64,000 nucleotides of DNA from Candidatus Woesearchaeota archaeon. GTDB taxonomy: Archaea; Nanobdellota; Nanobdellia; Woesearchaeales; ARS49. The position numbers were made by a program, and so were the translations under genes. Below are positions 1 through 64,000 of this stretch, in pieces. How positions within the stretch are numbered: position 1 is the stretch's first letter; each line of letters begins with the position of its first letter. Location of the stretch: contig JAFCDQ010000002.1 in the NCBI GenBank assembly GCA_017609645.1, positions 159,823-223,822 on the forward strand, read 5' to 3'. Below the pieces are notes generated by a model, which was not told the origin of the DNA, did no database searches, and saw only the letters and a list, made by a program, of their open reading frames with translations.

Positions 1-2
1 TC

Positions 3-524
3 CTGAAAGAACAACAAAAAGCCAAAGAAAAACAACTAGACCTGGAAAAAGGAATCCACAAAGAAACAGACCTAGATAAAGAACAAATAAAGATTCTTGA
101 AAAGCAAGATTATGTAAGATCAAGACATGTAGCACTAGGAAAAGAAGGACCTCAAGTTTATTACATCAGACCAAGAGCAAATGAATCAACAGCACACTAT
201 TTTCTAACAATGCAAATAAAACAATACCTAGAATCAAAAAGCATTGAAGTCAGAACACCAAACTCAAGAGAAGCAGACATAATTTTCACAGCAAACAATC
301 AAACATGGGCAATAGAAGTAGAAACAGGAAGCGTCAAGAAAAAGAAGCCAGAAATGTTCAAACAAAAAATAGAACAACTAAACAAAAAATATGGCGATAA
401 CTGGTTTATTGTGTTAACAAAAAAAGACCTTAAAAAGCATTATAGATCAAAAAGATACAAAATAGTACAAAAAAGCAAAATTATTGAAAAAATTGATAAA
501 ATAATAGGTGACTACAAATTCTAA
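3..524 (+). CDS. C-terminal part of a larger protein (5' truncated by the window); restriction-nuclease-like tail, possibly of a TraG/VirD4-like conjugation ATPase
   Basis: Frame 3 is open from base 3 (LKEQQKAKEKQLDLEKG...STAHYFLTMQIKQYLESKSIEVRTPNSREADIIFTANNQTWAIEVETG), so the listed start at 210 is probably internal. The 'EADIIF...WAIEVETG' pattern resembles a PD-(D/E)XK core. Confidence 0.5.
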   Translation: MKEQQKAKEKQLDLEKGIHKETDLDKEQIKILEKQDYVRSRHVALGKEGPQVYYIRPRANESTAHYFLTMQIKQYLESKSIEVRTPNSREADIIFTANNQTWAIEVETGSVKKKKPEMFKQKIEQLNKKYGDNWFIVLTKKDLKKHYRSKRYKIVQKSKIIEKIDKIIGDYKF

Positions 525-571
525 AATTTTTAAGCTAGGTGACTACATTTAGCGCTTTTTGTAGTCACCTA
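505..571. repeat. Two direct copies (505-516, 536-547) and one inverted copy (560-571) of TAGGTGACTACA
   Basis: Read directly: taggtgactaca / taggtgactaca / tgtagtcaccta. A TATA-like tttaaata (581-588) and AGGACAAAAA repeats (589-598, 611-620) lie just downstream, before the MNT-HEPN operon. Confidence 0.85.
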
Positions 572-629
572 AACGAAAGATTTAAATAAGGACAAAAATA
601 TCCTCATCTGAGGACAAAAAAGTCTTAAA

Positions 630-1232
630 ATGCTGACAAAAAACCAAACCAAAATCATGCAAGTATTCACAAGCCACATAACAGAACAATACAGCATGAG
701 AGAAATAGCTAAAATACTGCAAAAAGACAGTAGTCAAACACGCAGAGCAATAAAACCCTTAATAGAAAAACAATTCCTAACAGTAACTCAAAAAAAACAC
801 CTAATTTTAAACTATCAAAAAAACCATCAACAACTAGCATATATTGAACATTTAAGAAGCAAAGAATTCCTAAACAAGCCTAAAAATAAAGAATTGACCA
901 TGTTCACAAAAGAAGTTAAAGAAAAATTCCCAGAAGACTTCTTTATTTTCCTATTATTCGGCTCAACAATAACAGCAAAAAAACCAAGAGACATAGACAT
1001 ACTCTTCATAACAGATGATATCGAAAAAGTAAACACAACAGAAAAAATCCTGTACAATATATCAAGAAATTATGAACAAAAAATTGACATCAATGTAATC
1101 TCTCCTGAAAGTGTATATGAAATGCTGGCAAAAAGAGAAGAACTAAATATAATGAATGAGTTACTAAACAAACACCTGATAATTTACGGTGCTGAAACTT
1201 TTTACAGATTAATTAAAAAGGGAAGAACATGA
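630..1232 (+). CDS. HTH plus MNT-type minimal nucleotidyltransferase (antitoxin-like)
   Basis: N-terminal HTH (SMREIAKILQKDSSQTRRAIKPL) followed by NTase motif FLLFGSTITAKKPRDIDILFI (GS...DxD). Stop overlaps the next start by 4 nt (ATGA). Confidence 0.85.
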   Translation: MLTKNQTKIMQVFTSHITEQYSMREIAKILQKDSSQTRRAIKPLIEKQFLTVTQKKHLILNYQKNHQQLAYIEHLRSKEFLNKPKNKELTMFTKEVKEKFPEDFFIFLLFGSTITAKKPRDIDILFITDDIEKVNTTEKILYNISRNYEQKIDINVISPESVYEMLAKREELNIMNELLNKHLIIYGAETFYRLIKKGRT

Positions 1233-1819
1233 AAACACTTGATGATAAGAAAATTAAAGAAATAAAAAATAGAGTAAAAAATTACATTACAGATGGAATT
1301 ATAAAAACCAAACAAAAAAAAGAACACACAAAATTCTTTTTAATTAATTCAGAAGATTCTCTAAATTCAGCAAGAGCCTTATTTGACCTGTCAACAAACA
1401 AAGACTACCAAGAATACACAGGCAACATAGGACTAAAAGGATTTCTTTGGGTAATAAATTCAAGCTATTACTCCATGTTTTATACAGTAAGAGCTCTGCT
1501 AGAAAGCGAAGGCATAAAAATCAAAACAGACCAATCAATCCATGCACTAACCTTTGACACATTAATCTACTATTTTTACCTTACAGGCAAACTCCAAAAA
1601 AGATTATTTGAATACTATGTAGAAGCACAAGAAGAAGCCGCAGAACTACTAGGACAACAAAAAACAGAAGAACTCCTAGAAGAATACTTCTTTGAAAAAG
1701 GCAAAAGAGCAACCTTCACCTACAACACAGGAGAGTTTGCAATGAAAAACAAAGCAAAAACCTCACTAGAAAGAGCAACAAAATTCAACAGAGAAATAAA
1801 AAAAATCCTACAAACCTAA
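1229..1819 (+). CDS. HEPN-domain protein (toxin-like partner of MNT)
   Basis: Helical protein with SLNSARALFDL...SSYYSMFYTVRALLESEGIKIKTDQSIHALTFDTLIYYFYLTGKL, typical of HEPN proteins; ATGA-coupled to the MNT gene. Confidence 0.75.
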   Translation: MKTLDDKKIKEIKNRVKNYITDGIIKTKQKKEHTKFFLINSEDSLNSARALFDLSTNKDYQEYTGNIGLKGFLWVINSSYYSMFYTVRALLESEGIKIKTDQSIHALTFDTLIYYFYLTGKLQKRLFEYYVEAQEEAAELLGQQKTEELLEEYFFEKGKRATFTYNTGEFAMKNKAKTSLERATKFNREIKKILQT

Positions 1820-1893
1820 GGACCACCAAAAAAAGACCTCCAAAAAAACAACAAATTTTCATTTAAAAACAAAGACCTCCTAATTTTCAAGCA

Positions 1894-1979
1894 AAAAACA
1901 CAATTTTATAGACGATAAAAACAAAATACTCCTACCTTTTTTACTGTCACTAATAAGAACTATGAAAAATCAGATAAAA
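1894..1979. repeat. 86-bp direct repeat, copy 1
   Basis: aaaaacacaattttatagacgataaaaacaaaatactcctaccttttttactgtcactaataagaactatgaaaaatcagataaaa; differs from 4563-4648 at one position (tactcc/tacacc). Confidence 0.95.
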
Positions 1980-1992
1980 AACAAAGCATACA

Positions 1993-3672
1993 TTATTTTT
2001 GGAAGTATATCACACCTAGACGTTCAATCAAGCTATCATAGTTTTCTTCAGAAGGTTCTATATCAAATTTATCTAAAATTTTATTCCAATAAGGCCAATA
2101 TTCATATTTTGTACTTTTTTTCAAAGTTTTTTGAATGGATTCTTCATTAGGGTTAATTTTAGTGATTTCGAAAAATTCTAAAAATTGTGGTGGAGAGTCA
2201 GAAAAATAATCATAAATTAATTGAGCTGTTTCTTCATCAGGTATTATGTTTGTATATTTGATCATATCTTCAATTTGATCAACATCACCATAACCTTTTT
2301 TTGATACTACTCTTTCTTTAAAATATTGTTTATAACCTTCTTTAATTTCTGCTTCGTTTAAAATTGGTTTAACACCAGTAAGATTTTCAAATTCTTCATA
2401 AAAAACAGACTGCATGTTAGCTATAGCTTTTTTATAAGTTTGTTGAATTTCCTCTTTAGAAAAATTTGGTTCTACTTTAGTTAATTCCATTAGATATATC
2501 ATCCCATCAAAACTGCGATTTGAAAAAGTAGAAACCCATGGGTTTTCTATACAATATCTATATATTTTTCGAATATCTTCTTCAGGCCAATCAGGTTTTT
2601 CTCCTGTATGATGAAATAAGTGAAATGTATACGATAAATATTTATTATCGGCTCTTGTTTCAAGTAGTTTGTGCAAATATTCTGTAAAAACTTTTTGTAT
2701 TGTTGATTTTTTAGGTTTGATTTCGCTTTTCTTTTTGATTTCGCCAGTTCCAGTTTTCTTTTTTAATTCTTCAAAACTATCAAAATCGCCTGTTAGAAAA
2801 CATTTTTCATAGGCTTGATGAGTATCTTCTTCATAAAAAGAAACATTCTCATTATTTTCATCCTCATAAAAAAATTCTTCTTTACAAAGAGGTAAACAAT
2901 ATGCTTTCGTTATTTGAAGGAATTTTTTTAATTTCTTATAATCCTTTTTTTCTAAAAGTTTTCCAAAACCTTTTCTAATATCTGAGATTTTAAAATAAAA
3001 TTGTTTAATATAATCTTCATCTTTTTTGTAATAATTAATAAATTCTATCAATTTTTCTAAATAATCGGCATTTCCTTCTTTTGCGCAATATTCTAATTTT
3101 TGTTGAAGTAATTCTTCAGGTAATTCTGCAAAACTGAATGTTAGTTTTTTTAATTTTAAAATTGAATCAAAATAATTATTTTGTTCATTAAAAAAGCCTT
3201 CTTTTATAATTTTATTATCTTTATTGAATAATAAAATATAACCTTCTTTTATAAGTTCATCAGAAGGATAAATATGAGTAATATCAATCAACTTAATAAG
3301 GTTTTTCAAATCACCCCAAAATCCTGCTCCTTTTTTTTCTGATAAAAAAGTATAAGCTTTTTGCATCGTTTCATCATTTGGTCTGCATTTAAGAAATCTA
3401 ATCATTTTTTCTAAACGAGTAAAACCCGGACGAGTAAAATCCTCGCTCTTAGAGTTAACTATATAATTATAAAAGGATTCTTGAATAACATCATCTAATA
3501 ATTCTTCTCCACCAAAGAAAACAACAGAAAGTTTTGATTTGTAATATATGTTATCCCTATTTAAAACTCTAGAAGCGCTGTTCTTTATAGCTTCTTCTAC
3601 TTCTTCTTTTTTGAATCCCTTTGATTCTGCATAATCAACTAAGTTTTCTAAACCTTTACTTTCTTCACTCAT
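1993..3672 (-). CDS. Helical tandem-repeat protein of unknown function
   Basis: 559 aa with a degenerate ~35-45 aa repeat: LIKLIDITHIYPSDELIKEGY / YLMELTKVEPNFSKEEIQQTYKKA / FENLTGVKPILNEAEIKEGYKQY / MIKYTNIIPDEETAQLIYDYF / FFEITKINPNEESIQKTLK / ILDKFDIEPSEENYDSL. Confidence 0.8.
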   Translation of the reverse strand: MSEESKGLENLVDYAESKGFKKEEVEEAIKNSASRVLNRDNIYYKSKLSVVFFGGEELLDDVIQESFYNYIVNSKSEDFTRPGFTRLEKMIRFLKCRPNDETMQKAYTFLSEKKGAGFWGDLKNLIKLIDITHIYPSDELIKEGYILLFNKDNKIIKEGFFNEQNNYFDSILKLKKLTFSFAELPEELLQQKLEYCAKEGNADYLEKLIEFINYYKKDEDYIKQFYFKISDIRKGFGKLLEKKDYKKLKKFLQITKAYCLPLCKEEFFYEDENNENVSFYEEDTHQAYEKCFLTGDFDSFEELKKKTGTGEIKKKSEIKPKKSTIQKVFTEYLHKLLETRADNKYLSYTFHLFHHTGEKPDWPEEDIRKIYRYCIENPWVSTFSNRSFDGMIYLMELTKVEPNFSKEEIQQTYKKAIANMQSVFYEEFENLTGVKPILNEAEIKEGYKQYFKERVVSKKGYGDVDQIEDMIKYTNIIPDEETAQLIYDYFSDSPPQFLEFFEITKINPNEESIQKTLKKSTKYEYWPYWNKILDKFDIEPSEENYDSLIERLGVIYFQK

Positions 3673-3779
3673 TTACTCCACCATTTAATAGTGGCGACTA
3701 AAAATGTTTATTAAATTAATCTCCCCCTAAGTGCGTAGTAATAATAAAGTTTATATATGAGTTCAGAATTTTAGATAAT

Positions 3780-4520
3780 ATGAAGAAAGAAATACTAAGA
3801 AAAATAGGATTAACAGATGGAGAAATTAGAGTATACTTTGCTTTAATTAAACTAGGAAAAAGCTCAACAGGGCCAATAATGGAACATTCTGGAATATCAA
3901 GCTCTAAAGTATACTTAATCCTAGAAAAATTAATTCAAAAAGGATTTGCAAGCTACATTATAGAAGATGGAGTGAAAAAATTTCATGCAACAAATCCTGA
4001 AAACATAATAGAATATATTGAAAAACAACAAAAAGAGCTAGAAAAAGAAAAACAAGAAGCAAAAGAACTTGTTAAACAACTTTCTAAAATAGATATTTAC
4101 AAAGAAGAATCTGCAAAAATTTACAAAGGAACAAAAAGCATGAAAAACGCTTATGACAATATACTAAATGAATTAAAAAAAGGAGAAGAATTCTTATTCA
4201 TAGGAGGACCTGTCAAACAAAAAAAATCATTATTATTCTTCCAAAACCTTCACAAAAAAAGAATAGAAAGAAAAATCAAAACAAAAGGAATAGGAGAATC
4301 AGAAGCCAAAAAACCATATATGGAAATATTCAAAAAAATGAAAAATATAGAACTAAAATTTATGCCAATAGCTTTCCCTCATGCAATAGCAATAGGAAAG
4401 AAAAGAGTGGTGCTTTCTTTATGGGAAGAAAACCCTTTAGCAATAGAAATAATCTCAGAAAGAATGACACAAAGATACAAGAAATTTTTTTATCAATTAT
4501 GGAAACAAACTAAAAACTAA
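3780..4520 (+). CDS. TrmB-family transcriptional regulator
   Basis: N-terminal HTH (LRKIGLTDGEIRVYFALIKLGKSSTGPIMEHSGISSSKVYLILEKLIQKGF) followed by a coiled coil and a TrmB-type C-terminal domain. Confidence 0.88.
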   Translation: MKKEILRKIGLTDGEIRVYFALIKLGKSSTGPIMEHSGISSSKVYLILEKLIQKGFASYIIEDGVKKFHATNPENIIEYIEKQQKELEKEKQEAKELVKQLSKIDIYKEESAKIYKGTKSMKNAYDNILNELKKGEEFLFIGGPVKQKKSLLFFQNLHKKRIERKIKTKGIGESEAKKPYMEIFKKMKNIELKFMPIAFPHAIAIGKKRVVLSLWEENPLAIEIISERMTQRYKKFFYQLWKQTKN

Positions 4521-4566
4521 ACCAACTTCTCCTTTAAACCTAAAGATAAAATTTTTTCAGCTAAAA
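4517..4566 (-). pseudogene. Remnant of a tyrosine integrase 3' end
   Basis: Reverse strand reads FLAEKILSLGLKEKLV-stop, nearly identical to the intact integrase C-terminus LLAEKILALGLKEKLV (6720-6769). Confidence 0.75.
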
Positions 4567-4648
4567 ACACAATTTTATAGACGATAAAAACAAAATACAC
4601 CTACCTTTTTTACTGTCACTAATAAGAACTATGAAAAATCAGATAAAA
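4563..4648. repeat. 86-bp direct repeat, copy 2
   Basis: One mismatch to 1894-1979, same orientation. Confidence 0.95.
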
Positions 4649-5605
4649 TTAGATAGGTAATGTCTTTGCCTCGCTTTCATTCTCAATTAAAAAAATCTGA
4701 GAAGTCTCAATTTGATTTTTGAATTTTTTATTGATGTCTTTAATGGTTTTCCTAAATTCTTCTTCATTTTGATAAAATACTTGGATTAGACAATTGTAAT
4801 CTCCTAGTCCAAAGAATAAAGCATTTATGTGTTTATGTTGTTTACAAAAGGTTCTTAACTCTTTACGAGTTTTTCCATCTAAATTTTTTAATTTAATTCT
4901 TAAATTTCCAAAGTAAAATCCTAGTTTCTCTATATCAAATTGAATTTTTACTCCGAGAATGATTTTATTTTTGTAAAATTGTTTTAATTTGTAAACGATT
5001 AATTCGCTGGAAAGTCCTGTTTTTCTGGCAATATCAATAATTTTAGTTCTGCCGTTTTTTTCCAGAATTTTCAATATTTCTAAATCCTTATTTTTGAGCT
5101 GGATTGTTTTAATTAAATCGCTTACAACGTATATTTTTTCTTCATCTGAAAAACCAAAGGTTTTAAGAGGATAAAATTCACCATAACTAGTTGTAAATAT
5201 AGAATAATCAATTATGTCAGCTTCATGTTTCTTCAAAAAAGAATAAAATTCTTTTTCAAAATCAAGCTTATTCTTAAAAACAAAATCCACAAACAAATCA
5301 TAAGAGGAAATCTCATCACCTAAAGTAATAACCTTCTTCATACTCTTAAGCTCTTTTTTAATTAACTCCTTATTGTTTTTAATTTTCAACCAAACTATAA
5401 CAAATTCATTATAACCCAGAAGACTATAATTGAAAATAGTCAAATATTTCTTGATGATGCCTTCTTTTTCATACTTCTTAAGCCTATACTCTACTTGATC
5501 TCTAGAAATCCTGCAAGCTTTAGCTATCTTAGTCAAAGGCTCTCTATAATGATGATACAAATATGAAAACATCTTCTTATCTTGCTTATTGAGCTTCATA
5601 GACAA
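4649..5605 (-). CDS. Lrp/AsnC-family regulator with two tandem HTH-sensor units
   Basis: Two HTH segments (LTKIAKACRISRDQVEYRLKKYEKEGIIKKY and IIDIARKTGLSSELIVYKLKQFYKNKIILGVK), each followed by an AsnC-like sensor region. Confidence 0.8.
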   Translation of the reverse strand: MSMKLNKQDKKMFSYLYHHYREPLTKIAKACRISRDQVEYRLKKYEKEGIIKKYLTIFNYSLLGYNEFVIVWLKIKNNKELIKKELKSMKKVITLGDEISSYDLFVDFVFKNKLDFEKEFYSFLKKHEADIIDYSIFTTSYGEFYPLKTFGFSDEEKIYVVSDLIKTIQLKNKDLEILKILEKNGRTKIIDIARKTGLSSELIVYKLKQFYKNKIILGVKIQFDIEKLGFYFGNLRIKLKNLDGKTRKELRTFCKQHKHINALFFGLGDYNCLIQVFYQNEEEFRKTIKDINKKFKNQIETSQIFLIENESEAKTLPI

Positions 5606-5737
5606 AATATTCGTCTTTATCTATATAAATTTTACTATTTCATTAAACTATTTAAAGATTTTATTTAACAAATTAGGAAAAACTAGGGAAAATCTTTATT
5701 AATAGGTGCGTTATCTATTTTGTAGTAGTTAAGAATA

Positions 5738-6688
5738 ATGGAGATTAAAAATAAAATGAATGAAGAAATAGAAAAACTGGAACAAGAGAAAAAAGAAATA
5801 GAAAAGAAAATAACACTAGAAGGAAAAAAACAAAAACAAGCAGCCATAACTGAATTAGTGGAAAACTTCACTAAAAAAAGAATAGAAAGTTTAAATGAAA
5901 AATTAATTTCTCCAAAAGACCTTAAGGTATGGCACTGTTACGATGGTATAATTAACCTTAACATGCCTTTTATTTACTCAAATCAAGAAATTTTATTAAA
6001 TTTTAGAACAAAAAATAAAGCATTCAGAAAAAAAATTATTGATAATAAAGCGAAAACTATTGAAAACTTAATCTTTGAAAATGGATTTATAAAATCCGAT
6101 CATATATTCAATACACTGAGATCCTTTTTGGACAGTTATTATTTTAATCTTAAAACTGATGATCTAATTAAAGAAGCAAAGTATGAAATCGCTGAAGTTT
6201 TAATAAAAAATAATGAAACAGGAATTTTAAGCGGCAATGTACACTATAAAGATTATACCCTTGATCCAAATCAATATGGCTCTCCTCTTCTCGCACCAAT
6301 TTTCAAATTAAATTATTTATTAGATGTTGTTGAAAATGAAGAAACAAAAAAAGATCTAAAAATAATACAAGAAAGAAGAATGAAAGAATTTTTATCAAAT
6401 AAAAAAATAATAAATTTAGAAGATTTCGAACTCACATTTATTTTAAATAAAACTTCTTTTAATGAAGTAATAAGTAGAACTGACGGAAAACCTTTTTTAA
6501 TAAGCGCTGGCATGAATAGCGGAGATATTCCTTCAGAGTACGAGCAAGATTATGAAAAATTAAAACAAGACGTCACAAAAACGTTACTAGAAGGACAAAA
6601 AGAAATTTTAACATACATGTCAAAAAATCCTAAAATATACATTGCTTTGATTAAAAAATTAGCAAATTGTAAGGTTGAAAATGAGTAA
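5738..6688 (+). CDS. Hypothetical protein with N-terminal coiled coil
   Basis: 316-aa ORF with plausible start context; no family recognised. Confidence 0.6.
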   Translation: MEIKNKMNEEIEKLEQEKKEIEKKITLEGKKQKQAAITELVENFTKKRIESLNEKLISPKDLKVWHCYDGIINLNMPFIYSNQEILLNFRTKNKAFRKKIIDNKAKTIENLIFENGFIKSDHIFNTLRSFLDSYYFNLKTDDLIKEAKYEIAEVLIKNNETGILSGNVHYKDYTLDPNQYGSPLLAPIFKLNYLLDVVENEETKKDLKIIQERRMKEFLSNKKIINLEDFELTFILNKTSFNEVISRTDGKPFLISAGMNSGDIPSEYEQDYEKLKQDVTKTLLEGQKEILTYMSKNPKIYIALIKKLANCKVENE

Positions 6689-6719
6689 GAAAAAACCAAA
6701 AGAAATTTTTTAAATATCA

Positions 6720-7934
6720 CTAAACCAACTTCTCTTTTAAACCTAAAGCTAAAATCTTTTCTGCTAGAAGTTTTTGGACATCTGAGTCTTTCATTAACTG
6801 AGTCATTAAAGTATTAACATTGTTTGTTGAGTTTTGTTCTTGTAAGAACTGTTTTTGAGATTGTAGTTTTGTTTTTTCATCAAGGATAGCAGCGCATTTA
6901 GAACAATAAACATTATCTTTAGCATTAATGCTATCACAACGAGGACATTTTTTAGGAGATTCTTGTTGTTTTTTCTCCTCAACAACCAAGCCGTTCATTT
7001 TAAGAATAGCACTATCTAAATCCCTGCCGCTTAAATGAACATAAGTGCTAGGCATGTCAGAACCCTGAATCCAGCCAAAATATTGATTCATCTGAAACTC
7101 AGTTAAGTGATTAGCTAAAATACTGGCACGAGAATGACGAAACAAATGAGGATTACACCTTTTCTTAATACCAGCAGAACGAAAAGCATCTTTTAAAATC
7201 CTGGCAAGAGCATTATACCTCATAGGCTTATGATAATTACAAGAACCAACATTAACCCACAAAGGAGCTTCAGGATCATCTTTAAAAGGATGACAATTAA
7301 GCCAGGTTGTAAGATAAGTCGTAGCATTAATCACCCTAACTCTTCTAGAACCAGTTTTGCCATGCAAGTTTAAAACAGTTCCATGCTGGTCAAAAGCAAT
7401 ATTTTTCAAACATAAAGTACCAATCTCCCCAATCCTGCACCCGCTTTCAGCAATAATAGCAATAAAAGCTTTATTCCTGGGATGGTCACTAGCCCTGATA
7501 GCTTTTGTAACCTCTTCTTCAGTAATCAAGTCCTGAGTATTAAGAATTTTAACATCCTTAGATTTTAAAGAAGAACGAATCCATTTAACTTCTTTAGGAT
7601 ATTCTTCATTACCATTTAACCATTTAAAGAATTTCTTTAAAATAGCACGATAAGTAGCCTTAGTCCAGGGAGACCATTCTTTTTCATCAAAAAAACAAAC
7701 AATTCTTTTAATATCATCAATATCTGCCTTATCAAAATCCTTTTTTAAAAAAAGAGCTAGGTTTCGTACTACTTCTAATAATTTAACTATTCTGGGCTTA
7801 CTTATGCCTTGCAGGATGCAATCCTCATAAAAAGTCTTAATCAAACCCTTATTTTTCTTGCTTATAGAAATCTTTTCTAAATAATCAAGCTCTCGCTTTA
7901 ACTTTTTCGGATAATTATGGATATCTATATTCAT
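6720..7934 (-). CDS. Tyrosine-type site-specific integrase with C-terminal zinc ribbon
   Basis: Catalytic motifs ESGCRIGEIGTL, HLFRHSRASILA and YFGWIQGSDMPSTYVHLSGRD, followed by CPRCDSINAKDNVYCSKCAAIL. Confidence 0.95.
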   Translation of the reverse strand: MNIDIHNYPKKLKRELDYLEKISISKKNKGLIKTFYEDCILQGISKPRIVKLLEVVRNLALFLKKDFDKADIDDIKRIVCFFDEKEWSPWTKATYRAILKKFFKWLNGNEEYPKEVKWIRSSLKSKDVKILNTQDLITEEEVTKAIRASDHPRNKAFIAIIAESGCRIGEIGTLCLKNIAFDQHGTVLNLHGKTGSRRVRVINATTYLTTWLNCHPFKDDPEAPLWVNVGSCNYHKPMRYNALARILKDAFRSAGIKKRCNPHLFRHSRASILANHLTEFQMNQYFGWIQGSDMPSTYVHLSGRDLDSAILKMNGLVVEEKKQQESPKKCPRCDSINAKDNVYCSKCAAILDEKTKLQSQKQFLQEQNSTNNVNTLMTQLMKDSDVQKLLAEKILALGLKEKLV

Positions 7935-8012
7935 ATTCTTACCTCCTGTGAACAGAAATAAAAACCTTGTAGCACCAACGCTGCCACACTAAACGTTTTC
8001 ACAGAAGTTAAA

Positions 8013-8108
8013 CGCCCCAGCCGAGAGTCGAACTCGGGTTAGAGCCTTTTTGCGACAGCAAAAACCTGCCTCGACAGGGCTCTGTGATGACCACTACACT
8101 ACTGGGGC
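8013..8108 (-). tRNA. tRNA-Asp(GTC) with a predicted ~24-nt intron at 37/38 (about 8048-8071)
   Basis: Reverse strand: GCCCCAG-TA-GTGTAGTGGTCATCACA-GAGCC-CTGTCG-[AGGCAGGTTTTTGCTGTCGCAAAA]-A-GGCTC-TAAC-CCGAG-TTCGACT-CTCGG-CTGGGGC-G. Acceptor, anticodon and T stems pair fully. Confidence 0.88.
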
Positions 8109-8154
8109 ATATAAGAGAAAAAGCTATGATTGATTTATAAATTTAATGGTGAAT

Positions 8155-8436
8155 TTATGCTTTTCCTATATCTTTAACAGCATCCATCGGAGAGATTAAC
8201 TTGTACAATCTCTTTCTCGAATCATTAGGATCTAAAGAAATCTTTAACCAACCAGATTTTTTCAATCTAGAAAGAATAATACTAACATTTTCCTTTAACA
8301 AAACATCTGCTTTTTTATGATCAAACTGATTATCCTTAAATTTATTCCAAATTCTAGAATAAGCTAACATAATCCACTTAGGCAAAGGTCTAACTGACCA
8401 TTCAATCTTCCTAATATTTATTTTCTTCTTCTCCAT
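8155..8436 (-). CDS. Small winged-helix protein (paralog 1)
   Basis: PLPKWIMLAYSRIWNKFKDNQFDHKKADVLLKENVSIILSRLKKSGWLKISLDPNDSRKRLYKLISP, closely matching 14786-15028; overlaps the upstream giant ORF by 19 nt. Confidence 0.8.
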   Translation of the reverse strand: MEKKKINIRKIEWSVRPLPKWIMLAYSRIWNKFKDNQFDHKKADVLLKENVSIILSRLKKSGWLKISLDPNDSRKRLYKLISPMDAVKDIGKA

Positions 8437-11400
8437 TTTTTACGCTTATATTTATTTTTAATTTGAATAATGATTAAAATAAAGAAAAGTATAGCAAAAG
8501 TAGCAGAAACATAAAACACAACAGCCCAATTCGCCGTAGTCTCAACACCAAAAAAGAAAGCCTTACCTGCCGCAGGCACTCCACCTTCACCAGGCCCAAC
8601 ACCTTCTTCTAATTCCTCACCCATAATAGAAGCACCACCAGGAAACTCTCTCACACCAGGAATTTCATTAACAGGAATAGAACTATAATTCACAACCTCA
8701 GGAGTACCCCCTCCACCAGCAGCACCAGCCGCCGCAGCAGCAGCATTAGATTCGCCTGCAGCAGAATAATCCAAATTATCAATCTTATACTTACCTTGCG
8801 ACAAACTACAAACATACTTGCCAGATGTTCCAGGACAATCAATCAAAAACTCATTAACATCATCACAAGTATTAGACAAATTCGCAACAGTAACATTCTC
8901 AACATCCTCAACACAAACCCTGCCCGAATTCAAAACAATATCAACATAAAGAGACTTACCAGACTGATTAGACAAATTCAAACCACTAACCGAAATAGCA
9001 CCAAAAGAACCATTAAATAATTTAGAAACATTAATCCAATTTAACTTTAATTTATTCAAAGAAAAATTCCACAAAAACTCAACACTAGGTAAATTAGTTT
9101 CATTAAACAAAACAACCAAAACACCAGTAAAATTCTGACCCAAATTAGAAGAACCATTGACTTCAATACTGAAATTAACTAAATTAGTAGTAACAAAACT
9201 CTTATTACCAATCAAAGGATCCTTAGGATCAATAATCAAATCACGATCAACATCACAATCCTCAGGACAATTAGTAACATTCTCACTATAATTCATTTCA
9301 CAAATACCATTACCACAAAAAGTCAATAATTGCAAAATATACTCAGTCAAATTCGCACGAATATCATCAAACACACCATAATCAGACTGATTATTCGTGC
9401 TGGAAAGATTTCTTAAAATAATATGATCAAAACCATAAATATTACCTTCTTCCTCATAATCAGCCACCCAATTCACAGAAAGTCCTGTAAAAAGATTATT
9501 TAATGTTCTATTAGCCTCGATTGCAACAGGATTTAAAGGTAAATTGATTGTAAGATTTGTTAATTTAGCCAGATATTTTGAATCAGTAATTCCTTCTCTT
9601 AATCCTTCAAATGAAATTGTTGATAACATATCTCCATTCCAAGTAGGATAAGCTAAAAGAAAATCAGGAAGATTACGGGCAAGATTATAACTCCAAAATA
9701 AATCAAAATCAATATAAGGATCCTTTATATAAGACCCATATGCATAAACCCCCACAGCCTTTGCAGTTGTTTTATATGCAAAATAACCTGCTAAGAATCT
9801 ATTATAAACAGGATTTCTTAAATTAGAATAATAAGTCGTATAATAACCAAATTTACTTGCATTTGCATCAATTCTTGTTTCATTAGTTGTTGATGTTAAA
9901 GCATGAAGTTTATAATCCAGCAAAGGATCAAGCCCTGGAATATTGGTGCCTATAGGAGCGTAAGTTCCTGTGCCAACAACATTATTTTCACATCTTGGAT
10001 ATGTATATGTTGTCCAAGTCCTTTCATCACTCACATTATTCTTAATTATTCCTAAAAGCCTGTCTGCATAAACTCTTTTCTCTAAGTCATCAGCTGGTTC
10101 GTCAACAACAGAGAATATAAGTTCTATTCCTCTTACATCTCCAACCGAACTTAAGTTCTGAATTAATATAATATAAGCATCAATAAAAGTTTTATTAGAA
10201 AATTGTTCATAAATTGTTCCTGCAGTAACTCCTAATTCAGTTGCCACCCTCAAACTGCGGCTAGGAGATATGACAAGATATTGTTCTCGTGGAAGAATAT
10301 TTTGATTTTGCAGTACATCAAAATAATTTTCAACTTCACTTAAGTTATAGCAAATTACTGCAGTACAACCTGCTTCTCCATTTTTGTGCATCTCTATATC
10401 TGGAGCAGAAGCTACCTGAACTACTGTATTTGCTTGGTGTTCTTCTATATTTTCATAGACTTTGGTATTATTCTCAGAATTAAGCAACATTAATGGACTA
10501 GCATATAAGAAACTCTGACTATCCGGCAAATTGAGAGTAAAATTCAGAACATCTATTCTTACTGGAATATCAAATAATTTCTCTGAATTATTATAAACAG
10601 TTATATTTCCTGTATAATTTCCTAAAGCAGTTTCCGGCACTTCTATTGTTATCCAAAATCTTTGTGTTTTATTTTGAATTATATTAATATAATCAAATTT
10701 ATTTAACAAATCTGGCATTAATCCAATTGCTTGTCTATTAATATCATCTAAGCTATAACTATTCCAGAATTTCAAACCTTGAGCAACTTGATATACACTA
10801 ATATTTGATACAGGCAAACTTTCTTGTGAGTTTGAAAGATTTGTTAAATTTACTTCCACACTAGTAAGATTTACTAAACTAGCTATTGAGAAACTTATTG
10901 AGAACGTCTCTCCTTTTGCAATAGTTTTATTTATTGAATTATTAATTTCATCAGCAGCAGGGATTGTAGTCTCATACACAGGCGCCATAATATTCTTACT
11001 AAACCACACCACATCTTTTGAGATAACATTAGTTCTTGTTTGATCAAATCTTTTGAAACCGCTTTTGTTTGCAAGTAAATCCTCCCATAACTCATAATTA
11101 TTTTGTGTTACCGCATGCAAAGCAACATAATCAATAGGCAAATTAGGATTTGCTGCAGATCTTAACTGTATTTTGTAAACTCCATCGACTGACTTTAACA
11201 ATGACAAATTAGATCTTTTAATTAAGCCATGTTCTACAACAACATTATCGCTTTTATATCCTGGTAAAGAAACAACATCAAAACTAGTATTTCTAAACGC
11301 AGCATAACTTTGTATTCGAATTTTATTTGTATCTGTTGTACCAACAAGTGAACTATTACCCACATCTTTGTATCTAATTTCAACAATCATATTAGTTAAC

Positions 11401-14400
11401 GGTAAACCATCACTATTATTATTAAAAGCAAGGAAACTAATATTAGTTTCATTTCCAGAAGTCAAGTTTCTAAAAGTGACGCCTCCTTCAGAAAAATTAG
11501 CAGAAAATGTATTTGTAGGAGTAACATTAATTGTACCATTCAAATCATCTACTCCGCCAAAATCAAGGCATTTAACAGTAGCATTATTTATACAATTCAA
11601 AATCAAACAATCTTCAGGACAATTCGAATAATTTTCTCCACTATCACAAACACCATTACTACAATAATTAAGAGATCTACTAATATTTAAAATCTTTTCA
11701 ATACTTAAACTTACATTATATATTCTAACTTCATCAATAGAACCATTAAATTCACCTGCAGCACACGTCCTATTTCCTCCAATAGCATTACATAATGAAG
11801 AAGAACCTAGAAGATTCATATTTCTACTCAGATATAATCCTTCTCCATTTTTGTATAATCTCATTTTACTTCCATCAAACTGTAATGCCCAAAATGTCCA
11901 TCTGTTTGGTTCATAGAACAAGTTTAATCTTGCAGAAGTTCCTATTGGTCTGGTTTGATTGAATAGGAAATAACTTGAATTTCTTGTCTCAACTTCAAAA
12001 CTATAACCTTCATAAAATCCTAAAGCAATCATATCATTTTGTGTGCCCTGATTGAATCTTGTCAAGAAAGTTATTGTATATTCATCAGATAAATTACCCA
12101 AATCACTAGGCAATTTAATATATCCTCCTCCATTTAATACCAAAGCATTCCCATTTTGCGTTCCAGAGAAATTAACAGTGCCAATTATCTCACCGTCCCT
12201 ATAATTTCCTGACAAATCAAATACAGAATCAGCATCACATTCACCTGAAGCATTATTAAAACTATAATATGCCATTAAATTGGGTTCTTGAATTAATTGA
12301 AGATTTGTTGTAGAATGAAGAACAGGAGTGTTTGCATTATTTGTTGTATTAAGTCTTGCTTGATACTGTAGTAATCGTCCTTCATCGTCTAAAATCGAGC
12401 CAGAGTTATCGTCATAATTACTCCAACTAGACCAATTAATGAATAAATCACTTATTTCATTTGCATTTAAAGTTTTGTTGTAAGTAGCTAAAACATCAAT
12501 CGTTCCATTAAAAAAAGTTCCATTTACATAAACACCAATATCAGTTCCATTGAAAGGAATATGCGCCGCACCACCCGCAACACCGCCAGTGTAATTTGTT
12601 GCAGGAGTTGTTACTAAGAATGTCCATGCTTTTCCTACTTCTTTTATCCAAGAAACAATACTCCTATTTGATACATTAATATATGAAACATTAATTGAAG
12701 AAGTATCTCCATCAAACTTCAATGCACCATTACTTTCAAATAAACCACCTGTTCGCGTAGTATTATGTTCTCGACCATAATTACTGCCTATTTCATCATA
12801 GATTCCTGCTTCTTTTGCATATATTTCTTTAACTTGTGAATCATTGAGTGATATATTGTAGACTCTTAAGTTGTCTATCTCTCCATCATTATAAATAGCT
12901 GAACCAAAACCAATAAATTCTGCAGCAAAAGCAACAGCAGATGTATTCCAAATACCACATTTAGCTAAATTTGTTACATCCTGTCCGTCAATATACATTT
13001 TTGTTCTTGTAGTTCCATCACCATAAAGGACAGTGCCTACCTGATGCCATTCTTTATCAAGAATTAGAGTCGAACTATAACAACTCTTTCTACCTTCTTC
13101 TGTTGCGTATTGCACTATTAACTCATCCCAATCTCTAATTCCAAGATAATAACCTCCTGCTGTAACGCCTAAAATTAGATTCCAAGTAGTTATATCAGCT
13201 CTTTTTATCCAAACAAGAACCGTAGAAGTATTAGTTATAGTTATATTGTTATTAATCACAATATAATCATCAACACCATCAAATACCCTTCCCCCTCTTA
13301 TAAATCCTTCTTGAGTATATGCCGTTCCATTATTTGTTCCATTATTTTCTTGTCCAGAATAATCTGCAAAATCATTTATTGAATTAAATTTATAGTGCAA
13401 TGACAAATTACCATTTATTGTATTATTTGCAGTAATGTTTGTTGAATCAGTTCTGTTAAATTTCCATAAATTTCTAAGAGAAGGATTGCTTTCATTTATT
13501 CTAGTATAATTTCCTATACGATATTTTACCTCAACACTTGTTCCAGCTGGTTCTGTGGTTGTCCAACTTAAAGTAGTCCAATTAGAACTAACATTATTTG
13601 TATCTATAATTCCTCCTGTAAACGTTCCTGAATAAGTCTGAGTATTTCCTGATGTGTTAAATCTTGTTTGATTATAAACTTCTTCTATTTCATTTGCTGT
13701 TAATGATCTGTTCCAGACGTATACATTTTCTATGCTGCCGTTAGTATAAAGAGCTGAACCAAACCCAATAAATTCTGCTTTAAAAGCAACAGCAGATGTA
13801 TTCCAAATACCGCATTTAGCTAAATCTGTTACATCCACTCCATCAATATACATTTTTGTTCTTGTAGTTCCATCACCATAAAGGACCGCGCCTACCTGAT
13901 GCCAGTCCGTATCAAGAATTAGAGTAGAACTATAACAACTCTTTCTACCTTCATTAGTAATGTATTGTATTACAAGTTCATCCCAGTCTCTAATTGCAAG
14001 AAAATGCCCTCCTGCTACAACTCCTAAAATAGACTCCCACGAAGTTAAATCCTCTCTTTTTATCCAAGCAAGAATAGTGCTTGTATTAGTTATGGTTAAA
14101 TTATCATCAAGTATTATGTAATCATCTTTCCCATCAAATTCATATCTCTCAAATGTATGAGTAGCTCCATGAACTGTCCCATTACTCTTTCTTAAAATCC
14201 CAGTATCGGTTGCATCTTCAACAAAATCCCATCTTGCAACTAAATCATTAATTTGAGGCAAAGTAGCTTGGCTATCAAATGGCTTTATTTCAACGCCAAC
14301 ATCAATCGTACAATTATCTCCTTCATCACAAGTTCCATAATAAAAGTCACGAATAATAAAAATATCAGAAGTAAAACCAATATGAATATTTTTAACCTTG

Positions 14401-14789
14401 TTTAAATCAACTGTAAATCTCTTTCCTAATTCTGGTCTAAAATATTCAACTTTATTATTTTTAATAATTGGAATTCCTTTATCATTAAATGTTTTCACTT
14501 GTTTAGTATTTAATTTATCAACATAACTTCTTGTATTCATTACAGCTTCACAAACAATATCTTTATTTTCTAAATGACACAATTCTTTCTCAGTTTGTAT
14601 GATACATCTCCTGGTAAAGAAATTAATATTTTCACAATATCTCTCGGGATATTCAACAGACTTCTCATCTAAAATTGTGCTTCCAGTAATAGAAACATCA
14701 AACATATTAACAGAAAGGAACAGAGTTAAAACCATTGTAAGAACTAAGAAAAATAATGCAAAATTCCTGTGCATTCTTAATTCTCTCAT
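8418..14789 (-). CDS. Giant secreted/membrane-anchored surface protein with several LamG/concanavalin-like domains and a DUF4091/glycoside-hydrolase-like region
   Basis: N-terminal hydrophobic segment (FALFFLVLTMVLTLFLSV). Repeated LamG signatures (WIKR..., WHQVG..LYGDGTTRTKMYIDG, IENVYVWNRSLTANEIEEVY). AYPTWNGDMLSTISFEGLREGITDSKYLAKL resembles DUF4091. Two CxNGxCxxxxxxxNCPEDC motifs, Ala/Gly-rich linker, C-terminal TM plus basic tail, many N-X-S/T sequons. Confidence 0.85.
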   Translation of the reverse strand: MRELRMHRNFALFFLVLTMVLTLFLSVNMFDVSITGSTILDEKSVEYPERYCENINFFTRRCIIQTEKELCHLENKDIVCEAVMNTRSYVDKLNTKQVKTFNDKGIPIIKNNKVEYFRPELGKRFTVDLNKVKNIHIGFTSDIFIIRDFYYGTCDEGDNCTIDVGVEIKPFDSQATLPQINDLVARWDFVEDATDTGILRKSNGTVHGATHTFERYEFDGKDDYIILDDNLTITNTSTILAWIKREDLTSWESILGVVAGGHFLAIRDWDELVIQYITNEGRKSCYSSTLILDTDWHQVGAVLYGDGTTRTKMYIDGVDVTDLAKCGIWNTSAVAFKAEFIGFGSALYTNGSIENVYVWNRSLTANEIEEVYNQTRFNTSGNTQTYSGTFTGGIIDTNNVSSNWTTLSWTTTEPAGTSVEVKYRIGNYTRINESNPSLRNLWKFNRTDSTNITANNTINGNLSLHYKFNSINDFADYSGQENNGTNNGTAYTQEGFIRGGRVFDGVDDYIVINNNITITNTSTVLVWIKRADITTWNLILGVTAGGYYLGIRDWDELIVQYATEEGRKSCYSSTLILDKEWHQVGTVLYGDGTTRTKMYIDGQDVTNLAKCGIWNTSAVAFAAEFIGFGSAIYNDGEIDNLRVYNISLNDSQVKEIYAKEAGIYDEIGSNYGREHNTTRTGGLFESNGALKFDGDTSSINVSYINVSNRSIVSWIKEVGKAWTFLVTTPATNYTGGVAGGAAHIPFNGTDIGVYVNGTFFNGTIDVLATYNKTLNANEISDLFINWSSWSNYDDNSGSILDDEGRLLQYQARLNTTNNANTPVLHSTTNLQLIQEPNLMAYYSFNNASGECDADSVFDLSGNYRDGEIIGTVNFSGTQNGNALVLNGGGYIKLPSDLGNLSDEYTITFLTRFNQGTQNDMIALGFYEGYSFEVETRNSSYFLFNQTRPIGTSARLNLFYEPNRWTFWALQFDGSKMRLYKNGEGLYLSRNMNLLGSSSLCNAIGGNRTCAAGEFNGSIDEVRIYNVSLSIEKILNISRSLNYCSNGVCDSGENYSNCPEDCLILNCINNATVKCLDFGGVDDLNGTINVTPTNTFSANFSEGGVTFRNLTSGNETNISFLAFNNNSDGLPLTNMIVEIRYKDVGNSSLVGTTDTNKIRIQSYAAFRNTSFDVVSLPGYKSDNVVVEHGLIKRSNLSLLKSVDGVYKIQLRSAANPNLPIDYVALHAVTQNNYELWEDLLANKSGFKRFDQTRTNVISKDVVWFSKNIMAPVYETTIPAADEINNSINKTIAKGETFSISFSIASLVNLTSVEVNLTNLSNSQESLPVSNISVYQVAQGLKFWNSYSLDDINRQAIGLMPDLLNKFDYINIIQNKTQRFWITIEVPETALGNYTGNITVYNNSEKLFDIPVRIDVLNFTLNLPDSQSFLYASPLMLLNSENNTKVYENIEEHQANTVVQVASAPDIEMHKNGEAGCTAVICYNLSEVENYFDVLQNQNILPREQYLVISPSRSLRVATELGVTAGTIYEQFSNKTFIDAYIILIQNLSSVGDVRGIELIFSVVDEPADDLEKRVYADRLLGIIKNNVSDERTWTTYTYPRCENNVVGTGTYAPIGTNIPGLDPLLDYKLHALTSTTNETRIDANASKFGYYTTYYSNLRNPVYNRFLAGYFAYKTTAKAVGVYAYGSYIKDPYIDFDLFWSYNLARNLPDFLLAYPTWNGDMLSTISFEGLREGITDSKYLAKLTNLTINLPLNPVAIEANRTLNNLFTGLSVNWVADYEEEGNIYGFDHIILRNLSSTNNQSDYGVFDDIRANLTEYILQLLTFCGNGICEMNYSENVTNCPEDCDVDRDLIIDPKDPLIGNKSFVTTNLVNFSIEVNGSSNLGQNFTGVLVVLFNETNLPSVEFLWNFSLNKLKLNWINVSKLFNGSFGAISVSGLNLSNQSGKSLYVDIVLNSGRVCVEDVENVTVANLSNTCDDVNEFLIDCPGTSGKYVCSLSQGKYKIDNLDYSAAGESNAAAAAAGAAGGGGTPEVVNYSSIPVNEIPGVREFPGGASIMGEELEEGVGPGEGGVPAAGKAFFFGVETTANWAVVFYVSATFAILFFILIIIQIKNKYKRKKWRRRK
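12890..13284 (-). repeat. Internal duplication unit A (LamG module) in the giant gene
   Basis: Co-linear without indels at constant 855-bp offset with 13745-14139. Confidence 0.9.
13745..14139 (-). repeat. Internal duplication unit B (LamG module) in the giant gene
   Basis: High identity to 12890-13284, e.g. shared tccatcaccataaaggac and tataacaactctttctacctt. Confidence 0.9.
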
Positions 14790-15028
14790 TTAGCCATTTC
14801 CTCTACTGCTTTGAGTGGTGAGATTAGTTTGTACAATCTTTTACGAGAATCATTTGGATCAAGCTCAACAATTAGCCAGCCATATTTCTTTAAACGAGAA
14901 AGTATAATGCTAGTATTGGGCAGTTTTAGCAATTTTTCAGCTTGAGAAAAAGTGAATTGTTTAGCTTTGAATTTAGTCCAAAGTCTAGAGTACGCCAGCA
15001 TAATCCATTTTGGTAATGGGGCAATCAT
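14786..15028 (-). CDS. Small winged-helix protein (paralog 2)
   Basis: APLPKWIMLAYSRLWTKFKAKQFTFSQAEKLLKLPNTSIILSRLKKYGWLIVELDPNDSRKRLYKLISP; its stop overlaps the giant gene start (ATGA). Confidence 0.82.
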   Translation of the reverse strand: MIAPLPKWIMLAYSRLWTKFKAKQFTFSQAEKLLKLPNTSIILSRLKKYGWLIVELDPNDSRKRLYKLISPLKAVEEMAK

Positions 15029-15073
15029 TTATATAACCTATTTGGTCAATAAATATGCTATTTGGTTATATAA
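15029..15073 (-). promoter_or_regulatory. Candidate promoter/operator upstream of the wHTH-surface-protein operon
   Basis: Perfect 10-bp inverted repeat TTATATAACC (15029-15038) / GGTTATATAA (15064-15073), with direct repeats CTATTTGGT at 15038-15046 and 15058-15066. The distal arm is a TATA-like element. Confidence 0.65.
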
Positions 15074-15133
15074 AGGTTTCTGAAAAATAGCTTTGAAATT
15101 AGGATTTAGAAGGTTAGTAGAATGCTATAAAAG

Positions 15134-15514
15134 TTAATCTTTTTTGTTTGATTTTAAATAGTCTTTAATCAATTCTAAATCAGTCTTATCTTTTTCTTGA
15201 CCTCTTTTTTCTTTCCAAGAAATCATATATTTTAATTTAACAAAACGAATAGCCTCAAAAATATCAGCATCATCAATAAGTTCATTAACATCATCAAAGG
15301 TCTGCCAATTATGGAAAATATCAATATTTCCAATTCTGATTAAATCACTATCAACAGGATATTTTTTCTTTAACTCAACCCATAAATCATCTTTAACAAT
15401 TATATCAACATCTCTCACTTCTCTAATATTCCTAATCGCCAAAGGACCGCTTCCAAAAACTGCAAATTTATCTTTCGGAAGATTTAATTTTTTAATTTCT
15501 TCTAAGAATTTCAT
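15134..15514 (-). CDS. Nucleotidyltransferase-superfamily protein
   Basis: KFAVFGSGPLAIRNIREVRDVDIIVKDDLW (GSG...DVDII); ATGA overlap with trpS. Confidence 0.7.
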   Translation of the reverse strand: MKFLEEIKKLNLPKDKFAVFGSGPLAIRNIREVRDVDIIVKDDLWVELKKKYPVDSDLIRIGNIDIFHNWQTFDDVNELIDDADIFEAIRFVKLKYMISWKEKRGQEKDKTDLELIKDYLKSNKKD

Positions 15515-16596
15515 CTTATAAATTTCAATTTACTAACTTGTTTTCTGGCTTTTTCCAAATTAGCATAAAAAGTCTGCATAAACATCTTGAAATGTTCAAT
15601 ACAATGAGCTTTATCCTCGCCACAAGTAAGCTTGCCTTTCTTGCATTTATCATAAATTTTCTGCAATTCTTTATCATCATTAATCAAATGCTGCTTGTAA
15701 AGCTCAAAAATCATGCACTCTTCTGGCTTTCCTCCAAGCTTACGCTGTTTTTCAACAGTTTCTCTGCCCCCAGTCTTAGCAGCTTTAATTTTCTTAGTAA
15801 TAGACTTAATATCTTCAGGAAGTTCTATACAACTACCTGGCTTAGACTTAGACATCTTTAAACTACCATCTAATCCTGGCGTAAACTTATGATACAAACT
15901 ACTAATAGGAACAAAATCATACTTAACTCTAGTTCTTGATATTATATCTCTGCATAATCTAACATGAGGATCTTGATCAACTCCTACAGGAATAATACCA
16001 GGCATTTTTTCAACAGTCTGAGGATATAACATATCACCACTTTGCAAAACAGCAGCCATAATTCTACTAGGATCTGCCTGACCATAAATAGATCTAAACT
16101 CATTCAAAGTAACTTTCTTAGCAAACTCATAACCCATATTCATAACTTTACGATTTTCAGACTGAAAATAAAAAATAGTTTTTTTAGGATCTAAACCAAG
16201 AGCAATATAAGCAGGAATATGAAAATTCAAAGCACGCTTTTGAGCTTCTTCTAAACTAATATCTCTAGTAGCAGCTGCTTCAAGATCAGCAATAAGAATA
16301 TATGTCTTAGCACCATGATCTTGGAAATATCTCAAATTCTCAACAACCATCTTATTACCAAAATGAATCTTTTCTGCAGAAGGCATAATTCCAGAAAGCG
16401 CATAGAATTTCTTTTTTTTCTTTAAACACTCAGCAATCCTCTTAAGATCTCTACCCGCAAAAACCACACCTCTACGCATAATTCTATTAGGCTTAGGAAA
16501 AGTCTTAGGAGTAAATATCTCTAAACCAAAATCCTTGATTATTTTTTCATAATCTTTAACAAGGACAGAACCCCAAGGGTCAATAATCGCGGTCAT
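15511..16596 (-). CDS. trpS: Tryptophan--tRNA ligase (archaeal type)
   Basis: ALSGIMPSAEKIHFGN (HIGH-like), GVDQDPHVRLCRDI, LKMSKSKPGSCI (KMSKS). Confidence 0.95.
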   Translation of the reverse strand: MTAIIDPWGSVLVKDYEKIIKDFGLEIFTPKTFPKPNRIMRRGVVFAGRDLKRIAECLKKKKKFYALSGIMPSAEKIHFGNKMVVENLRYFQDHGAKTYILIADLEAAATRDISLEEAQKRALNFHIPAYIALGLDPKKTIFYFQSENRKVMNMGYEFAKKVTLNEFRSIYGQADPSRIMAAVLQSGDMLYPQTVEKMPGIIPVGVDQDPHVRLCRDIISRTRVKYDFVPISSLYHKFTPGLDGSLKMSKSKPGSCIELPEDIKSITKKIKAAKTGGRETVEKQRKLGGKPEECMIFELYKQHLINDDKELQKIYDKCKKGKLTCGEDKAHCIEHFKMFMQTFYANLEKARKQVSKLKFIR

Positions 16597-16684
16597 GCAC
16601 TAAAAAAAGGAAAAGGAGTATTAAAGCATTTTGGTTAAAATAGACAAAAACCTTATAAATCACTCAGGAGTATATACACTATAG

Positions 16685-16811
16685 CCCTTCTTAGCTCAAC
16701 GGTAGAGCGTTCGGCTGTAGATCAAATCACTCTCTGACTGTGCATAATGCTGGGAATGAAAGAGAGTCAGCTGAAACCGAAAGGTTCCCGGTTCGAATCC
16801 GGGAGAGGGGA
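16685..16811 (+). tRNA. tRNA-Tyr(GTA) with a predicted ~55-nt intron (about 16721-16775)
   Basis: CCCTTCT-TAGCTCAACGGTAGAGC-G-TTCGG-CTGTAG-[intron]-A-CCGAA-AGGTT-CCCGG-TTCGAAT-CCGGG-AGAGGGG-A. All stems pair. Confidence 0.9.
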
Positions 16812-16832
16812 TACAAATTTCAGGGGAAAGAA

Positions 16833-17981
16833 ATGGAAAAACGAATATATTTAGACCATGCGGCAACAACTTACTTAGATGAAGAAGTATTAAATGAAAT
16901 GATTTCTGTACTGAAAAATATACCTGGTAATCCAAGCAGCCTGCACAGCACAGGATTAGAAGCAAAAGAAACATTAGATGCTGCAAGAGAAAAAGTAGCG
17001 AAAATCATTAACGCAAAATCAAGTGAAATACTATTCATGTCAGGAGGAACAGAAAGCGACAACTTTGCATTAAAAGGATTTATGGATGACAAAAAAGGAA
17101 AACATATCATAACAACACTAATAGAACATCCTGCTGTATATAATAGCTGCAAATACTTAGAATCAAAAGGATTTAAAATAACATATTTACTGCCAAACAA
17201 AGAAGGAATAGTTTCTGCAGCAGATGTAGAAAAAGCGATAACAAGAAAAACAGTACTTGTTTCTGTGATGTACGCAAACAATGAAACAGGAGCAATCAAT
17301 CCAATAAAAGAAATATCAGAAGTATGCAAAAAAAACAAAATAACATTTCACACAGATGCGTGCCAAGCAGGATTATTAAATTTAGATGTAGAAGAATTAG
17401 GTGCTGACATGATGACATTAAATGCTGGCAAGATTTATGGACCAAAAGGAGTAGGCATGCTATATCTTAAACAAGGAACAAAAATAACCCCACTAATTCA
17501 CGGTGGAGGACAAGAATTTGGATTAAGAAACGGAACAGAAAATGTTGCGGGTTATGTCGGATTTGCAAAAGCACTAGAATTAATCCAAGCAAATAGGGAA
17601 AAAGAAAGTGCAAGATTAAGAAAATTAAGCAACAACTTATTAAAAGGTTTAATGGAAATTGAAGGTGTTGACTTAAACGGTCCTGTCGATTCTAATAATA
17701 GACTTCCTAAAACAATTGATGTTTCTTTCAAAAAAGTAGAAGGAGAATCACTAATGCTATTACTAAATGAAAAAGGGATAGAAGTAAGCACAGGAAGTGC
17801 CTGCAGCAGCAAGAGCTTGAAACCAAGCAGAATTTTAATGGCATCAGGCTGTGGAGAAGAAGAAGCACATGGAAGTGTAAGATTTAGTCTTGGTAAGAGA
17901 ACCACCGAAAAAGATATTGATTATACAATCAAAACAGTAAAAGTATGTGTTGAAAAATTGAGGAAAATAAGCCCATTATGA
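16833..17981 (+). CDS. iscS: Cysteine desulfurase (NifS/IscS family)
   Basis: MEKRIYLDHAATTYLDEEV, MSGGTESDNFALKG, HTDACQAG, STGSACSS. Start set after the tRNA. Confidence 0.95.
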   Translation: MEKRIYLDHAATTYLDEEVLNEMISVLKNIPGNPSSLHSTGLEAKETLDAAREKVAKIINAKSSEILFMSGGTESDNFALKGFMDDKKGKHIITTLIEHPAVYNSCKYLESKGFKITYLLPNKEGIVSAADVEKAITRKTVLVSVMYANNETGAINPIKEISEVCKKNKITFHTDACQAGLLNLDVEELGADMMTLNAGKIYGPKGVGMLYLKQGTKITPLIHGGGQEFGLRNGTENVAGYVGFAKALELIQANREKESARLRKLSNNLLKGLMEIEGVDLNGPVDSNNRLPKTIDVSFKKVEGESLMLLLNEKGIEVSTGSACSSKSLKPSRILMASGCGEEEAHGSVRFSLGKRTTEKDIDYTIKTVKVCVEKLRKISPL

Positions 17982-18382
17982 AAAAAAAATTCTTATATTC
18001 AGATAAAGTAAAAGAACACTTTATCAATCCAAAAAATTTCTTGACCGACAAAGACGTAGCTAAATGGAACAAAGAAGCAGACGGTATAGGAGAAGCAGGA
18101 AGTCCTGCATGCGGAGATGTAATGAAAGTTTGGATAAAAGTTAAAGATAACAAAATTGTCGAATGTAGATGGCAGACATATGGGTGCGCATCAGCAATAG
18201 CAAGCACATCAGCAATGTCAGAAATGGTAAAAGGCATGACACTAGACGAAGCAGAAAAATTAACACCAAAAGAAATATCAGAAAAATTAGGCGGTCTGCC
18301 ACAAATTAAAGTTCATTGTTCTGTATTAGGAAATGATGCTTTAAAAACAGCAATAAAAAATTATAAGGAGAAACAAAAATGA
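17978..18382 (+). CDS. iscU: Fe-S cluster scaffold (IscU/NifU-like)
   Basis: NPKNF, GSPACGDVMKVWIKV, YGCASAIASTSAMSEM, HCSVLGNDALKTAI; ATGA-coupled to iscS. Confidence 0.93.
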   Translation: MKKKFLYSDKVKEHFINPKNFLTDKDVAKWNKEADGIGEAGSPACGDVMKVWIKVKDNKIVECRWQTYGCASAIASTSAMSEMVKGMTLDEAEKLTPKEISEKLGGLPQIKVHCSVLGNDALKTAIKNYKEKQK

Positions 18383-18582
18383 GCGAAATAACAAAAGAAA
18401 TGAAAATAAAAGAAATTCTTGAAAAAAAACCAGAAGCAGGAGAAATATTAATACAAGCAGGCATATCCTGCCTAGGCTGTCCTATGGCAGCAATGGAAAC
18501 ATTAGAACAAGGATTAAAAGCACATGGAAAAAGTGATGAAGAAATAGAAGAGATAATTAAGAAAATAAATTCTTTAAAATAA
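18379..18582 (+). CDS. DUF1858-domain protein (ScdA/RIC N-terminal-like)
   Basis: KIKEILEKKPEAGEILIQAGISCLGCPMAAMETLEQGLKAHG; ATGA overlap with iscU. Confidence 0.85.
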   Translation: MSEITKEMKIKEILEKKPEAGEILIQAGISCLGCPMAAMETLEQGLKAHGKSDEEIEEIIKKINSLK

Positions 18583-18710
18583 TAATTTTGCTGCCAATTC
18601 GCTTGTTCGCGGAGTATATTCGAATAGCGACATCCCCGAAGGGGGCGACCCTCTGTCGCTGTTAATAAAAATCATAATAAGTAAGCTCATAAAACAGGCA
18701 GCAAAAATTA
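18583..18710. other. Structured intergenic element bounded by inverted repeats (MITE, terminator or ncRNA undecided)
   Basis: Outer arms TAATTTTGCTGCC (18583-18595) / GGCAGCAAAAATTA (18697-18710). Inner stem AGCGACA (18626-18632) / TGTCGCT (18654-18660) with CCCC GAA GGGG inside. Confidence 0.6.
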
Positions 18711-19109
18711 AATCAACAGTGATAAAAAAGTAATCATAGCTCCAACAGAAACTGCAACAAAAACTCCAAGCCAAATTCTAGTCTTCACGTTTTGTTGCGT
18801 ATCAAAACCTAAATGCTTAATAGAACTCTGCAAATCCTCATAAATACTCTTTTCTTTAAAATGCTGCTTAAGCAAATGTTTCATATGATGCTTATTCTTA
18901 ACAGTCTTCATCTTAGAAGCAAGATCAATCTCATTCATAGTATGCTCTACCCAATTAGCAAAATCATTTTTTTTAGAATTAACATGATGAGCATAAACAG
19001 AATCTTCCATCTTAGGAAGTTCAGCAACAAGCATATGCAAATTCTTCAGCTCTCTGCCATCCTTTAACCAAAAATACTGCTTTTTAGGAATCTTAGGAAT
19101 TCTATTCAT
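18708..19109 (-). CDS. DUF5752-like protein with C-terminal TM segment
   Basis: YFWLKDGRELKNLHMLVAELPKMEDSVYAHHVNSKKNDFANWVEHTM plus hydrophobic IWLGVFVAVSVGAMITFLSLLI; paralog of the next ORF. Confidence 0.7.
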   Translation of the reverse strand: MNRIPKIPKKQYFWLKDGRELKNLHMLVAELPKMEDSVYAHHVNSKKNDFANWVEHTMNEIDLASKMKTVKNKHHMKHLLKQHFKEKSIYEDLQSSIKHLGFDTQQNVKTRIWLGVFVAVSVGAMITFLSLLI

Positions 19110-19507
19110 TTTTTAGCCTCAATAAATTTCCTCACAACATGCTTAAGCAAAGTCCTCTGAGTATCAAACCTATTATTAACCAATTGCAATTCATCTGCAA
19201 CAACATCTTCCTTTAACACGTCTCTTAACCAATTACTAAAATCATTCTTAAATTCATTAACATGAGAATAAAAAACTTCATCAGACATTGTTTCAAGCTC
19301 ATCAATCAAATGCACAATATTTTTTAATTTTCTGCCATCCTCAAGAACAAAAGCAACACTTTTCCTGCATTCTTTCAAAATCGCTTTTGGACAAGGTTTT
19401 TTAGGACAAGCTCGCTTAACTTTTTTAGGTTTTTTCGGGCAAGCTTTTTTAACAGATTTCTTAGTTTTTTTAGCTTTAACCTTTTTTTTCTTAACCACCT
19501 TAAACAC
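19106..19507 (-). CDS. DUF5752-like protein with Lys/Pro/Cys-rich N-terminal tail
   Basis: AFVLEDGRKLKNIVHLIDELETMSDEVFYSHVNEFKNDFSNWLRDVL. The tail contains KKACPKKPKKVKRACPKKPCPK. Confidence 0.7.
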   Translation of the reverse strand: MFKVVKKKKVKAKKTKKSVKKACPKKPKKVKRACPKKPCPKAILKECRKSVAFVLEDGRKLKNIVHLIDELETMSDEVFYSHVNEFKNDFSNWLRDVLKEDVVADELQLVNNRFDTQRTLLKHVVRKFIEAKK

Positions 19508-20717
19508 CCCTTTTCTGCTTAATTGAAGGTTTATCCATTTTTAAACCTTTCGTATCTTTAACCCTGTGTATAATATCATTCAAGACATTCATAAAAGCCA
19601 CATAACCCTCATAAGGCGTATCATAAGGATTAAAATACTTATGAACATCACCATCATTAAACCATTTTGTACACATGTAATAAAAATGATCACTTGTTGT
19701 TAATTTACGCCAAGAATCAATCAACTGCTTATTATTAGAACGCAAAACAGCACCTTTAATTCTGTATAATAAAGCAGCAGCACTTCTTTGAAGATCATTA
19801 CCAAGCCAAGCACTCGTATCCCTCTCAGTATCAGCCCAACTAACAGGCTCTTTAAAATCCAAAACAGCTTTTGGCTTGAACTTAAGAAGTTCAGAAGGCT
19901 TAAAAAAAGTCAAACCCTTATTTTTTAATTCACCAGGCAAAGCAGCTAAAAAATCAAAAATACCGGTATCCTGCCATTGATGCTCACCAAAAGTTTCATA
20001 ATCAAGGAAGAGATTAACAAACTCTCCGCCACTAGCGTTAATCCAATCAGCATATTTTTCAGCAGTTAAAGGCCAGCCTTCCCAAGACTGCTGACTAAAA
20101 CGAAAAGCAACATCATCACTCAACTTATAATTCTTCAACAATAATTTAACATCACAATCTTTAGCCTTGTAAACATGATTAGGGCTGCGCCATTCCAAAA
20201 TCTTGCCAGCACCCTCTGCAAGAATAGCTTTGAAGCCAAGCTTTTCAACAAACTTCGCAAGATCATTAGAGTAAATCAATTCAGTATTACGAAAAATTTT
20301 AGACTTTTGATTAAAAAAAGATTTCATCAATTTTTTATGCTCAGCAATCTGAAATTGAAACTCCTCTTTATCAAACAAAAACGACAAACTATGATTATAA
20401 GTTTCAGCAAGAAATTCTACTCCCCCTGTACTAGCTAAATCAGAAAAAGATTTTAACACATTAGGAGCATGTTCCTGAAATTGTTCAAAAATACTTCCAG
20501 TAACACTAAACGCAACTTTAAAATCCTCGTGCTTAGCTAAAGAATCCAAAAGAATCTTATTAGCAGGCAAATAACATTTCTCACTAACTTTTTTTAACAC
20601 TTGACTGTTTTTTGCAATATCAAAATAATCTTTTTTCCTGCCAATATCAAAAACACTAAAATCCTTTCTAATACGATAAGGCTGATGAACCTGAAAATAA
20701 AAACAAACTCCCTTCAT
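19500..20717 (-). CDS. Glycoside hydrolase family 57 (alpha-amylase-like)
   Basis: VCFYFQVHQPYRIR, EFLAETYNHSLSFL, LFLDYETFGEHQW are typical GH57 motifs. Confidence 0.92.
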   Translation of the reverse strand: MKGVCFYFQVHQPYRIRKDFSVFDIGRKKDYFDIAKNSQVLKKVSEKCYLPANKILLDSLAKHEDFKVAFSVTGSIFEQFQEHAPNVLKSFSDLASTGGVEFLAETYNHSLSFLFDKEEFQFQIAEHKKLMKSFFNQKSKIFRNTELIYSNDLAKFVEKLGFKAILAEGAGKILEWRSPNHVYKAKDCDVKLLLKNYKLSDDVAFRFSQQSWEGWPLTAEKYADWINASGGEFVNLFLDYETFGEHQWQDTGIFDFLAALPGELKNKGLTFFKPSELLKFKPKAVLDFKEPVSWADTERDTSAWLGNDLQRSAAALLYRIKGAVLRSNNKQLIDSWRKLTTSDHFYYMCTKWFNDGDVHKYFNPYDTPYEGYVAFMNVLNDIIHRVKDTKGLKMDKPSIKQKRGV

Positions 20718-21880
20718 GAATCCCCCCTAACTTCCTTATAAATATCTAAAACCTCTTTTGCAGGCTTAAAAATATCATGATGCAAAACTTCTTTAAAACC
20801 ATTTTGTTTTAATTCATGCTTCAAAGAAGGATAACGCAAAATAGAGACTATATCACAAGTCATCTTATCAACATCCCAAAAATCCAGCTTAAAACAATTC
20901 TTAATAACTTCACTCGCACCGCTTTGCTTGCTGATAATTAAAGGAGTTTTATTTCTCATGCTTTCCAAAGCAACAAGACCAAAAGGTTCAGAAACCGAAG
21001 GCATCACAAAAACATCAGCCATCTGAAAAGCCTTATGCACATCAGCACCCTTAAGAGCGCCAGTAAAAATAACATGTTCATCAATACCAAGCTTATGAGC
21101 TAAAGAAACAAGCTCAGGCATCATCGTACCACTACCCACAATAATAAACTTAGTATTTTTCTCAAGTTCAAGAACTTTTTTAGCAGCCTGCAAAAAATAA
21201 TCACAACCTTTCTGCACAGTAAGTCTGCCAAGAAACAAAACAATCTTATGAGTCTTACTTAATTCTGACTTAAAATTTAACTCAAAATCAGGCGAGCTTT
21301 GATCAATACCCCAATAAACAACCTTAATTTTTTCAGCAGGAACATCATAATTCTTAATAATATTATTTTTAGAAAAATTAGAATTAGTTATGATAACATC
21401 AGCTTCTTCAAGACCTCTTCGCTCTAAAAATTTAATATGCGGGTCAGGATTATTAGCAGTTCTATCAAATTCAGTGGCATGCAAATGAACAACCAAAGGC
21501 TTTCCTGACAATTTTTTAGCAATAATACCTGCACCATAAGTCATCCAATCATGAGCATGAATAACATCATGCTTAAATTTTTTAGCTAACTTGCCTGCAA
21601 AACGAGCATAACGCGCAACCTCCCCAAACAAATTCCAGGAATACACGTCATCATCACCTGGCTGAGCATAAGCAGTCAACATACTTTCAATCTCCTTAGT
21701 ATCAACACCAACAAGCTCAACAAACTCAGCTTTACTGCCAGGCTTAACAGGCATAACAAAAACAACTTTAGAATCAAAACTAGACAAACCTTTAGTAAGA
21801 TCATGGCATGCAGTACCAAGACCCCCTGACTTAAACGGAGGGAACTCCCATCCATACATTAACACTTTAGGCTGCTGCAT
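20714..21880 (-). CDS. GT4 glycosyltransferase (glycogen-synthase-like)
   Basis: GWEFPPFKSGGLGTACHDLTKGL, HAHDWMTYGAGIIAKK, VMPSVSEPFGLVALESM. Confidence 0.92.
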   Translation of the reverse strand: MQQPKVLMYGWEFPPFKSGGLGTACHDLTKGLSSFDSKVVFVMPVKPGSKAEFVELVGVDTKEIESMLTAYAQPGDDDVYSWNLFGEVARYARFAGKLAKKFKHDVIHAHDWMTYGAGIIAKKLSGKPLVVHLHATEFDRTANNPDPHIKFLERRGLEEADVIITNSNFSKNNIIKNYDVPAEKIKVVYWGIDQSSPDFELNFKSELSKTHKIVLFLGRLTVQKGCDYFLQAAKKVLELEKNTKFIIVGSGTMMPELVSLAHKLGIDEHVIFTGALKGADVHKAFQMADVFVMPSVSEPFGLVALESMRNKTPLIISKQSGASEVIKNCFKLDFWDVDKMTCDIVSILRYPSLKHELKQNGFKEVLHHDIFKPAKEVLDIYKEVRGDS

Positions 21881-22715
21881 AATCTTTTAACACATCCCTA
21901 ACAGTCAGGATGCCCACTACTTTTCTCTTGTCTGTAATCACAACACTTGAAATATCTGCTTTAACCATAAGATTAATTGCTTGAGCAATAGAAGATTTAG
22001 GAGCTAGGTTATACAAAGGAGCAGGTGAAAAAATCGTTGAAATTGAAGCATTAATCTGGCTAGTTTTCTCGCCCGTACCAAGCAGTTTAAAGCCAGTATG
22101 CTGCGCACCAGCAGGCAGCATAAAACCTCTATAACCCCAAACATGATACTTCTTAACCAAATCACCAAGAGTAATCATACCAATAAAATTTTCATTCTTA
22201 TCAACAACAGGCAAACGATGAAACTTCATTCTGTTAAAAAGTTTAATAACTAAACCAATAGGCTCATCATAATTAACAATAACAGGAGTAGAATAAATAG
22301 TCTTAACAGGAACACCTTTGTAACTTGTGCTAATATTTTTCAAAACATCTAATGCGTGAACAACACCAATAAACTTCTTTTTATCAAGAACAGGCAAAAT
22401 TTTCACATCTGCAGTAAACATCAACCTAGCAATTTCTTTCAAAGTCGTGCTGGGTTTTAACTCAGGAACATAAATATTAACTTTTGATTTGGAACGTTTC
22501 TTTATAATATTAGAAATTTTCATCTCGTCAGGATTTATCCTGCTTGTAAGGAAAAATTTTTTAGAAATTACTCCTAAATATTTATCTTTGTCAAAAATAA
22601 CAGCATGACTTGCCTTATATTTCTTGAATTTTCCTATTAATTTAGAAAGAGTGTCATCGATATTAGCCTTAACAAATTTCTTGGAAACAAGGTCCATAGC
22701 AAGCATAAAATCCAC
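21867..22715 (-). CDS. CBS-domain protein (about four CBS motifs)
   Basis: Repeated CBS patterns: LKEIARLMFTADVKILPVLDKKKFIGVVHALDVL, LVIKLFNRMKFHRLPVVDKNENFIGMITLGDLV, IAQAINLMVKADISSVVITDKRKVVGILTVRDVL. Confidence 0.9.
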   Translation of the reverse strand: MDFMLAMDLVSKKFVKANIDDTLSKLIGKFKKYKASHAVIFDKDKYLGVISKKFFLTSRINPDEMKISNIIKKRSKSKVNIYVPELKPSTTLKEIARLMFTADVKILPVLDKKKFIGVVHALDVLKNISTSYKGVPVKTIYSTPVIVNYDEPIGLVIKLFNRMKFHRLPVVDKNENFIGMITLGDLVKKYHVWGYRGFMLPAGAQHTGFKLLGTGEKTSQINASISTIFSPAPLYNLAPKSSIAQAINLMVKADISSVVITDKRKVVGILTVRDVLKDYAAA

Positions 22716-22768
22716 CTCTCTTTAGGCTGAAAAATGGCTTTGTTCTTTTTAAATGTTATGTATAAGAA

Positions 22769-24091
22769 TTACCTCAAATATTTCCTGCCAATACCAATAT
22801 AATCAAAACCTAAATTATTTAATCTATCAGGATCAAAAATATTTCTGCCATCAAAAATCACAGGAAGTTTTAGATTATTTTTAATCTCTTCGAAATCAGG
22901 AGAACGATAAACAGACCATTCTGTCAAAAGAACCAAAATATCTGCATCTTTTAATGCATCATATTTACTCTCACAGTATTGAATTTTCTCACCAAATATT
23001 TTCTTAGCATTTTCCATACCTTTAGGATCATTAACCTTAATTTTAGCTCCATTAGCTAATAAAAAATTAATTACATCAATTGCAGCAGACTCGCGCATAT
23101 CATCTGTTCTAGGTTTAAATGTGAGGCCCCAAATCGCTGCTGTTTTTCCAGTAATGCCTCCTTTATCTGCTAAATAATTTTTAATTTCTTCAGCAAGATG
23201 AGATTTATGTTCTCTATTAGAAGTATCAATAGAAGAAACAATTCTAGTGTTAATATTCTTTTGATTAACAGAATGAACTAATCCTCTAATATCTTTAGGA
23301 AAACAACTGCCTCCATAACCGACGCTAGGATACATAAATTCCCAGCCAATACGCCTGTCGGAACAAACACCATTACGAACATTCATAATATCTGCATCAA
23401 AACCTACGCAAATCTTAGCAAACTCATTAATTAAAGCAACTTTATTTGCAAGAAAAGTATTTGCAAAAAGTTTAGTAAGTTCAGCCTCAACAGGCTTCAT
23501 GAAAATAAGTTTTTTTCTCTTTAAAGAAAAAGGCTCATAAATTTGAGAAAGAATTTCCTTAGCTTCTTCTGACTCTGTTCCAATAACAATCCTGTCAGGA
23601 GATTCAAAATCATCAACAGCCTTGCCTTCTTTTAAAAATTCAGGATTAGAAACAACAGCAAAATTCTTATTAGAATTTTCATTTAAAATTTTTTTAATTA
23701 ATTCCATAGTTCCAGGAGGAACCGTACTCTTATTAACAATAACTTTAAAATCAGAAGTTTCAGAAATCACTTGAGCAACTTCCTTAGCAGCAGTTTTTAT
23801 GAATTCGAGATTAAACTCACCAGTTTCAGCACTAGGAGTTCCAACAGCAAGAAAAATAACTTTGCAATCTTTAATCTTATTAATATCAGTTGTAAATTCA
23901 ATTAATTTATCGTCCTGAGCATCAAGAACAATTTGATTTAAACCAGGTTCGTAAATAGGAACCTTTCCTTGATTAAGCAAATTAATCTTATCCTGATCTT
24001 TATCTACACAAACAACATTATTGCCGACTTTAGCAAACATAGTTCCTGCCACAAGACCAACATAACCTGTACCAATAACAGCTATCTTCAT
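22769..24091 (-). CDS. UDP-glucose/nucleotide-sugar 6-dehydrogenase
   Basis: MKIAVIGTGYVGLVAGTMFAKVGNNVVCVD, GYGGSCFPKDIRGLV, WGLTFKPRTDDMRESAAIDV. Confidence 0.95.
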   Translation of the reverse strand: MKIAVIGTGYVGLVAGTMFAKVGNNVVCVDKDQDKINLLNQGKVPIYEPGLNQIVLDAQDDKLIEFTTDINKIKDCKVIFLAVGTPSAETGEFNLEFIKTAAKEVAQVISETSDFKVIVNKSTVPPGTMELIKKILNENSNKNFAVVSNPEFLKEGKAVDDFESPDRIVIGTESEEAKEILSQIYEPFSLKRKKLIFMKPVEAELTKLFANTFLANKVALINEFAKICVGFDADIMNVRNGVCSDRRIGWEFMYPSVGYGGSCFPKDIRGLVHSVNQKNINTRIVSSIDTSNREHKSHLAEEIKNYLADKGGITGKTAAIWGLTFKPRTDDMRESAAIDVINFLLANGAKIKVNDPKGMENAKKIFGEKIQYCESKYDALKDADILVLLTEWSVYRSPDFEEIKNNLKLPVIFDGRNIFDPDRLNNLGFDYIGIGRKYLR

Positions 24092-25047
24092 TCTGCAACC
24101 TCTTTTTTATACCACTCAACAAACTTCTTCATACCTTCTTCAATAGAAGTTTTAGGTTCATAGTCTAGTAATCCTTTTGCTTTAGAAATATCAGCAAAAG
24201 TAATCTGAACATCACCTTTTTGCATAGGATGCGGTTCGATAATCGCTTTCTTGCCGACAGCATCTTCAATAACCTTAATGAAATAATTTAATTCAACAGG
24301 CGTGTTATTACCTAAATTAATAATTTCAAATTTGAACGGTCTTTCTAAAGCTTTTATTATACCTTCAACAATATCAGCGATAAAAGTATAATCTCTTTTT
24401 GTAGTTCCGTCGCCAAATTTCTTAATTGGCAAACCTTTACTTATCCTGTCAGTAAATAAATAAGGAGCCATCTCTGGCCTACCACGAGGGCCATAGCACG
24501 TAAAAAACCTCAAACAAGTAACATTAATATCACACAAATGACTATACGTATAACAGAAAAGTTCACAAGCTTTTTTACTTGCAGCATAAGGAGAAATAGG
24601 AAAATCTACAGGATCTTCTTCTCTAAAAGGAATTCTTTGATTATTTCCATAAACAGAAGAACTAGAAGCAAAAACAAAATTATGCACATCAAACACTTTA
24701 GCAAGCTCTAACAAATTTAAAGTGCCAGTAACATTAGTATCTCTATACCATAACGGTTTTTCAATTGACGGTCTAACTCCTGCACGAGCTGCTAAATGAC
24801 AAATCCTTTCAATCTTATGCTCTTTAAAAATCTCTTCTAACTGATCTTTGTGTTGGATGTCTAAATTAATAAACTCAAAATTCTTGTTATCAAAATTATG
24901 CTGAATATTCTTTATTTTACGCATAGGAGAATAATAGTTGTTAAGATTATCAACACAAACCACTTTATTGCCAAGAGCTAATAATTTATCACAAACATGA
25001 CTGCCAATAAAGCCTGCACCGCCTGTGACTAATATTGTTTCCATCAA
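24088..25047 (-). CDS. NAD-dependent epimerase (UDP-glucuronate 4-epimerase-like)
   Basis: ILVTGGAGFIGSHVCDKLL, HLAARAGVRPSIEKPLWYRDTNVTGTLNLLE, SPYAASKKACE (YxxxK), RFFTCYGPRGRPEMA. Confidence 0.92.
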   Translation of the reverse strand: MMETILVTGGAGFIGSHVCDKLLALGNKVVCVDNLNNYYSPMRKIKNIQHNFDNKNFEFINLDIQHKDQLEEIFKEHKIERICHLAARAGVRPSIEKPLWYRDTNVTGTLNLLELAKVFDVHNFVFASSSSVYGNNQRIPFREEDPVDFPISPYAASKKACELFCYTYSHLCDINVTCLRFFTCYGPRGRPEMAPYLFTDRISKGLPIKKFGDGTTKRDYTFIADIVEGIIKALERPFKFEIINLGNNTPVELNYFIKVIEDAVGKKAIIEPHPMQKGDVQITFADISKAKGLLDYEPKTSIEEGMKKFVEWYKKEVAE

Positions 25048-25224
25048 TTAAACCTCATTTTATTTATATAGCAAAGCGAGAATAGGGGCTTTTTATGCTT
25101 TATGAATTGGTGTTTTAGATAATAAATTTATCACTAAAACATTATTAAAAACATATGGCAAAGTATAAATACAAGAAAAGAAAGTTTAAAAAAACAAACA
25201 AAAATCACAAAAACAGGGGGAATC

Positions 25225-26076
25225 ATGAAAAAAATCAATCTAACTGTTGTCATCCCAACATATAATGAGAAAGTAGACATATTACAGGAAACAGTAAATG
25301 ACTTAATTTATTCTCTAAAAAAATCAAATGTAAGTAAATTTGAAATTCTAGCAGTAAATGACGGCAGCAAGAAACAATATGATTATTCAAAAATAAAAGG
25401 AGCAACAATAATAACACACAAAATCAACAAAGGCTATGGCGCAGGAATCAAAACAGGAATAAAAAACTCAAAATATGACTGGATTGCAATAACAGATTCC
25501 GACGGCACATATCCAAACAAAGAACTAAACAGACTAACAGAATACTGCGAAGACTTTGACATTGTCATAGGAAAAAGAGATAGAAAAGGAATACCTTTGT
25601 CAAGAAGATTTGCAAAATTCGTGCTGAAAGAAATGGCAAGCTTCTTAGCAGGAAAATACATACCTGACTTAAATTCAGGATTAAGAGTATTCAAAAAAGA
25701 AATATCACTAAAATACTGGAACTTATTCCCGCAAAGATTCTCATTCACATCAACACTAACTATGATAGGATTGACAAAAGGATATGATGTAAAGTTCATA
25801 CCTATACCCTATTACAAAAGAAAAGGAAAATCCTACATAAAACCAATTAAAGACACAACAAAATTCTTCAAACTAATCTTTAAATTGGCATTATACTTTA
25901 ATCCAATAAGATTCTTTATGCCATTATCCATATTTTTCTTGATTTTAGCAATATTAAGAGGATTAAGAGACTACATAGTAACTGATGGATTTGGAGGATT
26001 AACACTTGTTCTTTTCTTCATGGCATTCCAAGTATTCTTCTTTGGATTAATAGCTGAGATAATCAGCAAAAAATAA
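25225..26076 (+). CDS. GT2 glycosyltransferase (dolichyl-phosphate sugar synthase-like) with C-terminal TM helices
   Basis: LTVVIPTYNEKVDILQETVNDL, ILAVNDGSK, ITDSDGTYPNKEL, GLRVFKKEI. Confidence 0.9.
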   Translation: MKKINLTVVIPTYNEKVDILQETVNDLIYSLKKSNVSKFEILAVNDGSKKQYDYSKIKGATIITHKINKGYGAGIKTGIKNSKYDWIAITDSDGTYPNKELNRLTEYCEDFDIVIGKRDRKGIPLSRRFAKFVLKEMASFLAGKYIPDLNSGLRVFKKEISLKYWNLFPQRFSFTSTLTMIGLTKGYDVKFIPIPYYKRKGKSYIKPIKDTTKFFKLIFKLALYFNPIRFFMPLSIFFLILAILRGLRDYIVTDGFGGLTLVLFFMAFQVFFFGLIAEIISKK

Positions 26077-26082
26077 AAAAAT

Positions 26083-26144
26083 GAAAATTCAAAAAATCAA
26101 TTAAAATAGTTTTGAATTTTCAATGTGTCAAATCGGAGATTTGA
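26083..26144. other. Two consecutive perfect hairpins between GT2 and methyltransferase genes
   Basis: GAAAATTCAAAA (26083-26094) / TTTTGAATTTTC (26110-26121); then TCAAATC-GGA-GATTTGA (26128-26144). Confidence 0.75.
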
Positions 26145-26150
26145 AACCAA

Positions 26151-26876
26151 ATGGAAGAAAGCAATTTTGAACTTTATGATGTTCTGCCAGAGAAATTATG
26201 GTGGATAAACATAAGAAATGACATGATTAAAAAACTTCTAAGAAAATACTTAAACAAAAAAGGAAGAATACTAGACCTAGGCTGCGGAACAGGATTTAAT
26301 TTTTCATCAATAAACAAATTCGGCAAATGCTACGGCCTAGACATCTCGAAAAGCGCACTAAAACAAGCAAAAAAATTCAATTACAAAAAATTGTATGAAG
26401 GAAATGCACTAAAAACACCCTTCAAAGACAATGTTTTTGATGCAGTATTATGCATGGATTTAGTCGAACATCTAGAAGAAGATGTTGAACTCTTAAAAGA
26501 AGTCAAAAGAATACTAAAACCAAACGGCATCTGCATGTTTACCGTGCCTGCATACAAATTTCTCTGGAGCAAAGATGATGAACTAGCACATCATATAAGA
26601 AGATACACAAAACCACAAATCAGAAAAAAAATCAAAAAAGTAGGATATAAAATATTAAAACTAAGCTATAGATATTTCTTTATATTTTTACCAACAATAA
26701 TGCTTTTCACATATCAAAAATTAAGAAAAAAAGCAAAAAACAGCTTAGATTACGGCCCAAAAAAAGGAATAGCAAACACAATACTTAAAAAAATAGGTAA
26801 AATTGAGAATTATTTCCTGACAAAAATCAACTTTCCATTTGGAGTTGGAATAATAGGAGTAATAAAAAAAAGATAA
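26151..26876 (+). CDS. Class I SAM-dependent methyltransferase
   Basis: GRILDLGCGTGFNFSSINKFGKCYGLDIS, FDAVLCMDLVEHLEEDVELLKEVKRILKPNG. Confidence 0.9.
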   Translation: MEESNFELYDVLPEKLWWINIRNDMIKKLLRKYLNKKGRILDLGCGTGFNFSSINKFGKCYGLDISKSALKQAKKFNYKKLYEGNALKTPFKDNVFDAVLCMDLVEHLEEDVELLKEVKRILKPNGICMFTVPAYKFLWSKDDELAHHIRRYTKPQIRKKIKKVGYKILKLSYRYFFIFLPTIMLFTYQKLRKKAKNSLDYGPKKGIANTILKKIGKIENYFLTKINFPFGVGIIGVIKKR

Positions 26877-26877
26877 A

Positions 26878-28776
26878 ATGTGCGGAATATGCGGATTTAA
26901 CTGGGAAGATAAAAAATTAGTCAAGAACATGGCTAAAGTCCTCAATCATAGAGGATCAGATGACACAGGACATTATACTGACAAGAATATTTCATTAGGA
27001 CACAAAAGACTTTCTATACTGGATTTAAGCAAAAAAGGAAAACAACCAATGACAAATAAGCAAGGAACAACAATAACCTATAATGGAGAAGTATATAACT
27101 TCAAAGAAATAAGAGAAATGCTTGAAAAAAAAGGTTATCGCTTTAAATCAAACACAGACACAGAAGTAATACTAAACGCATACGAAGAATTTGGAGAAAA
27201 ATGCCTTGAATTATTCAACGGCATGTTCACATTCTGTATTTATGATATGAAAAAGAAAAAATTGTTCGTAGCAAGAGACAGAATAGGAATAAAACCCTTA
27301 TACTATTATTATGACGGTGAAGATTTTATCTTTGCATCTGAAATAAAATCAATACTAGAACATGATATTGAAAGAAAAGTAAACCTGCAAGCAATGAACA
27401 ACTACATCACACTAAGATATAATTTCAGCACACAAACATTATTTGACAAAATAAAAAAACTGCCCGCAGCACACTATATAACATTTGACTTAAAGAAAAA
27501 ACAATTAGAGCTTAAAGAATACTGGCAGCTGAAATGGAAACCAATCAAAGCACCTGAAAGATACTTTAAAGAAAAACTTTACAGCTTATTCAAAGAAGCT
27601 GTCAGAAAAAGATTGATTTCTGATGTGCCGCTTGGATTATTCTTAAGCGGAGGAGTTGATTCAGGAAGCATCGCAGCATTAATGAGAGAAATAAAAAAAG
27701 AACAAGATGATGGAGAAGAAATAAAAACATTCAGCGTCGGATTTGAACAAGGAGAATTTGTCAATGAACTAGAAGAAGCAAAATACATCAGCAACATGTT
27801 TGATACAAAACACAGAGAATACATGGTTAAATCATCAATAGCAAAAGTTCTGCCAAAAATAATATATCATTTAGATGAACCAATAGCAGACCCTGCGCTA
27901 ATGCCATTATACTTGCTTTCAGAAAAAGCAAAGAAAGAAGTAACAGTTGTACTGACAGGAGACGGCGGAGATGAAGTATTTGGAGGATATGACCAATACA
28001 AATTCTTACTTCTGGGGAAAAAAATATCAAAAATACCATTTGCACATACATTACTGCCGACAGCAATGAGTCTGACGCCAAAAAAAATACTCAACAAATA
28101 TTACAAATACACTGAATCAATGGGAGAAGAAGGATTGAAGCGGATAAGTAGATTCTTAAAACATTCAAACAAGAATTCAGCAAGAGCATATTATGAACTA
28201 ATATCAATATACGACGAAAAAGAAAGAAAAAAAATAATGAAAGAAGATAAATTCAGAAGTATAAATTATTTTGAATTAAACAAAGAATATTACAAAACAA
28301 AAAGAAATCTGCTCAAAAACATAACATATTTTGACATGAAAAAACTGCTGCCAAAATGTTATTTGATGAAAACAGACAGAATGACAATGGCTCACTCAAT
28401 TGAAGCAAGAGTCCCATTGCTAGACCATGAAATAGTAGAATTCGGTTTTAGAATGCCAAGCAAATACAAAATAAAAAAAGGAAAAACAAAATACATTTTA
28501 AGGGAAGCAATGACCAAACACATACCAAGAAACTATCTATACAAGAAAAAACAAACATTTCACGTGCCAATAGACAACTGGATACAAAATGACCTGAAAG
28601 ATTATGTTCAACAAGTTCTAAGCAAAGAAAACATTAATAAGCAAGGCTATTTTAATTATAAATACATAGAAAAAATACACAGAAACTACAAAAAATCACA
28701 ATTATTTTACGCCAGGCAATTATGGAATCTACTCAATTTCCAACTCTGGCATGAACAATTCATAGAAAAGAGGTAA
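26878..28776 (+). CDS. Asparagine synthetase B-like amidotransferase (copy 1)
   Basis: MCGICGFNW (Cys2), LNHRGSDDTGHY, ITYNGEVYNF, LFLSGGVDSGSIAALM, LTGDGGDEVFGGYDQY. Confidence 0.93.
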   Translation: MCGICGFNWEDKKLVKNMAKVLNHRGSDDTGHYTDKNISLGHKRLSILDLSKKGKQPMTNKQGTTITYNGEVYNFKEIREMLEKKGYRFKSNTDTEVILNAYEEFGEKCLELFNGMFTFCIYDMKKKKLFVARDRIGIKPLYYYYDGEDFIFASEIKSILEHDIERKVNLQAMNNYITLRYNFSTQTLFDKIKKLPAAHYITFDLKKKQLELKEYWQLKWKPIKAPERYFKEKLYSLFKEAVRKRLISDVPLGLFLSGGVDSGSIAALMREIKKEQDDGEEIKTFSVGFEQGEFVNELEEAKYISNMFDTKHREYMVKSSIAKVLPKIIYHLDEPIADPALMPLYLLSEKAKKEVTVVLTGDGGDEVFGGYDQYKFLLLGKKISKIPFAHTLLPTAMSLTPKKILNKYYKYTESMGEEGLKRISRFLKHSNKNSARAYYELISIYDEKERKKIMKEDKFRSINYFELNKEYYKTKRNLLKNITYFDMKKLLPKCYLMKTDRMTMAHSIEARVPLLDHEIVEFGFRMPSKYKIKKGKTKYILREAMTKHIPRNYLYKKKQTFHVPIDNWIQNDLKDYVQQVLSKENINKQGYFNYKYIEKIHRNYKKSQLFYARQLWNLLNFQLWHEQFIEKR

Positions 28777-28779
28777 ATA

Positions 28780-30657
28780 ATGGGTCTTGAAAAATTTGTG
28801 AAAGAACATAAAAAAGATTTACTGTTTCTAAGCGGATTAATCATATTCTTTCTAGTAATGAATATAATGATGACTTCTGAGATGAAACAATTAAATGCTC
28901 CCCTATATGGCGGCGACAGATATTACCAACTAGGCTGCATCAATCATATAAGATATGGCGGAGATGATTTTGAAAACTGCAATCTACTAAGCGATAATGC
29001 AGGTTATCTGCCATTTTTCGGCATAGTAGAAGCAAAAATAGCCAATCTTCTCGGAATTGACAATACAATAGAAGCAATGATAATATCATCAAACATAATG
29101 ATAGTGTTAGCAGTAATTTTCTCTTATCTGCTTTTTAGATTTGTTTCGAGAAAACCATATCTAGCAGCGATGGGCACTCTGTTGCTTCTTTTTAATTTTA
29201 GACCAATATTCAAATACACACAATTCGCAATATACATAATTAATCCTTTATTTATTTTGGCAGTGTTTTTGTTCTATAAAAAACCAAACATTAAAAGAGC
29301 AATATTCATTGGAATAACAGCAGGATTAAACACAATAACACACAGCGTCTTATTTCCTGCAACATATTTTACAATAGCAGTTTTATTCATATTTCTTCTT
29401 TTTGATAAAAAATTCAATTTCAAAACGGATAAAACAAGTTTTATCCATAATCTGAAAAAATTAATTCCCTTATTTTTGATAATCGCAATAATAGCAGTTC
29501 CATTGTCAATGCTTCACTGGGGAGAACCAATATTCAAACATGGAATGCAAACCTCGCCACATTATCTAGAATGGAACGGGCCAGGAGATATGTCAAATTT
29601 TGGCCTGCAAATCAATATAGCAACAGGAATCATCAAAGGACAATTCTTCCAATTCACTTCATCAAAAACCGTAATCGCATCAATATTAAGCATTTTTGGA
29701 ATAATCTTCTTAATCGCACTGAAGAAAAAAACAGACAATATTAAATTTGTAACATTAATGCTTACAACACTGGCATTAATAACATTCAGTTATTTCATAA
29801 CAGTTCCATTATTCAACACACACTTTGTTCCAAATTACATGTTTAGTGTTTTCGGCGCGGCAATAATTACCTGCTTTTTATTAATAAGCTTCAATATATT
29901 GATTAACCTCATCACACAAATAAGTCCGCTCAAAATTAGAAAATATATATTTATTCTACCTTTAGCAATTATAATTTTATTACTCATAGGCCAAGTAACT
30001 GCAGTAGAAAAATATCAAGAAGAATACAAATGGTATGAAGTTGCTAAACAACCATTATCTGCAAGCCATTCAAGCATGCGAAATTTCATTTTAGAAAATA
30101 CTGAAGTGAATGATGTCTTCTTAACATCTAAAGAAGTAGGTTTTGCATTAAATGCATTAACAGGAAGAAAATTGCTTGTGGGAAGAAGAGCTCAAAATGA
30201 TGCATTTGAAAATCTGGATGAACGAGAAATGACCTCCGCAATCATTCTCTATGGAAAAGATACAGAAATCAAGAAAAAATTAATTGAAAAATACAATATT
30301 AAATATTTATACTGGGAGCCTTATTGGATACAATCAGAATATTACTTTGACAATAAAGGCCAAATAGCAGGATGGTTTGATCCATTAATAGCCTTTGATA
30401 ATAATGATTATAGAAAAATATTGGAAAAAAACAATGTCAAATTTTCTATTAAAAACACTCATGTAGATCCTTCATTAAAATCAGAATATCATCCTACATT
30501 TGATTTGATATTTATTACACCAGATAATTACCATAATGCAACACACCCTTGGAATCCGAACCTAGATGAATTCTTAGAAGAAATATGGACTCATACGCAA
30601 AATGGACAGAAAAGTGCAATCATATATAAAATAAAAATAAATAAAAATGAAGAATAA
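28780..30657 (+). CDS. Polytopic membrane protein (possible GT-C-type glycosyltransferase)
   Basis: 625 aa with many hydrophobic helices and a polar C-terminal domain; sits between AsnB and AglB. Confidence 0.65.
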   Translation: MGLEKFVKEHKKDLLFLSGLIIFFLVMNIMMTSEMKQLNAPLYGGDRYYQLGCINHIRYGGDDFENCNLLSDNAGYLPFFGIVEAKIANLLGIDNTIEAMIISSNIMIVLAVIFSYLLFRFVSRKPYLAAMGTLLLLFNFRPIFKYTQFAIYIINPLFILAVFLFYKKPNIKRAIFIGITAGLNTITHSVLFPATYFTIAVLFIFLLFDKKFNFKTDKTSFIHNLKKLIPLFLIIAIIAVPLSMLHWGEPIFKHGMQTSPHYLEWNGPGDMSNFGLQINIATGIIKGQFFQFTSSKTVIASILSIFGIIFLIALKKKTDNIKFVTLMLTTLALITFSYFITVPLFNTHFVPNYMFSVFGAAIITCFLLISFNILINLITQISPLKIRKYIFILPLAIIILLLIGQVTAVEKYQEEYKWYEVAKQPLSASHSSMRNFILENTEVNDVFLTSKEVGFALNALTGRKLLVGRRAQNDAFENLDEREMTSAIILYGKDTEIKKKLIEKYNIKYLYWEPYWIQSEYYFDNKGQIAGWFDPLIAFDNNDYRKILEKNNVKFSIKNTHVDPSLKSEYHPTFDLIFITPDNYHNATHPWNPNLDEFLEEIWTHTQNGQKSAIIYKIKINKNEE

Positions 30658-31000
30658 AACAATTGCAATATTAATCATAACAGCATGCAGCTTATTAACA
30701 GCATTTGGCATGATATTCTGGAAAATAGGTGCTGATAAATTAGCATTTAACTGGAGTTTACTAACAAATTATCCACTTTGGCTGGGATTTATCTTTTATG
30801 CAATAGGAACTCTTCTCTTGATTTTATCATTAAAATACGGCAATTTATCGCTAGTGCATCCATTTTTATCATTAGGATTAATATGGGCAGGCATTCTTGC
30901 ATTTTTTTATTTAGGCGAAACCTTCACAACATTAAAAACAACAGGAACTGCCTTAATCATATTAGGAACATTTCTCGTTTACAAAGGTGATAAAACATGA
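30647..31000 (+). CDS. EamA/SMR-type small transporter subunit (ArnE/ArnF-like)
   Basis: 117 aa, four hydrophobic helices; LALKYG-type 'LSLKYGNLSLVHPFLSLGLIWAGILAFFYLGE' signature. Confidence 0.75.
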   Translation: MKNKTIAILIITACSLLTAFGMIFWKIGADKLAFNWSLLTNYPLWLGFIFYAIGTLLLILSLKYGNLSLVHPFLSLGLIWAGILAFFYLGETFTTLKTTGTALIILGTFLVYKGDKT

Positions 31001-31320
31001 ATTATCTGATTCCAATCATCATAATATTCTTCAACTGCATACTAGGAGCGTTAGGAGCCTTCTTGATGAAAAAAGGAGCTAACAAGAAATTAATCAACTG
31101 GCATAATTTTTTAGGAATTTCATTATATGTTATTGGCTCAATAATATTTGTCATAACCTTAAAATTCGCTCCAGTAAGCATACTTTATCCAATAACTGGT
31201 TCAACATATATATGGAGTTTTATATTAGCTAAAATATATTTAAAAGAACACATCACGAAGTATAAGATTTTAGGCCTGAGTATTATAATTTTAGGTATAA
31301 TTTTCATCACAATCAGCTAA
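30997..31320 (+). CDS. EamA/SMR-type small transporter subunit (second of pair)
   Basis: 107 aa, four hydrophobic helices; VITLKFAPVSILYPITGSTYIWSFILAKIYLKEHIT; ATGA overlap with the preceding ORF. Confidence 0.75.
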   Translation: MNYLIPIIIIFFNCILGALGAFLMKKGANKKLINWHNFLGISLYVIGSIIFVITLKFAPVSILYPITGSTYIWSFILAKIYLKEHITKYKILGLSIIILGIIFITIS

Positions 31321-31360
31321 ATGGGAAACATTTTTAAGTCTCGGCAAGATTTGAAGAAAA

Positions 31361-34300
31361 ATGGATGATACGCCAGAAGAACCCAAAAAAGAGTCTGAAA
31401 AAATAGAAATTGACTGGAAAGAAAAATATCTGAAAGCCAAAAAATTCTCAGTCAAATATGGGATTTTACTTGTTTTATTATTAGTAATAATATTACAGGT
31501 CATGCCAAACTCAGAAGGAAAACTCCCTTGGGGAGGCCTGCAGATGCGAATGCTCACAAAAGAGCTTCCTTCAACAGACAAATGGGCGAAAAGCAATGTA
31601 GAAGAATTCTATAAAAATGAAATTAAAAAAGTAGTCGCCAAAGAATATCCCAACCTGCCTGACATCAACAAAAAAGAAGTATTAACAGATAAATGGGCAG
31701 AATTCCAGAAAAATAATAAAGAAGAAATACAAAAACAAACAGAAGCGACAAAAAAAGAACTTCTAAAACATTTTCAATATACTTATGAAGGAAAACAATA
31801 TCTATATCTTCCTGACATAGACCCTTATTATTATTTTAGAAAAACAAGAAATTTAATTGAAACAGGAACTCCCTGCGATGAAGTAAAAGACGGCATCCCT
31901 TGGGATAATCACATGGCAGCACCATTTGGACAGGCCTGCGGAGGAAATTCTCATGCATATGTTTTATTTGGGATATATAAAATCAATAAATTATTTGACA
32001 GCAAAATAGACCTTTTACAATCAGCAGCAAAATTCTCGCCAATAATAATATTCTTATCAATCATACTTGCTTATTTTATTGGCTTAAAACTTGCAGGAAA
32101 GACAGCCGGATTTTTCTCAGCATTAATGATAGGAATACTACCTTCAATCTTTACTAGAACTCCTTGGGGTCATGCAGACACAGATGCGTACAATACTTTT
32201 TTCCCCTTATTAGCACTGTTCACTTTATTTATGGCATTAGATGCAAAAAAAATAAAAAATAAAATAATATGGGCAATCATCACAGGCCTTGTATTTGTGG
32301 CTTATAGTTATTTCTGGAGCGGATGGTGGTTCATGTTTGATGTTATTTTAGGAGGCTTAGGTGTTTGGATAATAGTAGAAATTATCAAAGCTTATAAAAA
32401 GAAAAATTACAAAAACTTGCCAAAAATAATCGCACCTGTTGCAAGCTTTTTTTTAACAACATTAATAATAATGAGTTTATTAAAAGGAATTAATTATTTT
32501 TTTGGATTTATAACAAATCCGCTTAGCAGAACAGCAATGAAAGATGCTGCAAAATCAACATTATGGCCAAATGTATTCACAACAGTAGCAGAACTAAACA
32601 AAGGAAGCTGGTCAAAAATAATAGCATCTATGGGAGGCAATCTATTATTTTTAATTGCGTTAATAGGCGTAGTGCTGGCATTATGGCTAAAAGATGAAAA
32701 AGGACAAAGAAACCTTAAACTAGCAGCAATCTTAACATTTTGGTTTATCTTCTCAATATATGCCAGCTTTAAAGGTGTAAGATTTATGCTTTTATTAGCG
32801 CCTGCATTTGCAATAGCATTTGGAGTAGGCGCAGGTCTAATCACAAAAAAACTAAGTGAATTTGGTCAGAACAATCTAGGAATAAGCAAAAAAATAGGCG
32901 CAATAATATTAATATTACTTTTCGGTGTAATGATAGCAACATCAGGAATAGCAAAAAAATCATACAAATCTTCAGTAAATGATATTCCAATAGTCAATGA
33001 TGCATGGTATAATTCACTCAACTATATCAAAGAAAATTCACAAAAAGATGCAATAATAAACAGCTGGTGGGATTATGGCCACCATTTCAAATATTTCGCA
33101 GATAGAGCAGTAACCTTTGATGGAGCGAGCCAAAACACTCCAATGGCGCACTGGATAGGACGTGTTTTAGTAACTGAGGAGGAAGATGAAGCAATAGGCA
33201 TACTCAGAATGCTTGACTGCGGAAGCAACAAAGCATTTGAAATAATAGATGAACAATTTAATGACGCACCAAAATCAGTCTCTATATTATACAAAATATT
33301 CAAATTAGACAAAGAAGAAGCAAAGCAAGTTCTAGAAGATGAAGGAGTAGATGCAGAAGAAGTAACAAAATACACTCATTGTGAAGCGCCAGAAAACTTC
33401 TTCATAACAAGCGGAGATATGTTAGGAAAAGCAGGAGTTTGGGCTCACTTTGGATTATGGGACTTTATGAAAGCAGATATGTGGATGAATATGAGAAAAT
33501 TAAGTAAGCTTGATTTTGAAAAGAAAGTGATGGAAAAATATCAGTTAACAGAAAAAGAAGCAGAAACATACTACAACAAATTGCAAAGCGTAACAGACGA
33601 AAAAGAAGCAAACAATTGGATAAGTCCTTGGCCAGGATTTCCAACAAGACCTGCAAGCTGTTCACGAGAGGAAAACGAATTAAGCTGTGGAAGCGGATTA
33701 AAAATAGACTTAAACAAAAATGAAGCATCTGTAGAAACTGCACAAGGAAAAGGAATTCCTCATTCATTAATTTACTTTGATGCAAACAAAGAAATGGTTG
33801 AAATAAAACAAGAAAAATCAAATATGGACTTAAGTGTAATATTAATTCCAAAATCAAACTTAAATTATAATGCAATATTATTATCAAAAGAATTAGCAAG
33901 AAGCATGTTCACAAGATTATACTTCTTAGAAGGACATGGCTTAAAACATTTTGAAAAAGTATACTCTGACAGAGAATTAACACAAGGAGACTTATATGTA
34001 TGGAAAGTAGACTGGCAAGGCCAGCAAAATAACTTATTAAGCATAATGAAACCAAAAACAGAAGTAAAAAAAGGAAATAAAATTGCTATCAATTACATAG
34101 GCTGGCTGGAAAATGGCACAATATTTGACTCAAGCATAATAGATTGGAAAGAAAAAGACATAACAACTGATGCTAATTTTGATGCTTATGAAACAAAACC
34201 ATTAACTCTTCCAGCAGGAACAGGGCAACTAATAAAAGGATTTGATGAAGCATTAATTGGAATGAAACCAGGTGAAGAAAAAACAGTCAATATACCTCCT

Positions 34301-34387
34301 GAAAAAGCATACGGCACAGATCCAGATGCGCATTTTCTAGGAAATAAGACATTAAACTTCAAAATAAAAATTGAGAAAATACTTTAA
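31361..34387 (+). CDS. aglB: Oligosaccharyltransferase AglB/STT3 fused to a C-terminal FKBP-type peptidyl-prolyl isomerase domain
   Basis: Multi-TM STT3 with INSWWDYGHHFKYFADR. C-terminus (about 34050-34384): VKKGNKIAINYIGWLENGTIFDSS...LTLPAGTGQLIKGFDEALIGMKPGEEKTVNIPPEKAYG. Confidence 0.93.
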   Translation: MDDTPEEPKKESEKIEIDWKEKYLKAKKFSVKYGILLVLLLVIILQVMPNSEGKLPWGGLQMRMLTKELPSTDKWAKSNVEEFYKNEIKKVVAKEYPNLPDINKKEVLTDKWAEFQKNNKEEIQKQTEATKKELLKHFQYTYEGKQYLYLPDIDPYYYFRKTRNLIETGTPCDEVKDGIPWDNHMAAPFGQACGGNSHAYVLFGIYKINKLFDSKIDLLQSAAKFSPIIIFLSIILAYFIGLKLAGKTAGFFSALMIGILPSIFTRTPWGHADTDAYNTFFPLLALFTLFMALDAKKIKNKIIWAIITGLVFVAYSYFWSGWWFMFDVILGGLGVWIIVEIIKAYKKKNYKNLPKIIAPVASFFLTTLIIMSLLKGINYFFGFITNPLSRTAMKDAAKSTLWPNVFTTVAELNKGSWSKIIASMGGNLLFLIALIGVVLALWLKDEKGQRNLKLAAILTFWFIFSIYASFKGVRFMLLLAPAFAIAFGVGAGLITKKLSEFGQNNLGISKKIGAIILILLFGVMIATSGIAKKSYKSSVNDIPIVNDAWYNSLNYIKENSQKDAIINSWWDYGHHFKYFADRAVTFDGASQNTPMAHWIGRVLVTEEEDEAIGILRMLDCGSNKAFEIIDEQFNDAPKSVSILYKIFKLDKEEAKQVLEDEGVDAEEVTKYTHCEAPENFFITSGDMLGKAGVWAHFGLWDFMKADMWMNMRKLSKLDFEKKVMEKYQLTEKEAETYYNKLQSVTDEKEANNWISPWPGFPTRPASCSREENELSCGSGLKIDLNKNEASVETAQGKGIPHSLIYFDANKEMVEIKQEKSNMDLSVILIPKSNLNYNAILLSKELARSMFTRLYFLEGHGLKHFEKVYSDRELTQGDLYVWKVDWQGQQNNLLSIMKPKTEVKKGNKIAINYIGWLENGTIFDSSIIDWKEKDITTDANFDAYETKPLTLPAGTGQLIKGFDEALIGMKPGEEKTVNIPPEKAYGTDPDAHFLGNKTLNFKIKIEKIL

Positions 34388-34396
34388 TCATGAAAC

Positions 34397-35539
34397 ATGA
34401 AAATCTGTTTTATAAATCCAACAATATTAATTAAAAGGCCTATTTCTGAAATAATTAATACACTAGAAGAAAAAGAAGGTATAGACGAAATAGGACTGCT
34501 TTGCCCAACAAAAATAGGCAAAAAAATAGACAAATCATTATATCATACTGAATTATTAAAAAAAGTAAAAATATATACTTATCCAACATTTCAACTACCC
34601 TTCGTAAAATCAGAATGGCCAATGCCGCTGCCATCATTTTTCTTCAAAACATTCAAAATATTCAAAAAATATGATATCATTCATATGTGGGTTTATTTTT
34701 ATTTAAGCAGTTTCTGGATAACATTTACAAAATTATTCTTTCCAAAGAAAAAATTGATATTGACTATGGACACTGTACCAGGAGAATCATTCAAGACAGG
34801 GAAACTAATGGATGCCTGCTTTAGACTATATCACAAATTATTCGGCTGGTTTATTTTTGGAGTGCCAAAAAAAATAACATTATACGGCAAGTCATTAATT
34901 CCTTTTGCAAAAAAAGCAGGAATAAAAGAAAAAAAGATTGAAGTTATTCCCACAGGAATTAATAATGAGAAATTTGACGGGGAATATATCAATTTAAGAA
35001 ATGAATTCCACATTAAAGACGATGAAAAAATGATACTATTCATCGGATTAATGCTAAAAAGAAAAGGAATAGATATAATATTAAAAACATTAAACAAACT
35101 AAAAGAAGAAAAATTCAAAATGATCTTTGTAGGAGGCGGGCCTGAAAAAAAAGAATTTGAAAACCTGGCTCAAAAACTTGGCTTGGGAGAAAAAGTAATA
35201 TTTACAGGTGTCAGAAAAGATGTAAAAGACTTATGCAGAACAGCAGATATCTTTTTCCTGCCTTCACGAGGAGAAGGTTTGCCTGGAGTTGTAATGGAAG
35301 CAATGAGCTGCAGTCTTCCCCTATTAAGCTCAAAAATACCCTGCACAACCGATCTTGTAAAAGACACAGAGAATGGATATTTATGTGAAATCGAAGATAT
35401 TGACTGTTATTCTCAAAAATTAAAAGAACTTCTTCAAATCAAAGAATTAAGAGAAAAAATGGGTCTAAAATCCAAAGAATTAATAAAGAACTTCTCATGG
35501 GACAAAAGCATTAAGCGCTTTGAGGAAATATATAAATGA
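34397..35539 (+). CDS. GT4-family glycosyltransferase
   Basis: VIPTGINNEKF, MILFIGLMLKRKGIDIILKTL, FLPSRGEGLPGVVMEAMSCSLPLL. Confidence 0.9.
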   Translation: MKICFINPTILIKRPISEIINTLEEKEGIDEIGLLCPTKIGKKIDKSLYHTELLKKVKIYTYPTFQLPFVKSEWPMPLPSFFFKTFKIFKKYDIIHMWVYFYLSSFWITFTKLFFPKKKLILTMDTVPGESFKTGKLMDACFRLYHKLFGWFIFGVPKKITLYGKSLIPFAKKAGIKEKKIEVIPTGINNEKFDGEYINLRNEFHIKDDEKMILFIGLMLKRKGIDIILKTLNKLKEEKFKMIFVGGGPEKKEFENLAQKLGLGEKVIFTGVRKDVKDLCRTADIFFLPSRGEGLPGVVMEAMSCSLPLLSSKIPCTTDLVKDTENGYLCEIEDIDCYSQKLKELLQIKELREKMGLKSKELIKNFSWDKSIKRFEEIYK

Positions 35540-36624
35540 AAATAGCTCACTTAATTACGGGCTTAGGAATGGGGGGAGCAGAAAGAATGCTTCTAAAGAC
35601 CCTTCCAAGACTTAAAAACGAAAACTTCATAATTAGTTTAACAAGCAATGATGCTTTTGGTAAAAGGATAGAAGAAGCAGGAATAAAAGTATATTATCTA
35701 GGTTTAAAAAAACTCAACCTACTATCTGCCATACTTAGATTCAGAAAAATACTAAAAAAAGAAAAACCAAACTTACTAAACTGTTATTTAATACACTCAA
35801 ATATCTTTGGCAGAATATTTGGCAAACTATTTAGCGTGAAAAAAATCATCTGTTCTGTCAGAAACAAGCACATAAACAGGCGATTTCTCAACTTTCTTGA
35901 CAGAAGAACATCTTTTTTAGTTGATTTATATACTCCAAATTCTTATGTATTGGTGCCTTTTTTAACAGAACATCAAAAAATCAAAGAAAAAAAAATCAAA
36001 GTTATTGAAAATGGAATAGAATTAGAGAAATTTGATTTTGATATAGATAAAGAAAAAAAGAAAAAAGAATTAGGAATAGAAAAAGAATTTGTAGTCAGCT
36101 GTATCGCAAAATTAGAAAAACAAAAAGGGTATCTAACTCTGATAAAAGCAATAAAAGAACTGAGTAATCCAGATTTTTTATTTTTGTTCATAGGAGACGG
36201 CAAAGAGAGAAAAGAATTAGAAGAACTGAGTGAAAAATTAGGTGTTAAAGATAAAATAAGATTTCTTGGCTGGAGAAGTGACACAAAGGAATTGCTTAGG
36301 ATAACAGATTTATTTATTCTGCCAAGCTTTCATGAAGGAATGAGCAACTCGCTTCTAGAAGCAATGATTTCAAAAGTCTGCTGTCTTGTCTCAGATATAG
36401 ACGAGAATAAAGAATTAATAAAAAACGAAGAAAACGGACTAACATTTATCACAGGCGACCATAAAGATTTAGCTGAAAAAATTTCATATTTACACAAAAA
36501 TGAAAAATTAAGAAAAAAATATGCAGAAAAAGCTGAAGAAACAGTAAAGAAAAGATTTGATATAAACAAAACTGTGGAAAAATACACAGAAGTTATGGAA
36601 AATGTGTGGAATTCTAGGATTTAA
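35536..36624 (+). CDS. GT4-family glycosyltransferase
   Basis: HLITGLGMGGAERMLLKTL, VIENGIELEKF, ILPSFHEGMSNSLLEAM. Confidence 0.92.
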   Translation: MKIAHLITGLGMGGAERMLLKTLPRLKNENFIISLTSNDAFGKRIEEAGIKVYYLGLKKLNLLSAILRFRKILKKEKPNLLNCYLIHSNIFGRIFGKLFSVKKIICSVRNKHINRRFLNFLDRRTSFLVDLYTPNSYVLVPFLTEHQKIKEKKIKVIENGIELEKFDFDIDKEKKKKELGIEKEFVVSCIAKLEKQKGYLTLIKAIKELSNPDFLFLFIGDGKERKELEELSEKLGVKDKIRFLGWRSDTKELLRITDLFILPSFHEGMSNSLLEAMISKVCCLVSDIDENKELIKNEENGLTFITGDHKDLAEKISYLHKNEKLRKKYAEKAEETVKKRFDINKTVEKYTEVMENVWNSRI

Positions 36625-36668
36625 TCGTATTTTATTTTTGAAAATCCTTTAATAATGCGCTATGCAAA

Positions 36669-38171
36669 TTATTTTAGCATTTTTTGTTTCATTATTTTTT
36701 TTACATTCTCGGTTTTGATAAAAATTTTCTTCATTTTTTCATAAAGTTTAATATCAAAATTAAATTTGTAAAAATTCAACGCCATTCTTAATTTAAACAA
36801 ATTCTTAAAAGAAATGCCAAGAAAGTATGCTAAAAAACCTCTTGGTTTAATTTGAGAATAGGTATAGTATTTATATACATTTTTTAATTCATTTCTATTT
36901 GAAATCCAAGGCAAAATTCTGATATCTATAAAGCCGGTTTCATTCAAAAATTGAATCCAAGATTGGGTATCTTGCGGCTCTTTAAATCCTAGTTGTTTAG
37001 CCATCGCATACATCTCAGCTCCAGGATAAGGCCTATACAATTGGGGGCCAATAACCCTCACATTCTTATACTGCTTTAAAATTTGTTTTATTAACTTTAA
37101 AGTTTCCTTCTGTTCTTTTATTTTTTCATTAGGCATCCCTATCATAAAAGAACAGGCAGCATTTATTTTGAATTTATGCAATCTTTCCAGAACTGGCAAA
37201 ACATCTTCTTTCTTTATACCTTTATTTATTATTTTATCTAAAACATTTTGACTGCCTGATTCAATCCCCATTCTTACTTCTAAACATCCGCAATCTCTTA
37301 AAAGCACTAATAGATTATCATCAATATGATTTGGCGTAAGGTAATTTAATCTTGCATTTGCAATCCACAAAAAATTAAACTTTTCTTTTTGATACACTTC
37401 GCAAAATTTTTTTACTCGGTCTATATCTATAAAAAAATTTTCATCAACAAAATCAACACACTCTAACTTAACTTTATTTAAAATATTTTTGATTTCTCTA
37501 GTGATGTTTTCTTCAGATATGCCTCTCCATTTTCTTTTATTTAACAAAGTATTAATGCAAAACGTACAAGAATAAGGGCAGCCTCTTCCTACATGAATAG
37601 GAAAAGTCTTGATAAATTTTTTCCCAACTTGAGTTAGATCATCATAATTATTTAAGTTGACTAAGTCCCAATTAGAAGAAACTTCATTGATATCAATATA
37701 TTCTCTTTGTGAATTTCTAATGATTTTGCCATTCTCATCTTTAAAATAAATTCCCCTAATTTGCTCTATTTTTGAAGAATGGTCTGCGAGATATTTTGCT
37801 ATTTCAAATAAGGTTTCCTCCCCTTCATCATAAGCGACAAAATCCACACAATCTTCTTTTAAGCACTGTTCAGCAAATAAAGTAGGGTGAATTCCCCCCC
37901 AAATAACAGGAATACCTTTCTTATGAACTATTTTTGATAATTCATAAGCACTTTTGATTTGGCTGGTCATTACTGTAAACCCTACTAAAAAACTTTTTTT
38001 CAGAATCTCATCAATATTTTTTGAGGCTTCATTAAGTTGTTCGTCATAAATTTTAACATTAAAATTTTTTTTTGCTAAATAAGAAGCTATACATAATATG
38101 CCCATGAATAAGTGCGGTTTTTCAATATTCTGATCTGCCGGGACTATCAAAGATATTTGTTTATTTTCCAT
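36669..38171 (-). CDS. B12-binding-domain radical SAM protein
   Basis: N-terminal B12-like fold (VIWGGIHPTLFAEQCL) and IHVGRGCPYSCTFCIN (CxxxCxxC). Confidence 0.92.
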   Translation of the reverse strand: MENKQISLIVPADQNIEKPHLFMGILCIASYLAKKNFNVKIYDEQLNEASKNIDEILKKSFLVGFTVMTSQIKSAYELSKIVHKKGIPVIWGGIHPTLFAEQCLKEDCVDFVAYDEGEETLFEIAKYLADHSSKIEQIRGIYFKDENGKIIRNSQREYIDINEVSSNWDLVNLNNYDDLTQVGKKFIKTFPIHVGRGCPYSCTFCINTLLNKRKWRGISEENITREIKNILNKVKLECVDFVDENFFIDIDRVKKFCEVYQKEKFNFLWIANARLNYLTPNHIDDNLLVLLRDCGCLEVRMGIESGSQNVLDKIINKGIKKEDVLPVLERLHKFKINAACSFMIGMPNEKIKEQKETLKLIKQILKQYKNVRVIGPQLYRPYPGAEMYAMAKQLGFKEPQDTQSWIQFLNETGFIDIRILPWISNRNELKNVYKYYTYSQIKPRGFLAYFLGISFKNLFKLRMALNFYKFNFDIKLYEKMKKIFIKTENVKKIMKQKMLK

Positions 38172-38264
38172 TTTTTAAAATTAATGACCTTAAAATGTTT
38201 AAATTTCTTAACACATATAAAAAATCTTCTAAATGAAAGAAAGAAAGTCTCTAGATTATTAATT

Positions 38265-38291
38265 CATTAGTTTTATAAATAAAAACTAATG
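38265..38291. other. Perfect 10-bp hairpin in a divergent intergenic region
   Basis: CATTAGTTTT-ATAAATA-AAAACTAATG. Confidence 0.7.
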
Positions 38292-38360
38292 AAAATGGAT
38301 ATGCGTATTTAAAAAATAAGGTCAATACATCCTAAACCAGGCATTCTTTGCCATACTACC

Positions 38361-39083
38361 ATGAAAAAAAAATATAAAGGTCTAGAAATTTGTGCGGTCA
38401 AAGGTCTGCACGAAAAAGTATTAAAAACAATTTTAAAAAGAAATATAAAAAAAGAATCCAAAATTCTTGTTCTTGGTTCGGGAACAGGAAGTTTTGACAA
38501 AAGATTGGCTGACTCTGGATTTAATAACATAATCTCTTCAGACATTAATCAAGAGAACTATACATATTCAAATGAAAACATAAAATTTATGCCTTTAGAT
38601 TTAAATTCTGATTTCTCTGCAAAAATAAATCAAGATTTTGATTTAATAATTGCTACAGAACTAATAGAACATTTAAGTTCTCCAAATAAGTTTATTAAAG
38701 AATGCAAAAATCTATTGAATAAAAAAGGCGTTCTTATTATTTCAACTCCAAATTTACATAATTTACAATCAAGAATTAATTTTTTATTATTTGGTTACCC
38801 TAGTTATTTTATAACAAAACCTGAAAAATACGGCCATATTTCCCCCATTTTTGATAATATTTTCTTTTATATTTTAGAAAAACATAATCTAAAATTAGAA
38901 AAAAGAATTCCAAGTTCAAATTATTTTAAAAATTTTGAATTTTATACAAAAAAAAGCTATTTTTATTTTTTAACACAACTTTTCTTAAATATCTTCTTTT
39001 TTCCATTAATGTTATTTAATAAAAAATTATTAAAAGGCACCAATGCCATATATTTAATCAGTCATGCGGATTATAAAAAATGA
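38361..39083 (+). CDS. Class I SAM methyltransferase (tandem paralog A)
   Basis: KILVLGSGTGSFDKRLADSGFNNIISSDI, FDLIIATELIEHLSSPNKFIKECKNLL. Confidence 0.87.
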   Translation: MKKKYKGLEICAVKGLHEKVLKTILKRNIKKESKILVLGSGTGSFDKRLADSGFNNIISSDINQENYTYSNENIKFMPLDLNSDFSAKINQDFDLIIATELIEHLSSPNKFIKECKNLLNKKGVLIISTPNLHNLQSRINFLLFGYPSYFITKPEKYGHISPIFDNIFFYILEKHNLKLEKRIPSSNYFKNFEFYTKKSYFYFLTQLFLNIFFFPLMLFNKKLLKGTNAIYLISHADYKK

Positions 39084-39862
39084 AAGGACACCAACATTTA
39101 AAATATGAAGAATTAATCATGCTCACAACACAGGGTGTCCACGAGAAAGTTTTTGAAATCATTCGCAATAAAAAAATTCAAAAACAAGCAGCAATTTTAG
39201 ATTTAGGCGCAGGCACCGGAAGCTTTGATAAAAGGCTGATTGATAATGGATTTAAAGAAATAACGGCAGTTGATATAGTTGCAAATAATTATAAGTACAA
39301 AAATAAATTTGTAAAATTTCTCTGTTTAGACCTAAATGCCAACTTCTCTGCAAAAATAAACAAAAAATTTGACTTAATAATCGCGACAGATGTTATCGAA
39401 CATTTAGCTTCTCCCCACAACTTCATTAAAGAGTGTAAAAATCTATTAAAAAAAGAAGGCACATTAATTATAAATACACCAAATTTACATAATTTACAAT
39501 CAAGAATTAATTTTTTAATTTGGGGCTATCCAAGTTATTTTATAGTAAAACCACAGAAAGCAGGGATCCACCACCACTCAGAAGAATGGAAAGAAGAATT
39601 TTCACACATATCTCCAGTATTTGACAATATACTTATGTGTTTATTAAATGAAAATAATTTAGAACTAGAAAAAAGAATGCCTTGTTCAAGTTATACTAAA
39701 CACTTTAAATTTTACACAAAAAAAAGTTATTTTTATTTTTTGATAATTAGTTTACTTAGAGTCCTGCTTGTTCCAATGATGATGTTTAATAGAAAATTAT
39801 TAAAAGGGACAGAGGTAATATATGTAATTCAAAATAAAGAAAATTCAAGATGTGCGGAATAA
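39080..39862 (+). CDS. Class I SAM methyltransferase (tandem paralog B)
   Basis: AAILDLGAGTGSFDKRLIDNGFKEITAVDI, FDLIIATDVIEHLASPHNFIKECKNLL; closely similar to the preceding ORF. Confidence 0.88.
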   Translation: MKGHQHLKYEELIMLTTQGVHEKVFEIIRNKKIQKQAAILDLGAGTGSFDKRLIDNGFKEITAVDIVANNYKYKNKFVKFLCLDLNANFSAKINKKFDLIIATDVIEHLASPHNFIKECKNLLKKEGTLIINTPNLHNLQSRINFLIWGYPSYFIVKPQKAGIHHHSEEWKEEFSHISPVFDNILMCLLNENNLELEKRMPCSSYTKHFKFYTKKSYFYFLIISLLRVLLVPMMMFNRKLLKGTEVIYVIQNKENSRCAE

Positions 39863-41670
39863 TTGGATTCAATTGGAATGATTTGCTACGAGTAAAAAAA
39901 CTTGCTGCTTTAGTAAATCACAGAGGTCCTGATCAAGAGGGAGCATATACGGATAAAAATGTTTCTCTAGGCCATAAAAGATTAAGCATTATAGATTTAT
40001 CTGAAAAAGGAAAGCAACCCATGAGCAGCAGTGACCAAACTATATGGATAACTTATAATGGAGAAATATTCAATTTTCAAGAAATAAAAAAAGAACTAAT
40101 TTCCAAAGGATATAAATTCAAATCGAAGACAGATACAGAAGTTATAATTGAGGGATATAAAGAGTATGGAACAAAAATATTAGATAAATTAAACGGACAA
40201 TTTGCTTTTTGTATATACGATAAAAAAAAAGAACAATTATTTCTTGCGAGAGACCGCATTGGAATAAATCCTCTTTATTATTATTTTGATGGAAATAAAT
40301 TTATTTTTGGATCAGAATTAAAAATAATTATGGGTGCAGGCATTAAAAAAGAAATTAATAGATTTGCACTTAATTATTATTTAATGTACGGCCACACCCC
40401 AAGAAAACAGAGTATTCTAGAAAATACATATAAACTAGAACCGGGTCATTTTATGATTTTTGATTTAAAAAATAAAAAAATAAAAAAATACACGAAATAT
40501 TGGGGCATACATTTAACAGATGAAATTAAAGATGAAAAACTTGCAAAAAAAATAATTCTGGAAAAACTAGATGAATCAGTAAAAAAAAGATTAATTGCAG
40601 ATGTTCCTGTAGGCGCATTCTTATCAGGAGGACTTGACAGTAGCGCAGTTGTTGCATTAATGAGCAAATACACAAAAAATCTCAATACTTTCTCTATAAA
40701 ATTTGATTATCAAGATTTTGATGAATCAAAATATGCAGAAATTGTATCAAAAAAATTTGAAACAAAACATCATGTAATCAAATTTTCAGCAAAAGATGTT
40801 AAAGAATTGCTTCCAAAACTAGTTTACCATTATGACGAACCATTCGGTGATCCTTCAATGATACCAACATATCTAGTATCAAAAGTAGCAAAACAGCATG
40901 TTACTGTATCATTATCAGGAGATGGGGGAGATGAGTTATTTGGAGGGTATAATTCTTACAAACATTTCAGACTGTTAAACTTCCAGAAATATTATCCTGC
41001 CTTCATTAACAAAATACTATATAAATTATTTAAACCAATCAAAAATCATTTTTTTGTAAAGCCTCGGGCATTTTGGGAATTAGGAACGCTACCAAAAAAA
41101 CATAAATTTGCACGACTAATGAGCTATTTAAGTATGGATGAATTTAAACAAATCACTGGAGAAGACCCAATAAAATATTATGAGGCATATGGAGGAGCTT
41201 ATTTTAGAAAAAATTATCTAGACAATGCACAAACAATAGATATTCATACTTACTTACCAGATAATAATCAAACAAAAGTTGACAGATCTTCTATGGCAAA
41301 TAGCCTAGAAACGAGACCTCCTATTTTAGATCATGAACTAATAGAAAAAGCCACAAAATTTCATCATAGTCTGCGTTTAAAAGGGCGAAATGGCAAATAT
41401 ATATTCAAGAAAGCTCTTGAGGGCATTTTACCAAAAAAAGTTTTATATAGAAAAAAACAAGGATTTGGAGTTCCATTAAAATATTATTTCCGGAACGAAC
41501 TGAAAGATATGGTTTATGAGTATGTGATTAATTTTACTGAGCATAACCTATTTGACAGCAGCTTTATCAAAAAGATAATAGCTAAAAAGAAATGGGGAAG
41601 AGATTACTCTAGAATTATCTGGTCGATTTTGATTTTTAATTTATGGTGGCAGAAATGGATGAAAAATTAG
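39850..41670 (+). CDS. Asparagine synthetase B-like amidotransferase (copy 2)
   Basis: MCGIIGFNWND, VNHRGPDQEGAYTD, AFLSGGLDSSAVVALM, LSGDGGDELFGGYNSY. Confidence 0.93.
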   Translation: MCGIIGFNWNDLLRVKKLAALVNHRGPDQEGAYTDKNVSLGHKRLSIIDLSEKGKQPMSSSDQTIWITYNGEIFNFQEIKKELISKGYKFKSKTDTEVIIEGYKEYGTKILDKLNGQFAFCIYDKKKEQLFLARDRIGINPLYYYFDGNKFIFGSELKIIMGAGIKKEINRFALNYYLMYGHTPRKQSILENTYKLEPGHFMIFDLKNKKIKKYTKYWGIHLTDEIKDEKLAKKIILEKLDESVKKRLIADVPVGAFLSGGLDSSAVVALMSKYTKNLNTFSIKFDYQDFDESKYAEIVSKKFETKHHVIKFSAKDVKELLPKLVYHYDEPFGDPSMIPTYLVSKVAKQHVTVSLSGDGGDELFGGYNSYKHFRLLNFQKYYPAFINKILYKLFKPIKNHFFVKPRAFWELGTLPKKHKFARLMSYLSMDEFKQITGEDPIKYYEAYGGAYFRKNYLDNAQTIDIHTYLPDNNQTKVDRSSMANSLETRPPILDHELIEKATKFHHSLRLKGRNGKYIFKKALEGILPKKVLYRKKQGFGVPLKYYFRNELKDMVYEYVINFTEHNLFDSSFIKKIIAKKKWGRDYSRIIWSILIFNLWWQKWMKN

Positions 41671-42491
41671 AATTATATGAAGATATATATAAGAAAAAAT
41701 TCAGTTTTGGAAAAAATTGGCAGTTTTTTTTAAAAAAGCTGGATAATAAAAAAATAGAATTAGCTAAAAAATCTTTAACTGATTTCACAAAATTAAAAAA
41801 TTTCAAAGATAAAACTTTTATTGATATTGGCTGTGGAAGTGGACTTTTTTCTTTATGCGCTTGTCTGCTAAATGCAGAAAAAGTTATTAGCATTGATGTA
41901 GATGAAAACAGTGTTTCTTGTGCAAAATATCTAAGAAACAAATTTAAAATAAATCCTGAAATCTGGGAGATAAAAACAGGCTCTGCCCTGGATTCAGACT
42001 TTTTAAAAAATCAAGGAGAATTTGATATAGTCTATTCTTGGGGCGTTTTACACCACACAGGATATATGTGGAAAGCCTTAGAGAATGTAATTCCTCTCAT
42101 AGCAAAAGATGGTTCATTATACCTAGCGATTTATAATGAGTTTAAAGGTTTTCCAAACTCTAAAACCTGGGCAAAAATAAAAAAATTCTATTCAAACCAT
42201 GGAAAGATAATTAGAAAAATAATTGAAATGGGCTATATTTCCTATTATATATTAGGCTTATTAGCGCATGGAAAAAATCCTATTAAATATATCAAAAATT
42301 ATGGGCAAAAAGGTGCAAGGGGAATGAGTTTTTATAGAGATGCTGTAGATTGGCTAGGAGGTTATCCTTATGAATTTGCTTCTACCAAAGAAATAATTGA
42401 TTTTTATGGGGGGAAAAATTTTAAATTGATAACTCTTAAAAAGGCAAAGAGGGAAGGTTGTAATCAATACTTATTCCAAAAAAATGATTAA
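41655..42491 (+). CDS. Class I SAM methyltransferase
   Basis: KTFIDIGCGSGLFSLCACLLNAEKVISIDVD, FDIVYSWGVLHHTGYMWKALENVIPLI. Start chosen at the second Met to reduce overlap (ORF track start 41643). Confidence 0.87.
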   Translation: MDEKLELYEDIYKKKFSFGKNWQFFLKKLDNKKIELAKKSLTDFTKLKNFKDKTFIDIGCGSGLFSLCACLLNAEKVISIDVDENSVSCAKYLRNKFKINPEIWEIKTGSALDSDFLKNQGEFDIVYSWGVLHHTGYMWKALENVIPLIAKDGSLYLAIYNEFKGFPNSKTWAKIKKFYSNHGKIIRKIIEMGYISYYILGLLAHGKNPIKYIKNYGQKGARGMSFYRDAVDWLGGYPYEFASTKEIIDFYGGKNFKLITLKKAKREGCNQYLFQKND

Positions 42492-43617
42492 AAAAAAAGA
42501 AAAAATCAAAGTTATGCTGCTCATAGATAATCATAATCTAGGAGGCGCGCAAAAATTTACATTAAATCTTTGCAAATTTTTAAACAAAAATGAATTTGAA
42601 GTGCACGTAGTATTTTGGAAAGAAGGCTTTTTCACAAAAGATTTTGAAAAAATTCAAAATATTTTTTTGCACCCTCTAAATATCGCACCTGCAAGTAATG
42701 CTGGAATTTTTGAAAAAATGAAGATTTTTCTAAAACATATGGCTGAGATTAAAAAGAAAATAAAAAACATCAGACCAAACATACTTCAAACAACATTGCC
42801 AACTTCGGATTTTTACGGGATGCTGATGAAAATTTTAAATCCTAAAATAAAATTTATTTCTAGAAAAGCAGATACTCCTTTGGTATGGAAAAAAAAATTC
42901 TTTTTGCATCTTTTTCTTAGGTTTTATTTCAAATTCCACTCTTTTTTCGTAAATAAATTTGTTTGCATATCTTTCGCTGTCAAAGACTATATGAACAAAT
43001 ATGAATTTATTTCACGAAAAAAACTTAAAGTAATTCATAATGGCGTAAACCTTGCTGATTACCAAGAGAAAAATAAAAACTATAATTTAATAAATTTTGT
43101 TTATCTTGGGAGATTAGATATTAAACATAAACGACTTGATTTGATCTTAAAAGCCGCACAAATTCTTATGAAAAAATACAGAAAAAAATTTAATTTGTTT
43201 ATTATTGGCGATGGAAAAGATCGAGAATTAATTGAAAAAATTTGCAGAAAGAATCCTGAACATATGAAATTTTTAGGCAAAAGAAAAAATATTAATGCCT
43301 CATTAGAAAAAAAACACATTCTTTTGTCCCCTTCCAAATGGGAAGCATTTGGAATCGCAAATATTGAAGCAATGGCTTGCGGGCTGCCAGTAATTGCAAC
43401 GAGAGTTGGAGGGCTCTCTGAAATAATTGTTGACAAAGAAACTGGCTTTTTGATAGAAAAAAATAATGCTGCATATTTGGCTGAAAAAATGGAATATTTT
43501 CTTTTAAATAAAGAAATGATTGAAAAAATGGGTAAAAAAGCAAGGGAAAGAGTTATTGAAAAATTCGACATCAGACAACAAGTTAAAGAATATGAAAATG
43601 TATATTTAAACGTTTAA
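42484..43617 (+). CDS. GT4-family glycosyltransferase
   Basis: MLLIDNHNLGGAQKFTLNLCKFL, VIHNGVNLADY, LLSPSKWEAFGIANIEAMACGLPVIAT. Confidence 0.92.
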   Translation: MIKKKEKIKVMLLIDNHNLGGAQKFTLNLCKFLNKNEFEVHVVFWKEGFFTKDFEKIQNIFLHPLNIAPASNAGIFEKMKIFLKHMAEIKKKIKNIRPNILQTTLPTSDFYGMLMKILNPKIKFISRKADTPLVWKKKFFLHLFLRFYFKFHSFFVNKFVCISFAVKDYMNKYEFISRKKLKVIHNGVNLADYQEKNKNYNLINFVYLGRLDIKHKRLDLILKAAQILMKKYRKKFNLFIIGDGKDRELIEKICRKNPEHMKFLGKRKNINASLEKKHILLSPSKWEAFGIANIEAMACGLPVIATRVGGLSEIIVDKETGFLIEKNNAAYLAEKMEYFLLNKEMIEKMGKKARERVIEKFDIRQQVKEYENVYLNV

Positions 43618-43621
43618 AAAA

Positions 43622-44470
43622 ATGAAAGAAAAAATAAAAGAATTATTAAATATCAAAGAGGAAGAAATAAAAAAATTTAAAATTTCTCATAAAGGATACG
43701 AAGGAGACTGCTATATTCTTTTTACTCAAAATAACTCATATTTCATAAAAAAATATTATTTAAAAGATGAGGTTAATTATGTAGAAGGATTAACTGCAAA
43801 AAAACTTTTTGATGCGGAGCTGAAGTCAATAAATTTACTCAGCACAATTAAAAATGAGGGAATGATAACACCTGAACTAGTAACATATGATTCAAAAAAC
43901 CTGATATTGGTACAGAAATATCTTAAAGGAGAAAAATTTTATAATCATTTAATCAAAAATTGCAATAAAATTTATTTCAATGCGAATTTAAAAAATATCT
44001 TTTTTTATTTCGGCCAATTCTTAGCGGAATATCATAATAAATTTTTTTATAAAGAATTTAATGGGGAACCTTTAACCAGACTTCATGGCGACTTATCGTC
44101 TCATAATATGACATTCATGAGAACCTCTCAAATATTCTTATTTGATCCTTCTGTAATTCAAGGCAGCATTTATATAGATCTGGCAAAGGCATTTCTTATT
44201 TTTTATCCTCTAAACTTTTTTTTAAATTTTATAATTAGAAAAAGCAAAATGAATTTACTCAAAAACTTTTTCTTTGAAGGATATATGAAAAATTCTAAAT
44301 TCAGATTAGATAAAAATATCTTAAAGAAATATATTATTTCAAAGCTAGATGATGAAAAAAGATATTCCACTCAAACTCATATTTATAAATTAAAGAAAAT
44401 TCTCATAAACTCTTATATAAATCATCTGATTAAAAAAATTGAAGAAAATAAAATTAATATTTTTGAATAA
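43622..44470 (+). CDS. APH/LPS-kinase-like small-molecule kinase
   Basis: TRLHGDLSSHNMTFMRTSQIFLFDPSVIQGSIYIDLAKAF (HGDxxxxN ... DP) with an upstream ATP-lobe-like region. Confidence 0.75.
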   Translation: MKEKIKELLNIKEEEIKKFKISHKGYEGDCYILFTQNNSYFIKKYYLKDEVNYVEGLTAKKLFDAELKSINLLSTIKNEGMITPELVTYDSKNLILVQKYLKGEKFYNHLIKNCNKIYFNANLKNIFFYFGQFLAEYHNKFFYKEFNGEPLTRLHGDLSSHNMTFMRTSQIFLFDPSVIQGSIYIDLAKAFLIFYPLNFFLNFIIRKSKMNLLKNFFFEGYMKNSKFRLDKNILKKYIISKLDDEKRYSTQTHIYKLKKILINSYINHLIKKIEENKINIFE

Positions 44471-44487
44471 GGAACTGCTGGGAAAAT

Positions 44488-45840
44488 ATGGACAAGATCA
44501 AATATCTGAATAAAGAATTTGTCTCGGAAGAGACAATTAGGAATTTAAATAGACTTAAAAATAATGAAAATATAGAAAATATATACTGTTTGATTGAATC
44601 CCACATTAAAAAATTTTCAGAAACTCCCTCAAGCATATGTATAAAAACAAACAGTAAAAAAATATATCCAGATTATTCAAGTTCTCTCAACTGCGGTATG
44701 GGGTTGCTGCAGACAAATCTTAATATTTGTGATTTGAGAAATAAAATAGTGAAAATATTTCAAGAGATAAACAACAAAACAACATTGAGTATTATTAAAA
44801 GGTACCTGGGAAGAAAAGAAGTCAATAAAAAAGAATTAGAAGAGATATTCTATAAAGGTATTGAAGCTATGCCTTCAAGATACAACAAAATAAACAATGC
44901 ATTCGGCAATGAAGGGAATGTAGTGAAAGATAAAGAAGTTAAAAAAGATGAGATAATAAAAGCTATTCCTAACTTTTTATATAGAGGCGCATTAAGAGAA
45001 TTAGGAAAAAATGCCGGCGGCAATCACTTTATTGAAATGCAAATCATTGATGAGATATTTGACCATAAAATAAAAGCTAAAAAAGGAGATGTTTATTTCA
45101 TGATTCATCTTGGAACAGGATATTTAGGCGATAATTTTAATAATGTATACTTAAAGAGAAAAAATAATTCTCTAAAGACAACCTTTGCTATTGGTCCAAA
45201 ATTCTTCAACATACAAAAACTATTCTTTTTGATAAAAACATTTGGAATATATTATATAATAAGAAATTTTAAGAAATTATTCAAAAAGAGTAAATTAAAA
45301 GGGCTTGAAAACAACACAAAAAGAGCAAAATACTACATCAATGGAAGCCATGCAATTATGAATTTTGGATATGCCTGGAGATACGCAACTTATTCAAAAA
45401 TAATTGATGTATTGAAGAAAGTAAGTGAAAAAGAATTAAAATATAAATTATTGCTTGATAGATCACATAATTCAATTTTTCAAGAAAAAGAAAACTATTA
45501 TTATCTAAGAAACTGCTGCAAACTTAAAAAAACAGGAGATCTTTTCATTCTGCCAGGAAATTATTGCAATAATTCATATTTATGCCAAACGCTTCCAAAA
45601 TTAAAGAAAATAGGATTCAACATAGACCATGGATTAGGTATGCTTTTAAAGAAGGACAAAGAAAAAGATCTTACTTTTATGTATAAATGCAAAAGAACTA
45701 GAATCATTAGCGGAAAAATAAAATACAAAAAAATCAAACATGAAAAATCACAAAAAATAAATGAGGTCATCAAAAAACTAGAAAAAGAAGGATATTTCAA
45801 AATACTTCTTACATTGAAGCCAATCGCGAGTCTGAAATAA
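44488..45840 (+). CDS. Divergent RtcB-like protein (RNA ligase fold) in a glycan locus
   Basis: Ordered RtcB-like motifs: SLNCGMGLL (vs DINCGVRLL), GKNAGGNHFIEMQ, MIHLGTGYLG (vs HSGSRGLG), INGSHAIMNFGYAWRY, LLDRSHNSIF (vs DVSHNI), LFILPGNYCNNSYLC (vs PGSMGTASYV), IDHGLGM (vs CHGAGR). Confidence 0.8.
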   Translation: MDKIKYLNKEFVSEETIRNLNRLKNNENIENIYCLIESHIKKFSETPSSICIKTNSKKIYPDYSSSLNCGMGLLQTNLNICDLRNKIVKIFQEINNKTTLSIIKRYLGRKEVNKKELEEIFYKGIEAMPSRYNKINNAFGNEGNVVKDKEVKKDEIIKAIPNFLYRGALRELGKNAGGNHFIEMQIIDEIFDHKIKAKKGDVYFMIHLGTGYLGDNFNNVYLKRKNNSLKTTFAIGPKFFNIQKLFFLIKTFGIYYIIRNFKKLFKKSKLKGLENNTKRAKYYINGSHAIMNFGYAWRYATYSKIIDVLKKVSEKELKYKLLLDRSHNSIFQEKENYYYLRNCCKLKKTGDLFILPGNYCNNSYLCQTLPKLKKIGFNIDHGLGMLLKKDKEKDLTFMYKCKRTRIISGKIKYKKIKHEKSQKINEVIKKLEKEGYFKILLTLKPIASLK

Positions 45841-45841
45841 A

Positions 45842-46762
45842 ATGAAGGAATGGAAAAATTTATTGGGGAACTCAGTTGACTCAAAAATAGTTTCGATAAG
45901 ATTATTTAAAAAATGCCCCTGCTCTTGCATATATCTCGCTAAAGATGAAAAAAATAGAGAATATATTATAAAGAAATACAAAACAAGAGATTCAGACATT
46001 AAGCAAGAATTTGAGAATCAAAAAAAAGCATATGAAATATTCCAAAATTATTCAAATAATGTTGCAGTCCCTACACCAATAACTTTCTCAAAGAAACACA
46101 ACATTCTCGCTATGGAATATATCAAAGGGATAACATTAACAGAATATTTGAGAAATAATAACCTTTATTTGAAAGGAAGAAAATTAAAGAAAATATATTA
46201 TTTAATTGGCGGGGCATTACAGCATTTGCATAAAAATGCTGTCTGGAAAACAAAAGAGTTTATTGATGGAAAAATGCATCTTACAATAAATAGAGTAAAG
46301 CTTCAGCCAATTTATAAGGAATATCTTAAGTTAATTAAAAAAAATAACGAAAAATCTCAATTCCAAAGAATACATGGTAATTTCAAAACAGAAAATATAT
46401 TGATTAGTAACTCGAAGATATATTTTATAGACTTTGCTTATGATTATAAAGGTTCAATATATTATGATCTGGCCAAATTAATTGAATCCTCTTTCACAGC
46501 AGGGTTTAGAAATATTTATTTTCCAGCATATAATTTCCTAAATTTAAATAATTTTAAAAGGGCTCTGATTAAAGGATATTTCAAAGAAGAAAGAGTTAAT
46601 GCAAAAATATTTAATTATTATCAGGTGCTGTTTAAGATTTATGATTTAAGCTGCTGCAAATCAAGAAAAATATCCTTCATTTTTCTCAAAAATATATATA
46701 ATTTTAGAATAAAAAAATTGATAAGAAAGAGTTATACTTTAGCAAAAATGGAGATAGAATGA
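45842..46762 (+). CDS. APH/protein-kinase-like kinase (second kinase flanking RtcB-like)
   Basis: FQRIHGNFKTENILISNSKIYFIDFAYDYKGSIYYDLAKLIES (HGNxxxxN ... DFA); MEYIKGITLTEYL hinge-like segment. Confidence 0.75.
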   Translation: MKEWKNLLGNSVDSKIVSIRLFKKCPCSCIYLAKDEKNREYIIKKYKTRDSDIKQEFENQKKAYEIFQNYSNNVAVPTPITFSKKHNILAMEYIKGITLTEYLRNNNLYLKGRKLKKIYYLIGGALQHLHKNAVWKTKEFIDGKMHLTINRVKLQPIYKEYLKLIKKNNEKSQFQRIHGNFKTENILISNSKIYFIDFAYDYKGSIYYDLAKLIESSFTAGFRNIYFPAYNFLNLNNFKRALIKGYFKEERVNAKIFNYYQVLFKIYDLSCCKSRKISFIFLKNIYNFRIKKLIRKSYTLAKMEIE

Positions 46763-48510
46763 AAAAAATTAAATATAAATATCCTTACATTAATGGAATA
46801 AGAATCTCTGGTAAATTAAATGATTTGCCTATAGAATTGCATAATTATCTAACTATTGCTAACTTCAACTATTTTTATCTTCTCGACTATTTCGTAAAAA
46901 GAACAAACAAACAATTCAAAAAAAAATGCGGATTAGATTTGATAATCTTCTTTCTTGATTATCTTGACACTCATATCGATGACGACATTGAATTAGTTGC
47001 AGAAGGCAATTTTGCAGAAGAATTCAAAAATTGTGTAAAATTAGTCTGTGAAACAAAAAAACATAATCTAACACTCAAAAAAATCAAACCAGACTGCGGT
47101 TTTTTTGCAAAAATAAAAACAAACCTATTTCACAACCCATTTATGCTAAGAAACTTAATCAAATTAAGACTCACAATAAGATACTTTCTTGGCTTAATAA
47201 GAAGAATTATGGGAAAAACCAACAAAAATGATGTGGAAGTGATTTTCTTATCAAATATGAGGTTCTCAAGGAAAAATGAACATAACAATGCGCTATTTGG
47301 ATCTTTAATAAAAAAACTAGATGAAACGAAAATAAAAAATAAAGTCATAAGATATGATCCTCCCAGATATTACTTTGAGTTGAAGCGGTTTATAAAAGAA
47401 TTCCTGCTGCAAAAAGAGAGCTATCTAGGAGATTATTATAGAGTTTCTCATTTTTTTAAAATAAAAAAGAATATGAAACTTTTCAAAAGAAAATGGAATC
47501 AAATAAAAAACTATGCTGATTTAAAAAATATCTTCAACTATAAAGGATACAATTATTACAGCATAATAAAGCCAAGATTAGAACTTATATTCAACTCCAT
47601 AAGCTATTTTGCAATCGACAATAAACTCATAACAAATGAAATAATAAAAAAAGAAAAATTCAAAGCAATAATTATAGATAGTGAAAGCAGCCTCTATGGG
47701 AAAGGATTCATGCTTAACCTAAAGGATAAAGAATCAAAAGTTATGGCATTATCACATGAACTGATTTATCCAGGATGTGATCATATTTGCAGAAAAAATG
47801 ATTTAATTAAAAACAAAAAAAATATTTATTGGAGACCCTTGCCTGATATAAAATGTGTATGGGGAGAATTTGCAAAAAATATCTTATTAGAAGACTGTAA
47901 TTATAAAGATGAATTAATCAAAATAACAGGAAATCCCAAATTTGATTATTTGTTCAATAAAAAATATGACAAAAAAGAAATTTTAGAGAAGTACAAGCTA
48001 AAAGAAAATAAAAAGAAAATATTAATTGCCTCAAACAGAAGCTGGCAACTTGCGCCTTTTATTTCTGAACTTTTATCAAAAACAAATGAATATGAAGTAA
48101 TACTAAAACTACACCCAAAAGAAGACCTTAATTCAATTAAAAAATACTTTGAAAGAATTCCTGTTAAAATAATAGAAGGAATCGCAGACATAAATGAACT
48201 GCTAAATGTATCTGACATTGCAGTAACAGAAGCATCAACAGTAGGTTTTGAAGCAATGCTGCTTGGAAAAATTGTATTTATCTTAACAAGAGATAAAGCG
48301 GAACCAAGAGGAATGCCTTATATGCAGTATAAAGCAGCAATTAAAATAAACTCCGCAAAAAATCTTTTAAATGAATTAAACACGTTAAAAAACAAGGAAC
48401 ACGAGAAAAAACTAATTGAAAATATGAATTATTTTACAAATCACATAAATTATGGAAATGATGGAAAAGCATCAGAAAGAGTGGTGGCGGAAATAAAGAA
48501 ATTCCTCTAA
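46759..48510 (+). CDS. GT-B fold, CDP-glycerol glycerophosphotransferase/TagF-like or capsule-type transferase
   Basis: KITGNPKFDYLF, ILIASNRSWQLAPFISELL, VILKLHPKEDL, DIAVTEASTVGFEAMLLGKIVFIL. Confidence 0.7.
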   Translation: MKKIKYKYPYINGIRISGKLNDLPIELHNYLTIANFNYFYLLDYFVKRTNKQFKKKCGLDLIIFFLDYLDTHIDDDIELVAEGNFAEEFKNCVKLVCETKKHNLTLKKIKPDCGFFAKIKTNLFHNPFMLRNLIKLRLTIRYFLGLIRRIMGKTNKNDVEVIFLSNMRFSRKNEHNNALFGSLIKKLDETKIKNKVIRYDPPRYYFELKRFIKEFLLQKESYLGDYYRVSHFFKIKKNMKLFKRKWNQIKNYADLKNIFNYKGYNYYSIIKPRLELIFNSISYFAIDNKLITNEIIKKEKFKAIIIDSESSLYGKGFMLNLKDKESKVMALSHELIYPGCDHICRKNDLIKNKKNIYWRPLPDIKCVWGEFAKNILLEDCNYKDELIKITGNPKFDYLFNKKYDKKEILEKYKLKENKKKILIASNRSWQLAPFISELLSKTNEYEVILKLHPKEDLNSIKKYFERIPVKIIEGIADINELLNVSDIAVTEASTVGFEAMLLGKIVFILTRDKAEPRGMPYMQYKAAIKINSAKNLLNELNTLKNKEHEKKLIENMNYFTNHINYGNDGKASERVVAEIKKFL

Positions 48511-48581
48511 AAACAAACTATTTCTAAGATTCATAATGTTTAAAAAGGATATTTTTAAGATAAGAATAATAGTAAAAAAAT

Positions 48582-49844
48582 ATGAGAAAAAAAATAAATG
48601 ATGTCATAAACTTATTAAGCAGAAAAATAGGAATTAATCTTTATGATTGGACAAAGGGAGGTCTTTTTGTGGGTCTGCCTTTAATTTTAAATTCTTTATT
48701 TGCTGTCTTAATATCTATAATTTTTACAAGGATTATTTCACAAAGCATTTTTGGAGAATACCAATTTTTCCTTGTTATACTCAGCATGTTTTTTTTATTT
48801 TCTTTGCCGGAAATGGACACTGCTTTAATTCGATCTGTAGCAAAAAAACATGACAAATCATTTGACAAAGCAATTAAAATTCGATTTCTATGGTCTCTAA
48901 TAGGTTCAGCAATCCTGTTTGGCGTTTGTCTTTATTTAAAGTCCATAAATCAAGTAGCATGGAAATATTATTTTTACTCTGCATTATTCTTTCCTTTTTT
49001 CTATTCGTTCAGATCAGCTTTTTCTTTTCTTATAGGGAAACAAAAATTTTCTCTTTATTCAAAATATTTTAGTTCACATATAATTCTGGTAAATCTCTTG
49101 TTTATAACTATCATTTGCTTATTTAAAAATCTAAACATCATAATTTTAGCTTATTTAGCAGTAAACTCTTTGAGTTTTTTTATTTTTTATAAAATAATCA
49201 GAAAGAAATTCTTAAAAAAGATAAAAAAAACAAAAGAAGATAAAGGCCTTTTTAAATTTGGTTTCCATCTTACTTCAATCTCAATAATACCTATGCTGTT
49301 TGCTCGCGCAGATAAAATCATATTAACTTCTTTTTTAGGTTTTGAAGCATTAGCTATTTATGTTATTGCATCATCATTTCCTAGCCAAATAAGATTAATC
49401 ACAAAACCTTTTGTCAAGATGCTTCTTCCTAAATTATCCGCAAGCAAAGATGCTGAAAAAACATTTAAATTCATAAGAAGTAAATTAATTTATATCATAC
49501 TTGTTCCAGCTTTTATAATTTCCACAGGAGCTTTGCTAATTCCTTATGTTATAAAAATTCTCTTTCCAAGCAGCTATCTCATATCAATTCCTTACGCACA
49601 ACTATTGTTCTTTGCTTATTTATTAACATTTAGTACACATATGTTTAATCAATTTCTAATTTCCCAAAAGAAGACAAAAAGTTTATTCAAAATCAGCTTA
49701 ATAACTAATATAGCAAATATATTATTTTTGTTTCTTTTGATTCCTTTTTTAAATCTTTTAGGAGTGGTCCTATCCAAAATTTTTACAAATTATTTGATTT
49801 TTGGACTCAACTTTTATTATTCTTGGAAGGAATCAAAAATTTAA
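48582..49844 (+). CDS. Wzx-type polysaccharide flippase (MOP/MATE superfamily)
   Basis: About 12 hydrophobic helices; IIFTRIISQSIFGEYQFFLVILSMF and FARADKIILTSFLGFEALAIYVIASSF. Confidence 0.9.
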   Translation: MRKKINDVINLLSRKIGINLYDWTKGGLFVGLPLILNSLFAVLISIIFTRIISQSIFGEYQFFLVILSMFFLFSLPEMDTALIRSVAKKHDKSFDKAIKIRFLWSLIGSAILFGVCLYLKSINQVAWKYYFYSALFFPFFYSFRSAFSFLIGKQKFSLYSKYFSSHIILVNLLFITIICLFKNLNIIILAYLAVNSLSFFIFYKIIRKKFLKKIKKTKEDKGLFKFGFHLTSISIIPMLFARADKIILTSFLGFEALAIYVIASSFPSQIRLITKPFVKMLLPKLSASKDAEKTFKFIRSKLIYIILVPAFIISTGALLIPYVIKILFPSSYLISIPYAQLLFFAYLLTFSTHMFNQFLISQKKTKSLFKISLITNIANILFLFLLIPFLNLLGVVLSKIFTNYLIFGLNFYYSWKESKI

Positions 49845-49982
49845 TTTAAATGTCATTTAGTCCTTTTAAAGAAGTAAAAATTTACTTAATATCTTACTTA
49901 ATATATCTAAAAATGCAAAAACTTAATAAATGGATAACTAAATCAGAAATTTAAAAAAGGGCGTTAAATTTCATAACATAAC

Positions 49983-50576
49983 ATGATCGCTATTGTTAAT
50001 CATGGAACAGGAAATCTTAAGAGTGTTAAGAATATGCTAGATTATTTAGGTGTAGATTCAATCATCACATCAAATCCTGAAGACTTATTAAAAGCAGACA
50101 AAGTCATACTGCCAGGCGTTGGAGCATTTGGTCAGGTAATGAACAGTTTAAGAGAAAAAAAGCTCGATTTTGCAATCAAAAAAGTAATAGAAAACAAGAA
50201 ACCATTTCTAGGCATATGCGTTGGATTTCAAGTTTTGTTTGAAGAAAGCGAAGAAAGCCCTGGAATAAAAGGACTGGGAATATTCAAAGGAAAAGTCAAA
50301 AAATTCAAACAAGGAAAAGTCCCTCCCACAGGATGGAACAAAATTTTAGCAAAAAAAGAAAACAGTTATGGAGAAGGATATGTTTATTATGTTAATGCAT
50401 ACTACCCCTGCCCAGAAAATAAAAAAAACATTTTATTTGAATCAGCCCATCACATTCCTTTTTGCGGAGGATTTGAAAAAGATAATGTTCTGGGCGTGCA
50501 GTTTCATCCAGAATTAAGTGGGAACTGGGGAATAAATTTTTATAAAAAATGGTTAAAAGGTGAGAAAAATGGTTGA
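49983..50576 (+). CDS. hisH: HisH-like glutamine amidotransferase subunit for sugar amidation
   Basis: MIAIVNHGTGNLKSVKNML, KVILPGVGAFG, FLGICVGFQVLFE, GVQFHPELSG; next to WbpG- and HisF-like genes. Confidence 0.9.
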   Translation: MIAIVNHGTGNLKSVKNMLDYLGVDSIITSNPEDLLKADKVILPGVGAFGQVMNSLREKKLDFAIKKVIENKKPFLGICVGFQVLFEESEESPGIKGLGIFKGKVKKFKQGKVPPTGWNKILAKKENSYGEGYVYYVNAYYPCPENKKNILFESAHHIPFCGGFEKDNVLGVQFHPELSGNWGINFYKKWLKGEKNG

Positions 50577-51783
50577 TTTTGAATTACCTAAAATTGAATT
50601 TAAATTTGATAAAGAAGTTGAAATAAAAAAAAAAGATGTTATACAAAAATACAATCTTCCAATAGATATTAAATTTTGTAAAAAATGCGTAATATCTAAT
50701 CAAAGACCTAGAATAATATTTGATAAAGAAGGTGTGTGCAGCGCATGTAGATTTAATGAAAAGAAAAATAAAGATATAGACTGGGAAAAAAGAGAACAAG
50801 AACTAAGAGCGCTGTGTGACAAACATCGAAGCAAAGACGGAAGGTGGGATGTAATAGTGCCTTGTAGCGGAGGAAAAGACAGTGCATTTGTGGCACACAT
50901 GTTAAAACACAAATATGGCATGCATCCTTTAACAGTAACATGGGCACCTCATAAATACAGCGACATTGGATGGAAAAACTTCCAAAGATTCATACATGCA
51001 GGATTTGATAACATACTAGGCACTCCAAATGGTATCGTTCATAGAAAATTAACAAGACTTGCATTTGAAATACTAGGCGATCCATTTCAGCCATTTATAT
51101 ATGGTCAAAAAGCATTTCCAATAAGAATGGCAACAAAACTAAGAATACCTCTGATCATGTACGGAGAGAATGGAGAAGTGGAGTATGGAGGAGATGATAA
51201 AAATGCTGATGTTCCAAGCCACAATGTAACTGAAGACATGACCAAACATTACTTCAGTGGAATAGATGTTGACTACTGGAAGCAATATGGATTCACCGCA
51301 GAAGACCTTCACTTTTATAAAATACCCTCTGTAGAAGAAATGCAAAAAATTGGAATCCAATGCCACTTCTTTGGATATTACTACAAATGGGTTCCGCAAG
51401 AAAACTACTATTGTGCATGTAAACATACAAACTTTGAAGCAAATCCTGAAGGGAGATCTGAAGGGACCTATTCCAAATACGCAAGTCTGGACGATGAAAT
51501 AGACGGCTTCCATTATTTTTTATCCTATATTAAATTTGGCATTGGCAGAACAACAGCAGATGCAGCACATGAAATAAGAGATGAACATATAACAAGAGAA
51601 GAAGGTGTAAGTTTAGTGAGAAAATTTGATGGAGAATTTCCTAGAAAACATTTCAAAACCTTTCTCAAATACACAGGCTTGACTGAAGAAAGAGTCACAG
51701 AGGTAATTGACAGCTGGAGATCACCTCATTTATGGGAAAAAGATGCTAACGGAAAGTGGAAACTAAAACATCAAATAGAGTAA
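50560..51783 (+). CDS. N-acetyl sugar amidotransferase (WbpG/PseA-like)
   Basis: KFCKKCVISNQRPRIIFDKEGVCSACRFNEKK, DVIVPCSGGKDSAFVAHML. Confidence 0.92.
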   Translation: MRKMVDFELPKIEFKFDKEVEIKKKDVIQKYNLPIDIKFCKKCVISNQRPRIIFDKEGVCSACRFNEKKNKDIDWEKREQELRALCDKHRSKDGRWDVIVPCSGGKDSAFVAHMLKHKYGMHPLTVTWAPHKYSDIGWKNFQRFIHAGFDNILGTPNGIVHRKLTRLAFEILGDPFQPFIYGQKAFPIRMATKLRIPLIMYGENGEVEYGGDDKNADVPSHNVTEDMTKHYFSGIDVDYWKQYGFTAEDLHFYKIPSVEEMQKIGIQCHFFGYYYKWVPQENYYCACKHTNFEANPEGRSEGTYSKYASLDDEIDGFHYFLSYIKFGIGRTTADAAHEIRDEHITREEGVSLVRKFDGEFPRKHFKTFLKYTGLTEERVTEVIDSWRSPHLWEKDANGKWKLKHQIE

Positions 51784-51790
51784 ATAGGAG

Positions 51791-52555
51791 TTGAAATTGC
51801 TTTGTGAGAGAATTATTGCAAGATTAGATGTAAAAGGATCTAAGTTAATAAAAGGAATTCATTTAGAAGGTCTAAGAATCATCGGAGACCCTCATATCTA
51901 TGCTAAAAAATACGAAGAATCTGGCGCAGATGAAATAATCTTTATTGATACAGTTGCAAGCCTATATGGTAGAGAAAATTTAGTTAAAATAGTAGAAAAA
52001 ACTTCTAAAAAGATATTTATCCCTCTTACTGCAGGAGGAGGAGTTAGAACAATAGAAGACATTCAAGCACTCCTAAATGCAGGGGCAGACAAAGTAGCAA
52101 TAAACACCGCAGCAGTTAATGATCCTTCATTAATAACGCGTGCTGTAAAAAAATTTGGCAGCCAATGTATAGTCGTATCAGTAGATGCAAAAAGAAAAGA
52201 GGGCAAATGGGAAGTTTATACAGAGAATGGGAGAGAACCTTCTGGTAAAACTGTCTTTGAATGGATTAAACAAGTAATTGAACTGGGAGCGGGAGAGATA
52301 TTTTTAACATCCATAGATAATGAAGGTACAAAACAAGGATTTGACCTAGAATTAATAAAAAAAACAGCAGCATTCTGCACAGTCCCTCTAATAATTGCAG
52401 GAGGTGCAGGAAATATTGACCATATCAAAGAAATATTTGCTGTCAATATTGCAGGAGTTGCATTAGCATCTATCCTACACTATAATACTCTTTCTATAAA
52501 CGAAATAAAAGAAAATCTAAAGGATTTTGCCAACATAAGGCCAAAAAGAATTTAA
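51791..52555 (+). CDS. hisF: HisF-like cyclase/ammonia-channelling subunit (TTG start)
   Basis: [68 protein letters not shown]. Confidence 0.9.
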
Positions 52556-52622
52556 ATTCACAAGGTATTTAAACAAATTTACTCGATAAAAACTTAAAAA
52601 TATAGCTAGAGGCGGTTTATTT

Positions 52623-54443
52623 ATGTTGAAAATATTATCAATCATTCCTGCGCGAGGCGGATCAAAAAGATTGCCTGGCAAAAATATAAAACAATTAGCA
52701 GGTAAACCATTAATTGTATATACTATAGAGTCTTCTTTAAATTGTAAATTTATTAATAGAACAGTCGTCTCAACGGATTGTGAAGAAATTGAGAAAATAT
52801 CAATAAAAGCAAATGCAAAAGTTATAAAAAGACCTAATTACCTGGCAAGAGATGATTCAAAAACAATTGATGTGATAAAACATACTTTAGCAGTTCTAGA
52901 AAAAGAAGAGAATTACTCTCCTGATGTTATTGTAATGTTACAACCTACTTCACCTCTAAGGAATTTGGAAGATATAAAAAACGCCATTGAATTGTTTTAT
53001 AAAGAATCTTGTGCAAGCGTCATAAGTGTTACTGAAAAAAATCCTTATTGGAATTTTAAAATTGAAAATGATTATTTAAATCCCCTCTTCGGATGGGTTT
53101 ATCTAATAGATAAAAGAAAACAAGATATGCCTAAAACATATGCCGTAAATGGAGCAATTTACATCACAACTAAGAAAAATTTATACAAAAATAATTCTTT
53201 CTTTAACGAAAGAATCACGCCATACATCATGCCTCAAGAAAGAAGCATTGATATCGACGAAAAAATTGATTTTGAATTTGTTGAATTTCTAATGAAGAAA
53301 AATAGCGAACTAAAAAAACTGACAAAAATTGAAGACAAGAAAATTGGAAATAATCAACCTTGTTTTATAATAGCAGAAGCAGGAGTGAATCATAATGGAA
53401 ATATAGCTTCAGCAAAAAAATTAATTGATGCTGCAAAAGAAGCAGATGTGGATGCTGTCAAATTCCAAACATTTAAAGCAGAATTAATAGTTACAGAATC
53501 AGCAGATCAGGCAGAGTATCAGAAAGAAACTGCAAAAGATGATTCTCAATTTGCAATGCTAAAAAAATTAGAGCTTAAAGAAGAGCATTTTAAAGAGCTA
53601 AAAGAGTATTGTGATGACAAAGGCATAATTTTTCTTTCAACCTCTCATTCTGATAACTGGAGTGTAGATATTCTTGACGATTTGGTTGCAGCCTACAAAA
53701 CAGGATCAGGCGATATAAATAATCTTCCAATCTTAAAATACATGGCCAAAAAAGGCAAACCTCTTATCGTTGCCACAGGCACAGCCAATCTTGAAGAAGT
53801 AAAAGAAGCAAAAGAAGCTATTGAATCAGAAGGCAATAAAGATATTATACTTTTACATTGTACAACAATGTATCCTTCTCCTGAGAATAAGGTCAATCTA
53901 AGAGCGATGGAGACTATGAGAAAAGAATTAGGAGGACTTATTGGATATTCTGATCATACAACAGGACTTGAAACACCAATAATTGCTGCGTGCATGAACC
54001 CTGTGCTGTATGAGAAGCATTTTACTTTGGATAAGAATATGGAAGGCCCTGACCATAAGGCTTCTTTAAATCCAGAAGAACTAAAGGCAATGGTAGAGGC
54101 AATTCGCTATGTTGAAGAAAATAAAATAACTGATCCTTATGTTGCATTCAAAAGATTAAATGAGGAAAAAGGTTATTCTCTTAATGTGGCATTGATTGAA
54201 ACAATTCTTGGAAAAGCCGAGAAAGTTCCTGAGCCAGAAGAATTAGAAATAGCGAAAGTTGCAAGAAAAAGTATAGTTGCGATTAAGGATATAAAAGAAA
54301 GTGAGGAATTGACTGAAGAAAATGTTGGGATAAGAAGACCTGGTGAAGGTTTAGCGCCAAAGTATTACGATGAGTTAATTGGAAAAAGAGCTAAAAAGAA
54401 TATAAACAAAGATACATATGTTAAATTAGAGGATATTGAATGA
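52623..54443 (+). CDS. Fusion: N-terminal CMP-nonulosonate cytidylyltransferase plus NeuB-type synthase with SAF domain
   Basis: N-terminus SIIPARGGSKRLPGKNIKQLAGKPLIVYTIE, MLQPTSPLRNLEDI; C-terminus FIIAEAGVNHNGNIASAKKLIDAAKEADVDAVKFQTF, GYSDHTTGLETPIIA, SAF tail RKSIVAIKDIKESEELTEENVGIRRPGEGLAPKYY. Confidence 0.93.
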   Translation: MLKILSIIPARGGSKRLPGKNIKQLAGKPLIVYTIESSLNCKFINRTVVSTDCEEIEKISIKANAKVIKRPNYLARDDSKTIDVIKHTLAVLEKEENYSPDVIVMLQPTSPLRNLEDIKNAIELFYKESCASVISVTEKNPYWNFKIENDYLNPLFGWVYLIDKRKQDMPKTYAVNGAIYITTKKNLYKNNSFFNERITPYIMPQERSIDIDEKIDFEFVEFLMKKNSELKKLTKIEDKKIGNNQPCFIIAEAGVNHNGNIASAKKLIDAAKEADVDAVKFQTFKAELIVTESADQAEYQKETAKDDSQFAMLKKLELKEEHFKELKEYCDDKGIIFLSTSHSDNWSVDILDDLVAAYKTGSGDINNLPILKYMAKKGKPLIVATGTANLEEVKEAKEAIESEGNKDIILLHCTTMYPSPENKVNLRAMETMRKELGGLIGYSDHTTGLETPIIAACMNPVLYEKHFTLDKNMEGPDHKASLNPEELKAMVEAIRYVEENKITDPYVAFKRLNEEKGYSLNVALIETILGKAEKVPEPEELEIAKVARKSIVAIKDIKESEELTEENVGIRRPGEGLAPKYYDELIGKRAKKNINKDTYVKLEDIE

Positions 54444-55576
54444 GAAAAATATTATATATTTCAGGAACAAGAGCGGATTTTGGTTTGATGAGGTCTGTTC
54501 TTGATTCGATAAAATCTCATCCCGAACTAGACCTAGAAATTATTGCCACAGGAATTCATTTAATGGAGGAATTTGGTTATACTATAAAAGAGATAGAATA
54601 TAATTTTAAGGTTCATAAAGTTGAGGCGACATTTAAAGAAGATAACAAAGAGTCAATGACTTTTTTTATAGGCGAATTTATACAAAAATTTACAAAAAAA
54701 ATCAAAGAAATTCAGCCAGATATAATTTTAGTTTTAGGTGATCGAGCTGAGATGCTTGCTGCAACAGTCGTTGGAGCTTATCTTGGCATTCCTGTTGCTC
54801 ATGTACAAGGGGGGGAGGTAACAGAAACAATTGACGAAGCTTCAAGGCATGCGATAACTAAGCTTGCTAATATTCATTTTCCTGCTACTGAAAAAAGTTC
54901 TGAAAGGATATTGAAGATGGGCGAGAATAAAGATTATGTCTTCGTTACTGGGGCTCCTGGTTTAGATCCTATTTTAAATAAAAAACTGATGTTACAAGAA
55001 GAAGTATTTCGAAAATATTCTCTAGATATTAATAAGCCTTTAATCTTAGTTATTCAACATGCGGTTAGTCAGGAAATTAATGAAGCAGATTATCAAATGA
55101 AACAAACAATGGAAGCGATTAAAGATAAAAGGATACAAACAATAATAACTTATCCGAATGCAGATGCGGGAGGAAGGAGGATAATTAAAGTAATTGAAGA
55201 TTATAGGAGTTATCCTTTTATCTATATTTTTAGAAATATAGATCATCTTGATTTTTTAAGCTTAATGAAAAATGCTTCACTTATGATTGGGAACTCAAGT
55301 TGCGGTATAATTGAAGCACCTTCTTTTAAACTTCCTTTTATTAATTTAGGAACCAGGCAAGAAGGTAGAGAAAGAGCAAATAATGTGATTGATGTTGATT
55401 ACAATAAAGAAGAGATAGTTAAAGCTGTTGATAAAGCTTTGTCCCTCGGATTCATAGAGTTTTTAAAAGACTGTAAAAATCCCTATGGTGATGGAAAAAC
55501 AGGACCAAGAATAGCCAAAATTCTGGCTGAGATAACGATAAATAAAGATCTTTTGCAAAAAAAGATGGCATATTAA
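54440..55576 (+). CDS. neuC: UDP-N-acetylglucosamine 2-epimerase, hydrolysing (NeuC/LegG-like)
   Basis: KILYISGTRADFGLMRSVL, LVLGDRAEMLAATVVGAYLGIPVAHVQGGEVT, MIGNSSCGIIEAPSF. Confidence 0.93.
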   Translation: MRKILYISGTRADFGLMRSVLDSIKSHPELDLEIIATGIHLMEEFGYTIKEIEYNFKVHKVEATFKEDNKESMTFFIGEFIQKFTKKIKEIQPDIILVLGDRAEMLAATVVGAYLGIPVAHVQGGEVTETIDEASRHAITKLANIHFPATEKSSERILKMGENKDYVFVTGAPGLDPILNKKLMLQEEVFRKYSLDINKPLILVIQHAVSQEINEADYQMKQTMEAIKDKRIQTIITYPNADAGGRRIIKVIEDYRSYPFIYIFRNIDHLDFLSLMKNASLMIGNSSCGIIEAPSFKLPFINLGTRQEGRERANNVIDVDYNKEEIVKAVDKALSLGFIEFLKDCKNPYGDGKTGPRIAKILAEITINKDLLQKKMAY

Positions 55577-55577
55577 A

Positions 55578-55994
55578 ATGGCAGAGGATAGATTTAAGGA
55601 CTGGATTCCTCCAATAATAGAAGAAGGTAAATTAACCAGATGGAATTGGATAGTGCAAGGAGTTGAAGGTTTGAAATTAGGCAAGAAAACGGATATTGGT
55701 GCTTTTACATACATCAATGCAAAATATGGAGTAGAAATTCAAGATCATGTTCAAATTGGAAGTCATTGTTCTATTTACAGCCAAAGTACTATTGACAATA
55801 AAAAAGGCAGGGTTATTTTAAAGAGAAAGTGTAAAATCGGTAGTCACAGTGTAATAATGCCAGGGATAACAGTAGGAGAGAATTCAATTGTAGGTGCTTT
55901 TAGTTTTGTCAATAAAGACATTCCAGATAATGTTATAGTAGCAGGCGTTCCTGTAAAGATGATTAAAAGCATAGAAAAGAAAAAAGAAGAATGA
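55578..55994 (+). CDS. Left-handed beta-helix acyltransferase (LegH/WbpD-like)
   Basis: Hexapeptide repeats: IGAFTYINAKYGVEIQDHVQIGSHCSIYSQST, IGSHSVIMPGITVGENSIVGAFSFV. Confidence 0.88.
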   Translation: MAEDRFKDWIPPIIEEGKLTRWNWIVQGVEGLKLGKKTDIGAFTYINAKYGVEIQDHVQIGSHCSIYSQSTIDNKKGRVILKRKCKIGSHSVIMPGITVGENSIVGAFSFVNKDIPDNVIVAGVPVKMIKSIEKKKEE

Positions 55995-57160
55995 ATTGGA
56001 AAATACCTTTATTTAAAATTTATTGGGAAGAAGATGACATTGAAGCCGTTAGTAAAGTAATCAAAAGCGGAACTTTTTGGTCATCAGGACCTGAAATAGA
56101 AAAATTCGAAAAAAAAATAGCAGATTTTGTAGGAACTAAATTTGCTTTGGCTTTTAATTCAGGAACAACTGCTTTACATACTTTGCTCCTCGCGCATGAT
56201 ATTAAGGATAAAGACGTAATTGTTCCTTCATTTACTTTTATTGCAACAGCTAATGCTGTTCTTTTAGCAGGAGGAACACCAATTTTTGCTGAATCAGAAT
56301 CAGAAACACTAGCTTTAGATATAGATGATGTCAAAAAGAAAATTACAGATAATACGAAAGCAATAATAGTAGTACATTACGCTGGATATCCTGCAAAATA
56401 CGTAGAAGAACTAAGGAAAATGGCTGATGAAAAAAATATTTTATTAATTGAAGATGCTGCAGAAGCATTAGGCTCCAGTATCAAAGAAAAAAAAGTAGGC
56501 ACATTTGGACATTCCGCAATATTCAGCTTTTGTCAAAATAAAATAATTACAACAGGAGAAGGAGGGATGATTGTAACGAATTCTAAAGCAATTTATGAGA
56601 AAGCAAAGCACTTAAGATCTCATGGACGTGTTGAATTTGAAGAAGTTAATTATTTCTCTTCAAAAAAAGATAACGATTACATTCTAGAAGGAAACAATTT
56701 TAGAATATCGTCAATTTCAGCAGCTTTAGGAATTTCTCAATTAAATAAAATTGAAAAAATCATAGAAATGCGAAGAAAAAATGCTCATTATTTAAACCAA
56801 GAACTCTCAAAAATAAAAGGAGTTGCTGTTTTGCATGAATTAAAAAATCATTATTCTGTTTTTCAATTTTATAGCATTCTTCTTAAGGATGAAGAAACTA
56901 AAAAATCTCTTCAGAATTATTTGAATGATAAAGGAATAATGGCTAAAGTTTATTTTAATCCAGTTCATCTTAAAACATTATATAAGGATAAATTTGGTTA
57001 TAAAGAATACGACTTGCCTAAGACAGAAAACTTATCTAAAAGAATACTAACGCTTCCACTATATCCAAATCTTAAAAAAGAAGAATTAGAAAATATGATC
57101 CAAGAAATCAAAAATTTTTTTAATATGAAAAACCCCCCCTCAAACAGAGAGGTATCATAA
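55991..57160 (+). CDS. DegT/DnrJ/EryC1/StrS aminotransferase (LegC-like)
   Basis: GTKFALAFNSGTTALHTLLLAHDI, IEDAAEALGSSIKEKKVGTFGHSAIFSFCQNKIITTGEGG. Confidence 0.93.
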   Translation: MNWKIPLFKIYWEEDDIEAVSKVIKSGTFWSSGPEIEKFEKKIADFVGTKFALAFNSGTTALHTLLLAHDIKDKDVIVPSFTFIATANAVLLAGGTPIFAESESETLALDIDDVKKKITDNTKAIIVVHYAGYPAKYVEELRKMADEKNILLIEDAAEALGSSIKEKKVGTFGHSAIFSFCQNKIITTGEGGMIVTNSKAIYEKAKHLRSHGRVEFEEVNYFSSKKDNDYILEGNNFRISSISAALGISQLNKIEKIIEMRRKNAHYLNQELSKIKGVAVLHELKNHYSVFQFYSILLKDEETKKSLQNYLNDKGIMAKVYFNPVHLKTLYKDKFGYKEYDLPKTENLSKRILTLPLYPNLKKEELENMIQEIKNFFNMKNPPSNREVS

Positions 57161-57164
57161 ACAA

Positions 57165-58166
57165 ATGAAAAAAACATTCAAGAATAAAGACATACTAGTA
57201 ACAGGAGGCTGTGGCTCTATTGGCTCAGAATTAATAAGACAACTCCTAACTTATAAACCAAAAAGAATCAGAGTTTTTGATCAAAACGAATCAGGACAAT
57301 TTCATCTTCAAAAAAATCTAAAATCAAGCTGCATTCGTTCTTTAGTTGGAAATATTAGGGACAAAGAAAGAGTAAAAAGAGCAATGGACGGTGTTGATAT
57401 TGTTTTTCATGCAGCTGCGCTAAAACATGTTCCTTTATGTGAATACAATCCTTTTGAAGCAGTTTATACAAATGTTTTTGGCACTCAAAATTTAATAGAT
57501 GCCGCAAGAGAAGAAGGAGTCTCTAAATTCATATCAATCAGCACTGATAAAGCAGTCAATCCTATTAATACAATGGGTGCCACAAAATTATTAATGGAAA
57601 AACTTGTAACAAATGCTAATATAGGAAAATCAAAAACAAAATTTGCCTGCGTTAGATTTGGCAATGTTCTTGCTTCTGAGGGTTCAGTTATGCCTTTCTT
57701 TAAAAAACAAATAAAAGAAGGAGGTCCCGTAACAATAACATCTCCTGAAATGACGCGATTTTTCATGTCAAAAAAAGAAGCAATTAATTTAATTTTGAAA
57801 ACTGCTAAGATTATGAATGGGCGAGAAATATTTATTCTAAAGATGGATAGTTTTAAAATTATGGATCTGGCTGAAATAATGATAGAAGAACTAGCTCTAA
57901 AACTTGGACACAATCCAAAAGACATCAAAATAAAAATTATCGGAATAAGACCTGGAGAAAAAATAAACGAATCTTTAATAACTGAAGAAGAATTTTTAAA
58001 TGTAAAAAAAATAGAAAATATGTTCATCATAAAAGACCAATTAAATATTCCTCATAGTTATAACATAAATAAATATCAAAAAGAAAATTCTTATAATTCG
58101 AAGAATATTAAAATTTTAAACAAACAAGAAATAAAGGAATTATTGAAAACACATAAACTAATCTAA
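57165..58166 (+). CDS. UDP-sugar 4,6-dehydratase (CapD/PseB/LegB-like)
   Basis: DILVTGGCGSIGSELIRQLL, FHAAALKHVPLCEYNPFEAVYTNVFGTQNL, STDKAVNPINTMGATKLLMEKL. Confidence 0.93.
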   Translation: MKKTFKNKDILVTGGCGSIGSELIRQLLTYKPKRIRVFDQNESGQFHLQKNLKSSCIRSLVGNIRDKERVKRAMDGVDIVFHAAALKHVPLCEYNPFEAVYTNVFGTQNLIDAAREEGVSKFISISTDKAVNPINTMGATKLLMEKLVTNANIGKSKTKFACVRFGNVLASEGSVMPFFKKQIKEGGPVTITSPEMTRFFMSKKEAINLILKTAKIMNGREIFILKMDSFKIMDLAEIMIEELALKLGHNPKDIKIKIIGIRPGEKINESLITEEEFLNVKKIENMFIIKDQLNIPHSYNINKYQKENSYNSKNIKILNKQEIKELLKTHKLI

Positions 58167-59618
58167 GCTTGAACTTTCTTTTTTAAAGATTGAACGAGTC
58201 CCTCTAAAATTAGTTATTTTACCCTCATATAGATCCTTCAGCAAGTTGATTTGTTTATACGCTTCTTCCATATTTTCACCAGCATTATCATAATGATCTA
58301 ATATTAAATCCTTATTAACTTCATGCAATATTTTATAAGCTTCTTTATCAGACATTTCCATCACATTACAAAATATTAAGTCAGAATTAGTAAATCTCTC
58401 AAAGAATTCTTCAGGATCTTTTAATTTTCCCAATTCAATTAATTTATAATAAAGAGGACAACCAGGATAAGGCGTAACAGGACGAATAGTCCTGCATTGA
58501 TCATAAGTATTATATTTCTTGATAAGGTCAGCGTTTTTTCTTAATATGTTAGCATTATCTCCTATATTGTTCCAGAGAAAATTTAAGCCCATCCCTATTC
58601 CGCCTTCTTTTTTTACAATTTTCAAGGCGCTCAGGTTTTGTTGAGTAGTAACCATTTTATTTATTATATTTAAAACAGTAGCATCACTTGATTCAAAACC
58701 AAAATTCAAGAAAACACAACCAATATCTTTCAGAATGTCTAGTAATTCTTTATTTATTATATCTACGCGAGCATTACAGGAAAATTTAATCTTTAAATTT
58801 TCTTTTTCTAATGCATCTTTAAATTCTATTAGCCTGCTTTTATTCATTAGAAATAACTCATCTTGGAAATGATATCCTGTAACATTATATTTCTCGTAAA
58901 GCAGTTTAATTTCTTCAATAATTTTTGGGATTGATCTCAGTCTGATTCCTTTTTCCATTCTATAGCAAAAATTACATTTGCCAACACAACCCCTGCTAGT
59001 CAGCATCACAAATATTTTCTCTTCAGATCTTTGTCTATATAATCCCAAACAAGAAGTATATTCTTTCATTGGAAAAATATCCCATAACGGCAAAGGCAAT
59101 TCGTCTAGATTATTAACTGGTTTATGAGCGCCTGTTAGTTTTAATTTGTTATTTTCCAGATATGCTATTCCTTTAACTTGAGATAAATCTCCATCAGAGA
59201 TTTTACATTCAAGAAGATCTAAAATAGTAAATTCTGCTTCACCTAATGCTATAATATCTGCTTTAGTTTTTCTTAACATATATTCGGGAATAGGGGTAGG
59301 ACCAAAACCTCCGAGAATAAACCAGGCATTTTTTTTATTTTCATTTATTACCTTACATAAATCGACAATTGTTTCTTTAAATCTAGCTGCCATGAATCCT
59401 ACTCCAATTAAATCATATTCATTCTCCTGAAGGTGTTTAGCTAATTCCTCATTAGAATAGTGAAATACATCCATACAATATGCTTCTGTATATGCGCCTT
59501 CATTATGAAGCACTGCTGCCATGTATCCAATACCTAAAGGAAATACATTATCCTCTTGATATACATCGTGGATAATGAATAATACCTTATTTTTTTTGGA
59601 AAATTTTTTTTGTTCCAT
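58158..59618 (-). CDS. B12-binding-domain radical SAM protein
   Basis: FPLGIGYMAAVLHNEG, FILGGFGPTPIPEYML, LTSRGCVGKCNFCYRMEKGIRLRS (CxxxCxxC). Confidence 0.92.
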   Translation of the reverse strand: MEQKKFSKKNKVLFIIHDVYQEDNVFPLGIGYMAAVLHNEGAYTEAYCMDVFHYSNEELAKHLQENEYDLIGVGFMAARFKETIVDLCKVINENKKNAWFILGGFGPTPIPEYMLRKTKADIIALGEAEFTILDLLECKISDGDLSQVKGIAYLENNKLKLTGAHKPVNNLDELPLPLWDIFPMKEYTSCLGLYRQRSEEKIFVMLTSRGCVGKCNFCYRMEKGIRLRSIPKIIEEIKLLYEKYNVTGYHFQDELFLMNKSRLIEFKDALEKENLKIKFSCNARVDIINKELLDILKDIGCVFLNFGFESSDATVLNIINKMVTTQQNLSALKIVKKEGGIGMGLNFLWNNIGDNANILRKNADLIKKYNTYDQCRTIRPVTPYPGCPLYYKLIELGKLKDPEEFFERFTNSDLIFCNVMEMSDKEAYKILHEVNKDLILDHYDNAGENMEEAYKQINLLKDLYEGKITNFRGTRSIFKKESSSLD

Positions 59619-59671
59619 TTTGTTTGAACACTCATTGCACTAATTTTTTATAAATTTATCGTTTCTATACA

Positions 59672-61249
59672 TCAAATAGCTGATAAAATAGTTTCAATTA
59701 TTTTACAGCTAATTTTTTTATGATTATTTATACAATGAGTATTTTTTTGCTTTTTTTCAAGAGATAATCGCAGCCCAGTTTTAAGTTCTTTTTTATTATA
59801 CATACTTATTATGCCTTTTTCTTTAAAATTTTTCATCATATGTTCTATGGCAGGAGTTTTAAAAAAATATTCATTATATAAAATAGCAGGAGTGCCCATA
59901 AGATGCGCCTCTAAAGCAACAGTTGAATGACTAGTAATTAAAGCATTAGCCTCTTTCAATAAATAATACAATTCTACATCTTTGTCGTTCATTATCATCA
60001 CGTTTTTAAGAGTTTCATATGACTTCTTTTTTTCCCTTGGATGAATTTTAATGATTGATTTTAATTTTAAAGAAGAAGCTATTTTTATGATATTTTTTAC
60101 ATTTTTTATAGGCCAAGTTGGTTGAGTTGCAATAACAATAAACTTTTCAGCCACTTCAAGATTTAATTTTGCTCTGATATCTCCTTTTTTAGAATCATCA
60201 AAAAGTTTATCCCATTGCGGATTTCCATAAGCATAGATTTCTGATTTAGTTTCTGTTAATGTTTCAATTAAATGTTTTTGAGAAGCATCTAAAACAAAAA
60301 TTTTATCAAAGAGATGAAAAACTCCTTGGTCATAATGAGATTCTAAATCGAAAGTCATGGGAAAAGGGAAAACACACATACTTTTAATATTCTGCTTTTT
60401 AGCCATATAAAAAAAACTATTTTCAACATACCTTCTAAGTTTAGCTCCAATCAAAATTTTAGGTTGATAAGTATCAAAAATTTTTTCTGCTATTTTAAGA
60501 TATGCTATGCTTTGTGGAATAAATCTAGTAAATGTATGTTTCACAGCGCATCGTGCATAAGGTAAAATAGACTGACTTCCTACAGAAATAATTTTTCTTA
60601 TTTCACCATATTTTTTTCTATATATTTTTTTAAATTTTTTAATATCTTCATAAAATTCATCTTTAATTTGACCTTCAAAAAACTGCTCTATAAAAACTAT
60701 CGAACTATGCTTATATGATTTGAGTTTATCTATCGCACCCCAAAATTCAGCTTTTTTTGGCAAAATTATTAAAAATTTTTTCTTTCTCTCTTCTAAACCC
60801 TCAAAAATTTCGATAAGGGTTTTAATATAACTAGGATCGCTACATTCAAACGCTATATCAATCTTTTCTTGTTTACAATCTTCAAATTTTTGAGATTTAT
60901 AATCAATTAAATTAATCTCATAATTATCTCTATTTTGTTTATACTTATTTGTTCCATAATGCAAAAAACAGTTTAAATAAAATAATAACAAGAAAATCTT
61001 TCTTTTAAACCAATTTTTGTTTAAACTCAAAGCAATAACTGCACTACTCATATTAATATTATGCCCCATTAATCTGCCCCTCATAATATCAAATAGATTA
61101 ATTCCTTTAAATTTTATATTTAAGTCTTTTAATTGTTTTAATATATTCTCGCAAATAATGAGAATTTTCTCTCTTTCCCCTCGATCTATTTTGCTTTCAT
61201 CCAAAAAAGCATATTTAAGTTTAGTTCGCAAAGTACTAATTAGTTTCAT
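59672..61249 (-). CDS. CDP-glycerol/capsule-type GT-B transferase
   Basis: YGNPQWDKLFDDSK, FIVIATQPTWPIKNV, SIIKIHPREKK, ALITSHSTVALEAHLMGTPAILY. Confidence 0.7.
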   Translation of the reverse strand: MKLISTLRTKLKYAFLDESKIDRGEREKILIICENILKQLKDLNIKFKGINLFDIMRGRLMGHNINMSSAVIALSLNKNWFKRKIFLLLFYLNCFLHYGTNKYKQNRDNYEINLIDYKSQKFEDCKQEKIDIAFECSDPSYIKTLIEIFEGLEERKKKFLIILPKKAEFWGAIDKLKSYKHSSIVFIEQFFEGQIKDEFYEDIKKFKKIYRKKYGEIRKIISVGSQSILPYARCAVKHTFTRFIPQSIAYLKIAEKIFDTYQPKILIGAKLRRYVENSFFYMAKKQNIKSMCVFPFPMTFDLESHYDQGVFHLFDKIFVLDASQKHLIETLTETKSEIYAYGNPQWDKLFDDSKKGDIRAKLNLEVAEKFIVIATQPTWPIKNVKNIIKIASSLKLKSIIKIHPREKKKSYETLKNVMIMNDKDVELYYLLKEANALITSHSTVALEAHLMGTPAILYNEYFFKTPAIEHMMKNFKEKGIISMYNKKELKTGLRLSLEKKQKNTHCINNHKKISCKIIETILSAI

Positions 61250-61339
61250 TTTTGACTGTAAAAACCTTTTAAGTTAAATATGTTATGGAATAATAATAGT
61301 AATTCACAAACTTCTTAAATAGATTATTGTCCAGAAAAC

Positions 61340-62140
61340 TTGAAAATGGACCTAGTAAAAGAGCTGATTTTGGCAAAAAAACTGGCGTTACAAGCTGGCA
61401 AAAAAATCATGGAAATATATGAAAATAAACACATATCCGTTACTATAAAAAAAGAAGAAAACAGAGAATCGCCATTAACACAAGCAGACACTGCTGCAAA
61501 TGACATTATAGTAACAGGGCTTTGCCAAGAATTTCCCGAATATGCTATTCTAACAGAAGAAGCAATAGATGATAAAAAAAGACTGGAAAATGATTATGTC
61601 TGGATAATAGACCCGCTTGACGGCACAAAAGAATTTGTTAATCGAAATGGAGAATTTACCGTAAATATCGCTCTGGTTTATAAAAAAGAACCAATTCTAG
61701 GAGTAATTTACGTGCCTGTAAAAGGAGAAATGTTCTATGCAACAAAAGGAAATGGAGCTCACTATGAAATAAATAATAAGGTCAAGAAAATAAATGTATC
61801 AGAAAAAGAAAACATAAAAGAAATGATATTAGTGCAAAGCAAATCACATTCAGGAGAGAAAGAAGCCGCAATAAGAAAATATTTTGCAGAAACAAAATCA
61901 AAAGGAAGTTCTTTGAAAGGATGTTTAATCGCGCAAGGAGAAGCAGATGCATATTTCAGATTCGGACCAATAAATGAATGGGATGTCTGCGCAATGAATT
62001 TAATCGTGCAGGAAGCAGGAGGAAAAATGACAACATTAGATGGATTTGTCCGTAATTATAATTCAGAAAATATTTTGATACCCGACGGATTTTTAGTATC
62101 CAACAATAAAAATCATGAAAAATTATTAGAGCTTAAGTAA
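61340..62140 (+). CDS. Inositol-monophosphatase family, 3'(2'),5'-bisphosphate nucleotidase CysQ-like
   Basis: SPLTQADTAANDIIVTGL, YAILTEEAIDDKKRLENDYVWIIDPLDGTKEFVNRNGEFTVNIALV, INEWDVCAMNLIVQEAGG. Confidence 0.9.
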   Translation: MKMDLVKELILAKKLALQAGKKIMEIYENKHISVTIKKEENRESPLTQADTAANDIIVTGLCQEFPEYAILTEEAIDDKKRLENDYVWIIDPLDGTKEFVNRNGEFTVNIALVYKKEPILGVIYVPVKGEMFYATKGNGAHYEINNKVKKINVSEKENIKEMILVQSKSHSGEKEAAIRKYFAETKSKGSSLKGCLIAQGEADAYFRFGPINEWDVCAMNLIVQEAGGKMTTLDGFVRNYNSENILIPDGFLVSNNKNHEKLLELK

Positions 62141-62160
62141 CAAATGGACAGATTATATCA

Positions 62161-63183
62161 TTAATCTAAATCTTCTTCATAGATTGATTCAAAAGCCTTT
62201 TTATCTTTATTCAATTTATTTCCTAAAATTTCATAGTATTTTCTAGCATCAATACCTTGATTTGGCCTTAAAGTAGTTGTATTTTCTCTTGTAAGAATAG
62301 TTCCTGCTGGAAGGTCTGCTTTAGGATAAACAGCTCGCCTAAATTGCTGAATTCTATCTTCATCTTCAATAGCTTCAACAGGCTTTTTCTCGTGCTTTCC
62401 ATGAAGAATCTGAATTTGTTTTGCTTTTTTGACTAAATGAATCATTTCTTCTGGGTTAGCAGAGAGATGGTGGTCTCTGAATTCCTGATCTTTATTATCA
62501 GTAAAATGTTTTTCAATAATTGTAGCACCCATAGCTAAAGCAAGCTCGCAAGCATAAACACCTTTAGTATGGTCTGAATAACCAATTTCTATGTCAGGAA
62601 AAGCATCTTGCAACACTTTAATTGAAAGAAGATTAGCATGCTCATCTTTAGGTTCTCCGTACATCGCTACGCACTGGAGCAGAGCTATTTTATTTTCTTT
62701 TCTCAAACTAGGATTTACTTTATCAATAAAAGCAACAACTTCTTTAATTTCTTCAAGATTGCTCATTGCTGTAGAAATAAGAATTGGTTTGTTCTTTTTT
62801 GCAATTTGTTCAATTATAGGAAGGTTTGTGAAATCACCACCCCCAATCTTATGAAATTTAACAAAAGGATCAAAATAATCAACAGCCTCAGGGTCCCAGA
62901 AAGAAGCGCAGAAAAGCATATTATTTTCTTCTGCTAATTTTATCAATTCTTTATACTGTTCATTTGTTAATTCAAACTTCTTGAAATGTTTATTCCTGAC
63001 AGCACCTTCAACTTTGCTTACAATCTTATCCCCTGTGTAAATTTGATATTTAATACAATGACAACCTGTCTTAGCAGCATCTAATAACATTTTTTTAGCA
63101 TAATCAAACCTGCCTTCATGATTACCACCTATTTCTGCTATGATGAAAGGTTCTTTTTTAGTATCAACAGTTCCTATTTTCAT
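62161..63183 (-). CDS. neuB: N-acetylneuraminate/legionaminate synthase family (second NeuB, stand-alone)
   Basis: FIIAEIGGNHEGRFDYAKKMLLDAAKTGCHCIKYQIY, IGYSDHTKGVYACELALAMGATIIEKHFT, SAF-like tail RAVYPKADLPAGTILTRENTTTLRPNQGIDARKYYEILGNKL. Confidence 0.93.
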   Translation of the reverse strand: MKIGTVDTKKEPFIIAEIGGNHEGRFDYAKKMLLDAAKTGCHCIKYQIYTGDKIVSKVEGAVRNKHFKKFELTNEQYKELIKLAEENNMLFCASFWDPEAVDYFDPFVKFHKIGGGDFTNLPIIEQIAKKNKPILISTAMSNLEEIKEVVAFIDKVNPSLRKENKIALLQCVAMYGEPKDEHANLLSIKVLQDAFPDIEIGYSDHTKGVYACELALAMGATIIEKHFTDNKDQEFRDHHLSANPEEMIHLVKKAKQIQILHGKHEKKPVEAIEDEDRIQQFRRAVYPKADLPAGTILTRENTTTLRPNQGIDARKYYEILGNKLNKDKKAFESIYEEDLD

Positions 63184-63285
63184 TTTTAAATACCCCCTCG
63201 CTATTAGAGTAATATAATCCTTTATAACTTTTATGAAACAGAAAAGCTTATATTTCAGTCATTATCTGCTAAATTTAGGGAAAAA

Positions 63286-64000
63286 ATGAATCAAAATCTA
63301 GAAAATATAGTCGTAATTGGAGGAGCAGGAGGAATCGGCTCAGCAATAGTCAGAAAATATGTAAATGAAAATTGCAATGTTATCATTGGAGATAAAAATT
63401 CAGCAGCAGGACAAGAATTAGCTCATAAATATAAAGACCAAGCTTCTTTTTATTTCGTTGATGTAGTAGATTTAGCTTCAATAGCAAATTTTAAATCAAA
63501 AGTTCAAAAAGATTATTCTTCAATAAATCATTTAATTAGTTTAGCAGGCGGTGCTTTAGAAAATGAATTTAAAGGATTAGACGGTGATTTTGAAACAATT
63601 AAAAATTCAATAACGCTAAATCTTGCAAGCCATATTTATTTGACTCAAATTCTTTTACCTTTAATAGAAGCAGATTCTCATGAAGATAAAACAATAGTTC
63701 TTATTTCTTCAATAAATGCTTTACAAGACTATGGACTGCCCGCATATAGTTCAGCAAAAGCAGGAATGCTTGGATTTGTACACGCAACGACAGACGAACT
63801 AGGACAAAAAGGAATCAGAATAAATGCAGTTTTGCCAGGCACAACACCAACTCCAAGAACTTTAAAACAACCAAAAGACTGGGACGCACTAAAAGAAGGA
63901 ACAGCACTCAACAGACTAACAACACCAGAAGAAATAGCAAACGTAGTATACGCATTCACACACCTAATGACCCCTGTAACAGGCCAATACCTAGCAGCAG
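63286..64000 (+). CDS. SDR-family oxidoreductase (3' truncated by the window; absent from the ORF track)
   Basis: Translated by eye: MNQNLENIVVIGGAGGIGSAIVRKYVNENCNVIIGDKNSAAGQELAHKYKDQ...LISSINALQDYGLPAYSSAKAGMLGFV (YxxxK)...GIRINAVLPGTTPTPRT. Confidence 0.9.
   Translation, partial: MNQNLENIVVIGGAGGIGSAIVRKYVNENCNVIIGDKNSAAGQELAHKYKDQASFYFVDVVDLASIANFKSKVQKDYSSINHLISLAGGALENEFKGLDGDFETIKNSITLNLASHIYLTQILLPLIEADSHEDKTIVLISSINALQDYGLPAYSSAKAGMLGFVHATTDELGQKGIRINAVLPGTTPTPRTLKQPKDWDALKEGTALNRLTTPEEIANVVYAFTHLMTPVTGQYLAA

Follow-up and report, generated by a model that had tools for sequence, protein, structure and literature searches.

The window analysed here, a stretch of 64,000 nucleotides from the genome of a Candidatus Woesearchaeota archaeon, contains an open reading frame that seems to join an oligosaccharyltransferase (OST) of the AglB/STT3 type to a prolyl isomerase (PPIase) of the FKBP type. 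The locus raises the question of whether both enzymes really belong to one polypeptide and, if so, what an isomerase does on an enzyme of N-glycosylation. Woesearchaeota are uncultivated archaea with small genomes, and the coordination of N-glycosylation and folding has been studied mainly in eukaryotes, in which separate subunits (Ost3/Ost6, FKBP11 and CCDC134) are added to STT3.

The fusion gene and its surroundings

The features of the window are listed in Table 1. The translation of the fusion gene contained no stop, in agreement with an earlier note on this DNA that had described an uninterrupted 1008-aa frame, and the WWDYGH catalytic motif named there was recovered as WWDYGHH. The Pfam matches to STT3, STT3-PglB_core and FKBP_C all exceeded the curated cut-offs. 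The set of OST catalytic motifs was complete, and nearly all of its residues, including the DxD-type aspartates D273 and D275, were invariant across 80 aligned relatives; we take TVAELN to correspond to SVSE/TIXE in OSTs, and DMLGK is presumably the DK/MI-type motif. Hydrophobic segments were confined to residues 29-530. From these motifs the protein is predicted to be the N-glycosylating AglB of this member of the Woesearchaeota, transferring lipid-linked glycan to N-x-S/T sequons; the fusion gene was the only STT3 gene in the 1.1-Mb genome.

The closest PDB sequence match was the archaeal FKBP 1ix5 (residues 902-986, 1.1e-15), with human STT3A next in rank. An AlphaFold2 model based on the 80-sequence alignment depicted a single compact protein (mean pLDDT 93.8, pTM 0.88), with high confidence throughout the junction region. 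In Foldseek searches the body of the model matched PglB (E 8.7e-22, TMt 0.69), human and yeast STT3 and Archaeoglobus AglB, and its C-terminal end matched FKBP25, FKBP13 and archaeal FKBP26; the FKBP domain gave a TMt of 0.81 to FKBP13/FKBP2. Fold and catalytic motifs are thus common to the window protein and the single-subunit OSTs that were its top Foldseek matches (Archaeoglobus AglB 3wak/7e9s; PglB 5ogl/6gxc), but to our knowledge none of the solved AglB, PglB and STT3 chains that it matched carries a PPIase domain.

The gene is surrounded by glycosyltransferases, sugar-nucleotide enzymes and asparagine-synthase-like enzymes, which form a glycan assembly cluster. The EamA/SMR-like pair upstream could be a flippase for lipid-linked sugar, and the 625-aa membrane protein might act as a glycosyltransferase in the glycan pathway.

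Table 1. Features of the window, with positions counted from its first nucleotide and residues from the start of the fusion protein.
Feature	Residues	Position	Strand	Evidence or remark
Asparagine-synthase-like gene		26878-28776		Judged from sequence
625-aa polytopic membrane protein		28780-30657		Without Pfam match; flanked by the AsnB-like gene and the two EamA genes
Two adjacent small EamA/SMR-like membrane proteins		30647..31320	+	Pfam EamA 2e-5 (below cut-off) and 6e-9
AglB-FKBP fusion gene		31361..34387	+	Open frame, 1008 aa; Pfam; AF2 model; architecture shared by 26/342 genomes
STT3 domain, mostly membrane part	149-489	31805..32827	+	Pfam PF02516, 9.5e-35
TVAELN motif	408-413	32582..32599	+	T408, V409, A410, E411 invariant in 80 relatives
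STT3-PglB_core domain	566-631	33056..33253	+	Pfam PF21436, 1.3e-6
WWDYGHH	569-575	33065-33085	+	W569, W570, D571, G573, H574 invariant in 80 relatives
DMLGK	686-690	33416..33430	+	D686, M687, K690 invariant in 80 relatives
FKBP-type prolyl isomerase domain	900-1004	34058..34372	+	Pfam PF00254 FKBP_C, 3.8e-21
Sequon NGT, FKBP domain	918-920	34112..34120	+	Sequon at this position in 13/35 fused relatives
Sequon NKT, before last FKBP strand	995-997	34343..34351	+	31/35 fused rows and L036
Two GT4-type glycosyltransferases, directly downstream of fusion gene		34397..36624	+	Pfam Glycos_transf_1, 1e-39 and 8e-40
Asparagine-synthase-like gene		39850-41670		Pfam
RtcB-like protein, tRNA-splicing ligase family		44488-45840		6e-31; adjoins the glycan cluster

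Distribution of the AglB-FKBP architecture

BLAST searches of 26 genomes from the family of the window yielded full-length relatives that crossed the junction at 41-49% identity, with open frames spanning some 1000-1100 aa. Together with the Pfam matches to STT3 and FKBP_C, these relatives establish that the STT3-FKBP fusion proposed by the earlier note is genuine, and uniqueness to the window genome was rejected. A junction profile, built from the last STT3 segment plus FKBP, was run on 342 genomes of the phylum and matched in 26, which were separated from weaker matches by a clean gap (1e-55 to 3.6e-26). These 26 genomes all belong to the order of the window, and the named carriers are almost all Candidatus Woesearchaeota. 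A chimeric assembly, a missed stop or a repaired frameshift was therefore rejected as the origin of the fusion: although the source data are metagenome assemblies and a few of the records bear wrong labels (e.g. L063), the same junction recurs at 40-50% identity in many separately assembled genomes and the model crosses it with high confidence, so that such an artefact is excluded for practical purposes and its chance is negligible.

Two records carried unexpected names. The AglBs of L063 (JAUXFB010000246.1, titled Aminicenantes bacterium) and L048 (JACQIC010000042.1, titled Aenigmatarchaeota) fell within the Woesearchaeota group, and these are probable binning or naming errors. Some genomes carried two or more AglB paralogues; in G010 (L010 and L031) and G011 (L012 and L032) one paralogue had the FKBP and the other lacked it, possibly a division of labour by analogy with STT3A/STT3B.

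Three PPIase folds at one position

FKBP as the sole partner of AglB was rejected, since parvulin and cyclophilin tails were found on related AglBs. Pfam placed a parvulin at the same C-terminal position in L109, L111, L135 and L152 (Rotamase and Rotamase_3, the latter with E-values of 1e-28, 2e-25, 2e-30 and 2e-28), and a cyclophilin at the C-terminus of L114 (Pro_isomerase, 3e-48). More cases came from order-wide searches with the Pfam models, followed by inspection of the frames. The FKBP-bearing AglBs of the order comprised the window protein and 34 further unique proteins, at least 16 unique AglBs carried a parvulin, and three carried a cyclophilin (families f49, f60 and f27; 3 genomes of a 288-genome sample); AglB cores with a C-terminal PPIase of each fold were confirmed by Pfam or by profile. 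A parvulin junction profile matched 17 of the same 342 genomes, all from the order of the window. When the sample was split by counting from the genome listing, 43 of the 193 genomes of the order contained an FKBP or parvulin fusion, as against none of the 149 genomes from other orders of the class; the AglB-PPIase fusion is restricted to one order in the sample. The architecture, widespread in this order (26/342 genomes for FKBP, which is only one of three folds), did not turn out to be a one-off.

Parvulins and cyclophilins have folds unrelated to FKBP and are usually separate proteins. By annotation, the parvulins (PrsA/SurA type) and cyclophilins on related AglBs have the same enzymatic activity as FKBP; three unrelated PPIase folds are joined to one enzyme.

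Most AglBs in the order had no PPIase domain, and the last 330 aa of 64 PPIase-free AglBs contained no other Pfam domain beyond the AglB core. PPIase-free AglBs (L019/L076, L087-L120 and others) often ended in a disordered, sequon-rich tail: all 28 non-PPIase tails longer than 25 aa had a sequon, at 6.5 per 100 aa vs 2.9 for the reversed motif, and these tails may be self-glycosylated. A search of 906 kb of sequence from the aglB loci revealed no separate PPIase gene adjacent to aglB. An origin by fusion with a neighbour was rejected on this basis, and read-through of a neighbour is not an evident source.

Evolutionary history

An STT3-core tree (118 proteins, 825 columns, quick LG+G4) required at least 16 changes among the four labels, and well-supported branches forced at least six changes for FKBP, four for parvulin and three for cyclophilin; one parvulin-rich clade included a cyclophilin (L218) and an FKBP (L085) member. 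So many changes imply that losses, replacements or transfers were frequent, and gain is indistinguishable on this tree from loss, replacement and transfer. The PPIase domain trees, with about 100 columns, are too weak to count the fusions within each fold. In these short trees the 35 fused FKBPs were separated from the cytosolic FKBPs by a branch (support 100/99), a single clade of fused parvulins was not rejected (AU p 0.41) and the three fused cyclophilins grouped together with weak support (82). Each fold was certainly recruited at least once, which makes a minimum of three recruitments.

One AglB-FKBP, L036 (G143:C200), carried an FKBP without a loop insertion of ~20 residues that the rest of the fused FKBPs have, grouped with cytosolic FKBPs in the domain tree and had the sequon as GNKT. 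It may represent a second, independent FKBP fusion.

The FKBP module: active site, sequons and location

The reference active-site positions of FKBP12 (Y26, F36, D37, I56, W59 or F, Y82 and F99) have their equivalents in the window domain (Y912, F922, D923, I958, F961, Y984 and F1000). Each was kept in 28-35 of the 35 fused FKBPs (Y26 in 35, D37 in 34, Y82 in 33 and F99 in 35), from which we infer an active prolyl isomerase. Two fused FKBPs from the family of the window, L015 and L018, were degenerate: they had lost active-site residues while conserving the C-terminal sequon, and one of the two domains scored below the Pfam cut-off. Catalysis is hence not always kept, and both domains are candidates for a binding-only role.

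The window domain lacks the insert-in-flap (IF) by which SlyD-type FKBPs are recognised. In fused FKBPs, AYG is joined within a few residues to HPLxNKTL, whereas about 50-60 residues separate AYG from HPL in cytosolic relatives of the same order. FKBPs without this chaperone insert are weak protein-folding catalysts alone, unless some other part provides substrate binding (PMC11013033). The window domain shares the fold, the active-site residues and the HPL..KTLxF strand with SlyD-like archaeal FKBPs (1ix5, MjFKBP26) and with FKBP13/FKBP2 of the ER, but differs from them in being fused to an OST, in having no IF insert, in having gained sequons and in its presumed location outside the cell.

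The last strand reads HPLxNKTLxF in fused FKBPs and HPLAGKTLxF in the cytosolic FKBPs of the order, a difference that creates a sequon, present in 32 of 36 fused domains as against none of 10 cytosolic standalone FKBPs. Fused domains had 2.5 N-x-S/T sequons each, compared with 0.1 in standalone ones; 33 of the 35 fused FKBP tails had at least one, and the sole two sequons of the 1008-aa window protein, NGT and NKT, both lie in the FKBP domain. Hydropathy did not exceed 0.99 beyond residue 545, so no membrane segment separates the catalytic domain from the FKBP which, placed after an extracytoplasmic catalytic domain, should face outside. The extracytoplasmic isomerase anticipated by the earlier note is thereby supported, as judged from family topology, the missing later membrane segments and sequons that cytosolic relatives do not have. 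The sequons fit exposure to the glycosylation side and suggest self-glycosylation. The genome of the window also encodes L004 (G000:C1:399178-399411), an FKBP-like protein of 343 aa that has a membrane anchor at its N-terminus and is apparently the only other outside FKBP of this genome.

A proposed role for the fused isomerase and its alternatives

That three unrelated folds occupy one end of a single enzyme suggests that isomerase or holdase activity is required at the OST itself, and folds that have only PPIase activity in common argue for the activity over a particular surface. We consider it probable, with fair confidence, that the module is an extracytoplasmic substrate-handling part, which holds unfolded chains, or isomerises them, where glycosylation takes place. 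Polypeptides would leave the translocon unfolded, and the C-terminal module would bind the emerging chains next to the catalytic site of the OST, isomerising or holding proline-containing stretches; acceptor sequons would thereby remain flexible and extended, as the OST needs, and folding would start after the glycan is attached. The OST body might replace the substrate-binding role that the IF insert, lost here, has in ordinary archaeal FKBPs. Glycosylation and folding would thus be coupled in the fusion, and binding alone may sometimes be enough, given the degenerate members.

Two known arrangements are comparable. One is the human OST-A translocon with its FKBP11 (PMC12804085), although the doubts about catalysis by FKBP11 count against an active isomerase. 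The other is Ost3/6, whose thioredoxin domain lies opposite the active site of Stt3 and makes sequons more accessible (PMC8191290). Ost3/Ost6 (TUSC3/MAGT1) are a functional analogy, with a folding-enzyme domain next to the active site of Stt3, but the domain is an oxidoreductase on a separate subunit, whereas the AglB fusion has an isomerase in the same chain.

The fusion might instead merely anchor a general extracytoplasmic foldase, with AglB as a convenient and abundant anchor and the isomerase working independently of glycosylation. Its support lies in the small genomes and few outside PPIases of these organisms; the genome of the window had no cyclophilin or parvulin above threshold and four FKBP matches in total, and the order also has parvulins in frames of about 340-640 aa. 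Such anchoring leaves unexplained, however, why all 26 PPIase-bearing frames of more than 650 aa among the matches listed were AglBs (16/16 for parvulin, 3/3 for cyclophilin and 7/7 for FKBP) and why three folds occur at the same place, and several fused genomes (e.g. G001, G017 and G021) have separate cyclophilins and parvulins. We regard it as unlikely, though it is the strongest of the alternatives.

Less likely still, and doubtful in our judgement, is a non-catalytic adaptor, in which the PPIase fold would recruit the translocon, the ribosome or another partner. Its precedent is FKBP11, which sits at the human OST-A secretory translocon, where its active site is buried by CCDC134 and it is argued not to be an isomerase of nascent chains (PMC12804085). 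As proposed for the fusion, FKBP11 is placed next to the OST while translocation proceeds, on the side away from the cytoplasm (PMC12804085). Also consistent with an adaptor are L015 and L018, which keep the fold and the C-terminal sequon despite their lost active-site residues. FKBP11 is, however, a separate membrane-anchored subunit with a ribosome-binding C-terminal helix, whereas the window FKBP is a covalent part of the OST chain, has no anchor of its own and terminates with a strand that no helix follows; there is no evidence of common descent between the two arrangements. The conservation of active-site residues in 28-35 of 35 fused FKBPs speaks against an adaptor, and one adaptor surface would hardly explain three unrelated folds that share only PPIase activity.

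It is very improbable that the tail is an auto-glycosylated accessory, with AglB decorating its own C-terminus for stability or self-regulation: the confinement of both window sequons to the FKBP domain, the sequons of nearly all fused FKBP tails (33/35) and those of every longer PPIase-free tail (28/28) are in its favour, but no cyclophilin-fusion tail had a sequon (0/3), and a disordered tail would serve the purpose without a conserved PPIase active site.

Novelty and meaning of the fusion

In open-access full texts, the scope of the literature search, no description was found of an AglB/OST-PPIase fusion in archaea, including the OST of Woesearchaeota, in line with the earlier suspicion that the architecture is not standard for AglB. 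One paper on archaeal PPIase fusions deals with trigger-factor-like chaperones and not with OSTs (PMC5452302). AglB and FKBP themselves are known enzymes; the novel part is the convergence of three folds.

As a single chain of about 110 kDa, the fusion makes the coupling testable through active-site mutants of one polypeptide, and it is a candidate all-in-one enzyme for glycoprotein production in bacterial or cell-free systems. With a confidence little above even, we propose that N-glycosylation and prolyl isomerisation form one unit in Woesearchaeota, in which the C-terminus of the OST would be a docking position filled interchangeably by FKBP, parvulin or cyclophilin because selection acts on an isomerase or holdase function next to the site of glycosylation; one chain would then correspond to the eukaryotic OST together with its folding subunits. 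The repeated joining of three unrelated helpers to AglB is suggestive of a physical link between sugar attachment and folding in these archaea.

Follow-up and report, generated by a model that had tools for sequence, protein, structure and literature searches.

Which substrate does an RtcB-family protein serve when its gene lies between two kinase genes in a surface-glycan locus? To our knowledge, RtcB has been described solely as a ligase of nucleic acids. The gene in question was found in a 64,000-nucleotide stretch of a Woesearchaeota genome (the window), where profile search identified glycosyltransferases, methyltransferases, a flippase and nonulosonic-acid genes as its neighbours. From kinase 1 to the TagF-like gene all genes are encoded on the + strand, separated by gaps of 17 nt and 1 nt and followed by a 4-nt overlap. 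In window coordinates, the locus comprises:

42484–43617, + strand: GT4 glycosyltransferase, immediately upstream of kinase 1 (Glycos_transf_1 6e-39)
43622–44470, + strand: kinase 1, APH/choline-kinase-like small-molecule kinase (Fructosamin_kin 6.5e-5; HGD...N...FDP motif intact)
44488–45840, + strand: divergent RtcB-family protein of the glycan-locus clade (Pfam PF01139, AlphaFold fold, clade and residues)
45842–46762, + strand: kinase 2, APH/choline-kinase/Bud32-like (APH 1.6e-11; choline kinase 4r77; HGN for HGD)
46759–48510, + strand: GT-B-type protein that resembles, in its C-terminal half, CDP-glycerol glycerophosphotransferase or glycosyltransferases for surface carbohydrates (Glyphos_transf 4.1e-18; BFO_1060 GT 6e-23)
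48582–49844, + strand: Wzx-type polysaccharide flippase (Polysacc_synt 1.4e-14)
49983–58166, + strand: nonulosonic-acid genes (HisH/WbuX/HisF amidation set, NeuA-NeuB fusion, NeuC, acetyltransferase, PseC-like, PseB-like)

The five reading frames from kinase 1 to the flippase lie where the original prediction had placed them, and on the same strand. It had also called the last of them Wzx-like and noted the absence of an RNA-processing gene beside the RtcB-like gene; both statements agree with our profile matches, the neighbours being glycan and nonulosonic-acid genes.

The RtcB-like protein and its partners in the window

The product of 44488–45840 is a real, very divergent member of the RtcB family by descent, as had been proposed from the reading frame. 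It matches the Pfam RtcB model PF01139 with an E-value of 6.3e-31 (108.5 bits, cut-off 27), and all 16 significant matches of its AlphaFold model (pLDDT 81.7, pTM 0.83) in a PDB fold search were RtcB structures (E 8e-21 to 2e-17, TM 0.62–0.70, structural-alignment identity 14–18%), followed by the next match at E 0.45. Had it been the only RtcB of its genome, this would have spoken against the original prediction, but a separate canonical RtcB with 563 bits is encoded as well. A canonical RtcB is likewise retained in all four other genomes checked. Being a second copy beside a canonical one, the protein resembles the RtcB2-type RNA-repair paralogues with a release-factor partner (TIGR03073, NF007153). 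However, its best NCBIfam scores, which are those to these two models, stay far below the cut-offs (75.8 and 55.7 bits against 407 and 271.8), no release factor was found among the neighbours of the RtcB-like gene and the context is that of a glycan locus.

The two flanking genes are indeed homologues of kinases, as originally predicted. Kinase 2 belongs to the APH family (Pfam, 1.6e-11) with a choline kinase (4r77, E 0.009) as its nearest solved relative. Kinase 1 on its own gives a weak profile match to fructosamine kinase (6.5e-5), while a comparison of the profiles of both kinases delivered a match at 96.7%. The AlphaFold model of kinase 1 has a pLDDT of 49.8, and the fold search of the kinases refers to kinase 2. 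In kinase 1 the residues K, E, D157, N162 and D175 are shared with the orthologue of a second Woesearchaeote (G040). In both archaeal species that possess kinase 2, its catalytic loop has HGN in place of the expected HGD, which may count against a complete reaction chain of kinase and RtcB-like enzyme. For the product of 46759–48510, described earlier as a TagF/CDP-glycerol-like transferase, the resemblance holds for the C-terminal part. TagF chemistry is not established, because the match to CDP-glycerol glycerophosphotransferases is confined to residues 370–579 and glycosyltransferase models are matched as well. No gene for CDP-polyol synthesis was identified among the genes scanned.

Relatives and gene neighbourhoods of the clade

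Nine relatives of the window protein were obtained, one from the second Woesearchaeote, which belongs to another family, and eight from Omnitrophota. The distribution is narrow, with carriers among 2 of 377 and 7 of 386 genomes in the two phyla, and another two phyla, covered by 243 and 47 genomes, yielded no clade member. As a single query the window protein found no relative in the genome contigs; a two-row profile recovered the G040 relative and three Omnitrophota along with other RtcBs. Among 56 RtcB loci on viral contigs, the best 15 by score difference all favoured the general over the clade profile and thus gave no sign of a viral source; on plasmids, just two Paenibacillus RtcBs matched. 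All ten members fall on one side of one branch with a support of 100/99, in a tree that is weakened by long branches. That the archaeal pair descends from a duplicated archaeal canonical RtcB was rejected (p-AU 4e-6).

The order kinase-RtcB-kinase, whose conservation the original prediction had proposed as a check, is found again in the second Woesearchaeote at 46% identity of the RtcB-like proteins, and NeuA/B/C are present in that locus too. The pairing of RtcB with a kinase recurs in the eight Omnitrophota. The kinases concerned are of three unrelated types, namely APH/Bud32-like, HprK-like and thymidylate-kinase-like (TMPK), the latter two being assigned at superfamily level only. Of the 36 genes no more than two places away from the RtcB-like gene, 13 encode kinases, compared to at least 2 of 94 at greater distance (Fisher p 6e-7; with 5 of 94, p 3e-5), a count that is partly biased since the kinase families were first noticed next to the gene. 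The 36 neighbours further include 9 GT4 and 4 GT2 glycosyltransferases, with 4 TMPK and 3 Hpr_kinase_C matches among the kinases, and Archease is absent from the 25 families listed. As a control, 116 neighbours of other RtcBs comprised 16 Archease matches as well as tRNA synthetases and RlaP, and the 25 families listed for them contained neither glycosyltransferases nor kinases. Canonical RtcB with its Archease and tRNA-gene neighbours differs from the clade, which is accompanied by glycan genes and kinases. In four loci HprK-related kinase domains are located beside or fused to glycosyltransferases. This recalls the HPr-rel-A/B systems (TIGR04352/TIGR04355), yet the domains reach 17–35 bits against a cut-off of 200 and the RtcB-like partner is new.

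One might argue that the clade still consists of RNA enzymes, acting in repair or conflict, and that their position is incidental or owed to variable genomic islands. The RtcB family is otherwise RNA-specific, and surface-glycan loci are, as a matter of general knowledge, variable islands that accumulate foreign genes. Nevertheless we regard this explanation as improbable. In two domains of life, 10 of 10 members are part of glycan operons and have a kinase gene no further than two genes away, often with overlapping genes, and neither Archease, RtcA, PrfH nor a tRNA gene was observed next to them. In addition, Arg238, the contact to RNA phosphates, is lost in 6 of 10. A function of the clade in a glycan pathway is highly probable.

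Remodelling of the active site

Three places in the window gene are of particular relevance (numbering of the P. horikoshii protein, PhRtcB, for the reference residues):

44608–44610, + strand: Lys41 codon; this Lys occupies the position of PhRtcB Gly69 and is specific to the clade (HxG to HxK; K in 10/10 of the clade, G in 63/63 elsewhere)
44683–44694, + strand: codons 66–69 (SLNC), with metal ligand Asp95 replaced by Ser66 and metal ligand Cys98 retained as Cys69
45628–45630, + strand: His381 codon, at the alignment position of His404, the nucleophile that becomes guanylylated (H in 10/10)

In the alignment all ten members keep C98, N202, H203, E206, H234, H329, H404 and K480, among them the metal ligands C98, H203, H234 and H329 and the nucleophile His404. 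Asp95, a ligand of the second Mn2+, is replaced by S, N, A, R or G in 10/10 but is D in 63/63 others. Asn330 is retained in 2/10, which are the archaeal pair including the window copy, and Lys351 in at most 1/10, the alignment of the archaeal pair being uncertain there; the latter is lost in all Omnitrophota, and both are present in 65/65 others. In 6 of 10 members, again including the window copy, Arg238 is changed to Gly. Most degenerate is the archaeal pair, with nothing aligned to Tyr451, a changed Arg408 and a shortened segment around Lys351; the window copy itself lacks the residues at these three positions. All ten loci fit the proposed kinase-RtcB glycan module, that is a clade RtcB with HxK and without Asp95, a kinase within two genes and a glycan locus. 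Compared to canonical RtcB RNA ligases (P. horikoshii PH1602, human RTCB), the clade shares the fold, as modelled for the window protein, and the eight invariant residues, but differs in the new Lys, the lost Asp95 and the mostly lost Asn330, Lys351 and Arg238.

Two further features of the clade were considered. An acid at position 236 as a substitute for Asp95 was rejected: Asp or Glu occurs there in 7 of 8 Omnitrophota and in neither archaeon, and would therefore compensate partially at most. The spacing between the His234 and AAN motifs is 72–96 aa in the clade compared to 46–68 in canonical RtcB. An interpretation of the insert after His234 as an amphipathic membrane helix was discarded, as its hydrophobic moment was no better than shuffled (42% as high).

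The human residues D119, N354 and K375 correspond to D95, N330 and K351 and bind the gamma-phosphate or the released phosphate beside Archease (PMC10944509, PMC12135372). Asp95 binds the second Mn2+, which contacts the GTP gamma-phosphate, and the human variant D119A shows weak guanylylation and no ligation (PMC10944509). Arg238 is equivalent to an Arg that binds RNA phosphates (PMC12135372). In human RTCB, the residues altered in the clade are the ones that keep the GTP gamma-phosphate in place. By this comparison, the loss of Asp95 should cripple guanylylation and argues in part against this step and against phosphodiester formation. At the same time, with this Asp gone in all members, the clade allows the second metal site of RtcB to be viewed as a natural experiment.

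How such a site might work can be envisioned in different ways. A non-catalytic, structural paralogue that serves as scaffold or regulator of a glycan complex would fit the loss of Asp95 in 10/10 and of Lys351 in all Omnitrophota as well as the HGN of kinase 2. We consider it quite unlikely, since a dead scaffold has no need of eight active-site residues that stay invariant across two domains at 22–26% identity, and since a new invariant Lys arose in the same motif. Little credence is also given to a repurposed metal phosphoesterase that would need one metal but no nucleotide for the hydrolysis of a glycan or lipid intermediate at a phosphodiester or a cyclic phosphate. The invariant C98, H203, H234 and H329 and the missing triphosphate-binding residues are in line with it, and canonical RtcB hydrolyses 2',3'-cyclic phosphate too (PMC10944509). 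However, the nucleotide-serving His404, Glu206 and Lys480 are invariant as well, and a phosphoesterase has no evident need for a kinase partner. Finally, the enzyme might only activate or cap: GMP would be put on the kinase-made phosphate to yield an NDP-type donor for the neighbouring glycosyltransferase or TagF-like transferase, with the second step of RtcB kept and the third lost. The retained E206, H404 and K480, the loss of the RNA acceptor contact Arg238 in 6/10 and the GT-B/TagF-like gene that comes next in the window favour such a role. It is nevertheless unlikely, because no Glyphos_transf family is present among the commonest neighbour families of the other clade members, and because the loss of the gamma-phosphate pocket harms the nucleotide step as much as ligation.

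Proposed role and comparison with known systems

We instead favour a neofunctionalised RtcB clade with a function in the assembly of glycans or glycolipids, where it would take up the phosphate made by the kinase and perhaps link it to a hydroxyl, and assign a probability of about 40% to this chain as a whole. The clade would have left RNA metabolism to become an assembly enzyme. The adjacent kinase would place a phosphate monoester onto a sugar, a polyol or a lipid-linked glycan, and the RtcB-like enzyme would act on this phosphate in the old RtcB site, with Cys98/His234/His329 holding a metal, a nucleotide located close to Glu206/Lys480 and His404 acting as the nucleophile. Most likely, the phosphate would be activated via a covalent His-nucleotide, probably GMP, and passed to a hydroxyl, so that the glycan would gain a phosphodiester link. 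Export of the product might then be the task of the flippase. We infer the kinase product as substrate, the formation of His-GMP and the phosphodiester product. That the enzyme acts on the kinase product is probable, and the phosphodiester by His-nucleotide chemistry is put forward tentatively. A two-enzyme phosphodiester route, in which a dedicated kinase and an RtcB-fold ligase with remodelled leaving-group pocket would use His-nucleotide activation and joining to a hydroxyl instead of a nucleotide-sugar phosphate donor, appears somewhat doubtful. Guanylylation and phosphodiester formation remain tentative because Asp95 is lost in 10/10, human D119A is crippled and the window copy has no equivalents of Tyr451, Arg408 and Lys351. 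Of the original interpretation, which envisaged a phosphodiester-forming system, the glycan role and the coupling to kinases stand on firmer ground, owing to profile and fold, the conserved neighbourhood and the separate canonical RtcB, but the specific chemistry is tentative.

A clade beside the canonical copy, in sugar-coat operons and with unrelated kinases, points to a family that jumped from RNA into the chemistry of carbohydrates or lipids, and suggests recruitment from RNA repair to phosphorylated sugars or lipids. If true, this would be the first RtcB-fold enzyme known outside nucleic acids, common to distantly related bacteria and archaea, and possibly a new way of making phosphodiester-linked surface polymers. 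A literature search, with subscription papers outside its coverage, found no earlier report linking RtcB to glycans or polysaccharides or to Omnitrophota. Woesearchaeota are, like Omnitrophota, a small-genome lineage for which host-dependent life is suspected, and in such carriers surface glycans matter for attachment. For Omnitrophota this lifestyle has been discussed before (PMC10066038).

With regard to its proposed product, a phosphodiester-linked glycan, the system would be of the same kind as CDP-glycerol/TagF and Stealth-type phosphotransferases. TagF and Stealth-type enzymes have other folds and draw on a nucleotide sugar or a CDP-polyol as donor; here a kinase and the RtcB fold would take their place. 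Kinases that phosphorylate glycan sugars are found in WbdD-type kinase/methyltransferase chain terminators and among the LPS-core kinases (WaaY, KdkA) as well, and we know of no RtcB-like partner in these systems. At the second Woesearchaeote locus one of the kinases is WaaY-like, and a methyltransferase gene is located between kinase 1 and the RtcB-like gene.

A divergent RtcB between two kinases

The four adjacent plus-strand ORFs and the flippase lie exactly where the original prediction had placed them, and the first three of them are:

43622-44470, + strand, kinase 1
44488-45840, + strand, RtcB-like protein (450 aa)
45842-46762, + strand, kinase 2

Judged from sequence and predicted fold, the middle protein, which had been called RtcB-like, is an RtcB by descent. 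Pfam assigns it to this family (E 6.3e-31), and phmmer retrieved nine PDB sequences (best E 1e-8), each of them an entry for RtcB or an RtcB homologue. Its AlphaFold model (pLDDT 81.7, pTM 0.83; from an input of 21 window and locus sequences) gave 16 significant matches in a PDB fold search, all of them RtcB, while the next match reached E 0.45. It is not the only RtcB of its genome: a separate canonical copy, scoring 563 bits vs 108 for the RtcB-like protein, groups in the tree with RtcBs of related archaea. Canonical copies were also present in all four other carrier genomes checked. By the features tested, classing the protein with the RNA ligases is not warranted. A further APH-family gene (L096:3133-4098) lies two genes away from the canonical copy of the window's genome.

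A survey of 98 related genomes yielded a single full-length relative (398.7 bits, 46-47% identity), in a Woesearchaeote of the same order and a different family (G040, contig JABGUJ010000004). Collection scans and phylum searches yielded eight members from Omnitrophota. The clade is rare, with 2/377 genomes in the window's phylum, 7 of the 386 Omnitrophota genomes drawn in each search, and none among 290 genomes of two other phyla. Its ten members form one side of a branch (SH-aLRT 99 in a 75-row tree; bootstrap/SH-aLRT 100/99 in a 30-row tree), and a topology that places the two archaeal members with the canonical RtcBs of archaea was rejected (p-AU 4.5e-6). Since the branches are long, residues are a better witness than the tree.

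Elsewhere, the RtcB frame of G093 (L025, G093:C11:8834-9349) contains two in-frame TGA codons, reflecting recoding, a pseudogene or sequence error. The RtcB frames of G007, G015, G020, G023 and G052 comprise ~950-990 aa, about twice the usual length, as expected for intein-containing RtcB.

Active-site residues

Numbering follows Pyrococcus horikoshii RtcB in the alignment, and human counterparts were assigned by us via motifs. Cys98, Asn202, His203, Glu206, His234, His329, His404 and Lys480 are invariant in all ten members. Gly69 is replaced by Lys in 10/10 and is Gly in 63/63 other RtcBs; Asp95 is absent from 10/10 and present in 63/63 others. Arg238 is retained in four of the ten, Asn330 in two, and Lys351 in none of the eight Omnitrophota; for the archaea, the alignment at Lys351 is uncertain. 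At position 236, Asp or Glu was gained in 7/8 Omnitrophota and in neither archaeon.

In human RTCB, D119 (Asp95), C122 and H227 hold the Mn2+ contacting the GTP gamma-phosphate, and after activation the released phosphate is held by D119, N354 (Asn330) and K375 (Lys351), beside Archease (PMC10944509; metal roles are also described in PMC10630183). In the zebrafish complex, the RNA-phosphate-binding Arg corresponding to Arg238 is essential (PMC12135372). The clade has thus altered the part of its site that faces leaving group, Archease and RNA, and preserved the part that serves nucleophile and nucleotide.

The retention of His404, Glu206 and Lys480 suggests a His-nucleotide step; transfer to a hydroxyl would then give a phosphodiester. 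Rival explanations are that the enzyme performs activation only, that it hydrolyses its substrate independently of any nucleotide, or that it has no catalytic role. What speaks most strongly against the complete RtcB reaction is the loss of Asp95; human D119A shows weak guanylylation and zero ligation (PMC10944509). The new Lys69 may replace the second metal. The chemistry originally proposed, guanylylation and joining of a kinase-made phosphate, is plausible but unproven.

Kinases and glycan genes around the clade

Kinase 2 belongs to the APH family (E 1.6e-11), its nearest solved relative being choline kinase. Kinase 1 matched weakly as a single sequence; its profile matches kinase 2 at 96.7%, and it retains the HGD...N...DP motif. 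Both known kinase 2 copies (45842-46762 and L033:9719-10552) carry Asn for the catalytic Asp (HGN, not HGD) and retain the other kinase residues, which would fit either a pseudokinase or altered catalysis.

The kinase-RtcB-like-kinase synteny recurs in G040, with one methyltransferase between kinase 1 and the RtcB-like gene. Glycosyltransferases follow kinase 2 and, further on, a Bud32/WaaY-like kinase, a nucleotidyltransferase-TMPK-like fusion and a flippase; NeuA, NeuB and NeuC genes lie on the opposite side. All ten members sit in a glycan locus with a kinase at most two genes away, and these kinases are of mutually unrelated types. A TMPK-like gene stands directly 3' of the RtcB-like gene in four loci (L039, L089, L090, L091). 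An HprK-like P-loop domain occurs in four, free in L037 and L038 and fused to a GT4 glycosyltransferase in L092 and L093. APH-like genes occur in both archaea and, alongside its HprK-like domain, in L038. Four Omnitrophota share the order GT4, RtcB-like, TMPK-like, YbhN-type flippase-like protein, GT-C, complete in three and truncated by the contig end in L039.

Within two places of the RtcB-like gene, 13/36 genes encode kinases vs at least 2/94 at greater distance within those loci (p 6e-7, or 3e-5 with five as the latter count), a count partly biased because the kinase types were first noticed beside this gene. Glycosyltransferases and kinases head these 36 neighbours. A control set of 116 genes neighbouring other RtcBs gave 16 Archease matches, with tRNA synthetases and RlaP also present, and the 25 commonest families listed for it included neither glycosyltransferases nor kinases. 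Since the kinases that interchange at one place differ in fold and have a phosphorylated product in common, the substrate of the RtcB-like enzyme would be the phosphate that the kinase produces. The literature searched, whose coverage excluded most subscription papers, yielded no earlier report of a kinase-RtcB glycan system. Taken together, the original observation is confirmed and stronger than first put.

Several of these loci contain B12-binding radical SAM genes (window 36669-38171; L089:10406-11890; L091:5176-6639). The same glycan region of the window encodes an STT3-type, AglB-like oligosaccharyltransferase with a fused C-terminal FKBP-type prolyl isomerase domain (31361-34387). A second Glyphos_transf match (59672-61249, - strand; 5.5e-7) adjoins a B12-radical SAM gene, with a second NeuB nearby. 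The 2123-aa protein at 8418-14789 (- strand), which carries three lectin-like Laminin_G_3 domains plus a GH123 N-terminal domain, may be a surface adhesin or bind glycans.
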